NCBI RefSeq assembly: GCF_000422885.1
Contig: NZ_AUGX01000012.1
Location: 186,001-250,000, forward strand
Reading direction: 5' to 3'
DNA: 64,000 nt
Source of the DNA: Ottowia thiooxydans DSM 14619
Lineage (GTDB): Bacteria; Pseudomonadota; Gammaproteobacteria; Burkholderiales; Burkholderiaceae_C
Every line of letters begins with the position of its first letter. Position 1 is the stretch's first letter. This document shows, in pieces, positions 1 to 64,000 of the stretch. The notes below the pieces were generated by a model. It made no database searches. It saw only the letters and a list, made by a program, of their open reading frames with translations, and was not told the origin of the DNA. A program made the position numbers and the translations under genes.

Positions 1-16
1 TCATCGTAAGTCTCCT
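1..16 (-). promoter_or_regulatory. RBS and start codon of a gene leaving the left edge
   Basis: On the minus strand an AGGAG Shine-Dalgarno (bases 16-12) precedes an ATG at 4-2 by seven bases, so a gene starts here and runs out of the window to the left. It follows the small minus-strand gene ending at 43 and probably shares its transcript. Nothing of its product is visible. Confidence 0.4.
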
Positions 17-42
17 AAAAAAGTAATCATATCGTATTCTTT

Positions 43-324
43 TTATAGGAAAACATAGCGTTTACCCAGATGTTTTACCAGGGCGTTCACGGATTCATAC
101 TGCGCATTAATACAGTGTTTGGAATCGATGATGATTTCTCGCACTAAGTAGGCAGCCCCGGCTCGATCTCTACTCCGAACTGGCAGGATTCGCTGACCAT
201 CACCCGCCTTTGCCACCTCATCCAAGCCTTTGGCGTCGTTTGCGCCGATGGAGCCGACACCTTTCCCCGCTTGAACTGCTGCCGTCTCTACGCCCTTCAT
301 CGACCTCTCGACTTTTGGCCCCAA
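43..324 (-). CDS. Small unidentified protein of the outer element, possibly a truncated C-terminus
   Basis: A 93-codon minus-strand frame with a TTG start and no clear ribosome site. The product is Gly/Ala/Lys-rich in its first half (VETAAVQAGKGVGSIG) and then becomes a compact mixed-charge domain ending in GKRYVFL. I do not recognise the family. A downstream gene with a good RBS starts at base 4, so this is one cistron of a minus-strand operon. A Gly/Ala-rich lead into a short C-terminal domain followed by a small gene resembles a polymorphic-toxin tip with an immunity gene, but that is a guess from layout only. Confidence 0.35.
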   Translation of the reverse strand: MGPKVERSMKGVETAAVQAGKGVGSIGANDAKGLDEVAKAGDGQRILPVRSRDRAGAAYLVREIIIDSKHCINAQYESVNALVKHLGKRYVFL

Positions 325-625
325 GGCAAAGCCGTCGAGCTTTCACCCACAAGGCGAGATCTCCCCAGGTAAGAGCGCACACCTTCATCGCACAACCGCC
401 GCATCTACGCCGCCTCGCCTTGATCACGAGAGCTTCGCGGTTCTTTGCCCGCTCGCCCTGCTCAGTAGCGCCTTCTATGTGGTTTTTGTTCATCGGCTCG
501 CGATTTACGCTCCACGCTTCCTTCCCACATTCGGTCGCCCTCATGCAGTTGCGTTTCACTTCGTTCGTTGTGATCAACTTACGGCGGGACTTGCACCCGC
601 AGGTGTGCGCCCATGCTGGGCGCAC

Positions 626-656
626 AAAGAAAAAGGGCGACCCGAAGATCGCCCTT
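626..656 (-). terminator. Rho-independent terminator, minus strand
   Basis: The arms AAGGGCGA (633-640) and TCGCCCTT (649-656) are perfect complements around an 8-nt loop. Read on the minus strand the stem runs into a T-rich stretch. It would end transcription of the minus-strand phage-type gene at 923-1243. A second hairpin-capable sequence (TGTGCGCC/GGCGCACA) lies at 604-625. I see no gene between 325 and 676. Confidence 0.5.
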
Positions 657-675
657 GTCTGCCGTTTACGGCCCA

Positions 676-880
676 TGTCATACCGGACCGAACCACGCCC
701 TGGCACAGCGAATCTAACCATGCCATGCCGGACCGAAGATGCTGATCGCATCAGGAAACGCCCTCGGAAGAAGACGCTACCTGCTGTTGACAGCCCATAC
801 CCGACCTCGCCGCAGCCGACCGCGGCATACCATGCCGAGCCACGCCTAACCATGCCGCACCCGACCTGGCCATGCGATGC
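676..880 (-). repeat. Two G-rich NNNGG pentamer arrays
   Basis: Read on the minus strand, 796-877 is almost entirely built of five-base units ending in GG (for example CATGG, TTAGG, CGTGG, CTCGG), and a shorter, more decayed copy lies at about 677-739. Five-base periodicity is incompatible with a conserved reading frame, so frames across it are not credible genes. Similar GG-spaced arrays occur in temperate phages and prophages in my recollection; no function is assigned. Confidence 0.5.
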
Positions 881-922
881 TCTCGCATCCTCAAACCCTC
901 TCATAAAGGGTTTGCAGCTACG

Positions 923-1243
923 TCATCGAAGTTGCTTGCGCACCGTCCCTCTCAGGTGCAAAATCTTTGCCATTGCGTCTACATTGTCGCGCCGCTGATC
1001 ATCCGTTAGCTCGCCCTGCCGCACATTGCGTAGCCTCGCGCCCGCCATTCTGAAGGCCCTGCCTGCATCACGTTCAAACTCTCGAGTTGCTGCTTGGGTC
1101 TGCTCGCCTGGAGGGCACCAGCGATATCCCTCACCTCTCACTGATTGCAAAAGCACCTGATGATCATGGAGCAGGGTTGCCTTAAAGCCTTCGATGCTCG
1201 CCAGCCATTCGAATTGACGAGCCTGAAATGTGGCGGCACTCAT
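923..1243 (-). CDS. Phage-type protein, probably N-terminally cut
   Basis: A 106-codon minus-strand frame with the features of a phage or plasmid accessory protein: a basic/aromatic middle (VRGEGYRWCPPGEQT) followed by a helical, charged tail (RLRNVRQGELTDDQRRDN) ending in VRKQLR. I believe similar tails occur in Burkholderiales and Pseudomonas prophage proteins but cannot name a family. Its 5' end lies where a plus-strand integrase remnant starts to look like an integrase (about 1255), so the gene has probably lost its beginning to a deletion that joined it to int. The terminator at 626-656 is correctly placed downstream. Confidence 0.5.
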   Translation of the reverse strand: MSAATFQARQFEWLASIEGFKATLLHDHQVLLQSVRGEGYRWCPPGEQTQAATREFERDAGRAFRMAGARLRNVRQGELTDDQRRDNVDAMAKILHLRGTVRKQLR

Positions 1244-1651
1244 GCGCTCATCAGTCAGAGGAAGGCCCCCAAAACCGCCGCAGGCCTGCGAGATGTGGAT
1301 TTGAATTCAGATGCCCTAGAGGCGCTTAAAGCGCAGCGCCCATACTCGCAAGCCAAGGGGCTAAGGATCTGGCTCAACCCACGCACAAGCGAACCTTGGG
1401 AAACGGATGCACAGTTGCGCAAAACGTTCTGGCTACCTTTGACGAAGAGAGCGGGCGTCGATTACCGGAACCCTTATCAGGTCCGTCACACCTTCGCCTC
1501 AACACTTCTAACCGATGGGCACAACCCTTGGGCAGTGGCCGCTCAACTGGGTCATGAAAATGTCGAACTGGTATTTAGCACCTACGGCAAGTTCATACGC
1601 GAGGACTACCAAAAGCCCAAGCCTGAATTGCGCATGGTGGGAAATTCCTGA
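1145..1651 (+). pseudogene. Tyrosine integrase remnant, C-terminal half (outer element)
   Basis: From about base 1258 the frame matches the catalytic C-terminus of the intact integrase at 36388-37581: WLNPRT..W.TDAQLRKTFWLPL, then YRNPYQVRHTFAS, QLGHENVELVFSTYGKFI and EDYQKPK. The last catalytic Arg, the LGH histidine and the Tyr nucleophile are kept; the N-terminal arm-binding domain and the first catalytic Arg region are missing. The first 37 codons are unrelated sequence from the minus-strand phage-type gene, marking a deletion junction near 1250. The 3' side keeps the normal order int, terminator, arm sites and att core, so this is the right end of an older element at the same ssrA site. 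Not expected to be active. Confidence 0.85.
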
Positions 1652-1654
1652 TCG

Positions 1655-1673
1655 GTGCGATTTCGGTGCGAAT
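1655..1673 (+). repeat. Arm-type integrase sites of the outer element
   Basis: Two near-copies, GTGCGATT (1655-1662) and GTGCGAAT (1666-1673), are spaced 11 bp apart between the decayed integrase and the att core. The same octamer with the same spacing flanks the att cores of the inner element. Confidence 0.5.
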
Positions 1674-1708
1674 TTCCAGCCACCACACGACACCACAGGC
1701 AAGAAAAA

Positions 1709-1744
1709 ACCGCCACACACCTTGTTGTCTCAGTGTGTGGCGGT
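1709..1744 (+). terminator. Perfect 12-bp hairpin after the decayed integrase
   Basis: ACCGCCACACAC (1709-1720) and GTGTGTGGCGGT (1733-1744) pair perfectly around a 12-nt loop. An A-tract precedes it and TCTTG follows, so it may work on both strands. It lies between int and att, where the inner integrase also had its terminator (37601-39032). Confidence 0.6.
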
Positions 1745-1752
1745 GTCTTGAG

Positions 1753-1786
1753 TGGTGGAGCTGGGGGGATTTGAACCCCCGTCCGC
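1753..1786 (+). repeat. att site: 34-bp copy of the ssrA 3' end (left junction)
   Basis: These 34 bases are identical to 39166-39199, the last 34 bases of the tmRNA gene including the T-arm and the CCA end. Only the 3' end of tmRNA is present and the bases after 1786 do not continue the gene, so this is an attachment-site copy and not a second tmRNA or tRNA. It is both the right end of the outer element and the left end of the inner one. Confidence 0.93.
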
Positions 1787-1817
1787 TCCAAGCCTGGCGC
1801 GGCTTACAGGCCCTTGC

Positions 1818-1836
1818 GTGCGAATCACGTGCGAAT
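1818..1836 (+). repeat. Arm-type integrase sites, left end of inner element
   Basis: GTGCGAAT occurs at 1818-1825 and 1829-1836, 11 bp apart. The surrounding 24 bases (1813-1836) are identical to 39062-39085 at the other end, in the same orientation. In the excised circle these two blocks would flank the core, as the P and P' arms of a tyrosine-recombinase attP do. Confidence 0.65.
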
Positions 1837-1966
1837 TCTACCAGGGGCTTTTTGACCACCTCTAATAAGAGAGCCGCCCAAGGAATCCAACTCCAAGGAG
1901 GAATGGTAGCGGAGGCCAGAAGGCAGGGATGCGGACGACGGTTCAAGGCCGGAGATACGATGCTAC

Positions 1967-2290
1967 ATGACCGCCGACACTCACACACGTATGAAGCACA
2001 CAGGCAGTTCTCTGCCTGATCTTGAGATTCGCTGCAGCTTCGACGACGAAGCGAAGTGCGCAACAGCAATCGTCGATCATTTCGACAGCGTGCTTGCAAC
2101 GATGTTTTTTCGAAGTCTTGAGCGCGACGACGTGCTGTGCATCGAAGACGAGAGCGACTACGGAAGTCGCCCAGCGCCGCCGTGGTCGGTTTTCTTCGTC
2201 ATCGCTGGCGTCAGATACCTTTGTCGAGTTGTGCTCCGGCCACGTGACGAAACAGCGGTCTACCTGTGGCCGCAGCCCCAAAAAAATTAG
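1967..2290 (+). CDS. Hypothetical 107-aa protein
   Basis: First possible gene inside the element. The product reads like a folded cytoplasmic protein (IRCSFDDEAKCATAIVDHF, SVFFVIAGVRYLCRVVLRP) with no signal peptide or membrane segment. Starts at 1967 or 1991 are possible and neither has a strong ribosome site; a good AAGGAGG at about 1896 instead precedes a short 38-codon frame (1903-2019). No family recognised. The 238 bases to the next gene (2291-2528) contain no convincing frame. Confidence 0.4.
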   Translation: MTADTHTRMKHTGSSLPDLEIRCSFDDEAKCATAIVDHFDSVLATMFFRSLERDDVLCIEDESDYGSRPAPPWSVFFVIAGVRYLCRVVLRPRDETAVYLWPQPQKN

Positions 2291-2528
2291 TCAAAACGGT
2301 CAACTTTCACTACAATCGGGGGGTCGAAAATTCGATCAGGTCACGAGCCTTTTTGATGCCAGAGACGCAGACCACGACGCTTGTCGTGCAATCCGCGGAC
2401 GCTACCTGTGAAGCGTACACAGGGTCCATCAGACAATTTTTCAGCCGGTACCGGACGCCGTGCAACCACTTTTGTTTACTCCCATTCGGGGGTTTGTGGT
2501 TCCACGTCCTACCTACTGAAAGTCTGAA

Positions 2529-2891
2529 ATGAAAATCGCATTCACAATCGCCGCCCTGGCCTCCATCGTCACCGTCGGCCAGGCCCTCGCCCAAACCGCC
2601 CCGCTAACGTACCTCGACATCGTCAAAGAAGCCCGTCGTTACGACAAGCTCGAGGGCTCTGAGCGCGTTGTGTCGAACAAGGTCTTGCTCAAGAAAGTCC
2701 AGCTCGATCTGAAAAAGTTCGGCAATGGATCGCCTGACTTCTATGTCCGCCGAGCAGACATGATCGGCTTCATCTGCGCAACATCGGCGCCGAACTTCAA
2801 TGGCGGCAACGTGACTGCAACGATCACGCTGCACGAAGAAGCCGAGGGCGGTCACTTCTACACGCTCGATAACTGCGCGAAATCGAAGTAA
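2529..2891 (+). CDS. Small secreted protein of unknown function
   Basis: 120 aa beginning with a clear Sec signal peptide (MKIAFTIAALASIVTVGQALA, cleavage after about residue 22). The mature part of about 98 residues is charged and has two cysteines (in FICATSA and DNCAKSK) that could form a disulphide in the periplasm. No lipobox and no recognised domain. Thirteen bases separate it from the AAA+ gene downstream, so the two are probably co-transcribed, which pairs an exported protein with a cytoplasmic ATPase. Function unknown. Confidence 0.7.
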   Translation: MKIAFTIAALASIVTVGQALAQTAPLTYLDIVKEARRYDKLEGSERVVSNKVLLKKVQLDLKKFGNGSPDFYVRRADMIGFICATSAPNFNGGNVTATITLHEEAEGGHFYTLDNCAKSK

Positions 2892-2904
2892 CCGGAGTCG
2901 CGGC

Positions 2905-4479
2905 ATGACGAACTCAAAAAACAAGTCAACAGTGGACCCGGCAAGCCGCGACCCCTTCAATCAGCCGACATTCCTTGCCGCAAAAGCAAACAGTCGTGAA
3001 ATAGAAAAGCAGATACGCAAGAATTTGCAAATAGATCTCAGCCTTCATGATGAGCAAGCGGACGCTCAGGCCGCCGCTGGAAAAGCGCGCCTCGCGCAAG
3101 TAGAAGAAAAGATTCGTCAGCACGATCTCGTTCGCGACAAATCTTGCGATTCGCGCAGGCTTGATGAAACATCAATTCAGCTTCTGCGCGAGCTTTCAAA
3201 AGCACGCGCTGCAGAAATTGAACGTCGCCTCGGCATAGAAAAACAAGCCGAACTCGCATTCTCTGAGACCCTCGAAGACGCAATCGACGATCCAATGCGC
3301 TCGCAAACGCACACTGAAGTCATCTTCTGGATCTGCAAGTCTTGCTTTTGCAAAGACGCTCAGCGAGTTGTGAAAAAAGGCGGCTGGAACTGGGCATGCG
3401 AAAAGTGCGGCAATCAGCTCACAGATGACGAAGCCAAAATGATTTCGCCGCGGCTGAAGTTGAAAAAGGACCGGGCGACGCTTCAGCCGCCGCCAGGATC
3501 GCATCGCATGATCAAAGTGTTCGATTACGATCAGCTGCTAAAAATCGCGGAAAGCAAAGACGCGATCACCGGAGACAGCGGCGATCGCCGACGGATCGAA
3601 CTCACGCTCGCGCAGCTACTGCAGCTCGAAGAAACACGCCCGCTAGCGTTGCCGAGTCCGTCCTACGAAGCCGAACTCGAAGAACTCGCGCTGGCGTTTC
3701 CAGCTTTCGCGCGCGTGATCTCCGAAGTCGTAGTCCCATCGCTTGCGATCCTGGCCGCTGGCGGCACTGCCCGGCCGGCGCCGGTGTTGCTCGTCGGCCC
3801 TCCTGGCATCGGAAAGACCTTCTTCCTGACGTCGCTCGCGAGAGTGTTGGCTGTGCCGCTGATCAAGCAAGACATGAGCACCATGACCTCTGGCGCCAGC
3901 CTCTCCGGGCTCGGCATTCACTGGGCAAACAGCTCGCCAGGAACAGTGTTCAAAACACTCGCATTCGGCAAGCCAGGCCACCTGGCAGTGGCCAATCCGC
4001 TAATCCTTCTCGACGAGCTCGACAAGTGCTCGGGAGACCGCAGGTTCGACCCGCTCGGCCCTCTGCACGCGCTTTTAGAAGAAGAAAGCGCACGCGAGTT
4101 CGAAGACGAAAGCATCCCCGGCGTCGTGTTCAACACCAGTGAAATCAGGTGGGTGGCCACGGCAAACAGCACCAACGGCATTCCGTCGCCGATTCTTTCT
4201 CGCATGCACATCATCGAAATCGAAGAGCCAACGCGCGCGGAAAGAATCGCGCTGGCGGAACGGATCTTCGCTGGCGCCGTTCGAGAAATGCGGCTTCGGG
4301 AGTTCGTTGACGTGATGCCCGACGCCGTGTTGGAACGCGCTGCTGATTTGCCGCCGCGGGAGTTCAAGCGGCTGTCGCAGATGGCTGTTGGCCGTGCCCT
4401 GGCACGCGGTGACTTTCAACCACGGATCGAGGATTTTTCTGTTCAAGCGCAGGCCTCAAAACGAAAAATGGGGTTCTAA
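2905..4479 (+). CDS. AAA+ ATPase with N-terminal coiled coil and zinc ribbon
   Basis: 524 aa. Residues 1-130 are charged and probably coiled coil. Residues 144-168 hold a C4 zinc ribbon (CKSC and CEKC). The AAA+ core starts at about 255: Walker A GPPGIGKT at 298-305, Walker [10 protein letters not shown] at 366-374, sensor-1 ATANS at about 418-422 and an arginine-finger candidate in SRM near 433. The core resembles the Lon/MoxR-type unfoldase fold, but no protease domain follows, so it is more likely a remodelling ATPase. Starts 13 bases after a secreted-protein gene. A paralogue that has lost these motifs is encoded at 17179-17949. Substrate unknown. Confidence 0.85.
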
Positions 4480-4481
4480 AA

Positions 4482-4862
4482 ATGGACAAAGAACTGGAGC
4501 AGCTCAACGAACTGAAGCAGCGCTTCTTGGCCCAGATCCGGGCCAAGGTGGAGCATCCATTCCGGGTGATCAAGCGCCAGTTTGGCTACACCAAAGTGCA
4601 CTACCGGGGGTTGAAGAAGAACACGCTGCAACTCAAGACGTTGTTTGCGCCATCCAACCTGTGGATGGTTGCGCCACACGTTGATGGGGGCATGGGGATG
4701 AGTGCGCCGGAAACCCGTGAAAAGGCCGCAAATGCGGCTTCAGGGGCAGCGAAATGGGGCAGGAAGTGCCTGCATTTGCTCCGGATCAATGAAAACTTGA
4801 GTGTGGCAGTTGAACTGCGGGGCATACCACTCGCGCATTCGGATTGTTCAGACCATCCTTAA
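4482..4862 (+). pseudogene. IS5-family transposase C-terminal remnant
   Basis: Codons from about 4510 to 4670 match the end of IS5-type DDE transposases: [20 protein letters not shown], then [18 protein letters not shown] and SNLWMV. The E of the DDE triad lies in this VEHPFR motif; both Asp-containing blocks are missing. After about 4670 the frame runs into unrelated sequence, probably the IS 3' noncoding end. The remnant begins two bases after the AAA+ stop codon, so the IS probably landed there and was then deleted from its 5' side. Not functional. Confidence 0.75.
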
Positions 4863-4928
4863 AGGCGCCGGTGTCAACCGGCCTCTGGCTGTGCGATCTT
4901 TATTGAGATGTAAAATAATAACTAAATA

Positions 4929-5561
4929 ATGCAACATTCAAGAGCAAGCCTTGCAACTTATCCAACGCAGGAGGAACAGGTACTGTCCTTGGCCAGCAGT
5001 AGCCCCCTTCTTCGCGCCAAAGACGTGGCTGTCCGCTCGCTGCCGACCGTCATTCTCAGCCGTCTGGTCCGGGACGGCAGGTTGCAGCGAGTCGCTCGTG
5101 GCGTCTATGCCCTTCCGGATCAACCTTTGAGCGAAAACCGCTCTCTCGCGGAGGTTTCGCTTCGAGTTCCAAGAGGAGTCATCTGCCTGCTCTCGGCCCT
5201 GCGGGTACACGGGCTCGGAACACAGGCACCTCATCAGGTCTGGATAGCAATCCCTCAAAACTCGCCCACACCCCGCGTCCGTACGCCACCGTTGCGCGCT
5301 GTACGCATGTCGGGAGCAGCGTTGACCGAGGGGATCGAGCCCGTTCGGATCGACGGTTTGGAGGTGCCGGTTTTCAACGCGGCCAAGACCATCGCCGACT
5401 GCTTCAAATACCGAAACAAGATTGGCATCGATGTTGCTCTTGAGGCGCTGCGCGAAGGATGGACACAGCGCAGGGTGACCATGGACGAGCTTTTCCATTA
5501 CGCATGCATCGACCGCGTATCGAATGTGATGCGGCCCTACATGGAAAGCATTGCAGCATGA
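4929..5561 (+). CDS. AbiEi-type antitoxin/transcriptional regulator, orphan
   Basis: 210 aa with the AbiEi layout: an N-terminal winged helix (residues about 15-70, LRAKDVAVRSLPTVILSRLV, then GRLQRVARGVYALPD) and a C-terminal domain containing LEVPVFNAAKTIADCFKYRNKIG and ALREGW. In type IV AbiE systems this protein is the antitoxin and represses its own promoter; the partner AbiEii is a nucleotidyltransferase. Here AbiEii is absent: a 29-codon frame with an ATGA overlap (5558-5647) occupies its place and the cytosine methyltransferase follows. It may have been re-used as regulator of the defence locus. No Shine-Dalgarno precedes the ATG; an AT-rich promoter-like stretch lies at 4900-4925. Confidence 0.8.
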   Translation: MQHSRASLATYPTQEEQVLSLASSSPLLRAKDVAVRSLPTVILSRLVRDGRLQRVARGVYALPDQPLSENRSLAEVSLRVPRGVICLLSALRVHGLGTQAPHQVWIAIPQNSPTPRVRTPPLRAVRMSGAALTEGIEPVRIDGLEVPVFNAAKTIADCFKYRNKIGIDVALEALREGWTQRRVTMDELFHYACIDRVSNVMRPYMESIAA

Positions 5562-5647
5562 GTGCAGCGAACCACCGCACCACTACAGAAGCGTCGGCAA
5601 ACAAAAATTTCGGAACAGAGTCAAGTAACCAATGCCGATTCCAATAA
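5558..5647 (+). pseudogene. 29-codon frame coupled to abiEi, possible abiEii stub
   Basis: The ATG overlaps the abiEi-like stop codon (ATGA), the coupling expected for abiEii. The product (starting MSAANHRTTTE) ends after 29 codons inside the start of the methyltransferase gene. Too short to identify by sequence; the reading as a vestige of the toxin gene rests on position only. Confidence 0.25.
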
Positions 5648-7209
5648 TTGACCTCTTTGCTGGTCCTGGCGGGCTGGGAGAGGGTTTTTCCTCCCTTCGA
5701 AACCACAGTCACGAGCCAGTGTTCGAGATCGGTCTCTCCATCGAAAAGGACCCCGTGGCGCACAGAACCCTGATGCTACGGGCGGTATACCGGCGGCTGA
5801 GAGGTACCAAATACATCCAGCACTACTACGCCTACATCCGAAATGAGATGGATGAAGCCGCTTTCAAAAAGGTTCCCGCTGTTGCGGACGCCTTCGCTCA
5901 TGCAGCGAAGGAGGCTCAGTGTCTTGAGCTGGGCAAGGCCGATGAGGAAAGCATCGACGCCGACATCCGCGCAGCGCTGCAGAGCAGAGAAACGTGGGTA
6001 CTCATCGGTGGCCCACCCTGCCAGGCGTACTCGTTGGCGGGCAGGTCCCGCCGAGCGAACGACAAGAAGTTCCATGAGGACGAGAAGCACTTCCTTTACA
6101 GGGAATACCTGCGGATCATTCAAGTGCATCGACCGACTATCTTCGTCATGGAGAACGTCAAGGGGCTGCTGTCCTCTCAGCACTCAGGCAGTCCGATGTT
6201 CGAAAGGATCCTTGGCGACCTTTCGGCGCCTGTTCCTGGGCTCGAATACGAGATTCGTTCCTTCGTGCAGAAAGGGGAAGGCAAAACCCTCGTGCCGGGC
6301 GATTTCGTCGTTCAGGCCGAAAACCATGGCATTCCACAATGTCGACACCGCGTGATCCTTCTTGGAGTAAGAAAGGATGCAGGTGCGCCTCGCCATGATC
6401 TGCTGCAGGTGGTCTCGAAACCGGTGACCGTGAAGCAGGCCATCGATGATCTTCCCAAGATCCGCAGCAGGCTTTCACGAAACGACTCCCTGGAGGCATG
6501 GCGCGAAGCCGTGCTCGCAGGCCCCTCGTATGTCAAGGGCTGGGGAACGGAAAGCGAAGAGGCCATGACGGAGTTGATGCGCGTCTCGGCGCAGGCTGCA
6601 CTCAGCGTTGGGGTGGGGAAACCATTCGCACAGAAGCCTGGAAGGAAGCCGAAGCTCAAGGATCAGTCGGAACTACAACGGTGGGTGCATGACAAAAGTC
6701 TGAACGGCATCTGCCAGCATGAAGCGCGATCACACATGCCTTCCGATCTGGCCCGTTACCTGTTCGCAGCGTGCTTCGCCCAGTCCTACCGGTATTCGCC
6801 ACGGCTCGATGTTTTCCCTCCGAAACTTCTGCCGAACCACATCAACGTGACGAAGGACAAGGACACTGACGTCATTCCCTTCAAGGACAGATTTCGGGTG
6901 CAATGTGCAAGGGACCCGGCCACCACGATCGTCTCGCACATCGCCAAGGATGGTCACTACTACATCCACTACGATCCGACCCAGTGCCGGAGCCTCACGG
7001 TCAGGGAAGCAGCAAGGCTGCAGACTTTTCCGGACAACTACTTTTTCGCTGGAAACCGGACCGAACAGTACACCCAGGTCGGCAATGCAGTCCCCCCGCT
7101 ACTCGCAAACAAGCTGGCAAAGACCGTGCGTGGTCTGCTTGCTGGGTTGAATCGCGGAAACAGACGGAAAGCGAAGTCCGCTTCCGGAGCGAAACGTGGA
7201 TCCACGTGA
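5632..7209 (+). CDS. DNA (cytosine-5) methyltransferase
   Basis: 525 aa with the ordered C5-methyltransferase motifs: motif I DLFAGPGGLGEGF (residues about 7-19), motif IV GGPPCQ with catalytic Cys130, motif VI ENVKG (174-178), motif VIII QCRHR, and motif X GNAVPPLLAN near the end. It has an unusually long helical insert between motifs I and IV (about residues 45-115). It would transfer methyl from S-adenosylmethionine to cytosine in a specific site, marking self DNA. The convergent gene 55 bp downstream is vsr, the usual companion of C5 methyltransferases, and the MORC-like/Z1 operon follows. It is probably the modification arm of that locus. Target sequence cannot be read from the protein. 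Confidence 0.93.
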   Translation: MPIPIIDLFAGPGGLGEGFSSLRNHSHEPVFEIGLSIEKDPVAHRTLMLRAVYRRLRGTKYIQHYYAYIRNEMDEAAFKKVPAVADAFAHAAKEAQCLELGKADEESIDADIRAALQSRETWVLIGGPPCQAYSLAGRSRRANDKKFHEDEKHFLYREYLRIIQVHRPTIFVMENVKGLLSSQHSGSPMFERILGDLSAPVPGLEYEIRSFVQKGEGKTLVPGDFVVQAENHGIPQCRHRVILLGVRKDAGAPRHDLLQVVSKPVTVKQAIDDLPKIRSRLSRNDSLEAWREAVLAGPSYVKGWGTESEEAMTELMRVSAQAALSVGVGKPFAQKPGRKPKLKDQSELQRWVHDKSLNGICQHEARSHMPSDLARYLFAACFAQSYRYSPRLDVFPPKLLPNHINVTKDKDTDVIPFKDRFRVQCARDPATTIVSHIAKDGHYYIHYDPTQCRSLTVREAARLQTFPDNYFFAGNRTEQYTQVGNAVPPLLANKLAKTVRGLLAGLNRGNRRKAKSASGAKRGST

Positions 7210-7264
7210 CCAGATGATCCCAAGCGGGCGTCAGGCTCAGCTTGATTTGGTTCAGGCGAAATAG

Positions 7265-7699
7265 TCACTCGATGATCAGCGTGGCACCGTTCCCTCGCAA
7301 CCATTCTCCTGCCGCTTGGGCGGCCTCGTCTACCGAGCGCTTCAGTTCACATTCCCAGACGATGGCGACACGCCAACCCTGTTCCTTCAACAGAGCGACA
7401 TTGCGTGCGTCCCTGCTGGCGTTGCCTTCGAACTTCAGGGACCAGAAATCTTCATTCGATTTCGGGGACGTAGTGTACCGGCAGCCGTCATGACGATGCC
7501 AGAAGCAACCATGAACGAAAAGCACTGCTCGGTATTTCGGGAATACCAAGTCGGGGGATCCGGGCAGACCCCGCACGTGCAGTCTGTAGCGAAATCCGGC
7601 AGCAAACATCGCAGAGCGAAGCGAAAGTTCAGGACGCGTGTTCTTGCCGCGAATGCTCGCCATCATCCGACTGCGCTGTGGAGTTGTTGAAACATGCAT
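7265..7699 (-). CDS. vsr: Very short patch repair endonuclease Vsr
   Basis: About 144 aa from the ATG at 7699 (MHVSTTPQRSRMMASIRGKN); the frame is open to 7753, but the extra 18 residues do not resemble Vsr starts. Family motifs are present: SRMMASIRGKNTRPEL, then GSPDLVFP, VHGCFWHRHDGC and WRVAIVWECEL. Vsr nicks next to T:G mismatches created by deamination of 5-methylcytosine, so it protects against mutation at sites modified by the adjacent methyltransferase. It is convergent with that gene and divergent from the GHKL ATPase; the gap around 7700-7821 must hold promoters for both directions. Confidence 0.92.
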   Translation of the reverse strand: MHVSTTPQRSRMMASIRGKNTRPELSLRSAMFAAGFRYRLHVRGLPGSPDLVFPKYRAVLFVHGCFWHRHDGCRYTTSPKSNEDFWSLKFEGNASRDARNVALLKEQGWRVAIVWECELKRSVDEAAQAAGEWLRGNGATLIIE

Positions 7700-7821
7700 G
7701 CGCACATGATCGCAGACCAGTAGCCCTTGGTAGCACGACCAATTTCGATACACGAAGTGAGAGAACTTCGGGGCAGCGGTAACAATTGTGTTACGTTATG
7801 GCAAGAAGAGGAGGAGACTTT

Positions 7822-9279
7822 TTGAAGAAGCGGTACACACCTCCGCTGGCACCGACGCTGCTCGAGGCCATGCGGGCCATTGGCTACTCATTCGAGACCG
7901 CGCTGGCGGACATCGTCGACAACAGCATCGCGGCTGCGGCCACGAGAGTCGACGTGATGTTCTCTGCCGCGTCCGCCGCGTACGTCGCCATCAGTGACAA
8001 CGGCACTGGAATGGATGCCGAACAAGTGTTCGCTGCGATGAGACATGGCAGTCGCAATCCCCAGCAAGAACGTCACAGCGACGATTTGGGAAGGTTCGGC
8101 TTGGGTCTGAAGACAGCCAGTCTCTCCCAATGTCGTCGCATGACGGTTGTATCCCTGTCCCAGGGTCAGATCACGGGTGCCGCATGGGATCTCGACGACT
8201 GTGCAGACTGGATGCTCCTCGAACTGGATTCTCAGGACATCGACGCCGTGCCGCACGTCGTGGCCCTTCAGAAGCAGAAATCGGGAACCTTGGTAGTCTG
8301 GCGAAACTTGGACAGGGCCCTGGCAGGCGAGTCGAATTCAGAGAATGCGCTGATGGGCCTGATGGATCGAGCACGAGACCATCTCGCACTCGTGTTCCAT
8401 CGCTTCCTTCAAGGCACATCCCCCGCGCTCAAGATCACGATCAACGGCCTCCCCGTGCGGGCTCTTGATCCGTTTCTCATGAATGCGAAAGGCAGACAGA
8501 CCCTGCCGCCCGAGATGCTTCAAGTGGAACACGATGCGGTGCGTGTCGAAGCACACATCCTGCCCCACGTCTCGAAGTTGAGCACTCAAGAGATTGCACT
8601 CGCCGGAGGCGAGGAGGGTCTGAGGCGCAACCAGGGCTTCTACGTCTACAGAAATCGACGTCTCATCACCTGGGGGACTTGGTTCAGACTCGCGAAGCAA
8701 GAAGAGATGACCAAGCTTGCACGGGTGATGGTCGACATTCCAAATTCTCTTGACCATCTATGGTCGCTCGATGTCAAGAAGTCTGCGGCCCATCCTCCCG
8801 AAAAAGTGCGGCAGGGACTTTCTAGGATCGTCGAGCGCATTGCGGACCGCAGTCGGCGCGTCTACACCTTCAGGGGCAACCGCGGATGGGATACTGATCT
8901 CGTCCCTGCATGGAAAAGGCTTGAGTTGCGCGACAGGAACGTTCGGTACGAAGTCAATCGTCAACACGACCTTTTCGGTGCCCTTCGAAAGGAAGTGCCG
9001 GAGCATGCGGCCCCCTTGCTCGAACGTTTCGTACAAATGATCGAGGAATCGTTTCCCTTCGACTCCGTTTACGCCGACATGGCTTCAGACCGACGCACGG
9101 CCCCTCTGGATAAGGCCGACGAAGTCGAGGATCGCCTGCTGGAAATCGCCGGGCATCTGCTTGCCGTTCTGGCCAGTTCTCCAGAAGCCAGAAACGCCAT
9201 GCTTGAACGGCTTCACTTGCTGGAGCCGTTCAACAAACATCCCGAAATGACGACAAAGATCAAGGAAAAGCTCAGATGA
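7822..9279 (+). CDS. GHKL (MutL/MORC-like) ATPase of a defence operon
   Basis: 485 aa from a TTG at 7822, chosen because the purine-rich AGAGGAGGAGA lies just before it; an ATG at 7786 is in frame but has no such site. The N-terminal GHKL ATPase is clear: N box with Glu25 and Asp33-Asn34 (ETALADIVDN), G1 box SDNGTGM at 58-64 and G2 box GRFGLGLKTAS at 90-100. The rest matches the transducer/MORC-like part found in restriction-linked MutL homologues. These ATPases dimerise on ATP and are thought to clamp DNA. The next gene overlaps its stop by four bases (ATGA). Inferred role: ATP-driven sensing or clamping in the restriction response. Confidence 0.85.
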   Translation: MKKRYTPPLAPTLLEAMRAIGYSFETALADIVDNSIAAAATRVDVMFSAASAAYVAISDNGTGMDAEQVFAAMRHGSRNPQQERHSDDLGRFGLGLKTASLSQCRRMTVVSLSQGQITGAAWDLDDCADWMLLELDSQDIDAVPHVVALQKQKSGTLVVWRNLDRALAGESNSENALMGLMDRARDHLALVFHRFLQGTSPALKITINGLPVRALDPFLMNAKGRQTLPPEMLQVEHDAVRVEAHILPHVSKLSTQEIALAGGEEGLRRNQGFYVYRNRRLITWGTWFRLAKQEEMTKLARVMVDIPNSLDHLWSLDVKKSAAHPPEKVRQGLSRIVERIADRSRRVYTFRGNRGWDTDLVPAWKRLELRDRNVRYEVNRQHDLFGALRKEVPEHAAPLLERFVQMIEESFPFDSVYADMASDRRTAPLDKADEVEDRLLEIAGHLLAVLASSPEARNAMLERLHLLEPFNKHPEMTTKIKEKLR

Positions 9280-12032
9280 AACTTTCGCGCAACGCCCAGG
9301 TGCTGGCGGACTACGTTGTCAGGTCGTTTCAAGACGACGTCGTGCCGACGGAACCACAACTGAGGGAGCGAATGGCACAGCTCGCTCCGTTTCTGCAGAC
9401 CATTGGACAGGGCGCGACGATCGGCGAGCAGGACGACGTCCTCAAGGAATTGCTGGCACGGTTGCGCGTCAGCATGGACGTCGGAGCGGGACTGAAGGCG
9501 GAAGATCTGAAGCCATGGCTAGATTCCCGGCGCGCAACTATCGATCCTTTCTACTGGACCCGTTTCAGCAACCACCTCCAGAAAGAGTGGCCATCTCCGG
9601 TCCTCCGTAATTTCGACAAGGTTACCGACGCGATCCTCGATCTGTGTGGCAACCCCGCAGCACCGGAAGATCAGTGGAAGCGCCGCGGGCTGGTGATCGG
9701 AGACGTGCAGTCAGGCAAGACGGCGACCTACACCGCCCTCTGTTGCAAGGCAGCGGACGCCGGCTACCAAGTCATCGTCTTGCTCGCGGGTAGTCTGGAA
9801 AGCCTCAGGCGTCAGACACAGAAACGAATGGATGAAGGATTCGCGGGTCTGGACAGTTCGGAGTTCCTGCCGACCAAGGGCAAGGACGGCTGGAAGTCGC
9901 GCGCCGTGGGAGCCGGGCTGGACAACCAGAAGCGATTTGCCGCTGTTTTCACTTCAAGAACCCGTGATTTCAACAAGGATGTCCTCAACTCACGCCAGCT
10001 GACACTGAGCGCGGTAAAAGAGCCTGTTCTCTTCGTTGTGAAGAAACACAAGAGCATCATCGAGAACCTTGCGACATGGCTGCAGGCTTACAACGCCGAC
10101 ACCAGTGGCAGGATCAGGGAGAGCTTGCTGCTCATCGATGACGAGGCCGACAATGCTTCGGTCAACACCAACGATGAAGACAAGGATCCGACCGCAATCA
10201 ACCGGAGCATCCGGGGCCTTCTCAACATCTTCACACGCAGTACATACGTCGGTTTCACGGCAACTCCATTCGCCAACGTCTTCATCGATCCGGATACGTC
10301 GGATGATGACTTTCACAAGGAGGAGCTTTTTCCAAGGGATTTCATCTACGCCCTCGATGCCCCCACGAATTATGTTGGGGCGAGTCGCATCTTCGGCGAA
10401 GACGTCGATTCTGGACTCATCAAGAACCTCGAGGATGCAGAGGAAGTATTTCCGCTGAAGCACAAGAGCAGTCTGCCGTTCGACCGGTTGCCGGACAGCC
10501 TGCATACGGCGATTCTGCAGTTCCTCATCGCGAACGCGGTCCGGGACCTGCGCGGCGACATGACAGCGCACCGATCGATGCTCATCAATGTCAGCCGATT
10601 CACGGCCATCCAAGATGGCGTTCGAGACATGGTCGACGCGGTGACGGAGCACGCAAAGCAGCACATCCGCAACTTCAGCAGGCTCGATGACGATGCTTGG
10701 AAACAGAGTTCGGTGCTGAACGATCTGTGCGAACTCTTCGCCGCCGAGTACGCGGACTGCGGCTACACATGGGAGAAGGTGCGCACGACGCTGTTCGAGG
10801 CCACGGCCCCCATTGCCGTCAGGTCGGTCAACCAGAAGTCCGGCGCGGCCAGTCTTGACTATGCCAAGCATGAGGATACAGGCTTGCGCGTCATTGCAGT
10901 CGGTGGCAACAGTCTTTCTCGCGGCCTGACGCTCGAGGGCTTGTGCGTCAGTTACTTCCACAGGAACCCGCAAGCCTATGACACATTGCTTCAGATGGGC
11001 CGGTGGTTCGGTTATCGCAAGGGATACGACGACCTCTGCCGACTGTGGATCACTGCCGATGCGCAGCAGTGGTACTCGCATGTAGCCTCAGCTACCGAGG
11101 AACTGAGGGACGAGGTCCGCCGAATGTGCCGCCTCGATCTGACGCCGAAGGATTTCGGGCTGAAGGTTCGCTCGCATCCGGATACTCTGATCGTCACAGC
11201 ACGCAACAAGATGCGCAAATCGCAAACGGTGATCAAGCAGATCTCCTGGAGCGCCGAAGGTGCCGAGACCACCAAGCTCCGTGCAAGGTCGAATGGCGCG
11301 AACAGACGTACCACGCAGGCCTTGATCAGGGCCCTGGATGACCATGAAATTCCAGTCACGAAGTCCGAGTGGGGAAATCCGATCGCTCGGAACGTCCCCA
11401 AGGAAGTGATTGCCAAGTTCATTGACTCGTTCGAAGTTCATCCGCACAACTTCAAACTCTACGTGGCCGACGACGAGAAGGCCGACTTCGGACTGGGAAA
11501 GTTCATTGCCGAGACTGGCGAAGATTCGCTCCAGTTCTGGGACGTAGTCTTTCCGCAGGGAGAGCAGGAAACAAGGAATTTTCTGGGCAGCGGCATCGAG
11601 CTGAATCCAGTACGGCGTGTTGTCACCACGTCCGACAGTGACCAGACCGTGCTCATCTCCGGAGCAAAGGCCCGCGTTGGCTCACGAGGCGTAGAGCGTG
11701 AGGGAATCTCGAAGGACGTTGTGGATGAACTGGTCGCGGAAGCAAAGGCCAAGGGCAAAAACGTTGCCGATCACATGCTTCGATCGCGGCGTGAGCGACC
11801 CCTGCTTCTGATCTATGCTGTCGTTCCTCATCACGCTGGTGATGGAAAGGTCTGGCAAGGCCTAGCCGAAGACGACCTGTTTATGGCGTATGGCCTGAGC
11901 TTTCCTCAGTTTGATGACAAGACGCTGACGAAGACGGTCGCCTATCGCGTCAACACCACTTGGCTGCGCGATCACGCCATCGATGAAGACGACGACGAAG
12001 TCGAAGTCGATGGAGAAGACCTCGATGATTGA
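9276..12032 (+). CDS. Z1-domain superfamily II helicase-like protein
   Basis: 918 aa, at the usual length for Z1 proteins. Visible motifs: Walker A GDVQSGKT (142-149), Walker B LLIDDEAD (about 285-292), a GFTATPF motif III (about 325-331), and the Z1 signature QMGRWFGYR (about 573-581) preceded by GGNSLSRGLTLEG. The C-terminus is strongly acidic (DEDDDEVEVDGEDLDD). Z1 proteins occur with MutL-like ATPases, C5 methyltransferases and nucleases in predicted restriction systems and are expected to translocate or unwind DNA. It overlaps the ATPase by 4 bp and the PD-(D/E)XK gene by 8 bp, so the operon is tightly coupled. Confidence 0.9.
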   Translation: MKLSRNAQVLADYVVRSFQDDVVPTEPQLRERMAQLAPFLQTIGQGATIGEQDDVLKELLARLRVSMDVGAGLKAEDLKPWLDSRRATIDPFYWTRFSNHLQKEWPSPVLRNFDKVTDAILDLCGNPAAPEDQWKRRGLVIGDVQSGKTATYTALCCKAADAGYQVIVLLAGSLESLRRQTQKRMDEGFAGLDSSEFLPTKGKDGWKSRAVGAGLDNQKRFAAVFTSRTRDFNKDVLNSRQLTLSAVKEPVLFVVKKHKSIIENLATWLQAYNADTSGRIRESLLLIDDEADNASVNTNDEDKDPTAINRSIRGLLNIFTRSTYVGFTATPFANVFIDPDTSDDDFHKEELFPRDFIYALDAPTNYVGASRIFGEDVDSGLIKNLEDAEEVFPLKHKSSLPFDRLPDSLHTAILQFLIANAVRDLRGDMTAHRSMLINVSRFTAIQDGVRDMVDAVTEHAKQHIRNFSRLDDDAWKQSSVLNDLCELFAAEYADCGYTWEKVRTTLFEATAPIAVRSVNQKSGAASLDYAKHEDTGLRVIAVGGNSLSRGLTLEGLCVSYFHRNPQAYDTLLQMGRWFGYRKGYDDLCRLWITADAQQWYSHVASATEELRDEVRRMCRLDLTPKDFGLKVRSHPDTLIVTARNKMRKSQTVIKQISWSAEGAETTKLRARSNGANRRTTQALIRALDDHEIPVTKSEWGNPIARNVPKEVIAKFIDSFEVHPHNFKLYVADDEKADFGLGKFIAETGEDSLQFWDVVFPQGEQETRNFLGSGIELNPVRRVVTTSDSDQTVLISGAKARVGSRGVEREGISKDVVDELVAEAKAKGKNVADHMLRSRRERPLLLIYAVVPHHAGDGKVWQGLAEDDLFMAYGLSFPQFDDKTLTKTVAYRVNTTWLRDHAIDEDDDEVEVDGEDLDD

Positions 12033-12957
12033 GAGCCAATGGGCCGAATTGGCGGGCGCATTACCCCTGCCCGTCCATCGCCGAGTTTCCCCCCATCACC
12101 CTCTTGATCTGTTTGCCCAACTGGATTTTCAGGAAAGAGTTGGTCTACTCGCCATTTGCGAAGAGTCCCCAGGCACGGTGCCCACCTATGCTGCAGTGGA
12201 TGTCAGCGTGGGTCTGCGAGAGGACGGGAAATGGGCCACATCGATCTCCCTGAAGCAACCCATCCTGCGGCCAATGTTCGCAGCGATGTGCAATGAGATC
12301 GTGCAGGAGGGCATGAAGGCAAAAGCTGGAACGCAGGCTGGCGGCTTCGTTCTTCAACTTCTCGCACGATGGCAGAGACTCTTGGCACTCGGGCCGGACG
12401 GCTTGCTGTCAGCGGAAGCACAGTTGGGACTGCTGGGAGAACTGACGGTGCTGTCGAAAGCCATCGATCGCTTCGGACCCCAGAAGGCAGTGGCGGGTTG
12501 GCTCGGTCCTCTCGACGCACCGCAGGACTTTCTGCTTCCCAGCGGATTTTTAGAAGTCAAGGCGATCCGCAACGGCTCGACCGAGATACGAATCAGTTCG
12601 CTCGAGCAACTCGACATCTCCTCCGCTGCGCTGACGCTGGCGATCTGCGAGTTTGCTCCATGCTCTGCGGGAACGGGGGGACACAGCCTTGCATCGCTTG
12701 TCTCCGTGGTACGAGAACGCGTCGTTGATCAGGTCGAAGCCGCCGACAGCTTTGAAGGGTTGCTGCGTCAGGCAGGCTTCACTGATCGCACCGAGTACGC
12801 TCAGGAGGAGCTCCGTCTCCTTCGCACCCGCTGGCTTTCAGTGACCGCTGAATTTCCCCGGCTGCAGCGCAGCAGGCTACCTAAGGCAGTATCGGACGGC
12901 AAGTACCGATTGCTGCTCGACAGCCTCGAACCTTTCGAAACTTCCTGGGAACCTTAG
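12025..12957 (+). CDS. PD-(D/E)XK-motif protein (DUF4420-like), predicted nuclease
   Basis: 310 aa from the ATG at 12025, which overlaps the Z1 stop codon by 8 bases. The active-site candidate lies mid-protein: a helix with conserved Glu (QLGLLGELTVL), then DFLLPSGFLEVKAI at about 168-180, giving the D-(n)-E-x-K pattern. This matches PD-(D/E)XK motif proteins of the DUF4420 type found next to Z1 and AIPR genes. It is the best candidate for the DNA-cutting component, because the Z1, GHKL and AIPR neighbours lack a classical nuclease core. Two bases separate its stop codon from the AIPR start. Confidence 0.85.
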   Translation: MIESQWAELAGALPLPVHRRVSPHHPLDLFAQLDFQERVGLLAICEESPGTVPTYAAVDVSVGLREDGKWATSISLKQPILRPMFAAMCNEIVQEGMKAKAGTQAGGFVLQLLARWQRLLALGPDGLLSAEAQLGLLGELTVLSKAIDRFGPQKAVAGWLGPLDAPQDFLLPSGFLEVKAIRNGSTEIRISSLEQLDISSAALTLAICEFAPCSAGTGGHSLASLVSVVRERVVDQVEAADSFEGLLRQAGFTDRTEYAQEELRLLRTRWLSVTAEFPRLQRSRLPKAVSDGKYRLLLDSLEPFETSWEP

Positions 12958-12959
12958 CC

Positions 12960-15026
12960 ATGGATTCACTAGAGGACTTCCGCCGCGAGTTGCTGGCCCG
13001 CGCAACTGTACGTGCAAGCGCCGACAAAAATCTCGGATACGCGGCATTTGTCGAACTCTGCGGAGAGCTTCTGGAAGAAGCCGAGGAGTTCAGCGACTTC
13101 ACACCGTGCTTCTTCCGCCATTCGAAGTCCGGATCCAGAAAGCTGTCAGTGGATGGATACGCTTTCGATGAGGCAGATCAGTCAGCACGCATGATGGTCG
13201 CGGACTTCTCCGGAGAGGAAGTCCCTGGCAACCTCACTGGGGTTGAGGCTCGGAAGCTTTTTTCGGAGCTGCAGGCCTTCGTCGAGGAATCGCTTGCAGG
13301 TACCGTTGCCGAGATGTCGGAAGAGAGCTCTCCGGAACATGGGCTTGCACGAGATCTCCGTGCGCGGGCAGCAGAGACGTCGCGTTACAGGCTGTACCTT
13401 GCCAGCGACCGCCCACTCAGCACCACGATCAAGGACTGGCCGGCGGGAGTGATAGGAGGTCGCACCGTCGAATTTCACATCTGGGACCTCTCGCGCTTTC
13501 ACAGAGCTCACCTGTCCCGTTCAGGCAGAGACGAGCTCGTCATCGATTTCAGCAGCTTGCCCTTTGGCGGACTGCCATGCCTTCCTGCGAGCATGAGTTC
13601 CGATTCGTACGAAGGGTATCTATGCGTCATACCAGGCACCGCACTTGCCGACATCTATGACAAGCATGGGAGCCGGCTTCTGGAAGGTAACGTGCGAGCG
13701 TTCCTGAGCACCACAGGGAAGGTCAATAAGGGCATCCAGCAGACGCTGCAGCGCGAGCCTGAAATGTTCTTTGCTTACAACAATGGCATCGCAGCGACAG
13801 CGTCCAGCGTCTTGATCAGCGAAACAACACACGGTCAGCGCGTCGTCTCGGCTGCGGATTTTCAGATCGTCAACGGGGGGCAGACGACGGCATCGATGTC
13901 CTACGCCAGGCGTAAAGGTGATCTTGATCTATCCGACGTGCTGGTTCAGATGAAGCTGTCCGTTGTGGATGACGAACGCGCTGGCACTTTCATTCCGCTC
14001 ATTTCGCGTTTCTCGAATTCCCAGAACAAGGTATCGGACGCAGACTTCTTCGCCAATCACGAATTTCATCGACGGATTGAGAAGATCTCACGTCGACTGA
14101 GGGCTCCCGCAAAAAAGGCAACTCAAGTCGAAAGCTTTTGGTTCTATGAGCGGGCGCGTGGTCAGTATGCAGTTGAATTGGGACGGCTTTCCGTTGGAGA
14201 ACGGAGGCGCTTTGAGATCGAATCTCCACGCGAGCAGATCATCACAAAGACAGATCTGGCGAAATTTGAGAACTCCTGGCGTCAACTTCCCCATGAGGTC
14301 AGCCGCGGCGCGCAGAAGAACTTCATCCGCTTTGCCGAACACATCACGGCCGAGTGGGAACGAGATCCCGAACTCTTTCATGATGAGTATTTCCGACAGC
14401 TCGTCGTCAAGGCGCTGATGTTCCGAGCCCTCGAGAGGATCGTTCCGAAAGAGGATTGGTACGACGGTGGTTACCGCGCAAACATTGTCACCTTCTCGTT
14501 AGCCAAGTTCGCCCACATGGTCGAGAATCGCGCCGACGCCTCTAAGTTCAATTTCCAGAAGACATGGAAAGCCCAGGAAATTTCGACGGTACTTTTAGAA
14601 CAGCTCCGCTTGATCGCGAGGGCGGCGTATGGAGTGATTATTCGCCCGGAAGCTGGCATACAGAACGTGACGGAATGGTGCAAGAAGGAGCTTGCATGGC
14701 AAAGGATGAAGTCAACGCACGTGTCTTTCACCGCCGACTTCGAAGGCGAGCTGGTTGCCTCGGAGGAAGCGGTTTCGGCACGACGTTCGGCCAAGTCCGA
14801 GGCCAGAATCGATGCTGGCCTGGATGCACTACGGGAAGTGATGGCCTTCGGTACCGACAACTGGACGAAGCTGCGGCAGCATTCCGTCGCCGCAAAGGTC
14901 ACGACGCCTAGCGAAGATGGGCTTCTGCGTGTGGCATCGAATCCAAAATGGCTTCCAACGGATCGCCAAGCCAAGGAATTGATGAAGTTGCTGCTGCGAC
15001 TCAGGTCCGAAGGTACATGGCAATAG
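12960..15026 (+). CDS. AIPR-family (abortive phage infection-type) protein
   Basis: 688 aa. The AIPR core is recognised by FAYNNGIAATA followed by IVNGGQTTASMSYAR (about residues 303-318) and the downstream VQMKLSVV and FSNSQNKV segments. AIPR proteins were named for abortive-infection genes of lactococci; related sequences occur in modification-dependent and Z1-linked systems, and a nuclease or effector role has been proposed. As last gene of the coupled run 7822-15026 it most likely acts with the Z1 and PD-(D/E)XK proteins. No terminator is obvious; a weak GCCACAG/CTGTGGC hairpin lies at 15089-15109. Confidence 0.88.
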   Translation: MDSLEDFRRELLARATVRASADKNLGYAAFVELCGELLEEAEEFSDFTPCFFRHSKSGSRKLSVDGYAFDEADQSARMMVADFSGEEVPGNLTGVEARKLFSELQAFVEESLAGTVAEMSEESSPEHGLARDLRARAAETSRYRLYLASDRPLSTTIKDWPAGVIGGRTVEFHIWDLSRFHRAHLSRSGRDELVIDFSSLPFGGLPCLPASMSSDSYEGYLCVIPGTALADIYDKHGSRLLEGNVRAFLSTTGKVNKGIQQTLQREPEMFFAYNNGIAATASSVLISETTHGQRVVSAADFQIVNGGQTTASMSYARRKGDLDLSDVLVQMKLSVVDDERAGTFIPLISRFSNSQNKVSDADFFANHEFHRRIEKISRRLRAPAKKATQVESFWFYERARGQYAVELGRLSVGERRRFEIESPREQIITKTDLAKFENSWRQLPHEVSRGAQKNFIRFAEHITAEWERDPELFHDEYFRQLVVKALMFRALERIVPKEDWYDGGYRANIVTFSLAKFAHMVENRADASKFNFQKTWKAQEISTVLLEQLRLIARAAYGVIIRPEAGIQNVTEWCKKELAWQRMKSTHVSFTADFEGELVASEEAVSARRSAKSEARIDAGLDALREVMAFGTDNWTKLRQHSVAAKVTTPSEDGLLRVASNPKWLPTDRQAKELMKLLLRLRSEGTWQ

Positions 15027-15295
15027 AAGTGCAGCCAGCGACATCGCATCCCTGCTCACGACACCGGCACTACCGAACAACCATTAGAGCCACAGCCACT
15101 GACTGTGGCCGATTTCAACCGCACTTCTTCATTTTCGCGAGCATCCTGGGAGGGAACGGTGGCGGATCTTGCTTGAGGCTGGTAGTGGCCATAAACTTGT
15201 CCTACTCTGTGTTCAGAAGCTCGTACCGCTTCGCCGGGTTCATGCACAGAGAGGTTTCTGTTTCAGGCCAACCAGCAGGCAGCTGGAGTAGCTTG

Positions 15296-17068
15296 CTAAT
15301 TGCCCAGCTCAAGATTAGCGCCGAGGTATGGGCTCAAAACTGCGCGTTTCCTCGGCTTGCCGACCGTCCCTTTGAGCAGTTTCCGGACTTTTTCGTGCGA
15401 ACAGCCAAGCAGCACCGCCATTTCACGCAACGACTTGCCTTCGGCCTGCAATGCGATTGCCCGATCAAGGTTCACGGTCGTGGACGTCGCAAATTCGTCT
15501 TCGGCCTCGAGCCAGGCCCGTTGCCGAAGAAACGCATGGGCAACCGATGAATCGATGATGCTGGACCGCTGGCGCGGGTGTGCAGGATCATGTCCCCGAC
15601 CTTCGAGCTTCAACGGTAGGAATGGCTCACCGCTTCCCCACCAAAGCATCAAGAATCCCCTCAAGTTCAACATCTCAGCGGAACGCTTTCTCTGCGCCCT
15701 GAAACCCGCATCCTGCCGCAACGACTTCGCACCAGTCTCTCCGTGGCACGCCTTGACGGAAGTCACCATGGCAGCGAAGAGCATTTCGACTTCGTGCGCC
15801 AGCCGGTTTCCGAGAACGGGCCAAAGCGTTCGGAGCTGGGACGCAAGCACCGCAGCTTGATGCTGTAGCGAAGCTGGCACTTGGGCGAGTTGCGCTTGAG
15901 CAAGCATCGCACCAAGATCCAAAGCGTGAGGAGCCAGGTCCGCAGCCAAGGCGATCCGAATTTCGGGGATCGCGGTCAGGGTTTGGACTCGCAGTACGAA
16001 CGGCTTCGCCAGCACCTGACCCAGCCGTGCCTCTGGTGTCACGGATTCAGGCACTGTGTGTACGCGGCACCGTCGGCGCGTCACCCGATGACGATAGCAA
16101 AGTTCGCAGCGTGAACCAGGCCCTGCTGCGCCCAGTGCAGAAAGCCAGGAAGCGATCACCCTGCAAGCCAAGGCACAGTCACCGTAAGCAGTCCATGCCC
16201 GACGTGCGCGCCGGCATTCGAGATCGTCGCCCACAGGATTCTTGACGAGATTCTCTTGCAAGCACCATCGCAAGACACGATAACCCTCGGCCGCCTGAAA
16301 CAAAACATCGTTAGACGCATCGCCCGGCAGAGCGACCGCCAACGGTGCAACCCCGGAACCGCACTGCATACCGTGCCAAACCGCATCCACTAAGGGGGGC
16401 AATGCCTCGTCCGTTGAAGCGGCCGACTTGAGCAGCTCAGAGCCCGCTTGTCGAGCCCAACGTTGCCGAACTCGCTTCGGAACGGTTTCGTTGAACATGC
16501 TGTGAGCGCTTTGCTGATCAGCCCCCATTGCGGCGAGCAACTGCATGGCCTGGCACTGCGCCTGCAAGGTGTGCTTCCTGAGCATCACCATGGCTTCCAA
16601 AGCCCACTCAGGGTTTCCGAACACGATCTCAACGAACGCGAAGTCCGTTGTAGTCCATTCGCCGTCGGGCCCAAAAGGCCCCTCCGATGCGTACCGCACG
16701 TTTGCCTGCTGTGCGGACCTCAATGCCGCGAGTGCCCGCTTTGGAATGCACTCCGATGCCCGGTTGATGGCCAGGATCAGTTCGCGGCGAAAAGCCAGCC
16801 TGTCTCGGTGCAAGGTGCGCTTCGAAGCAGGTGTGCTCGGTGGATTCGCCTTCAGCCGACGGCATGCGGCAAGGATTTTTCGATGGACTTGGGTCGAAAT
16901 TCGATCATCTCGACCGCCTTGGACGGGATCAAGCCACGCGAGCAGATCGAGAGAAACGGCCTGCTCAAGCCACTGACCGTGTTGATGCACCGCACCGGAA
17001 CTGAGCAATTCTTCTGAACTGGTCAATTTCGTCTTTTTCTGCTGTGGGAAAGAAGAGTTGCGCGTCAT
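15296..17068 (-). CDS. Unrecognised 590-aa protein with C-terminal HTH
   Basis: A long Ala/Leu/Arg-rich protein with no signal peptide or membrane segment. A Cys/His cluster (RCELCYRHRVTRRRCRVHT, about residue 325) may bind zinc. Near the C-terminus a resolvase-like helix-turn-helix is clear (DRAIALQAEGKSLREMAVLL, then GCSHEKVRKLL). A GAGGA Shine-Dalgarno precedes the start. It is divergent from the degenerate AAA+ gene at 17179 with 110 bp between, so they may share a control region. DNA binding is inferred from the HTH; the bulk of the protein matches no family I know. Lies between the defence operon and the repressor module. Confidence 0.75.
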   Translation of the reverse strand: MTRNSSFPQQKKTKLTSSEELLSSGAVHQHGQWLEQAVSLDLLAWLDPVQGGRDDRISTQVHRKILAACRRLKANPPSTPASKRTLHRDRLAFRRELILAINRASECIPKRALAALRSAQQANVRYASEGPFGPDGEWTTTDFAFVEIVFGNPEWALEAMVMLRKHTLQAQCQAMQLLAAMGADQQSAHSMFNETVPKRVRQRWARQAGSELLKSAASTDEALPPLVDAVWHGMQCGSGVAPLAVALPGDASNDVLFQAAEGYRVLRWCLQENLVKNPVGDDLECRRARRAWTAYGDCALACRVIASWLSALGAAGPGSRCELCYRHRVTRRRCRVHTVPESVTPEARLGQVLAKPFVLRVQTLTAIPEIRIALAADLAPHALDLGAMLAQAQLAQVPASLQHQAAVLASQLRTLWPVLGNRLAHEVEMLFAAMVTSVKACHGETGAKSLRQDAGFRAQRKRSAEMLNLRGFLMLWWGSGEPFLPLKLEGRGHDPAHPRQRSSIIDSSVAHAFLRQRAWLEAEDEFATSTTVNLDRAIALQAEGKSLREMAVLLGCSHEKVRKLLKGTVGKPRKRAVLSPYLGANLELGN

Positions 17069-17178
17069 GAGGGTCCTCGAGATTCTTCCGCACGTCCAAC
17101 GATGTCACGTCAAGAACTGTCTACGATACAGCAGCAACGGACAACTCGGCAGTCCTTCTTTCGAAGAAAGTGGCTGCC

Positions 17179-17949
17179 ATGGCTCAAAATCAAGAAAAAT
17201 TACGACAGGGATCGCAGACATCTTTGCCCTCCGATGCCCGCCTGGGCAAGTTGGATCGGCGTCAACTTCAAATCTTTGACGAAACAGAGCTGGACGCTGC
17301 TCGTTACTCTGCACACGGGTTCGTGGAATCTGCGTCGGGGACTTTCATGGCTCGGCTGTGTGCTGCCGGCTCATGTCGCCCAATGATGCCGCTTGGCCCG
17401 GCATGGAAGGCTAACCTGGAATGGCTGTCCCATGTTTTTCCGGGGTACGAAGAAGTTGTCGAATCTGGCATTGGCCCGTCGCTGCGAGCCGCGACGCTCG
17501 GAGCCCTGCCTCGGCCGACCCCTCTGCTGTTGACGGGTACAACAGCCCAAGAGGTAGCCACTTTCGTGCGCGCTGTCGCGGGGGCGCTGGATGTGGCCTT
17601 CTTTCAATTTGACGTCGCTGCGGTGGCCGGTTCGGCATACAACCAGCCCTCAACGGTGCTCACAACGTTGGCGTTCGGTACGGACTCGCACGCAGGCGTG
17701 GCGAACCCGGTGGGCTTGGCGCATCTGGGGCTGCTGTTCACACAGTCAGAACTGCAATCGGCGGAGTACCTCGCCAGGTTATTGAACGTCGAAGACGCTC
17801 AGATGGCACAAGACCCCGAGGTCCCTGACGTTCACTTCGACGCATCGTTCGTCAGGTGGTTCCTGTCGTGCACCGACATCGACCACGTCCCTCCGGAAAT
17901 CTTGAACCAATGCCACGTGATGCGCGTGTCGCCGCCGCGGTATTCATGA
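17179..17949 (+). CDS. Degenerate AAA+ paralogue lacking nucleotide-binding motifs
   Basis: 256 aa from ATG 17179 (a GTG at 17170 is also in frame). It aligns by eye to the AAA+ core at 2905-4479: PRPTPLLLTG against [28 protein letters not shown] against [19 protein letters not shown], and VPPEILNQCHVM against [12 protein letters not shown]. The key residues are gone: the P-loop GPPGIGKT is replaced by GTTAQEVA with no GK[ST], LLDELDK by LAHLGLLF, and the arginine-finger region by NQC. The zinc ribbon is also absent. The frame is intact and long, so it is probably expressed as a pseudo-ATPase that could be a structural or inhibitory partner. Divergent from the 590-aa HTH gene. Confidence 0.72.
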   Translation: MAQNQEKLRQGSQTSLPSDARLGKLDRRQLQIFDETELDAARYSAHGFVESASGTFMARLCAAGSCRPMMPLGPAWKANLEWLSHVFPGYEEVVESGIGPSLRAATLGALPRPTPLLLTGTTAQEVATFVRAVAGALDVAFFQFDVAAVAGSAYNQPSTVLTTLAFGTDSHAGVANPVGLAHLGLLFTQSELQSAEYLARLLNVEDAQMAQDPEVPDVHFDASFVRWFLSCTDIDHVPPEILNQCHVMRVSPPRYS

Positions 17950-18001
17950 GATGTCGAACGACCTTGAAAGAAGCTGCCCGCCCACCTCTAACCGCGCCGC
18001 G

Positions 18002-18394
18002 TCACTCTGGCGGAATCCTCTCGAACTCCACCAGCAGCGCTTCCACGATTTCCCGTTGGGCTTCAGAAAGAGCCTGGATTCGACGTGCCAATTCTTTCGC
18101 GCTCAGGGACCTGTCAATGCCCCCGATCGACTTTTTCGAGGCGTCTGGATCAGGACCAAAACGCAGCCAGTGTTCCGACACGCTCAACCATTTCGCCAAG
18201 ATCGCGAGCCGCTCATCGCGGGGAATGGCTGTTCCGGCCAGCCACTTGTGAACGCTCTGGATCGACAGCCCTTCCGGGAATTCCGTCGCCAGCCTATCGG
18301 CAAGCTCGGTTGCGCCAAGGTCCCCATGGCCCGCGCGCCGCATCGCTTGTCGAAAGCGTGCGCCGAAGGCGGCAGGGTTGTGGGCGGAGGACAT
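18002..18394 (-). CDS. XRE-family repressor-like regulator
   Basis: 130 aa with an N-terminal helix-turn-helix of the phage-repressor type (GATELADRLATEF, then LSIQSVHKWLAGTAIP, and RLAILAKWLSVSEHWL). The C-terminal half (about 75-130) is helical and acidic and could dimerise; there is no LexA-type protease dyad. It is divergent from the secreted-protein gene at 18538; the AT-rich 143-bp gap carries a repeated CGATAA motif 20 bp apart (18440 and 18460) that may be its operator. It probably represses itself and the small-protein run to its right. Confidence 0.8.
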   Translation of the reverse strand: MSSAHNPAAFGARFRQAMRRAGHGDLGATELADRLATEFPEGLSIQSVHKWLAGTAIPRDERLAILAKWLSVSEHWLRFGPDPDASKKSIGGIDRSLSAKELARRIQALSEAQREIVEALLVEFERIPPE

Positions 18395-18439
18395 CCACGA
18401 ATTTTCTCAATCAATTGACTTTTACCCTTCTCCATAATG

Positions 18440-18468
18440 CGATAATTTTACCGAGGTTACGATAAATT
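18440..18468. promoter_or_regulatory. Candidate operator/promoter between XRE gene and rightward genes
   Basis: CGATAATTT at 18440-18448 and CGATAAATT at 18460-18468 repeat with a 20-bp period (two helical turns) in the AT-rich divergent gap. The position suits autoregulation by the XRE protein. Not proven by sequence. Confidence 0.4.
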
Positions 18469-18537
18469 CATACAGATTTTTGACGAAGATCACCGTCGCT
18501 CGTGACCCGTCGGTCTCACAACCATCAGGAGAAAAAA

Positions 18538-18858
18538 GTGAAATTACCGCTTTCAGTTGCTTGTGTTGCACTCATCCTCGGCGCGCAAGGTGTCTATGCC
18601 GAAGTGACCGGTCAAACGCCACCGAGCGTGGCAGCCTTCCTCGCCAGCCCGACGCACTGCTCTGTCCTGATCGGAGGTGCGGATCGGGCTGGCGATGGCG
18701 CGGATCGAACCTATGCCGAGTCTCTGAACCAAGCTCTGACTGCGATTGGTGGACCGTTGGAATCGGCCGCCGCCATCTCACAGATCCGCGCCGCATGCAT
18801 GGCCAGTCCGGCCCTCTCACTGGCTCCCGAGAGAACGAAGTCCCCCTCTTCTCCTTGA
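18538..18858 (+). CDS. Small secreted protein, unknown
   Basis: 106 aa from a GTG at 18538 preceded by AGGAGAAAAAA; this start gives a clean Sec signal peptide (MKLPLSVACVALILGAQGVYA). An upstream in-frame ATG at 18502 would bury it. The mature part has two cysteines (THCSVLIG, IRAACMAS) and a low-complexity tail. First gene of the rightward run facing the XRE repressor. No family recognised. The next 160 bp (18859-19018) hold no gene. Confidence 0.6.
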   Translation: MKLPLSVACVALILGAQGVYAEVTGQTPPSVAAFLASPTHCSVLIGGADRAGDGADRTYAESLNQALTAIGGPLESAAAISQIRAACMASPALSLAPERTKSPSSP

Positions 18859-19018
18859 CCCCGACGGATTCTTCCGTCTTTCACTTTTCTCGTAGCGACC
18901 TTCGGGGTTGGTGTTCTCGCACACCCCAAGGCAGCCTGCCGCTTGCGATGTGGTTTTCCGCATCTGCGGTTGTGCTGAGGGATCGTCCTTTCGCGCGTTA
19001 AATTGTTTGGAGAACGTT

Positions 19019-20035
19019 ATGTTCGACATTTGCTTCCGCGTCATTCCCCGCCTGTTGTTCTGGTCACGCCTGACACCCATTCTTGTGCTCCTGGTCGCAG
19101 GAGCTTTCATGCTGGTGCGGTATTTCGACCCAGAACCCAGCCAAGCGAATGTCGAGCAGGCCTTCAATGGTTTCAAGTGGAACAGCGCTAGCACTCCGGT
19201 CGCCGCGGTGCACGGTGCCCGGGACGTCAACAAAGAGGGTTGCGTGCCGGTCACGGGGGCGGAGACTGCTGGCTACCTTTGTACGGTGTCTTACACGACG
19301 CCGAACCGGTCTACAGCAGGATCAGTGAAGGTCACGAAGGTGCACTTGTTGTTCCCAGTGACGGATGGGAAATGGGGGCAGCAGGCCTGGAACCAGGCGA
19401 CCAAGCTCGAGGCCATCAAACTGCACGAACGCCAGTCAGGACACCAGTTCTGGCGGCTGCTGGGCTACACAGCTGCGTCAGTGCTCTTGGCTTTCATGCT
19501 GGCTTCGGCTTTACCGCGCCTGGCCTGGGATGCCCCAGGCATGCATGAGCGGGCGACGCCATGGGTGTCGGCACCCATCTCCTCAGGCAATCGCCATGTG
19601 GATGACCTTTCAGGGGGCATCGCAACCGGTGCAAATGCACTGACGCCAGCGGCTGCCATGGGGCTGTTTGCCCTGGCCTTGGGGGCAACGGGGTTTGTGC
19701 TGGGTGGACTGGTGGTGCCCGAATCCTTCATCAACCTGCGCTATGTGGGTTGGGCGGAACGTCTGTGCCTGCTGGTGGCGGCGATCAGCTGGGGCGTGGT
19801 CGGCATGCGGATGCCGGCCCTGTGTTTGCAGTTCATGGCCCTGGGCGTCGTGCTGGCTGTTCTGTACGCGGTGCTGGTGTTGCCATCGCTCTGGGTGTTC
19901 ACGGGCGAGAGTCCTGCGCAGGTGTACGTCAAACATGTGATTGCGGTCGACAAGTTCATCACGCCCGACAAATCACGAACAGCCCAGGCACCAAGGCAAG
20001 GTTATGAGGGCTACCGCCAGCTTATGAACTGGTAG
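19019..20035 (+). CDS. Multi-pass inner-membrane protein, unknown
   Basis: 338 aa from ATG 19019 with a GGAG at about 19009. Membrane segments are visible at about residues 16-35 (LTPILVLLVAGAFMLV), 150-170 (LLGYTAASVLLAFMLASA), 210-235 (AAAMGLFALALGATGFVLGG), 250-270 and 275-300 (MALGVVLAVLYAVLVLPSLW). A roughly 110-residue periplasmic loop after the first segment carries two cysteines (EGCVPV, GYLCTVSY). No family recognised. The following genes are exported proteins in the same orientation, suggesting a cell-envelope module. Confidence 0.75.
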   Translation: MFDICFRVIPRLLFWSRLTPILVLLVAGAFMLVRYFDPEPSQANVEQAFNGFKWNSASTPVAAVHGARDVNKEGCVPVTGAETAGYLCTVSYTTPNRSTAGSVKVTKVHLLFPVTDGKWGQQAWNQATKLEAIKLHERQSGHQFWRLLGYTAASVLLAFMLASALPRLAWDAPGMHERATPWVSAPISSGNRHVDDLSGGIATGANALTPAAAMGLFALALGATGFVLGGLVVPESFINLRYVGWAERLCLLVAAISWGVVGMRMPALCLQFMALGVVLAVLYAVLVLPSLWVFTGESPAQVYVKHVIAVDKFITPDKSRTAQAPRQGYEGYRQLMNW

Positions 20036-20168
20036 CCACGGGGTTTCTGCCCTGCTCCGGCACTGCCCGGGTGGTGCGATCAACGTGCGCCTTTGGGGCT
20101 GTGCTTTCTCCCGTCGCCACTCTCCCTTTTCTTCACTCACTCAATCAATTCACTTTGGAGACTTTTCT

Positions 20169-20948
20169 ATGACTCACAAACCGCTGTCGATGTTTTTTCT
20201 GCGTGGGCTGCTGCGCCGGTGCCTGGCTGTTTTGTTGACTGCCCTGCTGGGCGGGGTGGTCCTTTCAACACCTGCGGCGGCGCAGCAGGGAGGCCGCGAT
20301 GTGGTGGGGGTCACGCTTGGGATGACGCCCGATGAGGCTGAGGCTGTTTTAAAGGCCCGTAACCCGGACTACAAGTTCGTCAAAGTGTTCTGGCGTGGTG
20401 CCGATGGCAAGGCCAGCAATGCGATTGGGAAGCTCGGTGCAGCGCTGCCTGACGGGCCGACGGACCGGATCAATACCTCGCGCCGGTATTCAAGGCCTGA
20501 GGCGGTGATGGTGTATTTCTCGGCCACGGAGGGGCGTGTCTATGCGGTGTACCGGCAGGTGTTCAACAAGCAGGTAGGGGTGTCGGCCAGTGAGTTGGAG
20601 GCGCAGCTGACGAAGAAGTACGGATCGGGAGAATTGTCTCAGGGGTCCTACCGCTTTTACCGGCGGATGTTGGATGCCAAGGGACAACCGAATGCCCAGT
20701 GTAGTCACCGGGGATTTGAATGGGAGAGTGCTCCGGGTGGGCAAAGCCGGGGCTGTGGATTGTCCGTTGAGGCGCGGTTCTCAGAGCCGATGGGTCCAGA
20801 CACGTATAAGACGTTTGAGACTTGGATGATGGACCACCAGGCGGCGGAGCGGGATTCGCTGGCTTTGCAGGCGCGGCAACAGGCGCTGGCGGCTGAGGCT
20901 GCAAGCAAGATGCAGGGGGCGGCTCGGGCGAACAAGCCGGGGTTGTAG
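20169..20948 (+). CDS. Secreted protein, unknown
   Basis: 259 aa from ATG 20169 with GGAG eight bases upstream. A long signal peptide (basic FLRGLLRRCLAVLLTALLGG, cleavage near STPAAAQ, about residue 39) is followed by a mature domain starting VVGVTLGMTPDEAEAVLKAR, a pattern seen in periplasmic proteins with a short-repeat fold. Two cysteines lie in AQCSHRGF and SRGCGLSV. The C-terminal 40 residues form an Ala/Gln-rich helix. Function unknown; probably co-transcribed with the membrane gene upstream. Confidence 0.7.
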   Translation: MTHKPLSMFFLRGLLRRCLAVLLTALLGGVVLSTPAAAQQGGRDVVGVTLGMTPDEAEAVLKARNPDYKFVKVFWRGADGKASNAIGKLGAALPDGPTDRINTSRRYSRPEAVMVYFSATEGRVYAVYRQVFNKQVGVSASELEAQLTKKYGSGELSQGSYRFYRRMLDAKGQPNAQCSHRGFEWESAPGGQSRGCGLSVEARFSEPMGPDTYKTFETWMMDHQAAERDSLALQARQQALAAEAASKMQGAARANKPGL

Positions 20949-21059
20949 AGAGATGGGCCAACCGTGGTTCATGACACCGGCGCCATTCCCGGTGTCGATA
21001 AGTTCAATAGATCGAGTCAACCAAACCATCAACCACAGCGTGTTGATCAAGGAGTCACC

Positions 21060-21404
21060 ATGAATAGTCGCATCTGCCGCTTTAGCAATCTGTTTGCGTT
21101 AATCCTGTTGGGGTTCTGCCTCCACAGCCAAGCAGCCCCTCGGGCCATGACATTCGAGCAAGCAGTCGAGCAAGGCAAGGGCTTGAAGGGTTGTCCAAAG
21201 CGCGACATCGGTGCACTTGAGTCCGTGTACATCAGCGACTCGCAAGGCAACCCCAAAGGGGTGAAACCGGGCGCTCCCATCTACCTCGTTTTCCAGACCG
21301 CGGGCGCGGCCAGCATGCCTGTGGTCGGCCCGCTTGCCGTCGCTCCGACCGAGGCTCAACTGCAGGCGCTTCGCGGTGCCCGCACGTGCGTGATTTCTGA
21401 ATGA
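21060..21404 (+). CDS. Small secreted protein, unknown
   Basis: 114 aa from ATG 21060, chosen for its AAGGAG site and because it creates a signal peptide (NLFALILLGFCLHSQAA). The mature protein is about 88 residues with two cysteines (LKGCPKRD and ARTCVISE) that could pair. No recognised domain. Lies between two other exported-protein genes in the same direction. Confidence 0.65.
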   Translation: MNSRICRFSNLFALILLGFCLHSQAAPRAMTFEQAVEQGKGLKGCPKRDIGALESVYISDSQGNPKGVKPGAPIYLVFQTAGAASMPVVGPLAVAPTEAQLQALRGARTCVISE

Positions 21405-21503
21405 TGTTCATCGACTTGGCAGGGCGACATACACATGTCCTTTGCCAGCGCACGCCACGTCGTCACACCCCTTGTATTCATCAGTCAACAAAGTAGCTAC
21501 TTT

Positions 21504-21854
21504 ATGAAACACCACACTTCACTGTCCAAAATGCATCGCGGCTTTGCCGTCATTTCACTGACCATTTTGGGAGCCGCCTTGACAGGTTGCAGCGGCGAGC
21601 CCTCCGCGGGCGACATCGACAAGACGGTGCGCAACTACATGTCGCAAAGTCAGGCTCAGATACAAAATCTCACTGGATCAAAAAGCAGTCTTGGCGAGAT
21701 TCACGACGTCAAGAAGCTGGGATGCAAATCTGACACTGACGTGTCCTGGCGCTGTGATGTCGAGATCGACATCACGCAGTATGGCAGTCGAGCCAAGGGG
21801 CCGGCGTCATTTCGATTTGTTAAGGGCTCTGACGGTTGGTCCTTGGGCCGGTAA
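21504..21854 (+). CDS. Small lipoprotein, unknown
   Basis: 116 aa from ATG 21504; upstream in-frame starts would misplace the signal. Residues 12-32 form a lipoprotein signal ending in the lipobox LTGC, so the mature protein would begin with an acylated Cys and sit in the inner or outer membrane. The mature part of about 85 residues has two more cysteines (KKLGCKSD, SWRCDVEI). It precedes a two-helix membrane-protein gene by 21 bp. Confidence 0.7.
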   Translation: MKHHTSLSKMHRGFAVISLTILGAALTGCSGEPSAGDIDKTVRNYMSQSQAQIQNLTGSKSSLGEIHDVKKLGCKSDTDVSWRCDVEIDITQYGSRAKGPASFRFVKGSDGWSLGR

Positions 21855-21875
21855 CTACGCAGACAAGGCACAGTA

Positions 21876-22550
21876 ATGTCAACCACAGTCGTTCTTCCCG
21901 GCCCCAGGCGAATCTGGCTTGAGGTCAAACAAGGTGTCGTCATCGATGCATCCAACTCGTCCGTTGCAGTTGTTACGCAGGGGCGGGATCAAACTCAGAT
22001 TATTGGCGGTACCGCCATCCTCCGCCCCGGCCACATCAGCTCTGAGGTGGTGTCAATCCAAAAAGTCTGGATACGGCAGGCCGATGGACAGGAATCGGCG
22101 CATGACCTGAGCGATTTTCCGGTGGACTTGCGACCGGGTCACTCTTTGGCTTTGGTCTATGGTGCTGCCGAGGGCGTCGAGGAGGGCGAGTTCTTTGCTG
22201 CGAGGAACATGACAACCGGCAAGCACAACTTTGACAAGTCCATTCACTGTGATCGGTTGAGACCTTTTGGGCTCTATCTTCCGCCAAAATTCCACCGAAA
22301 GCTTATGAAATTGGGCCTGATCATCGGTGCGACGGTTGGCTTTCTGTTGAGTCTTTTCAACGGCTTAGACATGGAGTATGTCTTCGGTGGACTGATTGTG
22401 GGCTTCCTGATTTCCTTGCCGGTTATGCTGGTGCAAGGGGCTATCAAACAAGTTCAGGGGCAACGGCTGGTGCCTGAACTGAACCGGCACGCGTTGGACC
22501 TGATGCTCAGTACAAGCCAGCCCGGCACAGGCAGCAATCCAAACGTCTGA
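21876..22550 (+). CDS. Membrane-anchored protein, unknown
   Basis: 224 aa. Residues 1-140 look like a soluble beta-rich domain (VVLPGPRRIWLEVKQG, VVSIQKVWIRQADG) and residues about 145-195 hold a helical hairpin of two membrane segments (LGLIIGATVGFLLSLFNGLD, then VFGGLIVGFLISLPVMLV). No signal peptide, so the N-terminal domain is probably cytoplasmic. It ends 28 bp before the first metallophosphoesterase gene and may share its transcript. No family recognised. Confidence 0.7.
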   Translation: MSTTVVLPGPRRIWLEVKQGVVIDASNSSVAVVTQGRDQTQIIGGTAILRPGHISSEVVSIQKVWIRQADGQESAHDLSDFPVDLRPGHSLALVYGAAEGVEEGEFFAARNMTTGKHNFDKSIHCDRLRPFGLYLPPKFHRKLMKLGLIIGATVGFLLSLFNGLDMEYVFGGLIVGFLISLPVMLVQGAIKQVQGQRLVPELNRHALDLMLSTSQPGTGSNPNV

Positions 22551-22578
22551 ACCTCTTACGGCAGGTTTCGGTACTCTG

Positions 22579-23370
22579 ATGGCCAGCATCAAACGACAAC
22601 AGCCTGCATCCTCGGCGCGCTGGTCCGCGCCGAAGGCTTCATACAGTCCGCCCAAAATCCTCTTCTTCGGGGATCCGCATGGCGACTTCGCGCCTGTGCT
22701 TGAAGCTGTCGAACGCATACGGCCAGAAGCCATCATCATGTTGGGCGACCTGCAAGCGCAGCGACCTCTGCACATGGAGCTCGCGCCGATCCGAAGCAAG
22801 ACAGACATCTGGTTCATCCACGGCAACCACGACACCGACAGTGACGAGGACTTCGATCACCTGTTTCACTCCGAGCTTGGCGATCGCAACTTGGACGGTC
22901 TGGTGCAGGTCATTGCGGGGTACCGAGTCGCCGGCTTGGGTGGAGTTTTCCGGGACAAGGTCTGGAACCCGGCTGTGCCGTTGGAGCAGGCCGCTTTCGG
23001 ATCAGCGCAGAAGATGGCGGCGTATTCGCGCAGGGGCCGGTCTGGCACCGAAGTGGATCTGCGGTTGACGTGGCGCGGGGGGATCCTGCGCAAGCACCAT
23101 TCGAGCATTTTTCCGGATGTCTACCAAAGGCTTGGCAGGCTCAGGGCGGACATTCTCGTGACGCATGAGGCGCCGTCGGCCCATGTTCATGGATTTATGG
23201 CCATCGACGAACTGGCCATCAGTCTGGGGGCCAAGCTGGTGGTGCATGGTCATCACCACGAGTCGACCGATTACCTCAGGGCCGGCCTCATCACTGGTGA
23301 TTCTCTCTTTCTGGTCCATGGCGTCGACAAGGGTGACTTCCTTGCGTGGCCGCCGAAAACGCCGACATGA
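22579..23370 (+). CDS. Metallophosphoesterase 1 of 3
   Basis: 263 aa with the calcineurin-like metallophosphoesterase blocks: GDPHGDF (D-x-H), IMLGDLQ, GNHDTD, VTHEAPSAH and VVHGHHHES. Together these bind two metal ions and hydrolyse phosphoesters; the substrate cannot be predicted. Residues 1-30 are basic and may be a disordered lead. Its stop overlaps the next phosphoesterase start (ATGA at 23367-23370), so the three enzymes are translationally coupled. Found in an accessory region beside unknown membrane proteins, so a housekeeping role is unlikely. Confidence 0.88.
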   Translation: MASIKRQQPASSARWSAPKASYSPPKILFFGDPHGDFAPVLEAVERIRPEAIIMLGDLQAQRPLHMELAPIRSKTDIWFIHGNHDTDSDEDFDHLFHSELGDRNLDGLVQVIAGYRVAGLGGVFRDKVWNPAVPLEQAAFGSAQKMAAYSRRGRSGTEVDLRLTWRGGILRKHHSSIFPDVYQRLGRLRADILVTHEAPSAHVHGFMAIDELAISLGAKLVVHGHHHESTDYLRAGLITGDSLFLVHGVDKGDFLAWPPKTPT

Positions 23371-24218
23371 AGCTGCTTGTTCTTTCCGATCTTCATCTCG
23401 AGTTCGGGCAATTCCGTGTGCCGGAGATCGACTTCGACGTGGTCATTCTCGCGGGTGACATCGCGGTCCCGGCGAGCAAGGTGCCGTTCTGGGCGTGTCG
23501 TGCGACCAATTTTGGGGAGTCGACGCCTATCGTCTTTGTCCTCGGCAATCACGAGTTCTACGACGGGGTGATGTCGAGCACTCTGACGGACTTGCGGCGG
23601 GCTTCGCAGGAAACCAACTTCCACATGCTCGATTGCGGCGAGGTCGTTCTCGGTGGTGTTCGCTTTTTGGGCTGCACGCTCTGGACCGACTTTACGTTGC
23701 GCATCGACACGCCCGAAGGTGCGCACAGCGATCCAGAGCGCTCAGCCCGGGAGTCCGGGCTTGTTATCGCGGACTTTAGAGCCATTCGTGTTTCGGAAAA
23801 CGATGAGGCCGGCAATTCGAACGGGCAGCGCATAAGCGCCCAGCGGCCGTTCACACCGCAGGATTCGATGGACTTGCATCACGCGCACCGCGCGTGGCTT
23901 TGGGCAAAGCTGCAAGAACCATTCGATGGCCCTACGGTGGTGGTGACCCATCACGCGCCGCATCGCGACTCCTTGGCAGCCCGGTACGCGGCCGATTGGG
24001 TCTCCGGCGCGTTCGTGAGCGAGTTGCCCCTGGAGTTCTTCCAGGTGCCGGTACTTTGGGTACACGGACACACGCATACGAGCTTCGACTACAGGGTGGG
24101 CCGGTGCCGCGTGATCTCCAACCCGCGCGGCTACATGCTGGGATCCCGCCCTCAGACACCCGAGAACGAGCACTTCGACCCCTCGCTCGTCATCGAACTG
24201 CCGGCGTCAGCCCGATGA
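23367..24218 (+). CDS. Metallophosphoesterase 2 of 3
   Basis: 283 aa from the ATG at 23367, inside the preceding stop codon. Motifs in order: LSDLHLEF (D-x-H), ILAGDI, VLGNHEFYD, VVTHHAPHRDS and WVHGHTHTSFDY, so both metal sites look complete. It is longer than the first enzyme and not obviously a recent duplicate, since the inter-motif sequence differs throughout. Overlaps the third gene by ATGA at 24215-24218. Confidence 0.9.
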   Translation: MKLLVLSDLHLEFGQFRVPEIDFDVVILAGDIAVPASKVPFWACRATNFGESTPIVFVLGNHEFYDGVMSSTLTDLRRASQETNFHMLDCGEVVLGGVRFLGCTLWTDFTLRIDTPEGAHSDPERSARESGLVIADFRAIRVSENDEAGNSNGQRISAQRPFTPQDSMDLHHAHRAWLWAKLQEPFDGPTVVVTHHAPHRDSLAARYAADWVSGAFVSELPLEFFQVPVLWVHGHTHTSFDYRVGRCRVISNPRGYMLGSRPQTPENEHFDPSLVIELPASAR

Positions 24219-24955
24219 TCACCGCTGGCAACAAAGTCGCCCCTCAGATCCTTCGCTTCGATCGCAACCTTCACGGTCGCGATTTCGCCGTCGGCGACAT
24301 CCACGCCTGCTTCTCGGCTTTGCAGACCGCCCTCAACTCGATTGGCTTCTCACCTGCGACTGACCGTCTGTTCTGTGCTGGAGATCTCGTTGATCGCGGC
24401 TCGGGGTCTCATCTGGTCATCGACTGGCTCGACAAGCCCTGGTTCTTCTCAACACGGGGCAATCACGAAGAGTTAGTGTGCGAATACGCTCTGATGAAAC
24501 CACATGCATGGCCGAAGCAACTGCATCCCGACCACGCTTGGCTGCTTGACATGCCAGACCGGGAACTGAGCTGTATCGCGCAGCGTCTGCCAGCTCTGCC
24601 GCTGGCAATCGAGGTTGAGACGTCCGGCGGACCGGTCGGACTTGTCCATGGCGATTTCCCCGGTGACGACTGGCGAGTGATCGACATGCCGTTGACCGAA
24701 GACGAGATCGAAGGTTGCCTGTGATCGACCAGGCGCTTCGCTCAAACCTCCCCGGCTCTGGTGCGAAACGTCAGGGCGCTGATTCACGGGCACCTGACTC
24801 TTGCCGTGGCGCAACAGCGAGGCAACGTTTTCTACATCGACACCGGCGGCTGGATGGTTGGCGAGGGGCATTTCACCTTCGTCGACTTCGCGTCGCTGGA
24901 GCTGATCCGCGGGCCGGATCCCAACGCCTCGGCCGAATCGCTGCGCAACCGCTAA
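24215..24955 (+). pseudogene. Metallophosphoesterase 3 of 3, interrupted by in-frame TGA
   Basis: 246 codons with one internal stop. The first 169 codons match PrpA/lambda-phosphatase-type Ser/Thr phosphatases: RFDRNLHGRDFAVGDIHACF, then GDLVDRG, RGNHEE and VHGDFPGD. Codon 170 is TGA (24722-24724). Translation continues in the same frame with STRRF, then NVRALIHGHLTLA and NVFYIDTGGWM, the normal end of the family including the last metal-binding His. In related proteins a Trp usually stands at this point, so TGG to TGA is the simplest explanation. Without readthrough the product lacks the C-terminal metal ligand and is probably inactive. Confidence 0.82.
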
Positions 24956-25284
24956 ATGATTACGGATGACGACAAATAATCGCCAACGAGAATGCATTTA
25001 CGGTGACGAAGATAATTCGCCGGGGCTCGCACACGAAAATGCATTTCTGATTTCTGAAAATTCCGATGTCGAGGGAGATTATCGATCGCGAAAATCTTCG
25101 TGTTCGGAAAAATGCGTCATCGGGGGCTTGTCAGGCACTGCATTCGAATGGCTGCTGCAGTCGTCCTGGGATTCGTTTGTTTCCCGGCTTTCAGGTGCCC
25201 GTCAACCAGCGCAAGAGCTTCCTGGTGCTGCTCCTCAGGTCCAACCCACGTCGTCTGTCCAGATGCCTGTCAATGGCTTCAAAG

Positions 25285-25317
25285 CCCTGGGAAAGCTCTT
25301 GCAGAGCCTTCCCAGGG
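25285..25317. other. Strong 15-bp stem-loop
   Basis: CCCTGGGAAAGCTCT and AGAGCCTTCCCAGGG pair with a single mismatch around a 3-nt loop. No T-tract follows on either strand, so it does not look like an intrinsic terminator. It could be a structured RNA element or a protein-binding site. Confidence 0.45.
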
Positions 25318-25462
25318 TTGGGCGGCAGGTGTATCGGATGCCGCTCATAGGCTCGTCGATCTGCGGCAATCGCTCGGCTGAAAGTGACACGCTCAGCGAT
25401 GTAAATAAACAGTCTGAATCGCTTCATTCGACGTCAAAAAAATGTCCCTATGCCTTTGTTAA

Positions 25463-25518
25463 TGGTAACTACCCCTGGTAGTTTATTGAGTTACCACTTG
25501 GAAAGTTTAATGGTAACT
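25463..25518. promoter_or_regulatory. Three TGGTAACT motifs upstream of a small gene
   Basis: TGGTAACT occurs at 25463-25470 and 25511-25518 in direct orientation (each within TTAATGGTAACT) and inverted as AGTTACCA at 25489-25496. The cluster ends about 20 bp before the start at 25538, a natural place for an operator. The regulator is unknown. Confidence 0.4.
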
Positions 25519-25537
25519 TTTTCGGCATGAAAGATGG

Positions 25538-25819
25538 ATGCAAATGAACGTGCAAGCAAGCAACCTCGCACTCATCTTCGGGCCCGAGACGGAGGCCGGG
25601 AAGGTGGTCCGGGTGCTGTGGCCATTCGACATCAAGGAGTCCGTTGGGCACCGCTGGGTCGTGCGGATTCGCGACGAAGGTGACTGCGTGATACCGGACA
25701 AAAGCTTGATGGCGCTCGACGTCGATCCGCGCAGGGACCCCGGTGCGCGGGAGCTTTTAGACGACGCGGGGCAGGCTGCGTGGGACCGATGGTTCGCACC
25801 GCCCAACATCGACTTCTAG
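25538..25819 (+). CDS. Small hypothetical protein
   Basis: 93 aa from the ATG at 25538, or 91 aa from 25544. The product is acidic, soluble and protein-like (VVRVLWPFDIKESVGHRWVV, then GDCVIPDKSLMAL), with no signal peptide. No family recognised. It sits directly behind the TGGTAACT cluster and ahead of a 21-bp tandem repeat array. Confidence 0.5.
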   Translation: MQMNVQASNLALIFGPETEAGKVVRVLWPFDIKESVGHRWVVRIRDEGDCVIPDKSLMALDVDPRRDPGARELLDDAGQAAWDRWFAPPNIDF

Positions 25820-25826
25820 ACGTGAA

Positions 25827-25931
25827 TTCTGCTTCCAGAGCGGATCTTTCTACTTCCAACGCTATAGATTCTGCATCCAACGCCACAAATTCTGCATCGC
25901 TTGCAATTCATTCTGCGTTGGATGCAGAAAG
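25827..25931 (+). repeat. Five 21-bp tandem repeats
   Basis: Five consecutive 21-bp units start at 25827, 25848, 25869, 25890 and 25911, each beginning TTCT(G/A)C and mostly continuing (T/A)TCCAACGC. A plus frame reads them as imperfect heptapeptides (NSASRAD, LSTSNAI, DSASNAT, NSASLAI, HSALDAE), but that frame has no good start. The length of exactly two helical turns is typical of iterons or protein-binding arrays. Confidence 0.6.
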
Positions 25932-25998
25932 ATCGCTTTTGAAGGAGGAAGCCCCATCAAAGAAGGTGTGGTGACGGGAGCAGGGAAGGTAGGGGGAT

Positions 25999-26090
25999 TT
26001 GGTGCACTTGAGCACCTAATGGGAGAGGCAGGAATCGTACCAAGCATTAACTAAAATCACAATGAGGTTTAGTACACATGTGCACCAAAT
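25999..26090. promoter_or_regulatory. Two related 22-bp palindromes, operator candidates
   Basis: 25999-26020 contains GGTGCACTTGAGCACC and 26069-26090 contains AGTACACATGTGCACC. They share 17 of 22 positions and both are imperfect palindromes. Their centres lie exactly 70 bp apart. They precede the broken SEFIR gene and may be the operators of a gene that is now lost. Confidence 0.45.
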
Positions 26091-26117
26091 AGTAATGAAT
26101 CGCCCCGGGGCGGTTAA

Positions 26118-26434
26118 TACAGCTGGACAAGCGTCGAGCACGAGCAGTTCGTCATGGACCTGGCTACGTCACTGCGCAATCATGGTGTCGACGCAATCCT
26201 GGACAAGTGGGGCCTCAAGCCCGGTCAAGACAAGTACGTCTTCATTGAGTCGATGGTTGTCGACACTGAAGTGCTCAAGGTCCTCGTCCTTTGCGACCGC
26301 AAGTACCAGGAGAAGGCGAACAACCGAGCCGGCGGCGTCGGCACCGAGTCGCAGATCATCTCCCAAGAGCTCTACGGCAAAGTCAAGCAGATCAAGTTCA
26401 TCCCCATCGTTTGCGGGTACGACGACGATGGCCA
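26118..26434 (+). pseudogene. SEFIR/TIR-domain gene fragment, cut at both ends
   Basis: The frame reads YSWTSVEHEQFVMDLATSLR, then NHGVDAILDKWGLKPGQDKY, VLKVLVLCDRKYQEKA, GGVGTESQIIS and VKQIKFIPIV. This is the body of a bacterial SEFIR/TIR domain. The expected start (a strand such as VFISYSW) is cut exactly before YSW, where the upstream codon is TAA (26115-26117), and the C-terminal effector part is missing. A perfect CGCCCCGGGGCG palindrome lies at 26101-26112 beside the 5' break. The 3' break runs straight into an IS21-type istB remnant. SEFIR/TIR domains often signal or degrade NAD in phage defence; this copy cannot work. Confidence 0.72.
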
Positions 26435-26539
26435 ACCGCCTTGCTCGGCCGGCTCACGCACCACTGCCACATCGTGGAGCGCCGCAACGCCCAAGTGCGG
26501 GGTGCCCGCGAATCAAGTCGCCGGCGTCGTACTGACTGA
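26435..26539 (+). pseudogene. istB remnant (IS21-family helper ATPase, C-terminus)
   Basis: A short frame reads TALLGRLTHHCHIVERRN, the typical C-terminal end of IS21-family IstB proteins. Everything upstream in this frame is shadow of the SEFIR fragment, so only about 20 codons survive. It marks the scar of a lost IS21-type element that truncated the SEFIR gene. Confidence 0.65.
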
Positions 26540-26547
26540 CTGCCCAG

Positions 26548-27291
26548 CTACGTGCCGTCGACGATGGTCACGCCGATGCTGCGGGCGAGAGCCAAAATTT
26601 CCTCGTGCGCAACAGGATCGCCCAACAGGCTGCGCGACGCACCTGTTTGCTGCAACACCCCCGCTTCTATGCGGTCTCCGAAAAGAACCACAGCGCGCGA
26701 CCTGTCGTCCTGCCGCGACATCCAGCTCAGTCCCTGGATGTCCTTGCGTTGAGCGTGGATGGCCTCGGCCCATTTGCGCGTGTCTGGGTATTGTTCCTTG
26801 TCGCTTTCAATTAGCTCGGTCTTGGCAACGCCAAGCTTGCGAAGCCACACCGTTCCCAGATCGGCAAGCAGCAGGTCGCTCGTAACCTGAATTGTCGAGT
26901 GCGATTGATGCTTGAGCTTGGCCTTGTCCACCGGTTTGAACCCCGGCTCAAAGGGCACGTCATGAAACACCGTTTCCATGGCCGCACCATCAAACGTAGT
27001 TGCAGCGTAGATCGTCGGGATCACCTTGCCGTCCACGTCCGAAATGGGACTGAACCGTGCGTTGCCGACGGCCATAGGGTTGAACTGGTCCGCTGCGAAT
27101 TTTTCCTGGTGAACCCGATGCATCACGTCAGCTTTGTGTAGCTTGCAAGTCGTGACGTCAAGATCAGCGTGCGGCTTTGGCATGGCGCGCTTGCGCGCGC
27201 TGGCCTGAGCAGGCGATGCCACGCCCGGTGGCGGTGGCGGTGGAGCCGCGGCCGTCGGCGGCGATGACGCGGGCTTCTTCGCCTTAGCCAT
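26548..27291 (-). CDS. RES-domain toxin
   Basis: 247 aa. After an Ala/Pro-rich lead (about residues 1-35, with PPPPPP) comes a RES domain: Arg in MHRVHQEKF, then NARFSPISD, IPTIYAATTFDGAAMETVFH and SRAVVLFGDRIEAG. RES toxins of RES/Xre systems break down NAD+ when freed from antitoxin. The upstream antitoxin gene overlaps its start by 8 bp, so expression is coupled and antitoxin is made first, the usual order here. The proline-rich extension is longer than in typical RES toxins. Confidence 0.87.
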   Translation of the reverse strand: MAKAKKPASSPPTAAAPPPPPPGVASPAQASARKRAMPKPHADLDVTTCKLHKADVMHRVHQEKFAADQFNPMAVGNARFSPISDVDGKVIPTIYAATTFDGAAMETVFHDVPFEPGFKPVDKAKLKHQSHSTIQVTSDLLLADLGTVWLRKLGVAKTELIESDKEQYPDTRKWAEAIHAQRKDIQGLSWMSRQDDRSRAVVLFGDRIEAGVLQQTGASRSLLGDPVAHEEILALARSIGVTIVDGT

Positions 27292-27958
27292 GAACTACGC
27301 CCATCACTTCATCCTCGGCAGCGGCAACGACGCGCTCGGGATCGACAGACAGAATGTCTTGCGGCCGCTTGCCTCCCAAGAAGCCATTCACGCCCGCGAA
27401 CCAGTAGGCCAGACCCCAGGCGCTCTTGCTCTTCCCGAAAGCCTCTAGCACCGTCCGCATGGCCTTGACGGGGCGGTATCCATGCTCCGGGTCCAGTCCA
27501 AAGATGGGGAAGTAGTCGTTGTTGTTGTGATTGATCGCGAAGATCCGGCCCTCACGCTTCCACTTGTTGGGCTGGGCGCTGGGGTTCGTCGTGCTCAGAC
27601 CTGCGATCTGGGCAATCTGGCCAGGCGTCACCCAATCTCCCGACTTGAGCACATGGTTCTTGGCGTCCCTTTTCATGGTCGCTTCCATCATCTGCGCGGG
27701 CGTGACTGCCTGCCTCGTCACCGATGCCTGAACGAAGTTCTCCAATGCCACGTCGCTGGATTCAAGCAGAGTCTTGTCGAGCACCTTGAGGATCCGCATC
27801 GCCGCCTCGCTCATGCGCTCGGCTTGCTCGCGGCTCCTGTTGGTAAGTGTCAGCACGATGAGTTGGTCACCTGCAGGCAACACGGAAAGGGTCTTGCGAA
27901 CCTGGGCGGGCGTTCCCACCACTGTGGAAAAGGCGGCGAAGTCACGGACTGTGGACAT
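27284..27958 (-). CDS. Xre/MbcA-type antitoxin of the RES pair
   Basis: 224 aa from the ATG at 27958, chosen for the TGGAG site just upstream; an ATG at 27991 is in frame but has no RBS and falls in a promoter-like AT stretch. The middle has an HTH-like segment (DWVTPGQIAQIAGLS). The C-terminus (TVLEAFGKSKSAWGLAYWF, then NGFLGGKRPQDIL) is the DUF2384/MbcA-like toxin-binding domain with its conserved GG-P motif. It would neutralise the RES toxin and autorepress. At this length it is larger than the common 140-150-aa antitoxins, with an extra N-terminal domain. Confidence 0.85.
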   Translation of the reverse strand: MSTVRDFAAFSTVVGTPAQVRKTLSVLPAGDQLIVLTLTNRSREQAERMSEAAMRILKVLDKTLLESSDVALENFVQASVTRQAVTPAQMMEATMKRDAKNHVLKSGDWVTPGQIAQIAGLSTTNPSAQPNKWKREGRIFAINHNNNDYFPIFGLDPEHGYRPVKAMRTVLEAFGKSKSAWGLAYWFAGVNGFLGGKRPQDILSVDPERVVAAAEDEVMGVVHG

Positions 27959-27991
27959 TTCAACTCCAATGGGATGATGAAGGTTACTCAT

Positions 27992-28385
27992 AGAAATGAT
28001 AACTTAAATATCTTTTTCTGCCAAGCCATGCGGCAGTGCCACCCCTGCCAGCGAGGGAATTTCCGGGCTCGGTCCGCTGTGTTAATTTGCTCTCACGACT
28101 GCGAATCCGCGCCGCGTGCGCGGAGTCGACGCTCAGCTACGCCTGGCGCGCCGACTTCAGTCGCCCATCGTGGCTGCCGCAGTCGTGCCTCACACCGCCA
28201 AGTAGAGACGTTCCGCGAGTCTTTGAAGTGTTTCTGGACTGATCTACGTGGCGCTGCTCTTCCTTGTCGGGAAGTGACCCGTTTCATGTAACAAGCCCGA
28301 CAGCCAATTCATTAGATGTACTGAAAATAGAATTTGGCGATGAACTCAAGTCATTGTCAGCACACAGGAATCCGGACCTTAGACC
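27992..28385. other. Intergenic region, no gene seen
   Basis: About 390 bases between the antitoxin promoter side and an IS4-family insertion. The first 30 bases are AT-rich and suit the antitoxin promoter. The rest is GC-rich with overlapping frames on both strands that match nothing known, and it may be decayed IS or gene sequence. The last ten bases (28376-28385) are the IS target duplication. Confidence 0.4.
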
Positions 28386-29908
28386 GAATGGCACTTACTT
28401 TGGCTTCTTCGCATGACCGTAGCGTTCGACGTGTCGGCGAGCTTCGGCACGTTGCATCTTCAACCAAGGGAAGGGTTTGGGCCGTCGCTTTCGCATGCGC
28501 GGCTCGATGCGCCCGGGTCGTTGGCCCACCTTGCATTGGGCAATCAGTGTGAGTAGTTGCACGTCGTCGGTGTGCGCCGACATCCCTCGCGAAGTCCACT
28601 GCCCCCACAGTTGCACCGTGTGCTTGAAGCTCAGACTTCGCGGCTCCACGCCTGCGTGGCGGGCAGCGCGTGCCATCAGCAACCGGATCACGTTGTAGGC
28701 CAGCAGATGAACCCACAGCTGCTTGTCGTTCATCTGCGGTGTCTGGCAGCGCAGCACGTCCATGGCGCAGGTGGTCTTCAGGTTGCGCAGGTCCAGCTCG
28801 ATGTTCCAGCGACGCGCGTACAGAGCCGACAGATCGCTCTTGCTGACCCCCCGATGGTTGACCAGCGTGGTGACCAGCACCCGGTGGCCTACCTTGACTT
28901 CGCGCAGCACAATCTCCTCGGGGGCCTGCGCATACTGCTCAGGCGTCATCCACTCAGGCCGCGTTGCCGGCTTGGGCCAGGACACGATGTGGTCTCTCGT
29001 TCCCAGCGACTTGCCACGACGAAAGTCGGTGGTGCGCGAGCCGTTCTGCGCCATCAGCACATCCACGCCTGCGGCCATCAGCGAGGCGATCAGGAAGTAG
29101 TTGCAGTACAGGGCATCGGCCAACATCACATCGCCTGTTGAGAAGTTGCCCAGCAGGCTGCGCACCAGGCTCAGTTCGCCACTGCCTTTGCCTTGATGGG
29201 GTCCGATGGCCGCATCCAGTGCAGCACCGGTGGCCAGGCACATCACCACGACCAGCCGCGCCAGCGGAAAGCCGACTCCGTTGGCCTGGGTGCTGGGTTG
29301 GGGATAGCGCGTCTGGTTCTGTGCGGTATCGGGCATCGACAGGCCGGTGCCGTCCACCAGCTTGACCGCGCGTCCGCGCCACAGCCACGGTGTTGGCGCC
29401 TGGCTGCTCAGCGCCTGGCCGGTCTGGCGCACAAGCGCACCGACCATCTCCAACGGCAGGCGCTGACGCGCCCTGCAGTACCCACCGGTGCGCACGCTGC
29501 ACGCGCTCAGACCGTCGGCGGCGCGCTGTGCGGCCCAGCCGTTGACCGCGTTCTGGCACGAGCCATCGGCGTCCAGCACCTGGCGCATGAACATCGACAA
29601 CGTCACCGTGGGCGGATACAGCCGTTCGCGGTGCTCGGGCAACTGCGCCTCCATTGTGTCCAGCCACTGCGGGCTGGTCAGCACGTTGAAGAACTCCACC
29701 GCCTGGGTCGACTTGGCTCGTCTGTCGATGTTGCGGCGACGTTGATGCAAAGCGCTTCGGGCATTACGATTCATGCTGGCTGGCCTTCGCAGAGATGGCT
29801 TGGGTGTTTGGTACCAACCATCCTATCGATCCTGGGTCAGCCAACCTCCTTTGGAATCAAGAACTTACAGGCATCTCCGTTAGCAGATCGCTAAAGTAAG
29901 TGCCATTC
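28386..29908 (-). mobile_element. IS4-family insertion sequence, 1523 bp, complete
   Basis: Ends are inverted repeats: GAATGGCACTTACTTTGGC at the left and GCTAAAGTAAGTGCCATTC at the right, differing at one position. A perfect 10-bp target duplication ACCTTAGACC flanks it (28376-28385 and 29909-29918). One intact transposase gene. The exact duplication suggests a fairly recent insertion, into the region upstream of the 248-aa/PIN gene pair. Confidence 0.92.
28395..29774 (-). CDS. IS4-family DDE transposase
   Basis: 459 aa filling the IS at 28386-29908. The DDE blocks are visible: first Asp in AVKLVDGTGLSMPD, second in VMLADALYCNYF, and the Y-x2-R-x3-E signature in YARRWNIELDLRNLK. The C-terminus is basic (RKRRPKPFPWLKMQ). 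Cuts and pastes its own ends. No frameshift seen, so probably active. Confidence 0.92.
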   Translation of the reverse strand: MNRNARSALHQRRRNIDRRAKSTQAVEFFNVLTSPQWLDTMEAQLPEHRERLYPPTVTLSMFMRQVLDADGSCQNAVNGWAAQRAADGLSACSVRTGGYCRARQRLPLEMVGALVRQTGQALSSQAPTPWLWRGRAVKLVDGTGLSMPDTAQNQTRYPQPSTQANGVGFPLARLVVVMCLATGAALDAAIGPHQGKGSGELSLVRSLLGNFSTGDVMLADALYCNYFLIASLMAAGVDVLMAQNGSRTTDFRRGKSLGTRDHIVSWPKPATRPEWMTPEQYAQAPEEIVLREVKVGHRVLVTTLVNHRGVSKSDLSALYARRWNIELDLRNLKTTCAMDVLRCQTPQMNDKQLWVHLLAYNVIRLLMARAARHAGVEPRSLSFKHTVQLWGQWTSRGMSAHTDDVQLLTLIAQCKVGQRPGRIEPRMRKRRPKPFPWLKMQRAEARRHVERYGHAKKPK

Positions 29909-30011
29909 ACCTTAGACCGGTTTCCAGGCCAGCAGTAGTTTTCCAGCTCTACTGAAAATTTGTAACCGTCGACCCCTGCCGACCAAGGGCCAGGACGGGT
30001 ACATTTGATGC

Positions 30012-30758
30012 ATGGCCGCGATAAAATTCAGCTTCATGCTCCGCCTACTCGATCGGAATCCCGATCGGGTGCCGTTGGCGCATCTGGGTGAGTACCTGCA
30101 GGAGTTCGCCGGGTTGCTCGGCGAAGAGAACAAGCCGGTCTTCAAGGGCATCAAGAAGGCGAGCATTGGCTGCATGGCTGCCGTACCCGTCGAGCGCGTC
30201 CACCTGAGTCGCGCAAGGATCACGCAGGCGAAGAACGACGAATCCAGCAAGCCTGGCCGGCACCTGCGCGCAATCGAGACCCTGATGGGCCAAGACTCGA
30301 TCAAGCAGGCTCAGATCCTCGACCAAGACGGCTTGGTCATTCACACCATCTTCGGCATCCAGCCTGAGCCAGTTTCCACTAACGAGCGCCTGTACCAGGA
30401 GGGAGTCGTCGACGGATGGGTCACCGGCCTCGTTGGCGCCGATGACTCGATGCACCTCTACGTGCGCGACCACTTCGACCGCGATCTCCGCCTCATCGTG
30501 CGCGATGACGCGATGGCCAGACAGATCCTGAGCCATTTCCGCGCCGGCACCATCCGCCTACGGGTTCGTGGCCCCTGGATGCGCAACGACAACGGTTGGG
30601 CACCGGAGGCGAGCAAGTGCCTGGTGCTCAGTTTCGAGGCCCTGGACGACACGCCGCTGGGAGAGGTGCTCGCTGCGGCCGCACGCGTGCCTGGCAACGG
30701 CTGGTCCGAGATGAAGGACCCGATGACTCACTGGGAAAACATTCGGGGTATCCATTGA
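30012..30758 (+). CDS. Unrecognised 248-aa protein coupled to a PIN gene
   Basis: Soluble protein with no signal or membrane segment. The N-terminus (IKFSFMLRLLDRNPDRVPLA, HLGEYLQEFAGLLG) is helical; the C-terminal half reads as mixed alpha/beta (LYVRDHFDRDLRLIVRDDAM, then GTIRLRVRGPWMRND). No known family. Its stop codon overlaps the TTG start of a PIN-domain nuclease gene (30755-30758), so the two act together, possibly as an antitoxin or sensor with a toxic RNase. The IS4-family element just upstream (ending 29908) may have separated it from its own promoter. Confidence 0.7.
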   Translation: MAAIKFSFMLRLLDRNPDRVPLAHLGEYLQEFAGLLGEENKPVFKGIKKASIGCMAAVPVERVHLSRARITQAKNDESSKPGRHLRAIETLMGQDSIKQAQILDQDGLVIHTIFGIQPEPVSTNERLYQEGVVDGWVTGLVGADDSMHLYVRDHFDRDLRLIVRDDAMARQILSHFRAGTIRLRVRGPWMRNDNGWAPEASKCLVLSFEALDDTPLGEVLAAAARVPGNGWSEMKDPMTHWENIRGIH

Positions 30759-31339
30759 AGATCTTGCCCAAAGTCATCGTCGTGGACGCAAACTTTATCG
30801 TTGCGTACTGCTCGAGCACCACACCGCCGGATGACCGGGCACGGATCAACTACTTCATCGAACGAGCTGAGAAAGCGAAATCGAAGGTGGTCTTCCCGAT
30901 GGTCTGCATCGCGGAATTCTTGGTGGGCGCGGAGCTGGCCGGCATCGAATTCTTGAAGACGCTGGAGAAGAAGGCCTGCATTGTGATGGCCGACTTCAAC
31001 ATGGCCGCTGCGTACGAGCTGGCGCAGATCGACCGAGCAGCGATCGGCGCCGGCGACAAGAAGGACGAGTCGGAAGAGAACTGGCAGAAGATCAAGACGG
31101 ATCGCCAGCTGGTGGCCACGGGCAAGTCGCTCGGTGCCAAGCTGATCATCTCCAACGACAGGGGCGTGCGAAACAATGCCCTGCGCATCGGCATGGAGGC
31201 CATGCGCATCCAGGAGCTGGAGCTGTCGGAGAACGATCGGCAGATGCACCTGGTGGAACCAATCAAAACTCTGCCAAATGGCAAGCCGGTGCCGCTGAAG
31301 GTGGTTAGGCTAGGTTCGAGGCCTGCCCCGAAAGTTTGA
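30755..31339 (+). CDS. PIN-domain protein, predicted RNase
   Basis: 194 aa from a TTG at 30755 overlapping the upstream stop (TTGA). The PIN fold is indicated by an acidic start (KVIVVDANFIVAYCS), a conserved Glu in CIAEFLVGAEL, and Asp residues in KIKTDRQLVATGKSLGA and LIISNDRGVRN, the usual quartet of acidic metal ligands. PIN proteins are Mg-dependent RNases, most often VapC toxins. It is longer than typical VapC (about 130-150 aa) and its partner is not a recognised antitoxin, so this may be a different two-gene system. Confidence 0.78.
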   Translation: MKILPKVIVVDANFIVAYCSSTTPPDDRARINYFIERAEKAKSKVVFPMVCIAEFLVGAELAGIEFLKTLEKKACIVMADFNMAAAYELAQIDRAAIGAGDKKDESEENWQKIKTDRQLVATGKSLGAKLIISNDRGVRNNALRIGMEAMRIQELELSENDRQMHLVEPIKTLPNGKPVPLKVVRLGSRPAPKV

Positions 31340-31340
31340 T

Positions 31341-31534
31341 TTGGTCGCACTCTCCGACTACGAACGAGCACGCCGGTGCAAGGCTGTCGACTTCGCCCGC
31401 AGAAACATCGGTCTCGAAGGTTTCACGATCACGAAAGATCTGGAAGCCCTGCCCAGCGTTACGTCAACGGGGAGATCGAGATCGATGGGCTGCTCAAGCC
31501 CCACCCCGCATCATCGCAAGCGAAGCAAACCTGA
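31341..31534 (+). pseudogene. VbhA-like Fic antitoxin, frameshifted
   Basis: From a TTG four bases after the PIN-gene reading frame ends, the frame reads SDYERARRCKAVDFARRNIG, then LEGFTITKDLEAL, the antitoxin-VbhA signature. At about 31450 it loses frame; the continuation QRYVNGEIEIDGLLK is found one base off and ends at the TGA of 31532-31534. A single-base loss explains it. No Fic toxin follows. The 3' end overlaps a convergent broken gene by about 40 bp. Confidence 0.65.
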
Positions 31535-31735
31535 CGGCCAGGTGATCGATGCGCCTGATGCGCACCAGGCGCTGATCCACCCTCGCCTTTTCCGCTCGCG
31601 CTGAAATCCACTCCACTGGCAGCTTTGCGGCGTCGAACTTTTCCAATTCCGTCAATTCCCGCGGCTGGCCCAGGAGTAGCCTGCCAGCACGAGGTCGTTA
31701 TGGGCTTCCGCGACCGCAGATTCAAAGTCGTTCAT
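31494..31735 (-). pseudogene. Small unknown gene with a frameshift, coupled to 31732-32127
   Basis: The ATG at 31735 overlaps the upstream stop as ATGA. The first part reads MNDFESAVAEAHNDLVLAG; near 31680 the frame shifts and continues as QPRELTELEKFDAAKLPVEW, then ARAEKARVDQRLVRIRRIDH, ending at 31494. Read together it would be about 80 residues, helical and charged. No family recognised. Too short and broken to stand out as an open frame. Confidence 0.45.
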
Positions 31736-32127
31736 TTTTCGTCCTCGATTTTGTCAAGGATGGCGCGCGCCGTGGCGCCAGTGGACCGGGTCATCAAGTT
31801 GTGCCGACCGGCTTCACTGAGGTACCACACCGGGTCCGGCTGCAGCAGACCTTTCTTCATTTGCACGTCTTGAAGCAGAGTCATGTAGAGCAGATTTTTT
31901 TGCGCAACGCGCACGAATGCCCATTGAGCGTTGATGGTCTGGTTCTCTCAAAAACCAGAATCTTGGTTCGGGTAAAGGTACTTCAGCAAGTCCGATGATC
32001 GCGCCTGACCGCCCTCGCAGCGACTCACGATCTGCAAAATCTCGAGTTCGGTGACACGTTCGCAATCGAGTCGTTGGCGCTCGAAGTTGTCCCAGGACTC
32101 GCTCCGGCGGGGTGCTTTTGCTTTCAT
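31732..32127 (-). pseudogene. Small winged-helix-like protein interrupted by in-frame TGA
   Basis: From the ATG at 32127 the frame gives 59 residues (MKAKAPRRSESWDNFERQR, ELEILQIVSRCEGG, SDLLKYLYPNQDSGF), then a TGA at 31950-31948, then 71 more in the same frame (ENQTINAQWAFVRVAQKNLL, GLLQPDPVWYLSEAGRHNLM) to a stop at 31732. Continuity of protein-like sequence on both sides argues for one gene with a nonsense change, again plausibly TGG to TGA. A short helix bundle ending in WYLSEAGRHNL resembles a winged-helix wing. A coupled gene follows at 31735. Confidence 0.5.
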
Positions 32128-32389
32128 GTCATTCCTTGGGTGCCAGTATGCCGGGGAGTCACGCCACCGAAGATTCGAAGTCGCTCGCTACGTCATCGGC
32201 GGCTTCCAGGCACCATCCAAAACTGGCAGGCGCAAGTGCTCGGCATGAAGAGCAACCCAGATCCCAAAGGCGACATCATTCCTCTGGCGGTTTGCGTCAA
32301 GCGTCTGAACTCCTGCCGTCCAACCTTGCAGGATGTGAAGGCCAATCTCGACCATCCATTGGCGGGGCCGGGTTTCCGGCGATGGCGCC

Positions 32390-32647
32390 GTGCGGATCAT
32401 GTCCATTCACAAGTGCCAGGGTCTTGAGTTCGACTCGGTGGTTATTCTGGGAGTAGGGGCACAAACGTTCTGGGGCAAACCCGCCGAGGAACGGGCTGCG
32501 TATTTCGTAGGAATTTCGCGTGCAAAGCGCCGCCTGTACTTGGCAGTCGCACACCATCGCGCGCGACCGGAGGGCTTTGGCGGCAGGTGGGACGCGGGCC
32601 GGGCTCCGCACATCGAATACCTGGAATACGCGGCGAGGAATCCATAA
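32390..32647 (+). pseudogene. UvrD/Rep-type helicase C-terminal fragment
   Basis: 85 codons containing the last helicase motifs: VRIMSIHKCQGLEFDSVVIL (motif V) and ERAAYFVGISRAKRRLYLAV (motif VI with its arginine). The ATP-binding N-terminal motifs Q, I, Ia and II are nowhere upstream, so only the end of an SF1 helicase survives. The 260 bp before it (32128-32389) hold no recognisable gene. Such helicases occur in phage-defence pairs, but the partner here cannot be told. Confidence 0.72.
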
Positions 32648-32728
32648 AAATCAATGATGCGTGCAGTTCCCCAAATTGAGTGAAAGTGGCTCCGCAGAAG
32701 ACAGGCTTGGACAGCAAGATCAGGGGCT

Positions 32729-33358
32729 CTAAAGATCGGCCCTCCTCGCGATCAAATCAATCTCTACCGCTGGGTGCCCGAAGACTTCTGTCGCTACTTC
32801 GGACACTTGCCGAAGATGGGGCTTCGTCAATTCAAATGGATTCCAGCAACGTCCGCCGGCTTGCGCAAGAACTACCAGTCCATGCACGTGCACATGTGGC
32901 CTGTCGGTATGGACAACAAAGATGCCAACATGGTCCTCCGCACAACCCAAGGCATCAAGGACATCATGTGCAATACGTAGTGCGTTTTTGTGAATTGAGC
33001 CATTCTTCCTCGGTATTTCAAGGTGATCTGAAGGCTGTGCAAGCAGTTGGGTCGCTCGCGGATCAAAACTAATCAGAGTTTTGACATACCACTGTTTAGG
33101 AGTGGGCTGGACACGAAATACTGTACGCCTGAATTTGTCCATTTGCGTCGCAAGATCCTGCGCCGCGTCGCGCACCGTTGGCGCCCAGGGGGCAACAGAC
33201 TGGATTAATCCGCGAGTCTCAGGTGGGCCAGCCAAACGAGAACTCTTCACCCCGATGACTTCGGAATGTTTCGGACTTAAAAGGTACTCCAGATCGATTC
33301 GCAAATCTCCTGGCCGTTGCTCTCGTTGGCCAGTCCACCGGCCAAATTTCACGTACAC
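32729..33358 (-). CDS. Relaxase / mobilization nuclease with HUH motif
   Basis: 209 aa. The N-terminus (MYVKFGRWTG) resembles MOBP-type relaxase starts, and a metal-binding HUH motif stands at about residues 153-162 (HTDRPHVHVHG). The family nicks one strand at oriT to start conjugative transfer. It overlaps the mobC-like gene by 10 bp. No primase or helicase extension is present, so it is a minimal relaxase or has lost its C-terminus; the decayed helicase fragment beyond 32647 makes truncation possible. Confidence 0.75.
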   Translation of the reverse strand: MYVKFGRWTGQREQRPGDLRIDLEYLLSPKHSEVIGVKSSRLAGPPETRGLIQSVAPWAPTVRDAAQDLATQMDKFRRTVFRVQPTPKQWYVKTLISFDPRATQLLAQPSDHLEIPRKNGSIHKNALRIAHDVLDALGCAEDHVGIFVVHTDRPHVHVHGLVVLAQAGGRCWNPFELTKPHLRQVSEVATEVFGHPAVEIDLIARRADL

Positions 33359-33738
33359 AACAAGTCTTCGCGCAAAAATTGCAGGCCTTGGAGCGCATCA
33401 CCGAAAAGCTCTTTGGCCTTTCCGCGGCGACGCTTCGTGGCACGAATCTGAATCTCTTCCAGCACAAAACCCAACTCCATGACGACGTTACTAAGCTGAA
33501 CAAGCTGAGCTTTATCAACCGAAACCCTGCCCGTCATCGAGGGTGAAGCTAGCTTACGTCTCGCAATCTCCTGGTCCAGCAGATTACAGAACACCGCAGT
33601 CATGCTGATGCCGGCCTCGTCTGCCCAAGCTTCTAACGCGTCTCGTTGGCTCTGTGAGGCGCGAAAGTTAAAGCTCTTTCCGGGCAGTTGGCCCCCGGTA
33701 CTCCGAGCGGTCGTGACTCTTCGCTTCTTGGTCATCAT
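33349..33738 (-). CDS. MobC-like relaxosome accessory protein
   Basis: 129 aa: a basic N-terminus, then a ribbon-helix-helix-like segment (SFNFRASQSQRDALEAWADE, then AGISMTAVFCNLLDQEI), followed by a long helix (VDKAQLVQLSNVVMELGFVL). This matches small mobilization proteins that bind oriT and help the relaxase. Overlap with the relaxase gene supports the pairing. It starts 6 bp after the stop of the 363-aa gene, so all three form one minus-strand operon. I could not locate an oriT. Confidence 0.68.
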   Translation of the reverse strand: MMTKKRRVTTARSTGGQLPGKSFNFRASQSQRDALEAWADEAGISMTAVFCNLLDQEIARRKLASPSMTGRVSVDKAQLVQLSNVVMELGFVLEEIQIRATKRRRGKAKELFGDALQGLQFLREDLLCT

Positions 33739-33744
33739 TCTCGT

Positions 33745-34836
33745 TTACACACTCTTCTTCTTTGAATTATTTCGTCGAGGAGATGGCAAGCTCGGCTCTG
33801 CAACCTCAAGACTGGAAGCAAATTTTTCGATCTTTTTAAATGTGAAAGCTACAAGAAGCTGCTCCGCCTTAGGCAATGATTCAATTGTGGAAAAAGGCTT
33901 GGCGATGTCCGAAAACGATTCGTCTTTGTGCAAATCTGCAATCCCAACCGAATCCCACCACCATCCTTCATTCATAGAACGAAGCGCAACCTCAGTGAAA
34001 AATCGGTGTGCTGACCGTCTCAAAAGAGAGATTGCTTCCATCAGTTCCGTTGAGATTTTTTCTCGGGATTCGTGAGGAAAGAACTTTTGACTAAATCGCA
34101 ATTTGGCCTGAAGAGCACCTGCGTTTTCCAAGCTTCTCATCAAATTATCGCGGGCGATTTGAGGGTCTGTGGGAGGCTCCTCCAAATGTGCCGAGTTCAA
34201 TCTCAATACCAGCGCTTTTAACCGACCAATGCTTGGCGTCGAGCCCGGGCCTCCTTTCACTGCAAAGTGAAGTGGCTTCAAAATCCCCTCTTGTGTTTCC
34301 TTTCGCAGGTCCGGCATTGGCAGCGGAAAGATGTCACGTGGACGGCCAAAGTCATCTCGATTTAAGGGAATTTTGGTGCGATCGATTGCGTCGCGCTGCA
34401 CCTTTAAGTTTTCTTTAAGACGCAGCATGAGTTTCGGCATCGAGTCTGAGGTCCAGTCCCAGTCCAAGTCTAGGCCCAATTCCAAGTCCCAATCCAACTC
34501 CCTACTCTTTTTATTTTCTTTCGAAGCCAAGTCAGCGTATTTTTCCATCATCACGCCATTCAATCCGTCTAACACACCATGCGATTTGATGGCTTTTCTC
34601 CACGAAACAAGCGCTTGAGGGCTGACACCGATTTCCTCTGCAAGGCGCGAGTCCGACAGCTCATGATGTATTTGATACTGAACAACAAGAATGTAGAAGT
34701 TGTAAAACGGCATGAGACTGATGTCCCTGTCTTCCCACCAAACCGTCGGTTCCTTTACTACATCTCGCCTCAGTTTTCCTGTGGAACTAGCAACCTCTGA
34801 TGCTTTAAGTCCGCTACTTTTAATGTGTACGTTCAT
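33745..34836 (-). CDS. Unrecognised 363-aa protein with HTH and acidic dipeptide repeat
   Basis: First gene of the mobilization operon. Residues about 60-85 form a helix-turn-helix (SDSRLAEEIGVSPQALVSWR), and residues about 113-128 are a run of alternating acidic and large hydrophobic residues (ELDWDLELGLDLDWDW) encoded by a slipping 6-nt repeat. The C-terminal 150 residues are helical with a basic tail (RRNNSKKKSV). No family recognised; from position it could be a replication or mobilization regulator. Divergent from 34877, with about 40 bp for both promoters. Confidence 0.65.
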   Translation of the reverse strand: MNVHIKSSGLKASEVASSTGKLRRDVVKEPTVWWEDRDISLMPFYNFYILVVQYQIHHELSDSRLAEEIGVSPQALVSWRKAIKSHGVLDGLNGVMMEKYADLASKENKKSRELDWDLELGLDLDWDWTSDSMPKLMLRLKENLKVQRDAIDRTKIPLNRDDFGRPRDIFPLPMPDLRKETQEGILKPLHFAVKGGPGSTPSIGRLKALVLRLNSAHLEEPPTDPQIARDNLMRSLENAGALQAKLRFSQKFFPHESREKISTELMEAISLLRRSAHRFFTEVALRSMNEGWWWDSVGIADLHKDESFSDIAKPFSTIESLPKAEQLLVAFTFKKIEKFASSLEVAEPSLPSPRRNNSKKKSV

Positions 34837-34876
34837 GGATTATCAGGACCTTCTTCAACACATTTAGGAGTTTATC

Positions 34877-35356
34877 TTGAACAGAAATCTTACCTCTCTT
34901 CCCATCAAAATTTGCGACGAAACCGGCAGTGAGATACAGAAAATCTTGGATGACATCCAGGGGAAGGCACATGCAAACGTTCTGATTGCCTTGGAAGTCA
35001 TCGAATTCGCGAAGGAGGCTGAACGGCTTCTTGAGTCCGCTCAGATTGCCCGGAGCTACCGAGCTGGCAGCACGTTCGTAGTTGTCCCGGAAGGCCCATA
35101 CGCCAAGGCCTACGGGTACAAGCAAACGGGCACCCTTCTTCGCATTGAGCGTCGCGCGAGCGGATGGTTTATGACTGCGGCAGAGCGAGTCCCGACTTGG
35201 CCAGGCCAGATCCGCAAAGAAGTGCTATCGCTTACGTCACGACAGAAGACGTTGGTGATTCGAGCAGTGCTGCGGGAGTTTCGAATTACGGTCGAGGAAG
35301 CTGCATCTGGGCTGCAGGAAATCGACTCGATGGCCTTCGCAAAGGCGACTGCATAG
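34877..35356 (+). CDS. Hypothetical 159-aa protein
   Basis: Starts with TTG at 34877 behind TAGGAG, a good spacing. Soluble, mixed alpha/beta, with a central segment rich in aromatic and basic residues (GYKQTGTLLRIERRASGWFM) and a helical end (TSRQKTLVIRAVLREFRIT). No signal peptide, no known domain. Divergent from the 363-aa mobilization-operon gene. An inverted repeat at 35417-35447 lies downstream. Confidence 0.6.
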   Translation: MNRNLTSLPIKICDETGSEIQKILDDIQGKAHANVLIALEVIEFAKEAERLLESAQIARSYRAGSTFVVVPEGPYAKAYGYKQTGTLLRIERRASGWFMTAAERVPTWPGQIRKEVLSLTSRQKTLVIRAVLREFRITVEEAASGLQEIDSMAFAKATA

Positions 35357-35416
35357 CCGCTCAACTCAGACAACCGTCGATAAACATTCAGCGGCGTCTC
35401 GACATCAGCACCTCCA

Positions 35417-35447
35417 TTAAAACTTGTTCCAACACAGCAAGTTTTAA
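35417..35447. terminator. 10-bp inverted repeat
   Basis: TTAAAACTTG (35417-35426) and CAAGTTTTAA (35438-35447) are perfect complements separated by 11 nt. AT-rich and without a following T-run, so either a weak terminator for the upstream gene or an operator for the gene at 35482. Confidence 0.4.
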
Positions 35448-35481
35448 ACAAATCTTGATTCTTTAGATAACTAGGTTACCC

Positions 35482-35769
35482 ATGATGAAAACATTTGATT
35501 CCATCGCAACCCAATCTTTTCAAAGCCTCGTCGACACCTTCAAGGAAGCTGCGACGAGAGGAGGTAGTGGCAGCCAATTTCTGATCGAAGCCTTGCTCAG
35601 TTACACGAAAGGATCCGCCTGTAACTTGCAGAATTTTGATCGCTTGGATCAGAGCAACCGACGCCTTCTGTGGCAATTGCTTAACGCAACGTGCAGCGTG
35701 AAATGGTCACGCCTAGACCAACTTGCTACTGACCTCACAGAGGCGAAGAAAAATATGTGGTCCGATTAA
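35482..35769 (+). CDS. Hypothetical 95-aa protein
   Basis: Small helical soluble protein (SFQSLVDTFKEAATRG, RLLWQLLNATCSVKWSRL) starting at the first of two adjacent ATG codons. No known domain. Lies between the inverted repeat at 35417 and a terminator-like hairpin at 35803, so it is probably its own transcription unit. Confidence 0.55.
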   Translation: MMKTFDSIATQSFQSLVDTFKEAATRGGSGSQFLIEALLSYTKGSACNLQNFDRLDQSNRRLLWQLLNATCSVKWSRLDQLATDLTEAKKNMWSD

Positions 35770-35802
35770 CTCGACCGAAAGCATTAAGAGCCGATAGGAA
35801 AG

Positions 35803-35828
35803 GCCCATGCTCGAACTTGGGCTCTTTT
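35803..35828 (+). terminator. Intrinsic terminator candidate
   Basis: GCCCA and TGGGC pair around a 10-nt loop (35803-35822) and are followed by TCTTTTC. It separates the 95-aa gene from the gene run leading into xis and int. Confidence 0.45.
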
Positions 35829-35861
35829 CAAGAAAACTTGTCATTACCAAAGAGAGAAACC

Positions 35862-36218
35862 ATGCATAACAAAAAATTTCGTTTACGTTCTTTGCCACGG
35901 GTTCAACTAAAACCGACGGATAAAAAAGAGATCGCGATGATGATCAGGCACGGCACCGGAAAATCAGAGCACGAGTTTGGTCAATTTTCCAAGAGCAACT
36001 ACAGTATTGATTGGACTTCTTCAGCACATGCAAGCCGGCAAAACACAAATACCGCCACAAAAGCAGATCGCATCCGGAGAGAAAAAATGCCAAATTCCTA
36101 TCGACAGTGGGAAGGTTGCACAGATCAAGCGCTGAAACACGGAGACGGAAGCAACATGGCCTTGGGCCGACAGAGTCAGGCGATCGAAGTTGCTTTGGCG
36201 AATGGTGCCGCACAGTGA
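35862..36218 (+). CDS. Hypothetical 118-aa protein upstream of xis
   Basis: Start ATG 35862 with AAGAGAG upstream. Basic, hydrophilic and largely disordered (MHNKKFRLRSLPRVQLKPTD, RIRREKMPNSYRQWEGC), with no recognised domain. Its stop overlaps the GTG start of the xis-like gene (GTGA), and xis overlaps int, so the three are translationally coupled. Confidence 0.55.
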   Translation: MHNKKFRLRSLPRVQLKPTDKKEIAMMIRHGTGKSEHEFGQFSKSNYSIDWTSSAHASRQNTNTATKADRIRREKMPNSYRQWEGCTDQALKHGDGSNMALGRQSQAIEVALANGAAQ

Positions 36219-36427
36219 GCGCCGACAGCAATTACCGGTGGGTTCGCCTTGGCAAGCACTGCGAAGACACCGGGGACACGCCTGATGCTGTTCATGCCCG
36301 CCGGCGAAAGAGGGTCTGGATTGACGGCGTGCACTGCCAGATTGGCCCAGACGGAAATCTTTATGTAAATCCTCAGGAGTACAACCAATGGATCGAAAAC
36401 CAGAGTTTCAAATGCCGCGCGGCGTGA
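36215..36427 (+). CDS. Excisionase-like DNA-binding protein
   Basis: 70 aa from a GTG at 36215. The sequence YRWVRLGKHCEDTGDTPDAV, then KRVWIDGVHCQIGPDGNLYV and EYNQWIE fits the small winged-helix excisionases encoded just before tyrosine integrases. Such proteins bind attP arms and push recombination towards excision. It overlaps int by 40 bp, the normal compact arrangement. Confidence 0.75.
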   Translation: MSADSNYRWVRLGKHCEDTGDTPDAVHARRRKRVWIDGVHCQIGPDGNLYVNPQEYNQWIENQSFKCRAA

Positions 36428-37581
36428 GCGTACGGGCATTCAAGACGGAAGAGCGAATTCAAGTTGCTTTTTCGTACCGCGGCGTCGAGTGCCGCGAACT
36501 GCTTCCCCCGCAGAAGATCACCAAAACGGCCGTGCAGCTCGCTGGCGGCCTGCGAATGGAGATCCAGCGGAAGGTCGAAAACGGGGACTTCGTTTTCAGA
36601 GACTACTTCCCGAACAGCTCCAAGCTCGCCAAGTTTGAAAGTGGCTCGGGCAAGAAGGTGGTGAACCTCGGGAAGCTGATGGACGCCCAGGCGGCGATCT
36701 ACGAGCGGCAGGAGGCCAACAAAAAGATGTCCGCCTCTACTGTCGCCGCGTATGTGAAGGCCCTCAAAAGCGAGAAGATGAAGCAGTGGCGTGATCGCGA
36801 CGTGAGTGATGTGGCGCCAAGCGAGATTCGGGCGTGGATCGCGGCATTCAATGTCACAGCGAAAACGGCCAAAAACTTCATCACTCCGATGCGCTCGATC
36901 ATGCGAGATGCGTTGAATGATGACCGAATCACGCTCGACCCCTTCAGTCGTATTGCTCTCCCACAGCTGCTCAAGCAGACTGCTCGCGACAGCGAGTACA
37001 AGATCGATCCATTCAGTAGGGAGGAGCGTGTAAAGCTGATCGAAGCCTGTCGGCCCGATGAGCGACCGCTGGTGGCGTTCTGGTTCGAAACTGGGTTGCG
37101 ACCCAGCGAGCTGCATGCGCTGAGGTGGTCGCGTATCGACCTGCCTGGCAAGCGGCTGCTGGTCGACATCGTGCAAGTCGAGAAAAAGGAGCAGGAGTTC
37201 ACAAAAACAGCGGCAGGAACACGATGGGTAGATCTGAGCCCTGAGGCCATCGCAGCGCTTGAGGCGCAAAAACCGATTACCCTTCTGGCAAACGATCACG
37301 TGTGGCATAACCCGCGCAAGGGACAGTTTTGGGAAACGGCGGATCAGATGCGAAAAACGCTCTGGGTCCCGCTGTGTCCTCGCGCCGGGATCGAATACCG
37401 CAACCCCTATCAGGTGCGGCACACGTACGCATCAAGCCTCCTGACAGCCGGGGAGAATCCCTGGTACGTCGGCGAGCAGCTTGGCCATGCAGATGTGTCG
37501 CTCGTCTTCTCGACGTACGGGAAGTTCATCCACGAGGACTACCAGAAGCCGACCAGGCAGCCGAACCTGAAAGTCGTCTGA
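36388..37581 (+). CDS. Tyrosine integrase of the ssrA element
   Basis: 397 aa. The N-terminus (about 1-80) is an arm-binding domain of the DUF3596 type (VAFSYRGVECRELLPP); the core-binding domain is at about 105-200. Catalytic residues visible: Arg238 (ETGLRPSELHALRW), Arg344 with the YQVRHT form of the HxxR box, His367 (QLGHADVS) and nucleophile Tyr377 (STYGKFI). It should recombine the 34-bp core in ssrA using the GTGCGAAT arm sites at both ends. Its homologue at 1145-1651 lacks the N-terminal half. Its terminator is interrupted by an IS. Confidence 0.93.
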   Translation: MDRKPEFQMPRGVSVRAFKTEERIQVAFSYRGVECRELLPPQKITKTAVQLAGGLRMEIQRKVENGDFVFRDYFPNSSKLAKFESGSGKKVVNLGKLMDAQAAIYERQEANKKMSASTVAAYVKALKSEKMKQWRDRDVSDVAPSEIRAWIAAFNVTAKTAKNFITPMRSIMRDALNDDRITLDPFSRIALPQLLKQTARDSEYKIDPFSREERVKLIEACRPDERPLVAFWFETGLRPSELHALRWSRIDLPGKRLLVDIVQVEKKEQEFTKTAAGTRWVDLSPEAIAALEAQKPITLLANDHVWHNPRKGQFWETADQMRKTLWVPLCPRAGIEYRNPYQVRHTYASSLLTAGENPWYVGEQLGHADVSLVFSTYGKFIHEDYQKPTRQPNLKVV

Positions 37582-37614
37582 GCGTCGACTAGGCAAAAAA
37601 AGGCCACCCAAGGG

Positions 37615-38937
37615 TCAATGCCAGTCAGTTAACGCTGAGTGGCATTTTTTCGTTGGGAATTTGGAAGCACGTTTTTTGACGACACGGGGGAAGCTGCGCG
37701 TGGTGCGGCGAGGCGGTAGCACGAAGTGTCGGGACTGCGCCAACAGGGCTGCCAACTGCCTGGGCAAGGTGCCCGCGGAGTCCAGGCTGGGGACTGCCAG
37801 CAAGTTCACGATGGCATAGCTGGCCGTGTGGAAGCTGATGCGCTGGGGTTCGACCTTGACATGAGCGGCCATCTCGCGCATCCAACGTCGCATCAGCGTG
37901 TAGGCGATCAACACGCCCCACAGCTCTTGGCGCACCAGCGCGGGCTGCTTGCTGCGCAGCACCGGCGCACCCTCCTGCAGTGACTGCTTGATCTCGCGCA
38001 ACCCCAACTCGATCTCCCAACGCTGGCGATAGAGCTCGGCTAGGTCATGTGCCGGATGCATGCGGGGATCGGACAACGAGGTGATGAAGCGCCGCAGCCG
38101 ACCACCCACGCGCACCTCGATCAGGCGTGCCTGCCAGTGGCTGGGCAGCTCCGGACGGGCCTTGCGCGCTTGTGGCGACACGGGCATGCGGATGAGCGCA
38201 TCGCCGGGTGCAAGCTGCTCGACGAGTTCGTGGCGCAGATTGTCCCGTGCCCGCATCAGCCAGTGGCGCTGCGTGCCCGCAGCCTGCCAGTCCAGCAGGA
38301 ACGCGGCCGAGAAGTACGCTCGGTCGAACAGGGTCACCGAGTGATCTTCGCCCCGCAACTGCGCGGCCAGGCTCAATTCGCCGCAGTCCATGGCGCCGAG
38401 TTTGGCGTCGAGCAACTCGTGGTTATGGGTGTCCATCAGGCAGGTGGCGCGGATCTGAGGCCAGGGCGAGGGACCGTGCTGATTGCTGCAGCTGCCCAGT
38501 TCGGCTCGATTCTCCGGAGTGTCCGGTGCCGACCAGACCACGCCGTCCACGGCCAGCACGCGCAGTGGCCGCTGTGCATCCGCTGCTGTTCGGCTCCAGG
38601 CCTGGGTCAGCAGGCCGAATAGTTCGGCCAAGGGCTCTTCGCCCAGGCGCTGACGGGCCTGTACGCTGGCACTCGGCGCGGGCAGCGCTTGTCCGTCTAG
38701 GCTCAAATCGAGCTGCTGCACCACCTGCCAAAGCGGCCGATCTCGAAACAGCGCCAGTCCGATGACCAGCCATACCGCATGCTCGGCAGGCAACTTGCGT
38801 CGCCGGATCGAGGCCTTGCCGCTGGCCGCAAGTGCCTGCGCAATCCAGGCCGGGGCTATCAACACACTGAGTTCGTCGAGCCGATCGGGGACTCGGGGAA
38901 GGGTCTCGCGCAGGGCGCTCTCAAACAGGCTCATCAA
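37615..38937 (-). CDS. IS4-family transposase
   Basis: 440 aa, close in length and layout to the IS4 transposase of enterobacteria. DDE blocks: VLAVDGVVWSAPDTPENR (first Asp), VTLFDRAYFSAAFLL (second Asp) and YRQRWEIELGLREIKQSL (Y-x2-R-x3-E-x6-K). The last base of its TGA stop codon lies at the IS boundary and is either the terminal IS base or the first base of the target duplication. Different from the other IS4-family transposase in this window. Confidence 0.92.
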   Translation of the reverse strand: MMSLFESALRETLPRVPDRLDELSVLIAPAWIAQALAASGKASIRRRKLPAEHAVWLVIGLALFRDRPLWQVVQQLDLSLDGQALPAPSASVQARQRLGEEPLAELFGLLTQAWSRTAADAQRPLRVLAVDGVVWSAPDTPENRAELGSCSNQHGPSPWPQIRATCLMDTHNHELLDAKLGAMDCGELSLAAQLRGEDHSVTLFDRAYFSAAFLLDWQAAGTQRHWLMRARDNLRHELVEQLAPGDALIRMPVSPQARKARPELPSHWQARLIEVRVGGRLRRFITSLSDPRMHPAHDLAELYRQRWEIELGLREIKQSLQEGAPVLRSKQPALVRQELWGVLIAYTLMRRWMREMAAHVKVEPQRISFHTASYAIVNLLAVPSLDSAGTLPRQLAALLAQSRHFVLPPRRTTRSFPRVVKKRASKFPTKKCHSALTDWH

Positions 38938-39015
38938 GCAAAAAAGGGAACGTGTTGAACACGTTCCCTTTTTACTGGATCAGCTGGCCTTGGGGCTTAA
39001 CTGACTGGCATTGGG
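37616..39015 (-). mobile_element. IS4-family insertion sequence, about 1400 bp, complete
   Basis: Inverted ends CAATGCCAGTCAGTTAA (37616-37632) and TTAACTGACTGGCATTG (38997-39013) match over 17 bp. Target duplication CCAAGGGT is at 37608-37615 and 39016-39023; since T follows both copies, the duplication is 7 or 8 bp depending on which T belongs to the IS. A perfect 16-bp inverted repeat (38941-38956 and 38958-38973) lies just upstream of the transposase start and could insulate it from outside transcription. Confidence 0.9.
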
Positions 39016-39044
39016 CCAAGGGTGGCCTTTTTCATTTTCGTCAC

Positions 39045-39085
39045 GTGCGAATCGGATCGCACTTGCGTGCGAATCACGTGCGAAT
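39045..39085 (+). repeat. Arm-type integrase sites, right end of inner element
   Basis: GTGCGAAT occurs at 39045-39052, 39067-39074 and 39078-39085, and an inverted GTGCGAT at 39056-39062, all on an 11-bp grid. The block 39062-39085 is identical to 1813-1836 at the left end. It lies between int and the ssrA att core, as expected for the P arm. Confidence 0.68.
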
Positions 39086-39165
39086 CGAACGACATTCAAC
39101 GCCAATTTCTGACGTTTCCTTGGTCAACGCTAGAGGGGGTTCTCATTGGCGTTGACCGTCTTTGA

Positions 39166-39199
39166 TGGTGGAGCTGGGGGGATTTGAACCCCCGTCCGC
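39166..39199 (-). repeat. att site within the ssrA 3' end (right junction)
   Basis: 34 bp identical to 1753-1786. It forms the 3' end of the intact ssrA gene, so integration leaves tmRNA functional. Confidence 0.93.
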
Positions 39200-39541
39200 A
39201 AACCTTCCTCGCGCAGATCTACATGTTTAGCGTTCTGATTTAAATCTCACTATTCGGATCGCGCAGGCGCACGCTATCCGAACGGCCAGTACCCTTGAGT
39301 CTTACCTGCATCCAAGGCACCCGGATACAAGCCAGCCAATGTAATTATCCTCGCAGCCGGGAGGTCTTTCGACCCCCTTGCCCAGCCCATCGGCCTGCTG
39401 TTGCGAGGCTCGTCGCTAATTAAGCGGCGAGTGCGAAACGTTCGTCGTTTGCAGTTAGTTTGTTTGAATCTGTTTTACGAGCGCATTCAGCTCGACATGC
39501 ACCACTGCGATTCCAACCCACGTCGAAACCAATGCAGCCCC
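39166..39541 (-). ncRNA. ssrA: tmRNA (ssrA)
   Basis: 376 nt on the minus strand. The 5' end GGGGCTGCATTGGTTTCGAC and the 3' end, with T-arm GGGTTCAAATCCC and terminal CCA, form the tRNA-like domain. The tag reading frame is at 39452-39420 and encodes ANDERFALAA followed by TAA, the tag type seen in Burkholderiales. With SmpB it frees ribosomes stalled on broken mRNA and tags the product for proteolysis. Its 3' end is the integration site of two successive elements. Confidence 0.97.
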
Positions 39542-39552
39542 GTGTAGGACCT

Positions 39553-39579
39553 ATTTTAAGCCCAATCCCGAAATTTCAA
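39553..39579 (-). promoter_or_regulatory. ssrA promoter
   Basis: Read on the minus strand, TTGAAA (39579-39574) and TAAAAT (39558-39553) are 15 bp apart, and the -10 box ends 11 bp before the tmRNA 5' end. Slightly short spacing. It overlaps the last bases of gph. Confidence 0.6.
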
Positions 39580-40241
39580 GAGAGCAAGGTCAATAGATCG
39601 CCTGGATGCGTGATGACGGCATCGGCTTGCCAGGAAGCGACATCCGCCTCGGCACCCAAATAGCCATAGTTGGCGGCCACAGTGCCAACTCCAGCGGCCT
39701 TGCCCGCCACAATATCTCGCTCGTCATCACCCACATAAATGCACTGATCCGGCGGAAAACCAGCGCGGCGCATGGCTTCGAGAATGGGCGCGGGGTGTGG
39801 TTTGGCATGCGGCGTGGTGTCACCGCAGACTATGGTCACCGCTCCCGTAAAAAGCGGCATGGTGGCCGTGAGGGGATACGTGAAGCGCTCCCCTTTGTTG
39901 GTGACCACGCCCCAGGTCAAGCCGCGAGCCCCAAGGGAGCTCAGCAGCTCCTTCACCCCGGAGAAGATCTCCGTGTTGTAGGTCATACGGCGTTCGTAGT
40001 TGTTCAGGAATTCCTCACGTAAAACGCCATACTCCTGGTCTGCGGGGGTCAGTCCGAAGGCGACGCTCAGCATGCCCCGGGCTCCGGACCCCGCCACACT
40101 ACGATACTGCGCCAAGGGCAAGGAAGGCAAGCCCCGGGCTACCCGCATTTCATCAGCCGCTAGACCAAGGTCGGGCGCGCTATCAATGAGCGTTCCGTCG
40201 AGATCGAACAGCACACAGCGAATTCCATCAAATACCGCCAT
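39576..40241 (-). CDS. gph: Phosphoglycolate phosphatase
   Basis: 221 aa HAD-superfamily hydrolase: motif I FDLDGTLIDS with nucleophile and acid Asp, motif II VVTNKG, motif III Lys in PHAKPHPAP and motif IV YVGDDERDIVAGKAAG. It dephosphorylates 2-phosphoglycolate formed during DNA repair or by oxygenation reactions. ubiG lies immediately upstream in the same direction (2-bp gap), the usual ubiG-gph pair of proteobacteria. Confidence 0.93.
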   Translation of the reverse strand: MAVFDGIRCVLFDLDGTLIDSAPDLGLAADEMRVARGLPSLPLAQYRSVAGSGARGMLSVAFGLTPADQEYGVLREEFLNNYERRMTYNTEIFSGVKELLSSLGARGLTWGVVTNKGERFTYPLTATMPLFTGAVTIVCGDTTPHAKPHPAPILEAMRRAGFPPDQCIYVGDDERDIVAGKAAGVGTVAANYGYLGAEADVASWQADAVITHPGDLLTLLS

Positions 40242-40243
40242 GC

Positions 40244-40960
40244 TTACTGCCCTCCACCCGAACGGCGAGTAGCCAGCATGTAATTCACACTGGTGTCAGC
40301 GGAAAGCGCATAGCGGCGGGGGATGGGGGTGTACCCCAGGCCTCGACTGCTCAAAGTGTCAAGCCCGGCATCACGGCAATAGCGAGAAAGCTCGTTTGGG
40401 CGGATCAACCTGGCGTATTCATGGGTGCCGCGGGGTACGAGGTTCAGCACGTACTCCGCGCCAATAATGGCCATGAGGAAAGACTTGGCGTTACGGTTGA
40501 TAGTGGAAAAGAACACCCATCCTCCGGGTTTGACCAGTGCCGTGCACGCGCGCACGATGGATTCAGGGTCTGGCACGTGTTCCAGCATTTCCATGCAGGT
40601 GACCACGTCGAATTGAGCGGGGCTTTCAGCTGCTAGTGCCTCGGCCGCGACGTTTCGATACTCCAGGTTGGGTGTCTGCGCTTCAAGCGCGTGCAATTGC
40701 GCTACCTTGAGGGATTTTTCAGCCAGATCAATCCCCAGCACGTTGGCCCCTTTGCGAGCCATTGAATCAGCCAGGATACCGCCACCGCAGCCCACATCCA
40801 CGACTCTCGCACCGCTTAGAGGGCGCAAAGCATCAATCCAGCCCAGCCGTAGCGGATTGATCTGGTGGAGTGGGGCAAACTCCCCCTCAAGGTCCCACCA
40901 GCGATGCGCTAGCGAAGAAAATTTGGCCAACTCGGCTGGATCAACGTTTGCTTGAGTCAT
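40244..40960 (-). CDS. ubiG: Ubiquinone biosynthesis O-methyltransferase UbiG
   Basis: 238 aa class I SAM methyltransferase: [20 protein letters not shown] at the N-terminus (typical of UbiG), motif [17 protein letters not shown], then [13 protein letters not shown] and [10 protein letters not shown]. It performs both O-methylations of ubiquinone synthesis. Transcribed with gph. Confidence 0.95.
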
Positions 40961-41020
40961 GTGGGCAATTGTCCCATGCAGCGATTGCCCGATAACCTGT
41001 GTGGAATGCGAACAAGGCTC

Positions 41021-42247
41021 TCAAGGCAAAAGCCGATGCAAGCGGGCGAACTCCGCGCGCTCCCGATCCACGTCTTGCCGGGTAATGCAGGCTTTTGGGG
41101 GTTGCTCTTGGCGAGCGCTCCAATAGGCTTTATATGCTTGGCTTTGATAGGGATCAGCCACTACATAACCAGCTTTTTCAGGGCATTTGGCCGCATCAGG
41201 GCACTCGCGCCAGGTCGCTCCGTAGATGACCCTGCCATCGCGAGTGAGGCCCGGAAAAGCACTCGCCAGCACGCGGTGGCGACCATGATCAAGCGGTATG
41301 GTCAGACGCAACTCTCGATCGAATACATAGACGTGCCCCACATCGCTGTAAGTAAGCCATGCGGGCCTGGTCTCCTTTTCTGGAAACCCAAAGACGGCCT
41401 TGCTCGGCGAAAAACCGAGATCAGCGCGCAAATCGCAAGCTTGCTCCTTGCTTTTTGGGTCTTTCGAAAGCCCATAGACCCGCATTGAGGGCTGGCCTGC
41501 CTCGGGTATCTGTGGTATTGCCGAAAACTCGGTGCCATCGACAGAAAGCATAGGCAACGCGTAAACACTGCCATCGACAGGTCGCCGGCTTTGGCATATG
41601 AATTGCGAACCTGTGGAGCTCACCACCCGAGCTGAGTGACCATCATCTTTGACTTCTATAGTGGTCATCTGCAAGGGGCCCACGCCTTGATTGTCAGCGT
41701 TGGCATTCTGCGGCCAACTCAAAGAACGTATATGGATAGTGCCAAAATCACCTTCAGCTATGAACCTGCCCGCGCGAGAGGGCATCTCTGAAGCGGCAGC
41801 ATAGAAACCGGTCATACCTGCTTTGAACAACGGACGTGCCTGCGCCTGCTTTGTCAGTACATCTGCGAAGCGGTAATGTTCGCCTGAGACATCCACAAGA
41901 TAGCGCCAGCTACCTTGCACCGGAAAAGCTTCGTTCGAGAATGGGGTTCGATAAGCTTTGACGGCACCTTTTTCCGCTGCGGGCAACTCCATCAGACTCA
42001 CCTTACCCAGCTGAGCACCTGAATACGATCTCAGAATGAAGCGTCCATCGGGGCTGATGCGTTCGTAGGTTCCCAAAGCCGGGATTCCGTTGGCGTCTGC
42101 GCCCACCTCGCTCGCATCGAGAGGAAGGTAAGCCACCGAAGAAACGCACACTGGCGCTTCCTGCGCGAACACGGTTGGCATCCAAACTGCCATAAAGGCC
42201 GGAAAAAGTGTGCTGAAACCCCGCCGCATCGCCTTGATTAGCGGCAT
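41021..42247 (-). CDS. Secreted protein, probable beta-propeller, unknown
   Basis: 408 aa with an N-terminal signal peptide (FSTLFPAFMAVWMPTVFA, cleavage after about residue 28). Recurring segments of the kind ISPDGRFILRSYSGAQLG and VYVFDRELRLTI suggest a WD/YVTN-like propeller in the periplasm. Several cysteines near the C-terminus (WRECPDAAKCPEKAG). Its start overlaps the preceding gene's end by 10 bp, so the two are coupled. No recognised function. The pair sits between ompA and ubiG. Confidence 0.7.
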   Translation of the reverse strand: MPLIKAMRRGFSTLFPAFMAVWMPTVFAQEAPVCVSSVAYLPLDASEVGADANGIPALGTYERISPDGRFILRSYSGAQLGKVSLMELPAAEKGAVKAYRTPFSNEAFPVQGSWRYLVDVSGEHYRFADVLTKQAQARPLFKAGMTGFYAAASEMPSRAGRFIAEGDFGTIHIRSLSWPQNANADNQGVGPLQMTTIEVKDDGHSARVVSSTGSQFICQSRRPVDGSVYALPMLSVDGTEFSAIPQIPEAGQPSMRVYGLSKDPKSKEQACDLRADLGFSPSKAVFGFPEKETRPAWLTYSDVGHVYVFDRELRLTIPLDHGRHRVLASAFPGLTRDGRVIYGATWRECPDAAKCPEKAGYVVADPYQSQAYKAYWSARQEQPPKACITRQDVDRERAEFARLHRLLP

Positions 42248-42873
42248 GTTACAGGCTCCAGTTGAGCTTCACGCGCGCGCAAGACCAAAAGCCAGGCGGA
42301 ATCTGGCATGACGCCAAGGATAGGCCAGGGGTGCAGTAGGAGGCTGTCGGACTTGGAAATCGCCGGCTGCAAATGGGCCGCAGCGGTCCATTTTTCACCG
42401 TCTTTTTGACCCATAGCTTGGCTATGGGCCTGCAAATCCCGCGAAAACTGTCCTCGCTGGGGCCCATTTTCGCTATCGGCGCTCCAAGTCCGACAGCCTC
42501 CTAGGGCAGAACGCACCACTAAGCTCGCGGGCATATGGTTGAGAGCGCCAAGCGCGGCAGCCTGGTCTTCGTTAATCGCTGGCATTCGTATGAGTTCGGC
42601 GTCATCAGCGGCTTGAACCGCCTCAACCCACTCGGTGAAGGGTACACGTGGATCGCGAAGACCCACGACCTTGTAGCCAGCATCTTCGGCGACTTTTTTC
42701 ATACGCTGCCACTCTTTGATTGCATATGGCATGCGAGGGGAAAGCACCATCATGACGGTAGTTTGATCCTTCAAATCTTGGGGAAACTCCGACTGCACGC
42801 AAGCGCCAGCGGCAGCGGCAGTTTGAGCCGCAAGTACGGAAGATCCCCAAAAAAGAAGACTACTGAGCGCCAT
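42238..42873 (-). CDS. Secreted protein with an in-frame MITE insertion
   Basis: 211 aa including a signal peptide (LSSLLFWGSSVLAAQTAAAA). The first 125 residues and the last 30 (PWPILGVMPDSAWLLVLRAR) look like one protein; between them lie 55 residues (from about GGCRTW to KSDSLL) encoded by a 163-bp MITE plus its 2-bp target duplication, an insertion of 165 bp that keeps the frame and adds no stop codon. Original length would be about 156 residues. Overlaps the next gene by 10 bp. Function unknown; the inserted segment may disturb folding. Confidence 0.7.
   Translation of the reverse strand: MALSSLLFWGSSVLAAQTAAAAGACVQSEFPQDLKDQTTVMMVLSPRMPYAIKEWQRMKKVAEDAGYKVVGLRDPRVPFTEWVEAVQAADDAELIRMPAINEDQAAALGALNHMPASLVVRSALGGCRTWSADSENGPQRGQFSRDLQAHSQAMGQKDGEKWTAAAHLQPAISKSDSLLLHPWPILGVMPDSAWLLVLRAREAQLEPVTCR
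42339..42501. mobile_element. 163-bp MITE with perfect 18-bp terminal inverted repeats
   Basis: GGAGGCTGTCGGACTTGG (42339-42356) and CCAAGTCCGACAGCCTCC (42484-42501) are perfect inverted repeats, flanked by a TA duplication on each side, as with IS630/Tc1-type targets. Inside is a further palindrome, CCCATAGC-TTG-GCTATGGG. Too short to encode a transposase, so it would be mobilised in trans. Confidence 0.85.
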
Positions 42874-42969
42874 AGCCTTTTACTGACTGTCTCATCAATC
42901 GAACGGCAGTTTAATCTCACACTGCATGGCCAGATTTAGAGCGATGAATATCTAAATCTCAAATTTCCC

Positions 42970-43012
42970 AAAAAAAAAGCCCCGGGAGCATAAGCTCCCA
43001 AGGCTTTTTTTG
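42970..43012 (-). terminator. ompA terminator
   Basis: Read on the minus strand, GCCTTGGGAGC pairs with GCTCCCGGGGC (short inner loop, one imperfect position) and runs into nine T residues; the plus-strand side also has a T-run, so it may act in both directions. It lies 35 bp after the ompA stop codon. Confidence 0.8.
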
Positions 43013-43046
43013 AAATCTACTCAGAACGGCGAGCCGTTCTTAGAGA

Positions 43047-43727
43047 TTAGTTAGGGCGTGTACCCACAACTTCGATTTCCACGCGACGGTTTTTAGCGCG
43101 GCCTTCGGCGGTGCGGTTGTCAGCCACTGGCTGAGTCTTGCCTTTGCCTTCGGTGTAGATGCGGTTGCGCTCGATGCCTTTAGAGACCAAGTAGGCCTTC
43201 ACAGCTTCAGCACGACGCACCGACAGGCGCTGGTTGTAGGCGTTGGAGCCAACGGAGTCGGTGTGACCGACAGCGATAATGACTTCCAGGTTGATGCCTT
43301 TAACTTTACCGATCAGGTCATCCAGTTTGGCGCGGCCTTCTGGTTTGAGCACTGACTTGTCGAAGTCAAAGAAGGCGTCAGCAGCGTACGTAACTTTGCT
43401 GGCAGCCACTGGAGCTGGAGCAGGTGCTGCAGCAGGTGCTGGTGTAGCAGCAGGAGCTGGAGCTGCACCAGGTGCTGGAGCAGGAGCCGCAGCAGGTGCT
43501 GGAGCTGGAGCTGCAGCAGGTTGCAGAGCGCCATCGCAGCCAGGGGCAGCGGTAGCAGGTGTCCAGTTGGCATCACGCCAGCACAGTTCGTTCGTGCCGT
43601 TCTTCCAGACCAAATTGCCGTGGGCATTACGCCAGTTGGCTGAGTTGATCGTAGAGCCGGCAGCAAAGGCGGAACCAGCCACGGTTGCAACAGCGAACAT
43701 GATCGCTACTTTGTTCAGTTTCTTCAT
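43047..43727 (-). CDS. ompA: OmpA-family outer-membrane protein
   Basis: 226 aa from the ATG at 43727, which has AGGAGA upstream and gives a signal peptide (VAIMFAVATVAGSAFA). Residues about 25-65 form a short Trp-rich N-terminal region (NWRNAHGNLVWKNGTNELCW), followed by an Ala/Pro linker (about 75-110) and an OmpA C-terminal domain (DAFFDFDKSVLKPEGRAKLD, VGHTDSVGSNAYNQRLSVRR, AEGRAKNRRVEIEV) that binds peptidoglycan. The classical eight-stranded barrel is missing; this is the small form common in Comamonadaceae, here divergent from gyrA. Confidence 0.88.
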   Translation of the reverse strand: MKKLNKVAIMFAVATVAGSAFAAGSTINSANWRNAHGNLVWKNGTNELCWRDANWTPATAAPGCDGALQPAAAPAPAPAAAPAPAPGAAPAPAATPAPAAAPAPAPVAASKVTYAADAFFDFDKSVLKPEGRAKLDDLIGKVKGINLEVIIAVGHTDSVGSNAYNQRLSVRRAEAVKAYLVSKGIERNRIYTEGKGKTQPVADNRTAEGRAKNRRVEIEVVGTRPN

Positions 43728-43961
43728 GGTTCTCCTCATGGGAAAAAAACCGCAGCCGGGCTGCGAAAAATCGGACGCTTCAAGTGACCACCACCAAAAA
43801 CGTTGAGACGATTGTGCCACACGAGATCGCGCAAACGCCCCAGAACCAGCCCCTGAGCGGCCAGACACACGCGGATTTCAAGCGATATGTTGCTTTGGTG
43901 CGACAGCATAATGGGCCTAGAATCAACGCCTTTCGCCCATCGCCCGGCCGCTCTATTAAAT

Positions 43962-46619
43962 ATGACCTCATTCGCCAAAGAAACACTCCCTATAAGCCTG
44001 GAAGAGGAGATGAGGCGAAGCTACCTCGATTACGCTATGAGCGTGATCGTGGGCCGGGCTCTGCCAGATGCACGTGATGGCCTGAAACCCGTACACCGGC
44101 GGGTGCTCTTTTCCATGCACGAAGCCAATAACGTGTGGAATCGGCCTTACGTTAAATGCGCTCGGGTTGTGGGAGACGTTCTGGGCCGCTTCCACCCTCA
44201 TGGCGACTCCGCCACTTATGAGGCGCTGGTGCGTATGGCGCAGGACTTCTCCATGCGCCACCCTCTGATAGATGGCCAGGGCAATTTCGGTTCGGTAGAT
44301 GGCGATAACGCGGCGGCCTACCGTTATACGGAATGCCGATTGGAAAAAATTGCTTCCGAGATCCTGGCCGACATCGACAAACAGACTGTCGACATGGTGC
44401 CTAACTATGACGGCAAGGAGCTGGAACCCACGGTTTTACCTACGCGTTTGCCTGCGCTGCTGATCAACGGCTCCGGGGGCATCGCCGTGGGTATGGCGAC
44501 GAACATTCCTCCGCACAACCTGAATGAAGTGGTGGATGCCTGCCTGCATCTGCTGCGCAACCCCGAGGCAACGATCGACGAACTGATGGAAATCGTGCCC
44601 GCGCCTGATTTCCCTACCGGCGGCATCATCTACGGCATGCAGGGCGTCAAGGACGGCTACCGTACCGGCCGCGGCCGAGTGGTCATGCGGGCGAAGGCTC
44701 ACTTTGAAGACCTCGACAAAGGTCAGCGGCAGTGCATCGTCGTGGACGAGCTTCCTTACCAGGTCAATAAAAAGACACTGCAGGAACGCATGGCAGAGCT
44801 GGTGCATGAGAAAAAACTCGAAGGCATCAGCCACATCCAGGACGAGTCCGACAAGTCCGGCATGCGGCTGGTGATCGAGCTCAAGCGCGGCGAAGTACCC
44901 GAGGTGGTACTGAACAATTTATATAAGCAGACTTCGCTACAAGACACCTTTGGCATCAACATGGTGGCGCTGGTTGAGGGCCAACCCAGGCTGTGCAACC
45001 TGAAGGAGCTGCTGCAGGTGTTCCTGCAACACCGAAGAGAAGTGGTCACGCGCCGGACCGTGTTCGATCTGCGCAAGGCACGAGAACGCGGCCATGTGCT
45101 CGAAGGCCTCGCAGTCGCGCTGGGCAACATCGACGAATTCATCCGCATCATCCGTAACGCCCCCACCCCCCCCGTTGCGAAAGCCGAGCTGATGACTCGC
45201 AGCTGGGACAGCAAGCTGGTGCGCGAAATGCTCACCCGCACGCGTGAGGATGGCGCCACCATCAGTGCTGACGATTACCGCCCCGAAGGACTGGAGCGCG
45301 ACTTTGGCCTGCAGACGGACGGGTTGTACCGCCTCTCCGACACACAGGCGCAAGAGATCCTTCAGATGCGCTTGCAGCGCCTCACGGGCCTGGAGCAGGA
45401 CAAAATCGTTGTCGAATACAAGGACGTGATGAGTGTCATTGAGGATTTGCTCGACATTCTTGCCAAGCCTGGCCGCGTTTCCATCATCATCACGGACGAA
45501 CTCACGGCGCTGAAAACCGAGTTCGGCCAAACGAAGGAAGGCGCACGGCGCTCCCTGATTGAGCACAACGCGCAAGATCTGGCCACCGAAGACCTGATCA
45601 CGCCCACCGACATGGTGGTGACGCTCAGCCACACCGGCTATATCAAGAGTCAGCCGCTCAGCGAATATCGGGCTCAGAAGCGCGGCGGCCGCGGCAAGCA
45701 GGCTACGGCCACCAAAGAAGACGACTGGATCGACCAGCTCTTCATCGCCAATACGCACGACTATATTTTGTGCTTTTCCAATCGCGGACGGATGTACTGG
45801 CTCAAGGTGTGGGAAGTGCCATCGGGCTCCCGCGGCTCACGCGGACGTCCAATCGTCAACATGTTCCCGCTGGCCGAAGGCGAAAAGATCAACGTGGTGC
45901 TGCCACTCACCGGTGAAGCGCGCAGCTTCCCCGATGACCGCTACATATTCATGGCCACTTCGATGGGCACTGTCAAGAAGACGGCGCTCTCCGAGTTCAG
46001 CAATCCGCGCAAAGCCGGTATCATCGCCGTCGATCTGGATGAAGGCGACTTCCTCATAGGCGCGGCCCTCACAGATGGCGCACACGACGTGATGCTGTTT
46101 TCAGACGGCGGCAAAGCGGTGCGCTTCGACGAAAACGACGTGCGTCCCATGGGGCGCAATGCGCGAGGCGTGCGGGGAATGCAACTGGATGAAACCCAGC
46201 GCGCCATTGCGATGCTGGTGGCTGAAAGTGAACCAGATGGCGAAAATGGGGAACCTTCTTCGCGAACCAGCGTCCTAACTGCCACCGAGAACGGTTACGG
46301 AAAACGCACCAACATTACAGAGTACACACGCCACGGTCGTGGCACAAAAGGCATGATCGCCATCCAACAAAGCGAACGCAACGGCAAAGTGGTAGCTGCC
46401 ACGTTGGTTGGTGTGGACGACGAGATCATGTTGATCACAGACAAGGGTGTGCTCGTACGCACCCGAGTTGCCGAAATTCGCGAGATGGGCCGTGCGACCC
46501 AAGGCGTTACGCTAATTTCGCTTGACGAAGGCACCCAACTCATCGGCCTGCAACGTATCGTTGAAAACGATGCTCAAGAAGCCGCTAGCGACGAATCCAC
46601 AGATAACACTCCGGAGTAA
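43962..46619 (+). CDS. gyrA: DNA gyrase subunit A
   Basis: 885 aa from the ATG at 43962 (start [20 protein letters not shown]). The winged-helix/tower core is standard: [17 protein letters not shown], the quinolone-determining stretch [17 protein letters not shown], and the catalytic Tyr in AYRYTE at about residue 120. The C-terminal beta-pinwheel carries the GyrA box QKRGGRG. The Ser of GDS, the main quinolone site, is wild-type; the position equivalent to E. coli Asp87 is Glu. It introduces negative supercoils with GyrB. Confidence 0.97.
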
Positions 46620-46622
46620 AAC

Positions 46623-47201
46623 TTGAAAAAAACCATGGCACAACTTCCTTTAGCTGTCATTTTTGCGCTGTCGTGCGCAGTGGCAATGCCAGCAGCTGCT
46701 CAGGGCGCCGACGCCAAGCGCACCTTGGCCACCAAAATCTCGCAGATTCAGCAAAAATCCGATAGCGGAGCGATGGCCGAGCAATTGACGGCCAGCGCAG
46801 TTCAGCCTGTGATTGCTGCCTGGTCGCAACGCCTGGACGAAACCGTCCCGCCAGCACGTCAAAAAGAAGTGCGCGACCGCCTGGATGTGGAGCTGAAGAA
46901 ATTCGCTGAAACCACGCAAAAAGCGATTGAAAGCCAAACTGCCAAGGCGGCCGACGCCACCTTGGTGCCCATGCTGATGGAAAAACTCTCGGAAGACGAG
47001 TTGAAAACCATCGTGACCTATCTCGAGTCCTCAGCGGCTGCGAAATTCCAAGCTTTGGGCTCTGATGCTACCAACGCCTGGGCAAAGAAAGTGATTGATA
47101 ACACTCGTACGTCGGTTGAAAATGCGGCCAAATCATTCGATGCCGCCGCAAACCGGATCGTTGGTGCACCTGGCGCCCCTGCTGCCGGCACCAAGAAGTA
47201 A
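46623..47201 (+). CDS. DUF2059-type periplasmic protein
   Basis: 192 aa; TTG at 46623 follows CCGGAG and gives MKKTMAQLPLAVIFALSCAV, a signal peptide; ATG 46635 is the alternative. The mature protein is helical, with the LVPMLMEKLSEDELKTIVTY segment typical of DUF2059. It follows gyrA by 3 bp and probably shares its transcript. Function not known. The next gene is pheA; a strong GC-rich inverted repeat (CGCCGCGC/GCGCGGCG, about 47220-47253) lies in the gap. Confidence 0.8.
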   Translation: MKKTMAQLPLAVIFALSCAVAMPAAAQGADAKRTLATKISQIQQKSDSGAMAEQLTASAVQPVIAAWSQRLDETVPPARQKEVRDRLDVELKKFAETTQKAIESQTAKAADATLVPMLMEKLSEDELKTIVTYLESSAAAKFQALGSDATNAWAKKVIDNTRTSVENAAKSFDAAANRIVGAPGAPAAGTKK

Positions 47202-47300
47202 GTACCAGACTTGCTAGGGCGCCGCGCCAGCGTTTTGCACGCTCGCGCGGCGTTGCCGTGTACGATCGGCCCAGTTTCAGCTCTCCTTGCTTCAAGCGAT

Positions 47301-48407
47301 ATGAATTCGACCCCCGTGCAATCAGACGCCCTCGCCCACCTTCGTGTACAGATCGATAGTCTGGATTCGCAGTTGCTCTCGCTGCTGAACCAGCGAGCCA
47401 AGGTGACCGAAGAAGTCGGTGAACTTAAACGCCGTGAGGGCACGCCTTTTTTCCGGCCTGACCGGGTTGCACAGGTCATCGCCAAGATCCAGCACGCTAA
47501 TACCGGACCGCTGCTAAACCAGCATGTGGGAGCCATATGGCGCGAGATCATGTCCGCGTGTCTCGCGCTCGAAGTACCTCATCGCGTCGCGGTGCTGGGA
47601 CCTGAGGGGACTTTTACCGAGCAAGCAGCGGTCGAATTTTTTGGCAGTGCTGCCAACTTGATTCATTGCGCCAGCTTTGATGAGGTATTCCACGCCACTG
47701 CTGCTGGCACAGCCCAGTTCGGCGTTGTGGCAGTAGAAAACTCCACGGAAGGTGTTGTGGCACGCACGTTCGACTTGTTCAGGCATACGCCGGTTCATAT
47801 CGTGGGTGAAGTCAGCCTGTTGGTGCGCCACAATCTGCTGCGTCAGACCACCGGGCTGGAGGGCATTGAAGTAGTCATGGCGCACCCGCAGGCGCTGATG
47901 CAGTGTCAGGGTTGGCTTGCAGCGCATCTACCCAATGCAGAGCGCCGCGCTGTCTCCAGCAATGCAGAAGGCGCGCGCCTGGCCGCCGGCAACCCAGCCT
48001 GGGCTGCGCTGGCAAGCGAGCGCGCTGCCGCGCAGTTCGGCCTGCACATCGTGACGCATGCGGTTCAGGATGAGGCCTACAACCGCACGCGCTTCGCTGT
48101 GATCTGCCTGCCGCAGACCCTGGGTATGCCTGAGGCCACGAGCAAGGACTGCACGAGCATCGTGGTTTCGGTGCCTAATACACCGGGCTCCGTGCACGAT
48201 ATGCTGACGCCGCTGAAAAAACACGGTGTCAGCATGACCCGTTTCGAATCCCGCCCCGCGAAGTCCGGCCAGTGGGAATACTATTTCTACATCGACCTCG
48301 CAGGCCATCCATCGCAGCCTCACGTGGCCGCTGCGTTGGCCGAACTACAGCAGCTGTGCGCGTTCTACAAGGTGCTGGGCGCTTATCCGCTGGGTCAAGA
48401 TGTTTGA
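47301..48407 (+). CDS. pheA: Chorismate mutase / prephenate dehydratase (P-protein)
   Basis: 368 aa from ATG 47301. Residues about 12-95 are an AroQ-type chorismate mutase (LRVQIDSLDSQLLSLLNQRA, then VTEEVGELKRREG); 100-275 the prephenate dehydratase (VAVLGPEGTFTEQAA, FGVVAVENSTEGVV, and NRTRFAVI); 285-365 an ACT domain with the phenylalanine-sensing GSVHDMLTPL and MTRFESRP. Converts chorismate to phenylpyruvate; Phe feedback is expected. Overlaps tyrA by 8 bp. serC, often between gyrA and pheA in related genomes, is absent here. Confidence 0.96.
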   Translation: MNSTPVQSDALAHLRVQIDSLDSQLLSLLNQRAKVTEEVGELKRREGTPFFRPDRVAQVIAKIQHANTGPLLNQHVGAIWREIMSACLALEVPHRVAVLGPEGTFTEQAAVEFFGSAANLIHCASFDEVFHATAAGTAQFGVVAVENSTEGVVARTFDLFRHTPVHIVGEVSLLVRHNLLRQTTGLEGIEVVMAHPQALMQCQGWLAAHLPNAERRAVSSNAEGARLAAGNPAWAALASERAAAQFGLHIVTHAVQDEAYNRTRFAVICLPQTLGMPEATSKDCTSIVVSVPNTPGSVHDMLTPLKKHGVSMTRFESRPAKSGQWEYYFYIDLAGHPSQPHVAAALAELQQLCAFYKVLGAYPLGQDV

Positions 48408-49275
48408 ACAGTTGGGGTTGATTGGGTGCGGCCTCATGGGGGGCTCGTTCGCCCTTGCCATGAAGCGCGCGGGCTTGGTGCGCCGAGTCGTGGGCTACAG
48501 CAAATCACCCTCCACCACTGAGCGCGCCCGCCAGCTTGGGGTGATTGATGTTGAGGCGCCCTCCGCTTTATTAGCGGTATCAGGTGCCGACCTGGTCCTT
48601 CTGGCCGTACCTGTGGCCGCCACAGAATCCACGCTGAAGGCCATTCGCCATCTGATCGCCCCGAATGTCCTGATCATGGATGTGGGCTCCACCAAGCGCG
48701 ATGTCGTTGATGCTGCGCGCCGTGTGCTCAAGCAAGACGTTGGTGTCTTTGTGCCTTGCCACCCTGCCACGGGGCGCGAGGTATCTGGCGTGGAAAACGC
48801 CGATGCAGACCTCTATACAGGTAAACAGGTTGTTCTAACGCCGATCGAACGCACCCGCACAGTGCAGTTGGAGCAAGCTGAGGCTTTGTGGCGCGCGCTC
48901 GGTTGCCCGGTGGTGCGGATGTCGCCCGAAACACACGACGCAGCATTTGCCGCCATCAGCCACCTCCCCCACTTGCTTGCATTTGCGCTGATGAACTCCA
49001 TCACTGCTCAGGATCAGGGCGCGAAATTCCTCTCCCTGGCTGGGCCTGGCTTCCGTGACTTCAGCCGCATCGCCGCCGGTGATCCCGAGATGTGGCGCGA
49101 TGTTCTCGTTGCCAACCGGGAAGAGCTCTCTGCGCAGCTAAGCCACTTCCAACACGCACTGAGTGATCTCCAAAGGGTCATCGACCACGGTCAGACGGAC
49201 GAGTTGCAGCGCTTGATCACCCGCGCCAGCCACGCCCGCGCCAATTGGCAACTCGCCTCTGGCGCTTCGGACTGA
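48400..49275 (+). CDS. tyrA: Prephenate dehydrogenase
   Basis: 291 aa. Rossmann motif GLIGCGLMGGSFALAMKRAG at the N-terminus, then VGSTKRDVVDAA, FVPCHPATGREVSG (catalytic His) and HDAAFAAISHLPHLLAFAL. It oxidatively decarboxylates prephenate to 4-hydroxyphenylpyruvate for tyrosine synthesis. Start codon lies inside the end of pheA. Confidence 0.95.
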   Translation: MFEQLGLIGCGLMGGSFALAMKRAGLVRRVVGYSKSPSTTERARQLGVIDVEAPSALLAVSGADLVLLAVPVAATESTLKAIRHLIAPNVLIMDVGSTKRDVVDAARRVLKQDVGVFVPCHPATGREVSGVENADADLYTGKQVVLTPIERTRTVQLEQAEALWRALGCPVVRMSPETHDAAFAAISHLPHLLAFALMNSITAQDQGAKFLSLAGPGFRDFSRIAAGDPEMWRDVLVANREELSAQLSHFQHALSDLQRVIDHGQTDELQRLITRASHARANWQLASGASD

Positions 49276-49350
49276 GAAGGTGTGAACGAAGCCCTTGGGC
49301 ACGCCGGACTCATTCACACTTTCTGAATTAATACCTCTCGTTTCCTCACC

Positions 49351-51357
49351 GTGTTCGACACCGAGTTCCTCGATATTCCCGCCCTTGCGGCGGCAAGCGG
49401 CGCCGTGCGCCTGCCCGGCTCCAAGAGCATTTCCAACCGCGTTCTGCTGCTGGCCGCACTTTGCCAAGGCAGTACCGTGGTTCACGATCTGCTCGAATCA
49501 GATGACACCCGCGTCATGCTCCAGGCCTTGCGCCAACTTGGTTGCGGAGTGGATCAAAGCGGGAGCCGTGCTGTCATTGAAGGCATAGGCGGCAAATCGC
49601 CCAATCGGCAGGCCAAGCTCTTGCTCGGCAACGCAGGTACAGCCATGCGCCCGCTGACGGCCGCACTGGCGGTACTTGGCGGCGACTACGACTTGAGCGG
49701 CATTGCCCGCATGCACGAGCGCCCCATTGGTGACCTCGTCGATGCGCTGCGCGCACTCGGCTGCAACATCGAATACACCGGACAACCGGGCTTTCCGCCC
49801 CTTCACATCGGTGAGCCCGCACTGAAACTTGACGCGCCCGTACCTGTACGCGGCGATGTTTCCAGCCAATTCCTGACCGCGCTGCTCATGGCGCTCCCAT
49901 TGGCTGCCGGCCGGCCAGGCGCCTCCGACATCGTCATTAAAGTGGTGGGAGAGTTGATCTCTCGCCCTTACGTGGAAATCACACTCAAACTCATGGCGCG
50001 CTTCGGCATAGAGGTGCAGCGCGAGGGCTGGGAGCGCTTTGTCATTCCGGCCGGTAGCCGCTATAAGTCTCCAGGCCAGATCCACATTGAGGCTGACGCG
50101 TCATCCGCCAGCTATTTCATCGCCATGGGGGCCATTGCCTCCGACGCCAGCGGCGGCCAGGCCGGATTGCGTATAGAAGGCGTGGGCCAAGATTCGATTC
50201 AAGGCGATATCCGTTTCGTGGAAGCCGCCGCGCTGATGGGCGCCCAGACGAAAAGCGGGCCCAACTGGCTCGAAATCTCGCGCGGAGCCTGGCCTTTGAA
50301 GGCCATCGACATCGATTGCAACCACATCCCCGACGCCGCCATGACGCTTGCGATCATGGCCCTGTATGCCGACGGCCCCAGCCTGCTGCGCAACATTGCC
50401 AGTTGGCGTGTCAAGGAAACCGATCGCATTGCCGCCATGGCCACAGAGCTGCGCAAGCTCGGTGCCGAGGTCGAAGAAGGCGCTGACTTCATTCGCATCT
50501 CCCCTCCCGCAGTCTGGCGGGCGGCCAGCCTGCACACCTACGACGACCACCGCATGGCGATGTGCGGGTCATTGGCGGCGTTCAACCCTGAGCGGCTGCC
50601 GGTGCGGATTGAAGACCCAAAATGCGTTGCCAAGACCTTTCCTGACTACTTCGAAACGCTGTTCGGAGTCGCCCAGCCAGCCGTTCCTGTGCCGGTGATC
50701 TGCGTTGACGGCCCGACGGCCTCGGGCAAAGGTACTCTGGCGGGAGAACTGGCCAAACGATTGGGTTACCACTATCTCGACTCCGGGGCGCTTTATCGCC
50801 TGACAGCGTTCGCAGCCCGTCAAAAAAACCTGGAACTGGATGCGGCTCATGAGGGGCGAATTGCCGATATGGCGCGCCAGTTACCGGTGCGCTTCGTTTC
50901 GGGATCCATCTGGCTCGCAGGAGAAGACGTCTCGGAAGCCATCCGGACGGAGGCCGCTGGAATGGATGCCTCACGCGTTTCAGCCTTACCGGACGTACGA
51001 CGAGCGCTATTAGATTTGCAGCAAAGTTTCGCCCGCTTGCCCGGTCTGGTGGCCGATGGCAGGGACATGGGCACCGTTATCTTCCCGGCAGCTCCCTTGA
51101 AGGTGTATCTCACCGCCGATGCTTCTCAGCGCGCGGAGCGGCGCCATAAGCAATTGATTTCGAAGGGAATTTCGGTTAAAATTTCGACCCTTCGCGCCGA
51201 TTTGGAGGCGCGCGACGAGCAGGATAAAAACCGCACCGCCGCGCCCTTGAAGCCAGCGCAGGACGCATTGCTGCTCGATAACTCCCAATTGACCATAGAA
51301 GCTTCGGTCAATCAGGTTTTTGAGTGGTGGCAAGAGCGGCAGCCATTTTCAGCCTGA
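49351..51357 (+). CDS. aroA-cmk: EPSP synthase fused to cytidylate kinase
   Basis: 668 aa from GTG 49351. Residues 1-440 are 5-enolpyruvylshikimate-3-phosphate synthase ([67 protein letters not shown]). After a short linker, from about 447 follows CMP kinase ([20 protein letters not shown] with P-loop, [26 protein letters not shown]). The two activities serve aromatic amino acids and pyrimidine nucleotides; the fusion is known in parts of Burkholderiales. No stop or frame change lies between domains. The GTG has no clear RBS. Confidence 0.95.
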
Positions 51358-51611
51358 ATCAAGGCTGTTCGGTTAGCCGCTAGGTACGCGTGAAAAACGC
51401 GTCACGCAATGTGTGGTGTAGGCGAACGAAAGTTCAAACCATGCATTTTTCAGTATCACTGGCGTATTTGCCGCACATCGGGCGGCTTCCGTTTCAGTGG
51501 TTTTTTCAACCTAACCGCAGCTTTTTGCTGTACCCCATCCGCAGGTAGCCTTTACAAACGATGGCAATTTCGCCGCCGTGCAACCTACTTCGTGGATCTC
51601 AGGAAAACTTA

Positions 51612-53297
51612 ATGTCTGAATCTTTTGCCGCCCTGTTCGAAGAATCCCTGCAACGCACGGAAATGCGCCCAGGCGAAGTCATCACCGCTGAGGTGGTGCG
51701 TGTCGAACACAACTTTGTCGTCGTCAATGCTGGGCTGAAATCCGAAGCCTACATTCCAATCGAAGAATTCAAGAACGACCAGGGCGAAGTTGAAGTCGAG
51801 CCAGGTGCATTCGTACCTGTGGCCATCGGCTCCATCGAAAACGGCTACGGCGACACCATTCTGAGCCGTGACACGGCCAAGCGCCTGGCCTCTTGGCTGG
51901 CACTTGAGAAAGCACTGGAATCCGGCGATTTCGTTACCGGTACCACCAGCGGCAAAGTCAAGGGCGGCCTCACTGTGCTGGTCAATGGCATCCGTGCCTT
52001 CCTGCCAGGCTCGCTGGTCGACACACGTCCAACCAAGGACCTGACTCCGTACGAAAACAAAACGCTGGAGTTCAAGGTCATCAAGCTGGACCGCAAGCGC
52101 AACAACGTCGTGCTGTCACGCCGTGCTGTGGTCGAAGCCAGCATGGGCGAAGAGCGCGCCAAGCTGATGGAAACGCTGAAAGAAGGCGCCATCGTTCACG
52201 GCGTGGTCAAGAACATCACCGAGTACGGCGCATTCGTCGACCTGGGTGGCATCGACGGCCTGCTGCACATCACCGACATGGCCTGGCGCCGTGTACGCCA
52301 CCCTTCCGAGGTGGTCACTGCCGGTCAAGAAATCACCGCCAAGATCCTCAAGTTCGACACCGAGAAAAACCGTGTCAGCCTGGGTCTCAAGCAAATGGGC
52401 GACGACCCATGGATGGGCGTCAGCCGCCGCTACCCACAAGGTACCCGCATGTTCGGCAAAGTCACCAATATCGCCGATTACGGCGCGTTTGTTGAGCTGG
52501 AGCCAGGCATCGAAGGTTTGGTGCACGTGTCCGAAATGGACTGGACGAACAAGAACGTTGCACCTTCCAAGATCGTTTCGCTGGGCGACGAAGTCGAAAT
52601 CATGGTTCTGGAGATCGACGAAGACAAGCGCCGTATCTCCCTGGGCATGAAACAGTGCCGTGCCAACCCATGGCAAGAGTTCGCGCAAAACACCAAGCGC
52701 GGTGACCGCGTCAAAGGCCCGATCAAATCGATCACCGACTTCGGCGTGTTCGTTGGCTTGGCTGCCGGTATCGATGGCCTGGTGCACCTGTCCGATCTGT
52801 CCTGGAACGAAACGGGTGAAGCCGCTGTTCGCAACTACAAGAAGGGCCAGGAAGTCGAAGCTATCGTTCTGGCCGTCGATGTGGACCGCGAACGCATCAG
52901 CTTGGGCATCAAACAGCTCGACCAAGACCCGTTCACCACTTTCGTGACCGTGAACGACAAAGGCCAGATCGTTTCTGGCAAGGTCAAGACCGTGGACGCT
53001 CGTGGCGCAGAGATCGATCTGGGCAACGACATCCTGGGTTACCTGCGTGTTTCCGAGATCAGCCGCGATCGCGTGGAAGATGCCAGCCAAGTGCTGAAAG
53101 TCGGCGACGAAGTGACCGCTGTGGTGGTTAACGTTGATCGCAAAACGCGCAACATCCAGTTGTCTGTGAAGGCCAAGGATGCTGTTGATCAGCAAGAAGC
53201 CATCCAATCGCTGAGCCAGCAATCGTCACGCGAGCATGCAGGCACCACCAGCCTGGGCGCTCTGTTGCGCGCAAAACTGGACTCCAGCGACAAGTAA
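51612..53297 (+). CDS. rpsA: Ribosomal protein S1
   Basis: 561 aa from ATG 51612 with six S1/OB repeats; repeats 3-6 carry the usual [40 protein letters not shown] and [20 protein letters not shown] motifs. Binds mRNA on the 30S subunit and initiates translation. Usual cmk-rpsA-ihfB order. The 254-bp leader (51358-51611) contains no gene and may hold the autoregulated promoter and leader. Confidence 0.97.
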
Positions 53298-53308
53298 TCA
53301 GCCTCCCC

Positions 53309-53336
53309 CGAAGCGCCTCTTTGGGGCGCTTTCTTC
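53309..53336 (+). terminator. rpsA terminator
   Basis: AAGCGCC (53311-53317) and GGCGCTT (53325-53331) pair around a short loop, followed by TCTTC. It lies 14 bp after the rpsA stop. Confidence 0.75.
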
Positions 53337-53450
53337 ACGGGCCACCCTGTGCAATCCCAACTCAAAAAGCTGGGGCCACAGGGGTTCTTTGAAGGAACGG
53401 GGAGCTGATTCACCCAGGGGGCGATAACGCATCCTGACGCTGAATCTCAC

Positions 53451-53756
53451 ATGACTCGATCAGATCTCGTTGAATTGCTGGCCGAGCGTTTTGGCCAGTT
53501 AACCCATCGCGACGCAGAAGCGGCCGTGAAGACCATTTTGGATACGATGAGTGACGCACTAACGCGCGGCCACCGCATCGAGGTCCGTGGTTTTGGCAGT
53601 TTCTCTATCAATCGCCGCGCGCCACGTCTAGGACGCAATCCGCGTACCGGTGAAAGCGTGCAGATTCCAGAACGGCGTGTACCGCATTTCAAGCCAGGCA
53701 AAGCCTTGCGTGAAACCATTGGTGCGCAATCCGTCGATATTGAAGAGACCGTTTAA
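53451..53756 (+). CDS. ihfB: Integration host factor beta subunit
   Basis: 101 aa HU/IHF fold: [18 protein letters not shown] at the start, the flexible DNA-binding arm with [20 protein letters not shown], and [11 protein letters not shown] at the end. With IHF-alpha it bends DNA, including att sites and promoters. Directly downstream of rpsA as in most betaproteobacteria. Confidence 0.96.
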
Positions 53757-53877
53757 GGTTGATCCGCATTTTTATGACAAATGGCTTCAAGGCTCTACAA
53801 CGACTGCGCTTTGCGCTGTGACTTGTAGACTGTTATTTGTCATGGCATAAAATCTTTCCCGCTCGGGAAGAAAAGAC

Positions 53878-54183
53878 ATGACCAGGCTCACCCGGCTGCT
53901 GAAGTGGATACTGAAGGCAGCCATTTTTTTTGCCCTCTTCGCATTCGCGCTGAATAACCAGCACGATGCAACTGTGCACCTGCTGTTTGGCCACCAGTGG
54001 CGGGGCCCCATGATGCTGATCGTGCTGGCTGCGTTTGCGCTTGGTGTAGTCGTGGGCGTCTTGGGGATGCTGCCCGGTTGGTGGAAACGCCGTACGCCGT
54101 CGTCGCCCGCTCCTATACCTCCCACAGGTGCTTCCACACGGACTGACGGTTCACCGCTACCTTCTCCACCGCATGGAATTTGA
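53878..54183 (+). CDS. lapA: LapA-domain inner-membrane protein
   Basis: 101 aa with two membrane segments (WILKAAIFFALFAFALNN at about 10-27 and MMLIVLAAFALGVVVGVLGM at about 43-62) and a Pro-rich basic tail, the DUF1049/LapA pattern. LapA partners with LapB in controlling LPS synthesis through LpxC. It overlaps lapB by 11 bp. Confidence 0.88.
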   Translation: MTRLTRLLKWILKAAIFFALFAFALNNQHDATVHLLFGHQWRGPMMLIVLAAFALGVVVGVLGMLPGWWKRRTPSSPAPIPPTGASTRTDGSPLPSPPHGI

Positions 54184-55333
54184 TATTAGCTGGATCTTGC
54201 TGGGCTTGCCGATCGCTTTCGCGCTCGGGTGGCTAGCCTCGCGCCTGGATTTACGCCAGCTTCGCATCGAAAATAGACAAGCCCCAAAGGCCTATTTCAA
54301 GGGACTGAATTACCTGCTCAATGAGCAGCAGGATCAGGCCATTGACTCGTTCATTGAGGCCGTTCAGAACGACCCTGACACATCCGAGCTGCATTTCGCG
54401 CTGGGCAACCTGTTTCGCCGCCGTGGCGACTATGAACGCGCCGTGCGCGTCCATGAGCACCTGCTCTCGCGGGCAGATCTTGCAAAAGGCGACCGCGAAC
54501 GCGCACAGCACGCCCTTTCTCTCGATTTTCTGAAAGCGGGCTTGCTTGATCGCGCCGAAGACGCTCTGCGCAAGCTGGACGGCACACGCTTTCAGGAGCA
54601 AGCATGGCTTACCCTGCTGGCCATTTATGAACGCTCCCGGGAGTGGCCGCAAGCAGCCGAAACGGCCCAACGCTTGCAGCAGGCCGGACACGGTGATTTC
54701 GCCAGTCGGCTGGCCCACTATCTGTGTGAGCAAGCGGCCACAGCGCTTGTACGCGCCAAGGACCCGGCCAATGCACGCACCCTTTTGGAAAAAGCCATTC
54801 AGGACGCCCCTCAGGCTGCCCGCCCGCGCATTCAGCTGGCTGCCCTGTTAACGACGCAAGGTGATCAAGCCAGTGCATTCGAAATGCTGGAGAGCCTGCA
54901 ACAAAATGCTCCTCAGGCTTTGCCGCTGGTAGCGGCAGAGTTACTCCGTACGGCACAAGCCAGTGGGCAGATCACGCGTGCGATCACCCTGCTCACTCAA
55001 AGCCACGCGGAATCGCCCTCGCTGGATGTCGCCGAAGCAATCGTTCAGGCTGAGATAGCCGGCGGCACCCCTGCCGAAGAAGCGCGCCAATGGTATGTTC
55101 GGCACATGCAGCAGGAGCCCTCGCTGATCGTTGCGGCACGCTGGCTAGCACACGAGCCTTTCGCCAATGAACAGGCGCATCCTGTGGTGCAGAAATCGCT
55201 TGACCATGCAGCGCGCCCGCTCGCTCGCTACCGCTGCGCCGCCTGCGGTTTTGAGGCACAGGCTTATTTCTGGCAATGCCCCGGCTGCCAGGCCTGGGAC
55301 AGCTTTCCACCGCGCCGCGTGGAAGAGTTGTGA
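54173..55333 (+). CDS. lapB: LPS assembly protein LapB (TPR and rubredoxin-type zinc)
   Basis: 386 aa from ATG 54173. An N-terminal membrane anchor (WILLGLPIAFALGWLASRLD), then TPR-type helices from about residue 35 (AYFKGLNYLLNEQQDQAIDS), and a C-terminal rubredoxin-like zinc site (YRCAACGF and QCPGCQAWDSFPP). It steers degradation of LpxC by FtsH and so sets LPS levels. Length and domains are normal. Convergent with the oxoprolinase gene (50 bp apart). Confidence 0.93.
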   Translation: MEFDISWILLGLPIAFALGWLASRLDLRQLRIENRQAPKAYFKGLNYLLNEQQDQAIDSFIEAVQNDPDTSELHFALGNLFRRRGDYERAVRVHEHLLSRADLAKGDRERAQHALSLDFLKAGLLDRAEDALRKLDGTRFQEQAWLTLLAIYERSREWPQAAETAQRLQQAGHGDFASRLAHYLCEQAATALVRAKDPANARTLLEKAIQDAPQAARPRIQLAALLTTQGDQASAFEMLESLQQNAPQALPLVAAELLRTAQASGQITRAITLLTQSHAESPSLDVAEAIVQAEIAGGTPAEEARQWYVRHMQQEPSLIVAARWLAHEPFANEQAHPVVQKSLDHAARPLARYRCAACGFEAQAYFWQCPGCQAWDSFPPRRVEEL

Positions 55334-55383
55334 GAACCTGAATTCGGTTACGGCTAGGCTCTCGTTACGGCCACTGCGGTAGT

Positions 55384-58300
55384 TCACACCGGAGTTCCAA
55401 AACCTCCTCCACCAGGGGTGTGAATCTCAAAGACATCCCCTGGCTGCATTTCTGTACTGCCGATGTGGCCAAGCTCTTCTATGCGCCCGTCAGCTCTCAC
55501 CACGCGGTTAATTCCCACCGCGCCCGCACCGCCACCAGCCATACCAAACGCGCCCTGCAGGCGCCCATTGCTGAGAATGCTCACGGTCATCGGTGCCAGG
55601 AAGCGTACCCGCCGTATGCCCCCATTGCCGCCTGGCCAGCGGCCCTTGCCGCCAGAATCAGGGCGTATTTCATAGCTTTCCAACTGGACGGGGAAACGCC
55701 ATTCGAGCACCTCTGGATCTGTCATCCGTGAATTGGTCATGTGCGTCTGCACCACGCTTGTGCCCGGAAAACCTCCTGAGAGCTGCCCCTGGCTGTCGAA
55801 GATGCCACCAGCTCCAGAGCCACCGGAGATGGTTTCGTAGTACTGAATGGCACCGTTGCCAAAAGTGAAATTGTTCATGGTGCACTGGCTGGCCCCCATC
55901 AATCCCAGGGCGCCAATGAGCGCGTTGGTGATGCAGGTGGAGGTTTCCACATTGCCGGCCACTACAGAGGCCGGCGGTTGGGGCTTCAGCATGCAGCCTT
56001 CTGGAATGATGATCTCAATTGGTTTCAGGCAACCGGCATTGAGCGGGATGTCGTCATCGACCAGCATGCGAAAGACGTAAAGTACCGCCGCCATACACAC
56101 TGCAGTGGGCGCATTGAAGTTATTGCTTTGCTGCAGTGATGTGCCTGTGAAATCTACTTTGGCGGTGCGGGATTCAGCGTCGATCGTCACTGCCACCTGA
56201 ATCTGCGCGGCGTTGTCCATGGTGAGCGTAAAGCTTCCGGCCTTCAGCCGAGCTGCCAGTCTAGTGATGGCGCGGCGCACCGATTCCTCCGCGTTATCTT
56301 GCACATGCTGCATGTAGGCCTGCACCACATCGAGCCCGAATTGATCGAGCATCTTGCGCAATTCCTGAACCCCTTTCTCGTTGGCTGCAATCTGCGCTCG
56401 CAGATCCGCCATGTTCTGCTGCGGGTTGCGGCTCGGGTACTCGCCGGAGGCCAGTAAATCGAGCATTTCTTTTTCTCGCAAATGGCCTCGATCAACCAGC
56501 TTGACATTGTCGATTTGCACACCCTCTTCTTCTATGCGGGTTGAAAAGGGAGGCATAGAGCCGGGTGAAATACCTCCAATATCGGCGTGATGGCCTCTGC
56601 TTCCCACATAGAAAAGAGGCTGTTCAGCGGCCGCGGAGTGTTCCGCCTGGGCATCACCGCTTTCACGCAATGCTGCAGGAATCAGGGCCTCGCCCGCAGC
56701 ATAGACTGGCGTGATGACCGTGATATCCGGTAGGTGGGTTCCACCGTGATAGGGATCATTCAATACAAAAACGTCTCCGCGTTGCGTAGTGCCTTGGTTT
56801 TCCCGGATGACGGTCTTGATGCTCTCTCCCATGCTGCCCAGATGCACGGGCATATGAGGAGCGTTGGCGATCAGGTTGCCCTGTGCATCGAACAGAGCAC
56901 AGGAAAAATCGAGTCGCTCCTTGATGTTCACCGAGTAGGCCGTGTTTTGCAACTGCAGCCCCATTTGCTCCGCTATGTTCATGAAGAGGTTGTTGAAAAC
57001 CTCCAGCAGAACTGGGTCCACGGAAGTGCCTGCCGCGAACTGAAGCACCCGGTCAGTACGCCGCTCCAACACAATGTGATTGAGAGCCGTCAGGCGGGCT
57101 TCCCAGCCTGGCTCAAGCACCGTGGTGGCATTCTGCTCTGCAATGATGGCAGGCCCCGGAAATACGTCACCCGGGCGCAGATCATCTCGATCGATCAGTG
57201 CAGCCTCCATCCATTGCGGTTGGCCATCCAAACCGGAGGTGTAGATGCGTACGGTGTCTCGGCGCGGCACCTCCCGTGGTGGGTGCAAGGGCTGCGCCTC
57301 TTCGGAAGGTGCCGTACCCGCCACCACTGCTTCTACCGACACGGCCTCAGCTACCAATGCCTTGCCGTGCATCAAAAAGGCAAAGCGCTGACGGTACGCC
57401 GTCTCGAACGCCACGGTAATTTCTTGCATCACGGCATCATCAGATGTCTGCCCACCCTGAAGATGCGGAAACGGCAAGATAAGCGCGGAATCTGTGCCTT
57501 CATAGCGTACGTGCACGCGCCGGTGAATGGTGATGTCTCCACGGCTGCCCTGCTGTCGCTCAAGCTCGCCCTGAGCGGTCAGAGCCAATTGACCAAGGAC
57601 ATCCCGAAGGGTGGAAATAGATTCGGGCTCCAGCCGCTGCTCAATGGCTGTCTCGCGCATGACATTTTGATCGGCCAGGCCCATGCCATAAGCAGACAAC
57701 ACACCAGCCAACGGGTGCACCAGCACCCTTTTCATGCCAAGGGCATCAGCTACTGCGCAAGCATGCTGACCACCGGCACCGCCGAAGCATTGAAGTGTGT
57801 AACGCGTCACGTCATAACCGCGTGCCACACTGATTTTTTTGATGGCGCCGGCCATCTGCTGCACAGCGATCTTGATGAAACCGTGCGCCACATCTTCAGC
57901 AGAGCGACCGGCAGACTCCGCCATCTCGGTGAACCGCTCGCGCACCACATCGGCATCGAGCGCCTGGTCTGCGCTCACTCCAAATACCTTGGGAAAATGC
58001 GCAGGCTGTAGCTTGCCAACCATGACGTTGGCATCGGTTACGGCCAATGGCCCGCCCCGCCGGTAGCTGGCTGGACCGGGGTTGGCACCAGCGCTCTGCG
58101 GGCCCACACGAAAGCGCGCACCATCAAATTGCAGGATAGATCCTCCGCCTGCCGCCACGGTGTGGATGCTCATCATCGGCGCGCGCATGCGCACGCCTGC
58201 CACCTGTGTTTCAAACTCCCGCTCGAATTGACCAGCGTAGTGGCTCACATCCGTGCTGGTGCCCCCCATGTCGAAGCCGATCACTCGTGGGGCGACATCC

Positions 58301-59166
58301 GTCTGCGGGGAAAAATGCGGGTATGCCAGCTCCGCTGTACGGGCCATGCCCACAATACCGCCTGCCGGGCCTGAAAGGATGGCATCTTTGCCCTGAAATG
58401 CGTGCGCATCCGTCAGTCCCCCTGACGATTGCATGAAGAGTAGTTTGACGCCAGGCATTTCACCCGCTACTTGTTCCACATATCGGCGCAAGACAGGCGA
58501 AAGATAGGCATCGGCTACGGTCGTGTCGCCCCGGCTGACGAACTTCATCATCGAGCTGGTTTCGTGGCTGGTGCTGACTTGAGTAAATCCGATCTCGCGC
58601 GCCATTGCAGCTGCGATTTGCTCATGCTCGCCATGACGGTAACCGTGCATGAACACGATGGCCACTGAGCGTAGGCCCCGTTGGTAGTGCTCCAGCAGGT
58701 CTTTTCGCAAAAGAGGCTCATCCAGGGGTCTATGCAATTCACCCCGTGCGCCTACTCGCTCGTCCGCCTCCACCACGGCGCAATAGAGCAACTCAGGCAG
58801 CACAACGTGGCGATCAAACAGCCGGGGGCGGTTTTGGTAGGCGATGCGTAAGCCATCCTTGAGGCCGCGCGTAGTGACGAGCAGCGTGGGCTCCCCCCTT
58901 CTCTCCAGTAGCGCGTTGGTAGCCACAGTGGTGCCCATCTTCACGCACTCCACCAGTTCCGGCGTGATGGCTTGCCCATTTTCCAGGCCCAGCAAATGCC
59001 GAATGCCAGCCACAGCCGCATCCGCATACTGCTCCGGGTTCTCCGATAAAAGCTTGTGCGTAACGATGCCGCCGTCGGGTCGACGGGCGACCAGATCGGT
59101 GAAAGTGCCACCTCTATCGATCCAAAATTGCCACCGATGAGAAGCGAGAGCCTGCTTAGAGGACAT
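55384..59166 (-). CDS. 5-oxoprolinase (ATP-hydrolysing), fused HyuA-HyuB type
   Basis: 1260 aa. The N-terminal half is a HyuA-type actin-fold ATPase (IDRGGTFTDLVARRPDGG, MGTTVATNALLERRG, IGFDMGGTSTDVSHY, QCFGGAGGQHACAVADALGM). From about residue 725 follows the HyuB half (FNNLFMNIAEQMGLQLQNTA, then NIKERLDFSCALFD, LNDPYHGGTHLPDITVITP). Such fused proteins open 5-oxoproline to glutamate with ATP. Start ATG 59166 has AGGAGA upstream. Hydantoinase activity is possible, but the single-chain length favours oxoprolinase. Confidence 0.92.
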   Translation of the reverse strand: MSSKQALASHRWQFWIDRGGTFTDLVARRPDGGIVTHKLLSENPEQYADAAVAGIRHLLGLENGQAITPELVECVKMGTTVATNALLERRGEPTLLVTTRGLKDGLRIAYQNRPRLFDRHVVLPELLYCAVVEADERVGARGELHRPLDEPLLRKDLLEHYQRGLRSVAIVFMHGYRHGEHEQIAAAMAREIGFTQVSTSHETSSMMKFVSRGDTTVADAYLSPVLRRYVEQVAGEMPGVKLLFMQSSGGLTDAHAFQGKDAILSGPAGGIVGMARTAELAYPHFSPQTDVAPRVIGFDMGGTSTDVSHYAGQFEREFETQVAGVRMRAPMMSIHTVAAGGGSILQFDGARFRVGPQSAGANPGPASYRRGGPLAVTDANVMVGKLQPAHFPKVFGVSADQALDADVVRERFTEMAESAGRSAEDVAHGFIKIAVQQMAGAIKKISVARGYDVTRYTLQCFGGAGGQHACAVADALGMKRVLVHPLAGVLSAYGMGLADQNVMRETAIEQRLEPESISTLRDVLGQLALTAQGELERQQGSRGDITIHRRVHVRYEGTDSALILPFPHLQGGQTSDDAVMQEITVAFETAYRQRFAFLMHGKALVAEAVSVEAVVAGTAPSEEAQPLHPPREVPRRDTVRIYTSGLDGQPQWMEAALIDRDDLRPGDVFPGPAIIAEQNATTVLEPGWEARLTALNHIVLERRTDRVLQFAAGTSVDPVLLEVFNNLFMNIAEQMGLQLQNTAYSVNIKERLDFSCALFDAQGNLIANAPHMPVHLGSMGESIKTVIRENQGTTQRGDVFVLNDPYHGGTHLPDITVITPVYAAGEALIPAALRESGDAQAEHSAAAEQPLFYVGSRGHHADIGGISPGSMPPFSTRIEEEGVQIDNVKLVDRGHLREKEMLDLLASGEYPSRNPQQNMADLRAQIAANEKGVQELRKMLDQFGLDVVQAYMQHVQDNAEESVRRAITRLAARLKAGSFTLTMDNAAQIQVAVTIDAESRTAKVDFTGTSLQQSNNFNAPTAVCMAAVLYVFRMLVDDDIPLNAGCLKPIEIIIPEGCMLKPQPPASVVAGNVETSTCITNALIGALGLMGASQCTMNNFTFGNGAIQYYETISGGSGAGGIFDSQGQLSGGFPGTSVVQTHMTNSRMTDPEVLEWRFPVQLESYEIRPDSGGKGRWPGGNGGIRRVRFLAPMTVSILSNGRLQGAFGMAGGGAGAVGINRVVRADGRIEELGHIGSTEMQPGDVFEIHTPGGGGFGTPV

Positions 59167-59247
59167 ATTTCTCCTTTGTCCGACCCATATTGTGGCTAAG
59201 ATGCCGGTCCGGGCCCTTTAGGGCCGTTCATGACAGGTTGAGTTCTC

Positions 59248-60246
59248 GTGTTCAAGAATCTGATGCTGTACCGTCTTGGTCCCATTTGGCCCGCGACGGC
59301 AGCGCAACTCGAAGAGGCGTTGGCTGCAGAGCCTTTCGTCGAATGCGGCGCTTCGCAGCAAAAATCCAGTGGCTGGGTCCCGCCCCGCGGCGAGGAGCAC
59401 GGCGCGCTGGTTGAAACAGTCGCTGGCCAATGGATCGCGCGGCTGGCGATCGAAACCAAAGCAGTGCCGGGCGAAGCCGTCAGGCGCAAGACGCAGGAAG
59501 CCATCGAACACATTGAAAAAACCACCGGTCGCAAGCCTGGCAAGAAGGAAACGCGGGATCTGCGTGACGACGCCCTTCAGTCCCTGCTGCCTCAAGCCTT
59601 TCCACGGCTAGGCCACATCACGCTTTGGATCGATCCCGAAAACCGCTGGCTGGTGCTCGACGCCAGCGCGCAAGGCAAGGCGGACGAGATCATCTCCAGC
59701 CTGTCTCGCGTTTCAGGCCAGGGTTTTACCGTGAGTCTGCTGCAAACCAAGCTTTCCCCACAGGCGGCCATGTCCGCGTGGCTGGCCGCGGAGTCGGAAG
59801 AAGAACTCCCGGAAGCTTTTCACGTGGAGCGCGAATGCGAACTCAAGGGCAGCGGAGAAGAGCCATCGGTCGTCAAATTCAGCCGACATGACCTTGCTAC
59901 CGACGAGGTGCGCCAGCACATCCGGGAAGGCAAGCTTCCCACCCGGTTGGCGCTGGGCTGGCAAGGCCGGGTGGGCTTCACGCTCACGCAGACGCTCCAG
60001 CTGAAAAAGATAGCCTTCCAGGAAGGCGTTTTCGAGGAAGGCACCAAAGACAAGGACGAAGACCGCTTCGATGCCGACGTCGCCTTGTCTACTGGTGAGT
60101 TGGGCGCGTTGATACCGGATCTGATCGAAGCCCTGGGCGGGGAAGCCGAACCCGGCGCTCTGGATGTCAATGCCCCTGCAGTGCCCGCCAAAGCCCCTCA
60201 AGAGTCCGCCGCACCGGTAGCAGACGATGAGGACCCACCTTTTTGA
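59248..60246 (+). CDS. rdgC: Recombination-associated protein RdgC
   Basis: 332 aa from a GTG at 59248. Family hallmarks: MFKNLMLYRLGPIWPATAAQ, LEEALAAEPFVECG, SSGWVPPRGEEHGALVE, TRDLRDDALQSLLPQAF and FSRHDLATDEVRQHIREGKL. RdgC forms a ring around DNA and limits RecA activity. Divergent from the oxoprolinase gene; ends with a short acidic tail (DDEDPPF). Confidence 0.95.
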   Translation: MFKNLMLYRLGPIWPATAAQLEEALAAEPFVECGASQQKSSGWVPPRGEEHGALVETVAGQWIARLAIETKAVPGEAVRRKTQEAIEHIEKTTGRKPGKKETRDLRDDALQSLLPQAFPRLGHITLWIDPENRWLVLDASAQGKADEIISSLSRVSGQGFTVSLLQTKLSPQAAMSAWLAAESEEELPEAFHVERECELKGSGEEPSVVKFSRHDLATDEVRQHIREGKLPTRLALGWQGRVGFTLTQTLQLKKIAFQEGVFEEGTKDKDEDRFDADVALSTGELGALIPDLIEALGGEAEPGALDVNAPAVPAKAPQESAAPVADDEDPPF

Positions 60247-60311
60247 GCTAAGCGCATGATCAAGGTATCTTCGTAGAGACTTTGATCGCACTCCAGAAAC
60301 GGATACACCTC

Positions 60312-60692
60312 ATGCATGCCGTCATCGCCATCTGCCTTGGAGCCTGCGTGGGGTCTCTAGCGCGTTGGCAGCTTGGAATCTGGATGAACCAGCCTGGCGC
60401 CTGGATGCCCTGGGGCACCTTGGCGGCCAACCTGATTGGTGGTTATCTGATCGGCATCTGCGTGGCGGTTTTTCACCATCACCCGGAACTGGATCCAGTT
60501 TGGCGTCTGGCACTGATCACGGGATTTCTAGGCGCACTAACCACGTTTTCCAGCTTCAGCGCTGAGGTGGTCGACATGCTAATGCAGCAACGCTACCCAC
60601 AAGCCCTGGGCACTGTGGCCCTGCACCTGGTTGGATCGCTGCTGATGACCATTGCCGGAATCAGATCAGCGTACCTGATCATTGCGAGGTAA
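60312..60692 (+). CDS. crcB: Fluoride channel CrcB/Fluc
   Basis: 126 aa with four membrane helices and the signatures GACVGSLARWQLG, WGTLAANLIGGYLIG and GFLGALTTFSSFSAEV, the fluoride-pore residues of Fluc. Dimeric passive fluoride exporter. I saw no fluoride riboswitch in the 66-bp leader. Confidence 0.95.
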   Translation: MHAVIAICLGACVGSLARWQLGIWMNQPGAWMPWGTLAANLIGGYLIGICVAVFHHHPELDPVWRLALITGFLGALTTFSSFSAEVVDMLMQQRYPQALGTVALHLVGSLLMTIAGIRSAYLIIAR

Positions 60693-60762
60693 CACCCTGA
60701 GCCTGCGACGACAGGGCGAGCTGGCACTGTTGACCGCTATAGAGCTTGAGCCAACCGAGAGA

Positions 60763-61191
60763 TCAGCCCGGCACGCCCACGATCACGCTGGATGCTTTGA
60801 AAAGCGCCGTGGCTGGCTGGCCTGGTACGAGGCCCAGCCTGTTCGCACTTTCTTGTGTCACGATGGCCGCGACGCGGGAGCCACCAGGCAGATCGATCAC
60901 CACTTCGGCATTGACGGCACCTTGTTGTACTTGAGTCAAGGTACCAGAGAAGCGATTGCGGGTGGAAAAGCGGGCGCCCGCCTCGTCGGTGACGACGATG
61001 ACCGACGAGGCCTTCACCAAGGCGAACGCCGCCTTCCCTGGCTCCAGCCCCAAGTTCACTACGCTTTCGTGTGTGAGAACGGCGACGACCTTCAAGCCGC
61101 TAGGGGTCGTGATCTCCACCTCGTCATTGACAGCTCCAGGCTTCACCCCGGTGACGGTTCCATCGAACTGATTACGTGCACTCGTTTTCAT
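60763..61191 (-). CDS. Molbindin (two Mop/TOBE domains)
   Basis: 142 aa made of two related Mop domains: residues about 1-70 (ARNQFDGTVTGVKPGAVNDE, THESVVNLGLEPGKAAFAL) and 73-142 (TRNRFSGTLTQVQQGAVNAE, TQESANRLGLVPGQPATAL). Such proteins store molybdate as hexamers or trimers of dimers. RBS AAGGAG is good. Follows modE in the same direction, 50 bp apart; no modABC transporter in the window. Confidence 0.9.
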   Translation of the reverse strand: MKTSARNQFDGTVTGVKPGAVNDEVEITTPSGLKVVAVLTHESVVNLGLEPGKAAFALVKASSVIVVTDEAGARFSTRNRFSGTLTQVQQGAVNAEVVIDLPGGSRVAAIVTQESANRLGLVPGQPATALFKASSVIVGVPG

Positions 61192-61241
61192 AGCAAAACT
61201 CCTTCAAATCAAAAATTGACAGATTCATGGTGCATAAAGTA

Positions 61242-62006
61242 TCAGGCAAGTGCCAGCACCACGGCACTCCCCTCTACATGCGCCTGCGCTTTACTGCCCG
61301 CACGCAATCGATTGGGGCGCGCTGCAAACCCGACCAACTGCTGCCCAGACGCCAACGTCAACACCAACTCATCTGTACTGGTGCCGCGAGCAACTCGCAG
61401 TACCCTGCCCGGCAGGCAATTACCGGACTCACCGGAGGCATCAGGGACATCAGAATCACCAGGCTCAATACGGACCGCCGTTGCCTTGCACAGCGCCAAT
61501 ATGGGCTGCCCTGGCTTTAGCTCCAAAAGCTCAATGCTTTCACGCGTCACGAATGAGGTCAGCTCATGGCCTCCCGGTAACGCTACTACGGCGCGCACCA
61601 TTGGATCGCGAGCTCCGGCGCTCTCCAGCCGCGCCACCACGCAAGGCAAATGGTTGCGCATGCTGGTACGCGGGCCTGTCAACACGCCAATTGAAGGCGA
61701 ATTGATTCGGTCCAGCACATCGCGACGCGCGGCATCCATCTGCCCTGCTGCTTCCAGTAAACGCGCTCCAGCGGGTGTCAGCCGCGCGCCACCGCCACCG
61801 GATCCACCGACGCTGCTGTCCACCAAGGGCTCGCCAGCCAGGTTGGTGAGCGTATGAACGGCCTGCCAAGCCGCTTTGTAGCTAACGCCCGCTGAGCGAG
61901 AAGCCTGAGAAATGGATCCGTGCAGACCCACCAGGTGCAGGATCTCAATGCGCTTGTCAGCGCGGGCATAACCCAGTGAGAAAGCAGATAGTGGCTTGGT
62001 TTTCAT
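61242..62006 (-). CDS. modE: Molybdate-responsive regulator ModE
   Basis: 254 aa: an N-terminal LysR-like winged helix (RIEILHLVGLHGSISQASRS, AGVSYKAAWQAVHTL) with the Gly-rich wing GGSGGGGARLTPAG, then two Mop/TOBE domains (VRAVVALPGGHELTSFVTRE and VLTLASGQQLVGFAARPNRL). It binds molybdate and controls molybdenum uptake and use genes. Probably co-transcribed with the molbindin gene. Confidence 0.93.
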   Translation of the reverse strand: MKTKPLSAFSLGYARADKRIEILHLVGLHGSISQASRSAGVSYKAAWQAVHTLTNLAGEPLVDSSVGGSGGGGARLTPAGARLLEAAGQMDAARRDVLDRINSPSIGVLTGPRTSMRNHLPCVVARLESAGARDPMVRAVVALPGGHELTSFVTRESIELLELKPGQPILALCKATAVRIEPGDSDVPDASGESGNCLPGRVLRVARGTSTDELVLTLASGQQLVGFAARPNRLRAGSKAQAHVEGSAVVLALA

Positions 62007-62102
62007 GCGTCGTATTTTGCATTGACTAATGACAAGAACACGAGCGAAAGCGCCCCCACAAGAAATTCCTGGAGGGCGAGGTGCTTAGCTGCTTCTTTGC
62101 AG

Positions 62103-63050
62103 TCAATCCAGCGGCACGATCCGGATCGAAGAAGGATCTCCAGTCTGAGCACCCACCACGGCAGCGAACAGCCGGCTGTTTTTACTGTCCACAGCGATGC
62201 CGCGGATTCCAGGCCAACCAGTTGCCAGCACTTTCATGGCACCGTTTGCGCCAATCTGATAGAGCTTGCCGCCGCTTCCGCCCACGTAGACGGTGCCATC
62301 CGGGCCGGCCGCCATCAGGTCCAGGCCGTCCAAAGTGGTGAACGTAGCCAGAGTCTGGCCGCTCTCGGCCGTGACCGCTTTCGCCCGAGCAGCAGACAGC
62401 GAATACACGCCGATCCTCGCGGTATTCTGGTCTGACACGATGAGCCTGTCCCCAACGACTGCCAGCCCTACGGGTTTGCCCAGACCCGTGACCAGTTCTT
62501 TCTCAGTCCCCTGCCCAGCACTCACCGCCAGTTGGCTGACGCTGCCCGTACCACCTCTGATGAACCATCCATCCACCAGTGCGCCGTCAGGCGCGGTGGT
62601 GATGCCAATGCGCCTGCGCAGCGCATCCAGCCCACTCACATTGAATGGCGCACCTGACTTGGGTACTGCGACCACTGTGCCATCCGTACCAAAACCAAAG
62701 CGAGTTGTGTAGAGCGTGCCATCGGTGCCACGTGTCAACTGACCTAGCGTTGCCCCGCTGGTAGGTGCGGTCGGCAAAGTTGCAAACGTGCTGAAAGTTT
62801 TATCACCATCCCAGACCTTGAGGGTGTTGGTGCCATCGTCTGTGAGATAGAGCTTGGATTCTGTGGAATCCCAGTACAAGCCGTTGAGCTTTGCGTTGAT
62901 GGAAATGGTGGTTGGGCCACGATCAACGTCATCGTCGCCGCCACACGCGGTAAGCGAAAGCACCGCGGCCATAGCGCCACCAAGCAAGACACGCGCGAAG
63001 CGGCTCAAGGAACCTCTCCGTTCCATCGAATTAAAAGCCATTGTGTTCAA
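62103..63050 (-). CDS. Lipoprotein with NHL-type beta-propeller
   Basis: 315 aa. TTG 63050 has a well-placed GGGAG; ATG 63041 and 63026 are alternatives. A lipoprotein signal (FARVLLGGAMAAVLSLTAC) ends in the lipobox LTAC. The rest is six-bladed-propeller-like with repeating units such as GLYWDSTESKLYLTDDGTNT, LTRGTDGTLYTTRFG and MAAGPDGTVYVGGSGGKLYQ. Substrate unknown. Divergent from the di-haem peroxidase, suggesting a shared envelope function. Confidence 0.75.
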   Translation of the reverse strand: MNTMAFNSMERRGSLSRFARVLLGGAMAAVLSLTACGGDDDVDRGPTTISINAKLNGLYWDSTESKLYLTDDGTNTLKVWDGDKTFSTFATLPTAPTSGATLGQLTRGTDGTLYTTRFGFGTDGTVVAVPKSGAPFNVSGLDALRRRIGITTAPDGALVDGWFIRGGTGSVSQLAVSAGQGTEKELVTGLGKPVGLAVVGDRLIVSDQNTARIGVYSLSAARAKAVTAESGQTLATFTTLDGLDLMAAGPDGTVYVGGSGGKLYQIGANGAMKVLATGWPGIRGIAVDSKNSRLFAAVVGAQTGDPSSIRIVPLD

Positions 63051-63137
63051 TTTCCGTCTCCCTCGGGTTGTGGTTGAATATCGATTCGCTATTCTATTAT
63101 TGAATAACGGTACAAAAACGAGTCATCAGGATCCACG

Positions 63138-64000
63138 ATGCAGTTCTCCTTCCTCACCCTCCCTGCCACCACAGCCTTGACACTGATTCTGGCCGCCGCC
63201 TGCTCCGCTTGTGGTGGCGGTTCCTCTGCCGAGGCACCGCCGGCACCAGTGCCTGACACCTGGGCGTGGTCTTTGCCGGAGGGATTTTCTCCACCAGTCG
63301 TGCCAGAAAACAACCCCATGAGCGAGGCCAAGGTCGAGCTGGGTCGCCATCTATTTCATGAGCCCCGTCTATCTGTCAACGGCACCCTCTCATGTGCTGG
63401 TTGCCACGCCTCGAACCTGGCGTTTTCTGACAATCGCGCCCTGGGTCGCGGCGCCACCAGCCAAAACCACCCCAGGAACTCGCCGGGCTTGATCAACGTG
63501 GCCTACAACCTCACCCTGGACTGGGCGAATCCCGCGCCTCGTACGCTTGAAGCACAAATGCACGGGCCAGTCTTCAATACCAGCCCCATCGAATTGGGTA
63601 TCAACGATTCCAATCGGGAACAAGTGCTGCAGCGCTTGAAGGACGATTCGCAGTATCCGGCGCGCTTTGCCGCCGCCTTCGCGAAAGAGTCCACTCCCAT
63701 TCATTGGGACAATGTCATCAAGGCCATCGCCGCATTTGAGCGCACCATCATTTCTGCCAACAGCCGCTACGATCAAGCGCGCGCCGGCACAAGCTCACTC
63801 AGCGCCACAGAGCAACGCGGACAACAGCTGTTTTTCGGAGAACGTGCGCTGTGCGCGCAATGCCATGCTGGCCCCAATCTAGGGGGTGGTGCCTTCGCTG
63901 CCACAAATGGAATCAGCGGCTCAGCGACGTTCTACAACATTGGTCTGTTCAACATGGGCGGCACGGGCGCCTATCCTGAACCGAACCGCGGCTTGTTCGA
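63138..64000 (+). CDS. Di-haem cytochrome c peroxidase / MauG family, 3' partial
   Basis: 287 codons visible; the gene continues beyond the right edge. The signal region reaches a lipobox-like LAAACSACGGG. Two haem c motifs: CAGCH at residues 86-90 and CAQCH at 239-243. Other family marks are KVELGRHLFHEPRLS, RNSPGLINVAYN, PIELGINDSN and FERTIISANSRYD. It reduces peroxide with electrons from cytochromes, or modifies proteins as MauG does; these cannot be told apart here. Divergent from the propeller lipoprotein gene. Confidence 0.9.
   Translation, partial: MQFSFLTLPATTALTLILAAACSACGGGSSAEAPPAPVPDTWAWSLPEGFSPPVVPENNPMSEAKVELGRHLFHEPRLSVNGTLSCAGCHASNLAFSDNRALGRGATSQNHPRNSPGLINVAYNLTLDWANPAPRTLEAQMHGPVFNTSPIELGINDSNREQVLQRLKDDSQYPARFAAAFAKESTPIHWDNVIKAIAAFERTIISANSRYDQARAGTSSLSATEQRGQQLFFGERALCAQCHAGPNLGGGAFAATNGISGSATFYNIGLFNMGGTGAYPEPNRGLF

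Follow-up and report, generated by a model that had tools for sequence, protein, structure and literature searches.

Six intact genes on a mobile element in the chromosome of Ottowia thiooxydans DSM 14619 make up a further member of an already described kind of locus, separate from canonical MZA. On balance, we favour reading it as a two-module defence system of the MZA/paraMORC class, linked to Dcm and without MzaA, which would carry out ATP-dependent, methylation-discriminating restriction with the DUF4420 protein as nuclease.

Layout of the locus and the element that carries it

In the window, by which we mean the whole stretch of 64,000 nucleotides that was analysed, all six ORFs are open at the coordinates of Table 1 and each matches the Pfam family for which it is named; a sequence-only reading of this DNA had proposed these six identities and the intactness of the genes, and both are borne out. 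The GHKL and Z1 genes overlap by 4 bases and the Z1 and DUF4420 genes by up to 50, while DUF4420 and AIPR are separated by 2 bases. Vsr is encoded on the other strand, so that it converges with Dcm and diverges from the four-gene run, and the locus as a whole is therefore not one operon. A promoter scan returned 1 match, compared with 2.9 in shuffles. The GHKL gene probably starts at TTG 7822, behind AGGAGGAG, rather than at 7786, the DUF4420 gene probably at a later in-frame ATG, either 12010 or 12025, and Vsr probably at the inner ATG 7699.

Table 1. Features of the locus and of its carrying element (window positions)
Feature	Coordinates	Strand	Support
Left attachment repeat, copy of tmRNA gene 3' end	1754..1784		exact 31-mer
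AbiEi-type regulator	4929..5561	+	Pfam AbiEi_4 4.8e-10; PADLOC AbiEi 3e-83
Dcm C5-cytosine methyltransferase, 525 aa	5632..7209	+	PF00145 (DNA_methylase) 4.6e-44
Vsr mismatch endonuclease	7265..7753	-	PF03852 9.2e-29
MzaB-like GHKL (MutL/MORC-type) ATPase	7786..9279	+	HATPase_c_3 7.4e-32
MzaC-like superfamily II ATPase with Z1 domain, 918 aa	9276..12032	+	Z1 5.3e-78
MzaD-like DUF4420 PD-(D/E)XK protein, predicted nuclease	11983..12957	+	DUF4420 6.6e-57
MzaE-like AIPR protein, 688 aa	12960..15026	+	AIPR 1.3e-94; AIPR_N 7.6e-38
Tyrosine integrase of carrying element	36388..37581	+	Phage_integrase 3.3e-13; Arm-DNA-bind_2 2.7e-16
Right attachment repeat, within 3' end of tmRNA gene 39166-39541	39167..39197		exact 31-mer

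The 31-base end of the tmRNA gene has exactly two copies in the genome, at window positions 1754 and 39167 (in its longer form the repeat is 42 nt at 93%), as expected from the ssrA targeting that had been proposed. The element had also been called mobilizable; the integrase and attachment repeats are in place, and the relaxase side consists of a single weak domain match of 29 bits. The AbiEi-type gene lies 70 bases 5' of Dcm, with no AbiEii gene in the interval between them. The proposed AbiEi linkage is thus present here, but as an occasional neighbour, such a gene being found near the core in 5 of the 116 other loci searched.

Conservation of gene order and linkage to Dcm

GHKL, Z1, DUF4420 and AIPR follow one another in the same order and on the same strand in 107 of 107 complete loci, a level of conservation that is inflated because the 113 neighbourhoods of the sample were chosen mostly by Z1 similarity. 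Joint conservation of the four genes in other genomes, on which the sequence-only reading had staked its proposal, is therefore what we find. Z1 was matched in 25 other genomes of the family, of which 20 supplied neighbourhoods (the five lower-scoring ones, G196, G002, G122, G014 and G093, were left out); further neighbourhoods came from 80 of 581 genome-contig relatives and from 16 of the 46 other genomes of the phylum in which MzaE was matched, 4 of these 16 being without a Z1 match over 700 bits.

A Dcm gene is found nearby in 110 of the 113 loci, including L093 and L110, whose Dcm was picked up by a Pfam match where the initial profile had not found it, and it lies no more than 9 kb from Z1 in 108. 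The three loci without a nearby Dcm are truncated by contig ends, and a Dcm-type gene is present elsewhere in their genomes, on a different contig. L047 and L048 seem to be without Dcm as long as short stretches are considered, but over wider ones Dcm and Vsr both appear, at about 5.6-9.9 kb past AIPR, with Dcm at ∼8 kb and other genes in between; these two are therefore no exceptions. Relative to the core, Dcm is upstream on the same strand in 43 loci, downstream on the same strand in 26, downstream on the opposite strand in 26 and upstream on the opposite strand in 8. These four placements therefore suggest a functional link that has been kept, rather than a frozen operon. In the 80 genome-contig loci, the density of Dcm ORFs is 0.190 per kb up to 3 kb from the core and 0.0107 beyond (∼18-fold), and that of Vsr is 0.139 and 0.0018 per kb, respectively, by profiles that were built from the Dcm and Vsr proteins of the same loci and may favour near ones.

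Co-variation and probable exchange of the Dcm-Vsr cassette

Co-variation was assessed in the 82 loci with all six genes, or 73 once near copies were removed. The distances of the core proteins co-vary with Spearman coefficients of 0.65-0.75, and those between Dcm and core proteins correlate weakly, at 0.19-0.30, with 0 of 500 shuffles as high. The weak correlation is unlike that of a pair obliged to share one target. By these distances the four core proteins co-evolve closely, with Dcm and Vsr tracking the core loosely, and because of this loose tracking it is probable that the Dcm-Vsr cassette has been exchanged between cores. Dcm proteins 68-72% identical to that of the window adjoin cores that belong to different clades, one of them the MzaA-type core L049, and the same loci also hold the Vsr proteins nearest to the window's. 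Such a pattern suggests a fixed four-gene attack machine to which the marking genes are attached as an interchangeable cassette. Much of the region between motifs VIII and IX is common to the Dcm proteins of the major subfamily, so a single target may serve them all, and this too would allow exchange.

Relation to MZA and other described systems

The sequence-only reading had placed the locus among MutL/MORC-type restriction-linked operons, and operons of this class, with the four-gene kind predicted, are indeed described in Iyer et al. 2008 (PMC2292703). The reading needs correcting in that the kind is not an unnamed one: its relatives are the MZA system, whose genes mzaABCDE are called validated in PMC9523054, citing Gao 2020, and in 2022 that paper described a Dcm-containing form as a putative defence system, "type II".

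With MZA the window shares the B-C-D-E order and the GHKL, Z1, PD-(D/E)XK and AIPR domains. All four NCBIfam models (NF041931-NF041935 set) match, and each is the best NCBIfam match for its window protein, yet the scores reach 26-44% of the cut-offs (375/850 for MzaB, 530/1500 for MzaC, 111/420 for MzaD and 343/1050 for MzaE). The MzaA-bearing L040 is also under these cut-offs, at 76-92%. In the Z1 tree the window branches separately from MZA, and its ORFs gave no match to MzaA, the sigma factor, with a profile that reaches at least 150 bits in 15 of the 113 loci. Counted at this threshold, MzaA proper is limited to one 15-locus branch; weaker matches of 40-105 bits in L084, L123, L141 and L142 were not counted. 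The match in L123 is an ankyrin protein; those in L084, L141 and L142 have sigma-70 region 4 alone, so sigma-like neighbours, though diverged, occur beyond the MzaA branch too. Canonical MZA membership is ruled out by the missing MzaA and the sub-cut-off scores. Dcm is linked in 14 of the 15 MzaA-type loci; the remaining one, L138, is truncated at the end of its contig.

The type II of PMC9523054, likened here by its description of gene content, shares with the window a Z1 protein (∼925 aa; 918 here), a PD-(D/E)XK protein, a cytosine methyltransferase, AIPR and, as associated genes, a MORC protein and a regulator, as well as low similarity to mzaBCDE and the usual absence of mzaA. That paper prints DUF4220 where Pfam gives DUF4420 here, and its section 11 ties DNA repair endonucleases to type I, leaving Vsr unnamed for type II. 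As described in PMC2292703, the Iyer operons share a GHKL protein, a superfamily II helicase with the motif DThhQXuRhFG (here DTLLQMGRWFG), an E-D-ExK nuclease, Dcm and Vsr; both the helicase motif and the E-D-ExK partner of the third type are present in the window, and AIPR appears in a figure legend there. We liken the window's GHKL protein to MORC and paraMORC collectively, that is, to MORC proper or any of paraMORC1-5.

In the CglI/NgoAVII systems, according to the account in PMC4267653, a Z1-containing ATPase cooperates with a nuclease and with a C5 methyltransferase, cleavage needs ATP hydrolysis, and methylated sites are left uncut. The window shares the three kinds of component, but the nuclease there is a PLD-B3 R-protein, whereas the window has DUF4420, GHKL and AIPR; no PLD or B3 Pfam match was found among its six genes. 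For VcSduA, phage defence is reported to need both the GHKL and the PD-(D/E)xK domain (PMC12137116).

Motifs and predicted structures

Dcm scores 139.5 bits against TIGR00675 (cut-off 100.65) and has the motifs GPPCQ, ENV, QxRxR and GN, whose residues are kept in 106-107 of 107 aligned Dcm proteins. Vsr, the single Vsr match genome-wide, scores 141 bits against TIGR00632 (cut-off 98 bits), and its residues E42, D68 and H86 are kept in 85 of 85 Vsr proteins. As the effector of the core, Vsr is disfavoured because among the 113 loci it occurs in 87, never without Dcm, and is absent from 21 of 108 Dcm loci. Testing for a classical type II restriction-modification system, we found no named restriction enzyme family above its cut-off beside the methyltransferase, Vsr excepted; the GHKL protein matches the BbrUII/HgiDII restriction enzyme model weakly over its ATPase part (32.5 bits, cut-off 550), and the Z1 protein matches ResIII just below the cut-off.

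The GHKL, Walker and PD-(D/E)XK residues, whose presence the sequence-only reading had also made a test of its proposal, are all in place. In the GHKL protein, N-box Asp42/Asn46 and DxGxG are found without a gap in 107 of 107 proteins, and the lid glycines and K332 in 108 of 108. The position that we take to be the catalytic Glu holds Asp in 107 of 107, making fast hydrolysis uncertain. Against the sequences of solved structures, the GHKL protein matches MutL (3.6e-5) and MORC2 (2.5e-3); the same search gave no match for Z1, DUF4420 or AIPR. The Z1 protein carries Walker A GDVQSGKT, DDEAD, TATPF and the helicase motif given above (residues 569-579), with motif residues present in 112-113 of 113. 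DUF4420 residues E153, D182 and E191-x-K193 are E/D/E/K in 78 of 78, and its AlphaFold2 model (pLDDT 94) sets a helix (144-164) and strands (183-185 and 188-196) around them.

The AIPR_N domain of the window keeps Asp65 but, unlike generic AIPRs, is without QxK. When the two groups are aligned together, the QxK positions hold Gln in 12 and Lys in 10 of 12 generic AIPRs, taken from 12 further genomes with an MzaE match, while in 79 AIPRs of the window's lineage they hold Ile/Val in 69, Asp in 58 and Lys in 2 (a simple pattern search finds QxK in 9 of the 12; one of the 79 AIPRs found, that of L073, was excluded from alignment A5). AIPR as the main nuclease is disfavoured by this difference. Searched against PDB with Foldseek, neither the DUF4420 nor the AIPR model has a match at E ≤ 0.001; weak matches of AIPR to Can2, McrC and ParB-N (E 0.27 or worse) were not used as evidence. 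Domain and profile searches recognised no sequence-reading domain in the four-gene core.

Proposed mechanism and alternatives

We infer a modification module, in which Dcm would methylate a target cytosine in host DNA and Vsr would repair the T:G mismatches left by deamination of 5-methylcytosine, and a response module encoded by the four-gene run. In the latter, the GHKL protein would act as an ATP-gated clamp, the Z1 protein as a DNA-dependent ATPase and translocase, DUF4420 as the PD-(D/E)XK nuclease, and AIPR, whose N-domain is without the usual Lys, as a non-nuclease adaptor or sensor. Incoming DNA without the Dcm mark would license the complex, ATP hydrolysis would move it along the DNA, and DUF4420 would cut. 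The fixed order, the Dcm linkage in four placements, the occurrence of Vsr only together with Dcm, the co-variation of the core, the kept nuclease, Walker and GHKL residues, the CglI/NgoAVII and VcSduA precedents and the reported validation of MZA speak for restriction of this sort; the weak Dcm-core correlation, the distance in L047 and L048, the GHKL Asp, the core's want of a recognised sequence-reading domain, the lack of a Foldseek match and the Z1-biased sampling speak against it.

Abortive infection is an alternative that we hold unlikely, if worth keeping in mind. The core would sense an infection signal (a replication intermediate, modified DNA or anti-restriction), AIPR and DUF4420 would stop or kill the cell, and Dcm-Vsr would be the core's neighbour, either as a solitary cassette for methylation or as a unit for addiction-like maintenance. 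The name AIPR stands for abortive infection phage resistance, the phylogeny of Dcm and Vsr is loosely tied to the core, and other genes separate core and Dcm in L047 and L048; however, each of the 110 loci that extend far enough has a linked Dcm, and in the 80-locus set Dcm is ∼18-fold denser near the core, which is too steady for an unrelated cassette, and AIPR_N is without the generic QxK. Recognition supplied by the methyltransferase has been proposed for BREX-like systems, and here too the core might have no target specificity of its own and be recruited by the adjoining Dcm, which would then give recognition for both marking and attack. Such a guide would explain the exchange of Dcm-Vsr cassettes, and the weak Dcm-core correlation and the similar Dcm and Vsr proteins beside cores of different clades, L049 included, agree with it, but the largely common motif VIII-IX region may mean one shared target that would permit exchange just as well, and we consider a guiding Dcm improbable. 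Genomic islands gather defence genes, so that the locus might be a chance neighbourhood of ordinary defence genes without joint function; the identical order in every complete locus and the co-variation of the core make this highly implausible and rule it out for the four-gene core, and a chance cluster is rejected on the constant order and the near/far densities.

Returning to methylation-discriminating restriction, a wider reading that we put forward as tentative, and regard as rather doubtful, is that MZA derives, as one branch, from an older system that crosses phyla and is coupled to methylation. A fixed GHKL-Z1-DUF4420-AIPR engine would take exchangeable Dcm-Vsr cassettes together with their self/non-self rule, the MzaA sigma factor would have been added in one branch, and the AIPR N-domain would be a converted nuclease that senses methylation state. 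If such modularity were true, the methyltransferase, left out of the five named mza genes, would be a core part of MZA-type immunity, because every locus that extends far enough has a linked Dcm, also where MzaA is present. It would also allow a direct test of whether the GHKL/Z1 machine tells self from non-self by DNA methylation, a question that joins these operons to eukaryotic MORC proteins. A search rule demanding MzaA would miss 98 of the 113 loci examined here.

Conservation of the core and its linkage to Dcm and Vsr

Relatives of the Z1 protein were found in 26 of 299 genomes of the same family (the window's own counted), and a phylum-wide search with MzaE gave a match in 47 of 398 genomes. 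We examined 20 neighbourhoods from the same family, 80 from the genome_contigs collection and 16 from the MzaE search; the working set is the 113 loci, the window among them, whose Z1 protein scored above 700 bits. Since these loci (L-numbers below) were picked mostly by Z1 similarity, the frequencies that follow describe this lineage and not Z1 proteins at large. Two loci, L034 from the same family and L111 from Brachymonas, have identical Z1 proteins.

All six genes named in the sequence-only reading are present and open in the window, with Pfam names DNA_methylase, Vsr, HATPase_c_3, Z1, DUF4420 and AIPR/AIPR_N. PADLOC, a search which that reading had proposed, identifies the four core genes as MzaB (1.1e-96), MzaC (1.4e-135), MzaD (3e-20) and MzaE (2.9e-79); NCBIfam gives the same names, all four well below the equivalog cut-offs. 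Because Vsr lies between Dcm and the core on the opposite strand, the locus is probably transcribed as at least three units (AbiEi/Dcm, Vsr and core). A probable Shine-Dalgarno sequence ahead of TTG 7822 suggests that the GHKL protein starts there and is shorter than the ORF from 7786.

Conservation of the four genes together, on which the sequence-only reading had staked its case, extends well beyond the window: order and strand are the same in 107 of 107 loci with a full core. Six loci are incomplete: AIPR is missing from L050 and L051, both DUF4420 and AIPR from L056, a DUF4420 match from L059 and L093 and a GHKL match from L115. In 108 of the 113 loci a Dcm gene stands no more than 9 kb from Z1, and Vsr is nearby in 87, in every case alongside Dcm. 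In L047 and L048 both are more distant, about 5.6-9.9 kb beyond AIPR, while L056, L085 and L138 reach contig ends; each of these three genomes encodes one or two C5-methyltransferases on contigs other than that of the locus, in the L138 genome next to a Vsr and near a contig end. Across the 80 genome_contigs loci, Dcm ORFs number 0.190/kb (82 ORFs) within 3 kb of the core versus 0.0107/kb (6) farther out, and Vsr ORFs 0.139/kb (60) versus 0.0018/kb (1), with profiles built from those same loci.

Several loci show further peculiarities (see table). Other genes separate the core from the distant Dcm-Vsr pair in L047 and L048. In L063, L084, L088 and L130 the Dcm beside the core appears as a pair of adjacent ORFs, an arrangement similar to that of naturally split C5 methyltransferases. 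In the second system of L129 the Z1 protein, which reaches the locus end, carries an HTH domain at its N terminus and lies beside a 709-aa Dcm.

Features in and around the carrying element in the window and in individual related loci
Locus	Feature	Position	Remark
Window	Second tyrosine integrase, C-terminal part	1145-1651	just left of left att repeat
Window	Repeat of tmRNA 3' end	1754	
Window	SEFIR/TIR-like domain protein	26154-26885	SEFIR 2.9e-6
Window	DDE transposase	28395-29774	
Window	Short ORF	32729-33358	weak MobA/VirD2 relaxase-domain match, 29 bits
Window	Tyrosine integrase of element	36388-37581	
Window	DDE transposase, IS4 type	37615-38937	between integrase and tmRNA end
Window	tmRNA gene	39166-39541	
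L047	Mrr_cat-domain protein	14447-15967	directly after AIPR; 2.6e-4, tested in L047
L048	Equivalent ORF	3683-5203	
L049	Interrupted Z1 gene (MzaA-type locus)	7457-12844	two pieces about 2.5 kb apart
L129	Second Z1 system (Azospirillum brasilense)	15753-20509	adjoins first
L141	Protein of about 900 aa	12268-14985	only sigma-70 region 4 match; opposite strand, next to AIPR
L142	Protein of about 900 aa	246-2984	as L141

The core and Dcm-Vsr as two proposed modules

Dcm is placed in four ways relative to the core (43, 26, 26 and 8 loci). Across 73 non-redundant loci, pairwise distances are concordant among the core proteins (Spearman 0.65-0.75); the values are 0.57 for Dcm-Vsr, 0.19-0.30 for Dcm-core, which though weak exceeds all of 500 shuffles, and 0.23-0.31 for Vsr-core. 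Within the major Dcm subfamily alone (54 loci) the Dcm-Vsr correlation drops to 0.20, so this pairing is due partly to the subfamily split, which counts against a strict cassette. A nearest-neighbour test, which asks how often the locus closest by one gene ranks in the top three by another, points the same way: out of 73 cases, with about 3 expected by chance, core genes agree with each other in 57-65, Dcm with Vsr in 35-37, Dcm with core in 24-29 and Vsr with core in 11-19. Given the excess over chance for Dcm and core, these too have some history in common.

By sequence similarity, the window is a plain example of core and Dcm-Vsr having different nearest relatives. The Dcm here shares 71-72% identity with its counterparts in L120, L036, L037 and L131, which form one close lineage, and 68% with that of L049; for Vsr, too, these five loci supply the nearest relatives (64-70%). 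The nearest relatives of GHKL and AIPR are in L052, L053, L032 and L055, those of Z1 in these four and L054, and those of DUF4420 in L057, L054, L053 and L052.

L049 is a member of the MzaA branch. MzaA, at 150 bits or more, occurs in 15 of the 113 loci, all of them set apart by a single branch of the tree (support 92, one change), and Dcm is linked to 14 of these. The sigma factor gene of L040 and L047 has its best NCBIfam match in NF041931, under the cut-off, and MzaA of L047 carries ankyrin repeats. Looser sigma-like partners occur outside this branch too, since neighbours in L141 (the next branch out), L142 (no Z1 protein recovered) and L084 carry sigma-70 region 4 only; those of L141 and L142 are perhaps diverged MzaA-like partners. 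MzaA proper looks like a gain in one branch, an order inferred from an unrooted tree, with Dcm spanning MzaA and non-MzaA loci.

Predicted roles and mechanism

The key residues, whose absence would have told against the sequence-only reading, are retained: Walker A, DDEAD, TATPF and QxxRWxG of Z1 in 112-113 of 113 loci, and the GHKL N-box, DxGxG, lid glycines and late Lys. At the position that we take to be the catalytic Glu site of MutL and MORC, GHKL has Asp in 107/107. DUF4420 keeps E153, D182, E191 and K193 in 78/78, and its predicted model (pLDDT 94) places them on a helix and strands that follow the usual order of PD-(D/E)XK enzymes. AIPR_N retains Asp65 in 70/79; its QxK Lys position is Asp in 58/79 and Lys in 2/79 in this lineage, versus Lys in 10/12 generic AIPRs, and the N-terminal helix/strand order of the AIPR model is compatible with a PD-(D/E)XK fold. 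On our reading, DUF4420 would be the cutting protein and AIPR would not cut.

The locus belongs to an already described kind, because the available text of Iyer 2008 (PMC2292703) predicts such operons, with methylases, Vsr and the same helicase motif, and that of PMC9523054 (2022), which terms mzaABCDE validated, describes a methyltransferase-containing form distant from it. Exchangeable Dcm-Vsr pairing and single-branch MzaA are not spelled out in the available portions of either. In the literature searched, which takes in few subscription journals, we met no paper that tests a mechanism for this class.

The nearest biochemistry is that of CglI/NgoAVII and VcSduA. In the portions available, cutting by the Z1-containing ATPase of CglI/NgoAVII requires the R-protein and ATP hydrolysis and does not occur at methylated sites (PMC4267653), and VcSduA defence requires both GHKL domain and nuclease (PMC12137116). 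Because of these precedents we lean, by a little, towards an ATP-driven restriction that would discriminate by methylation, over the rival readings of the locus as abortive infection or of Dcm as a guide.

Carrying element

The window is bases 186001-250000 of contig 8 in a genome of 7.05 Mb (78 contigs) that has one match to the window Z1 protein, one to Vsr and three to C5-methyltransferases. The sequence-only reading placed the locus on an ssrA-targeted element, and this is borne out: the genome holds exactly two copies of the tmRNA-end 31-mer, one in the tmRNA gene and one at its repeat, and these bound an element of 37.4 kb. The short ORF with the relaxase-domain match is the sole mobilisation sign among ten ORFs scanned. 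The element possibly carries a further gene for immunity or signalling, that of the SEFIR/TIR-like protein, and the second integrase fragment is perhaps left over from an element that used this tmRNA site earlier.
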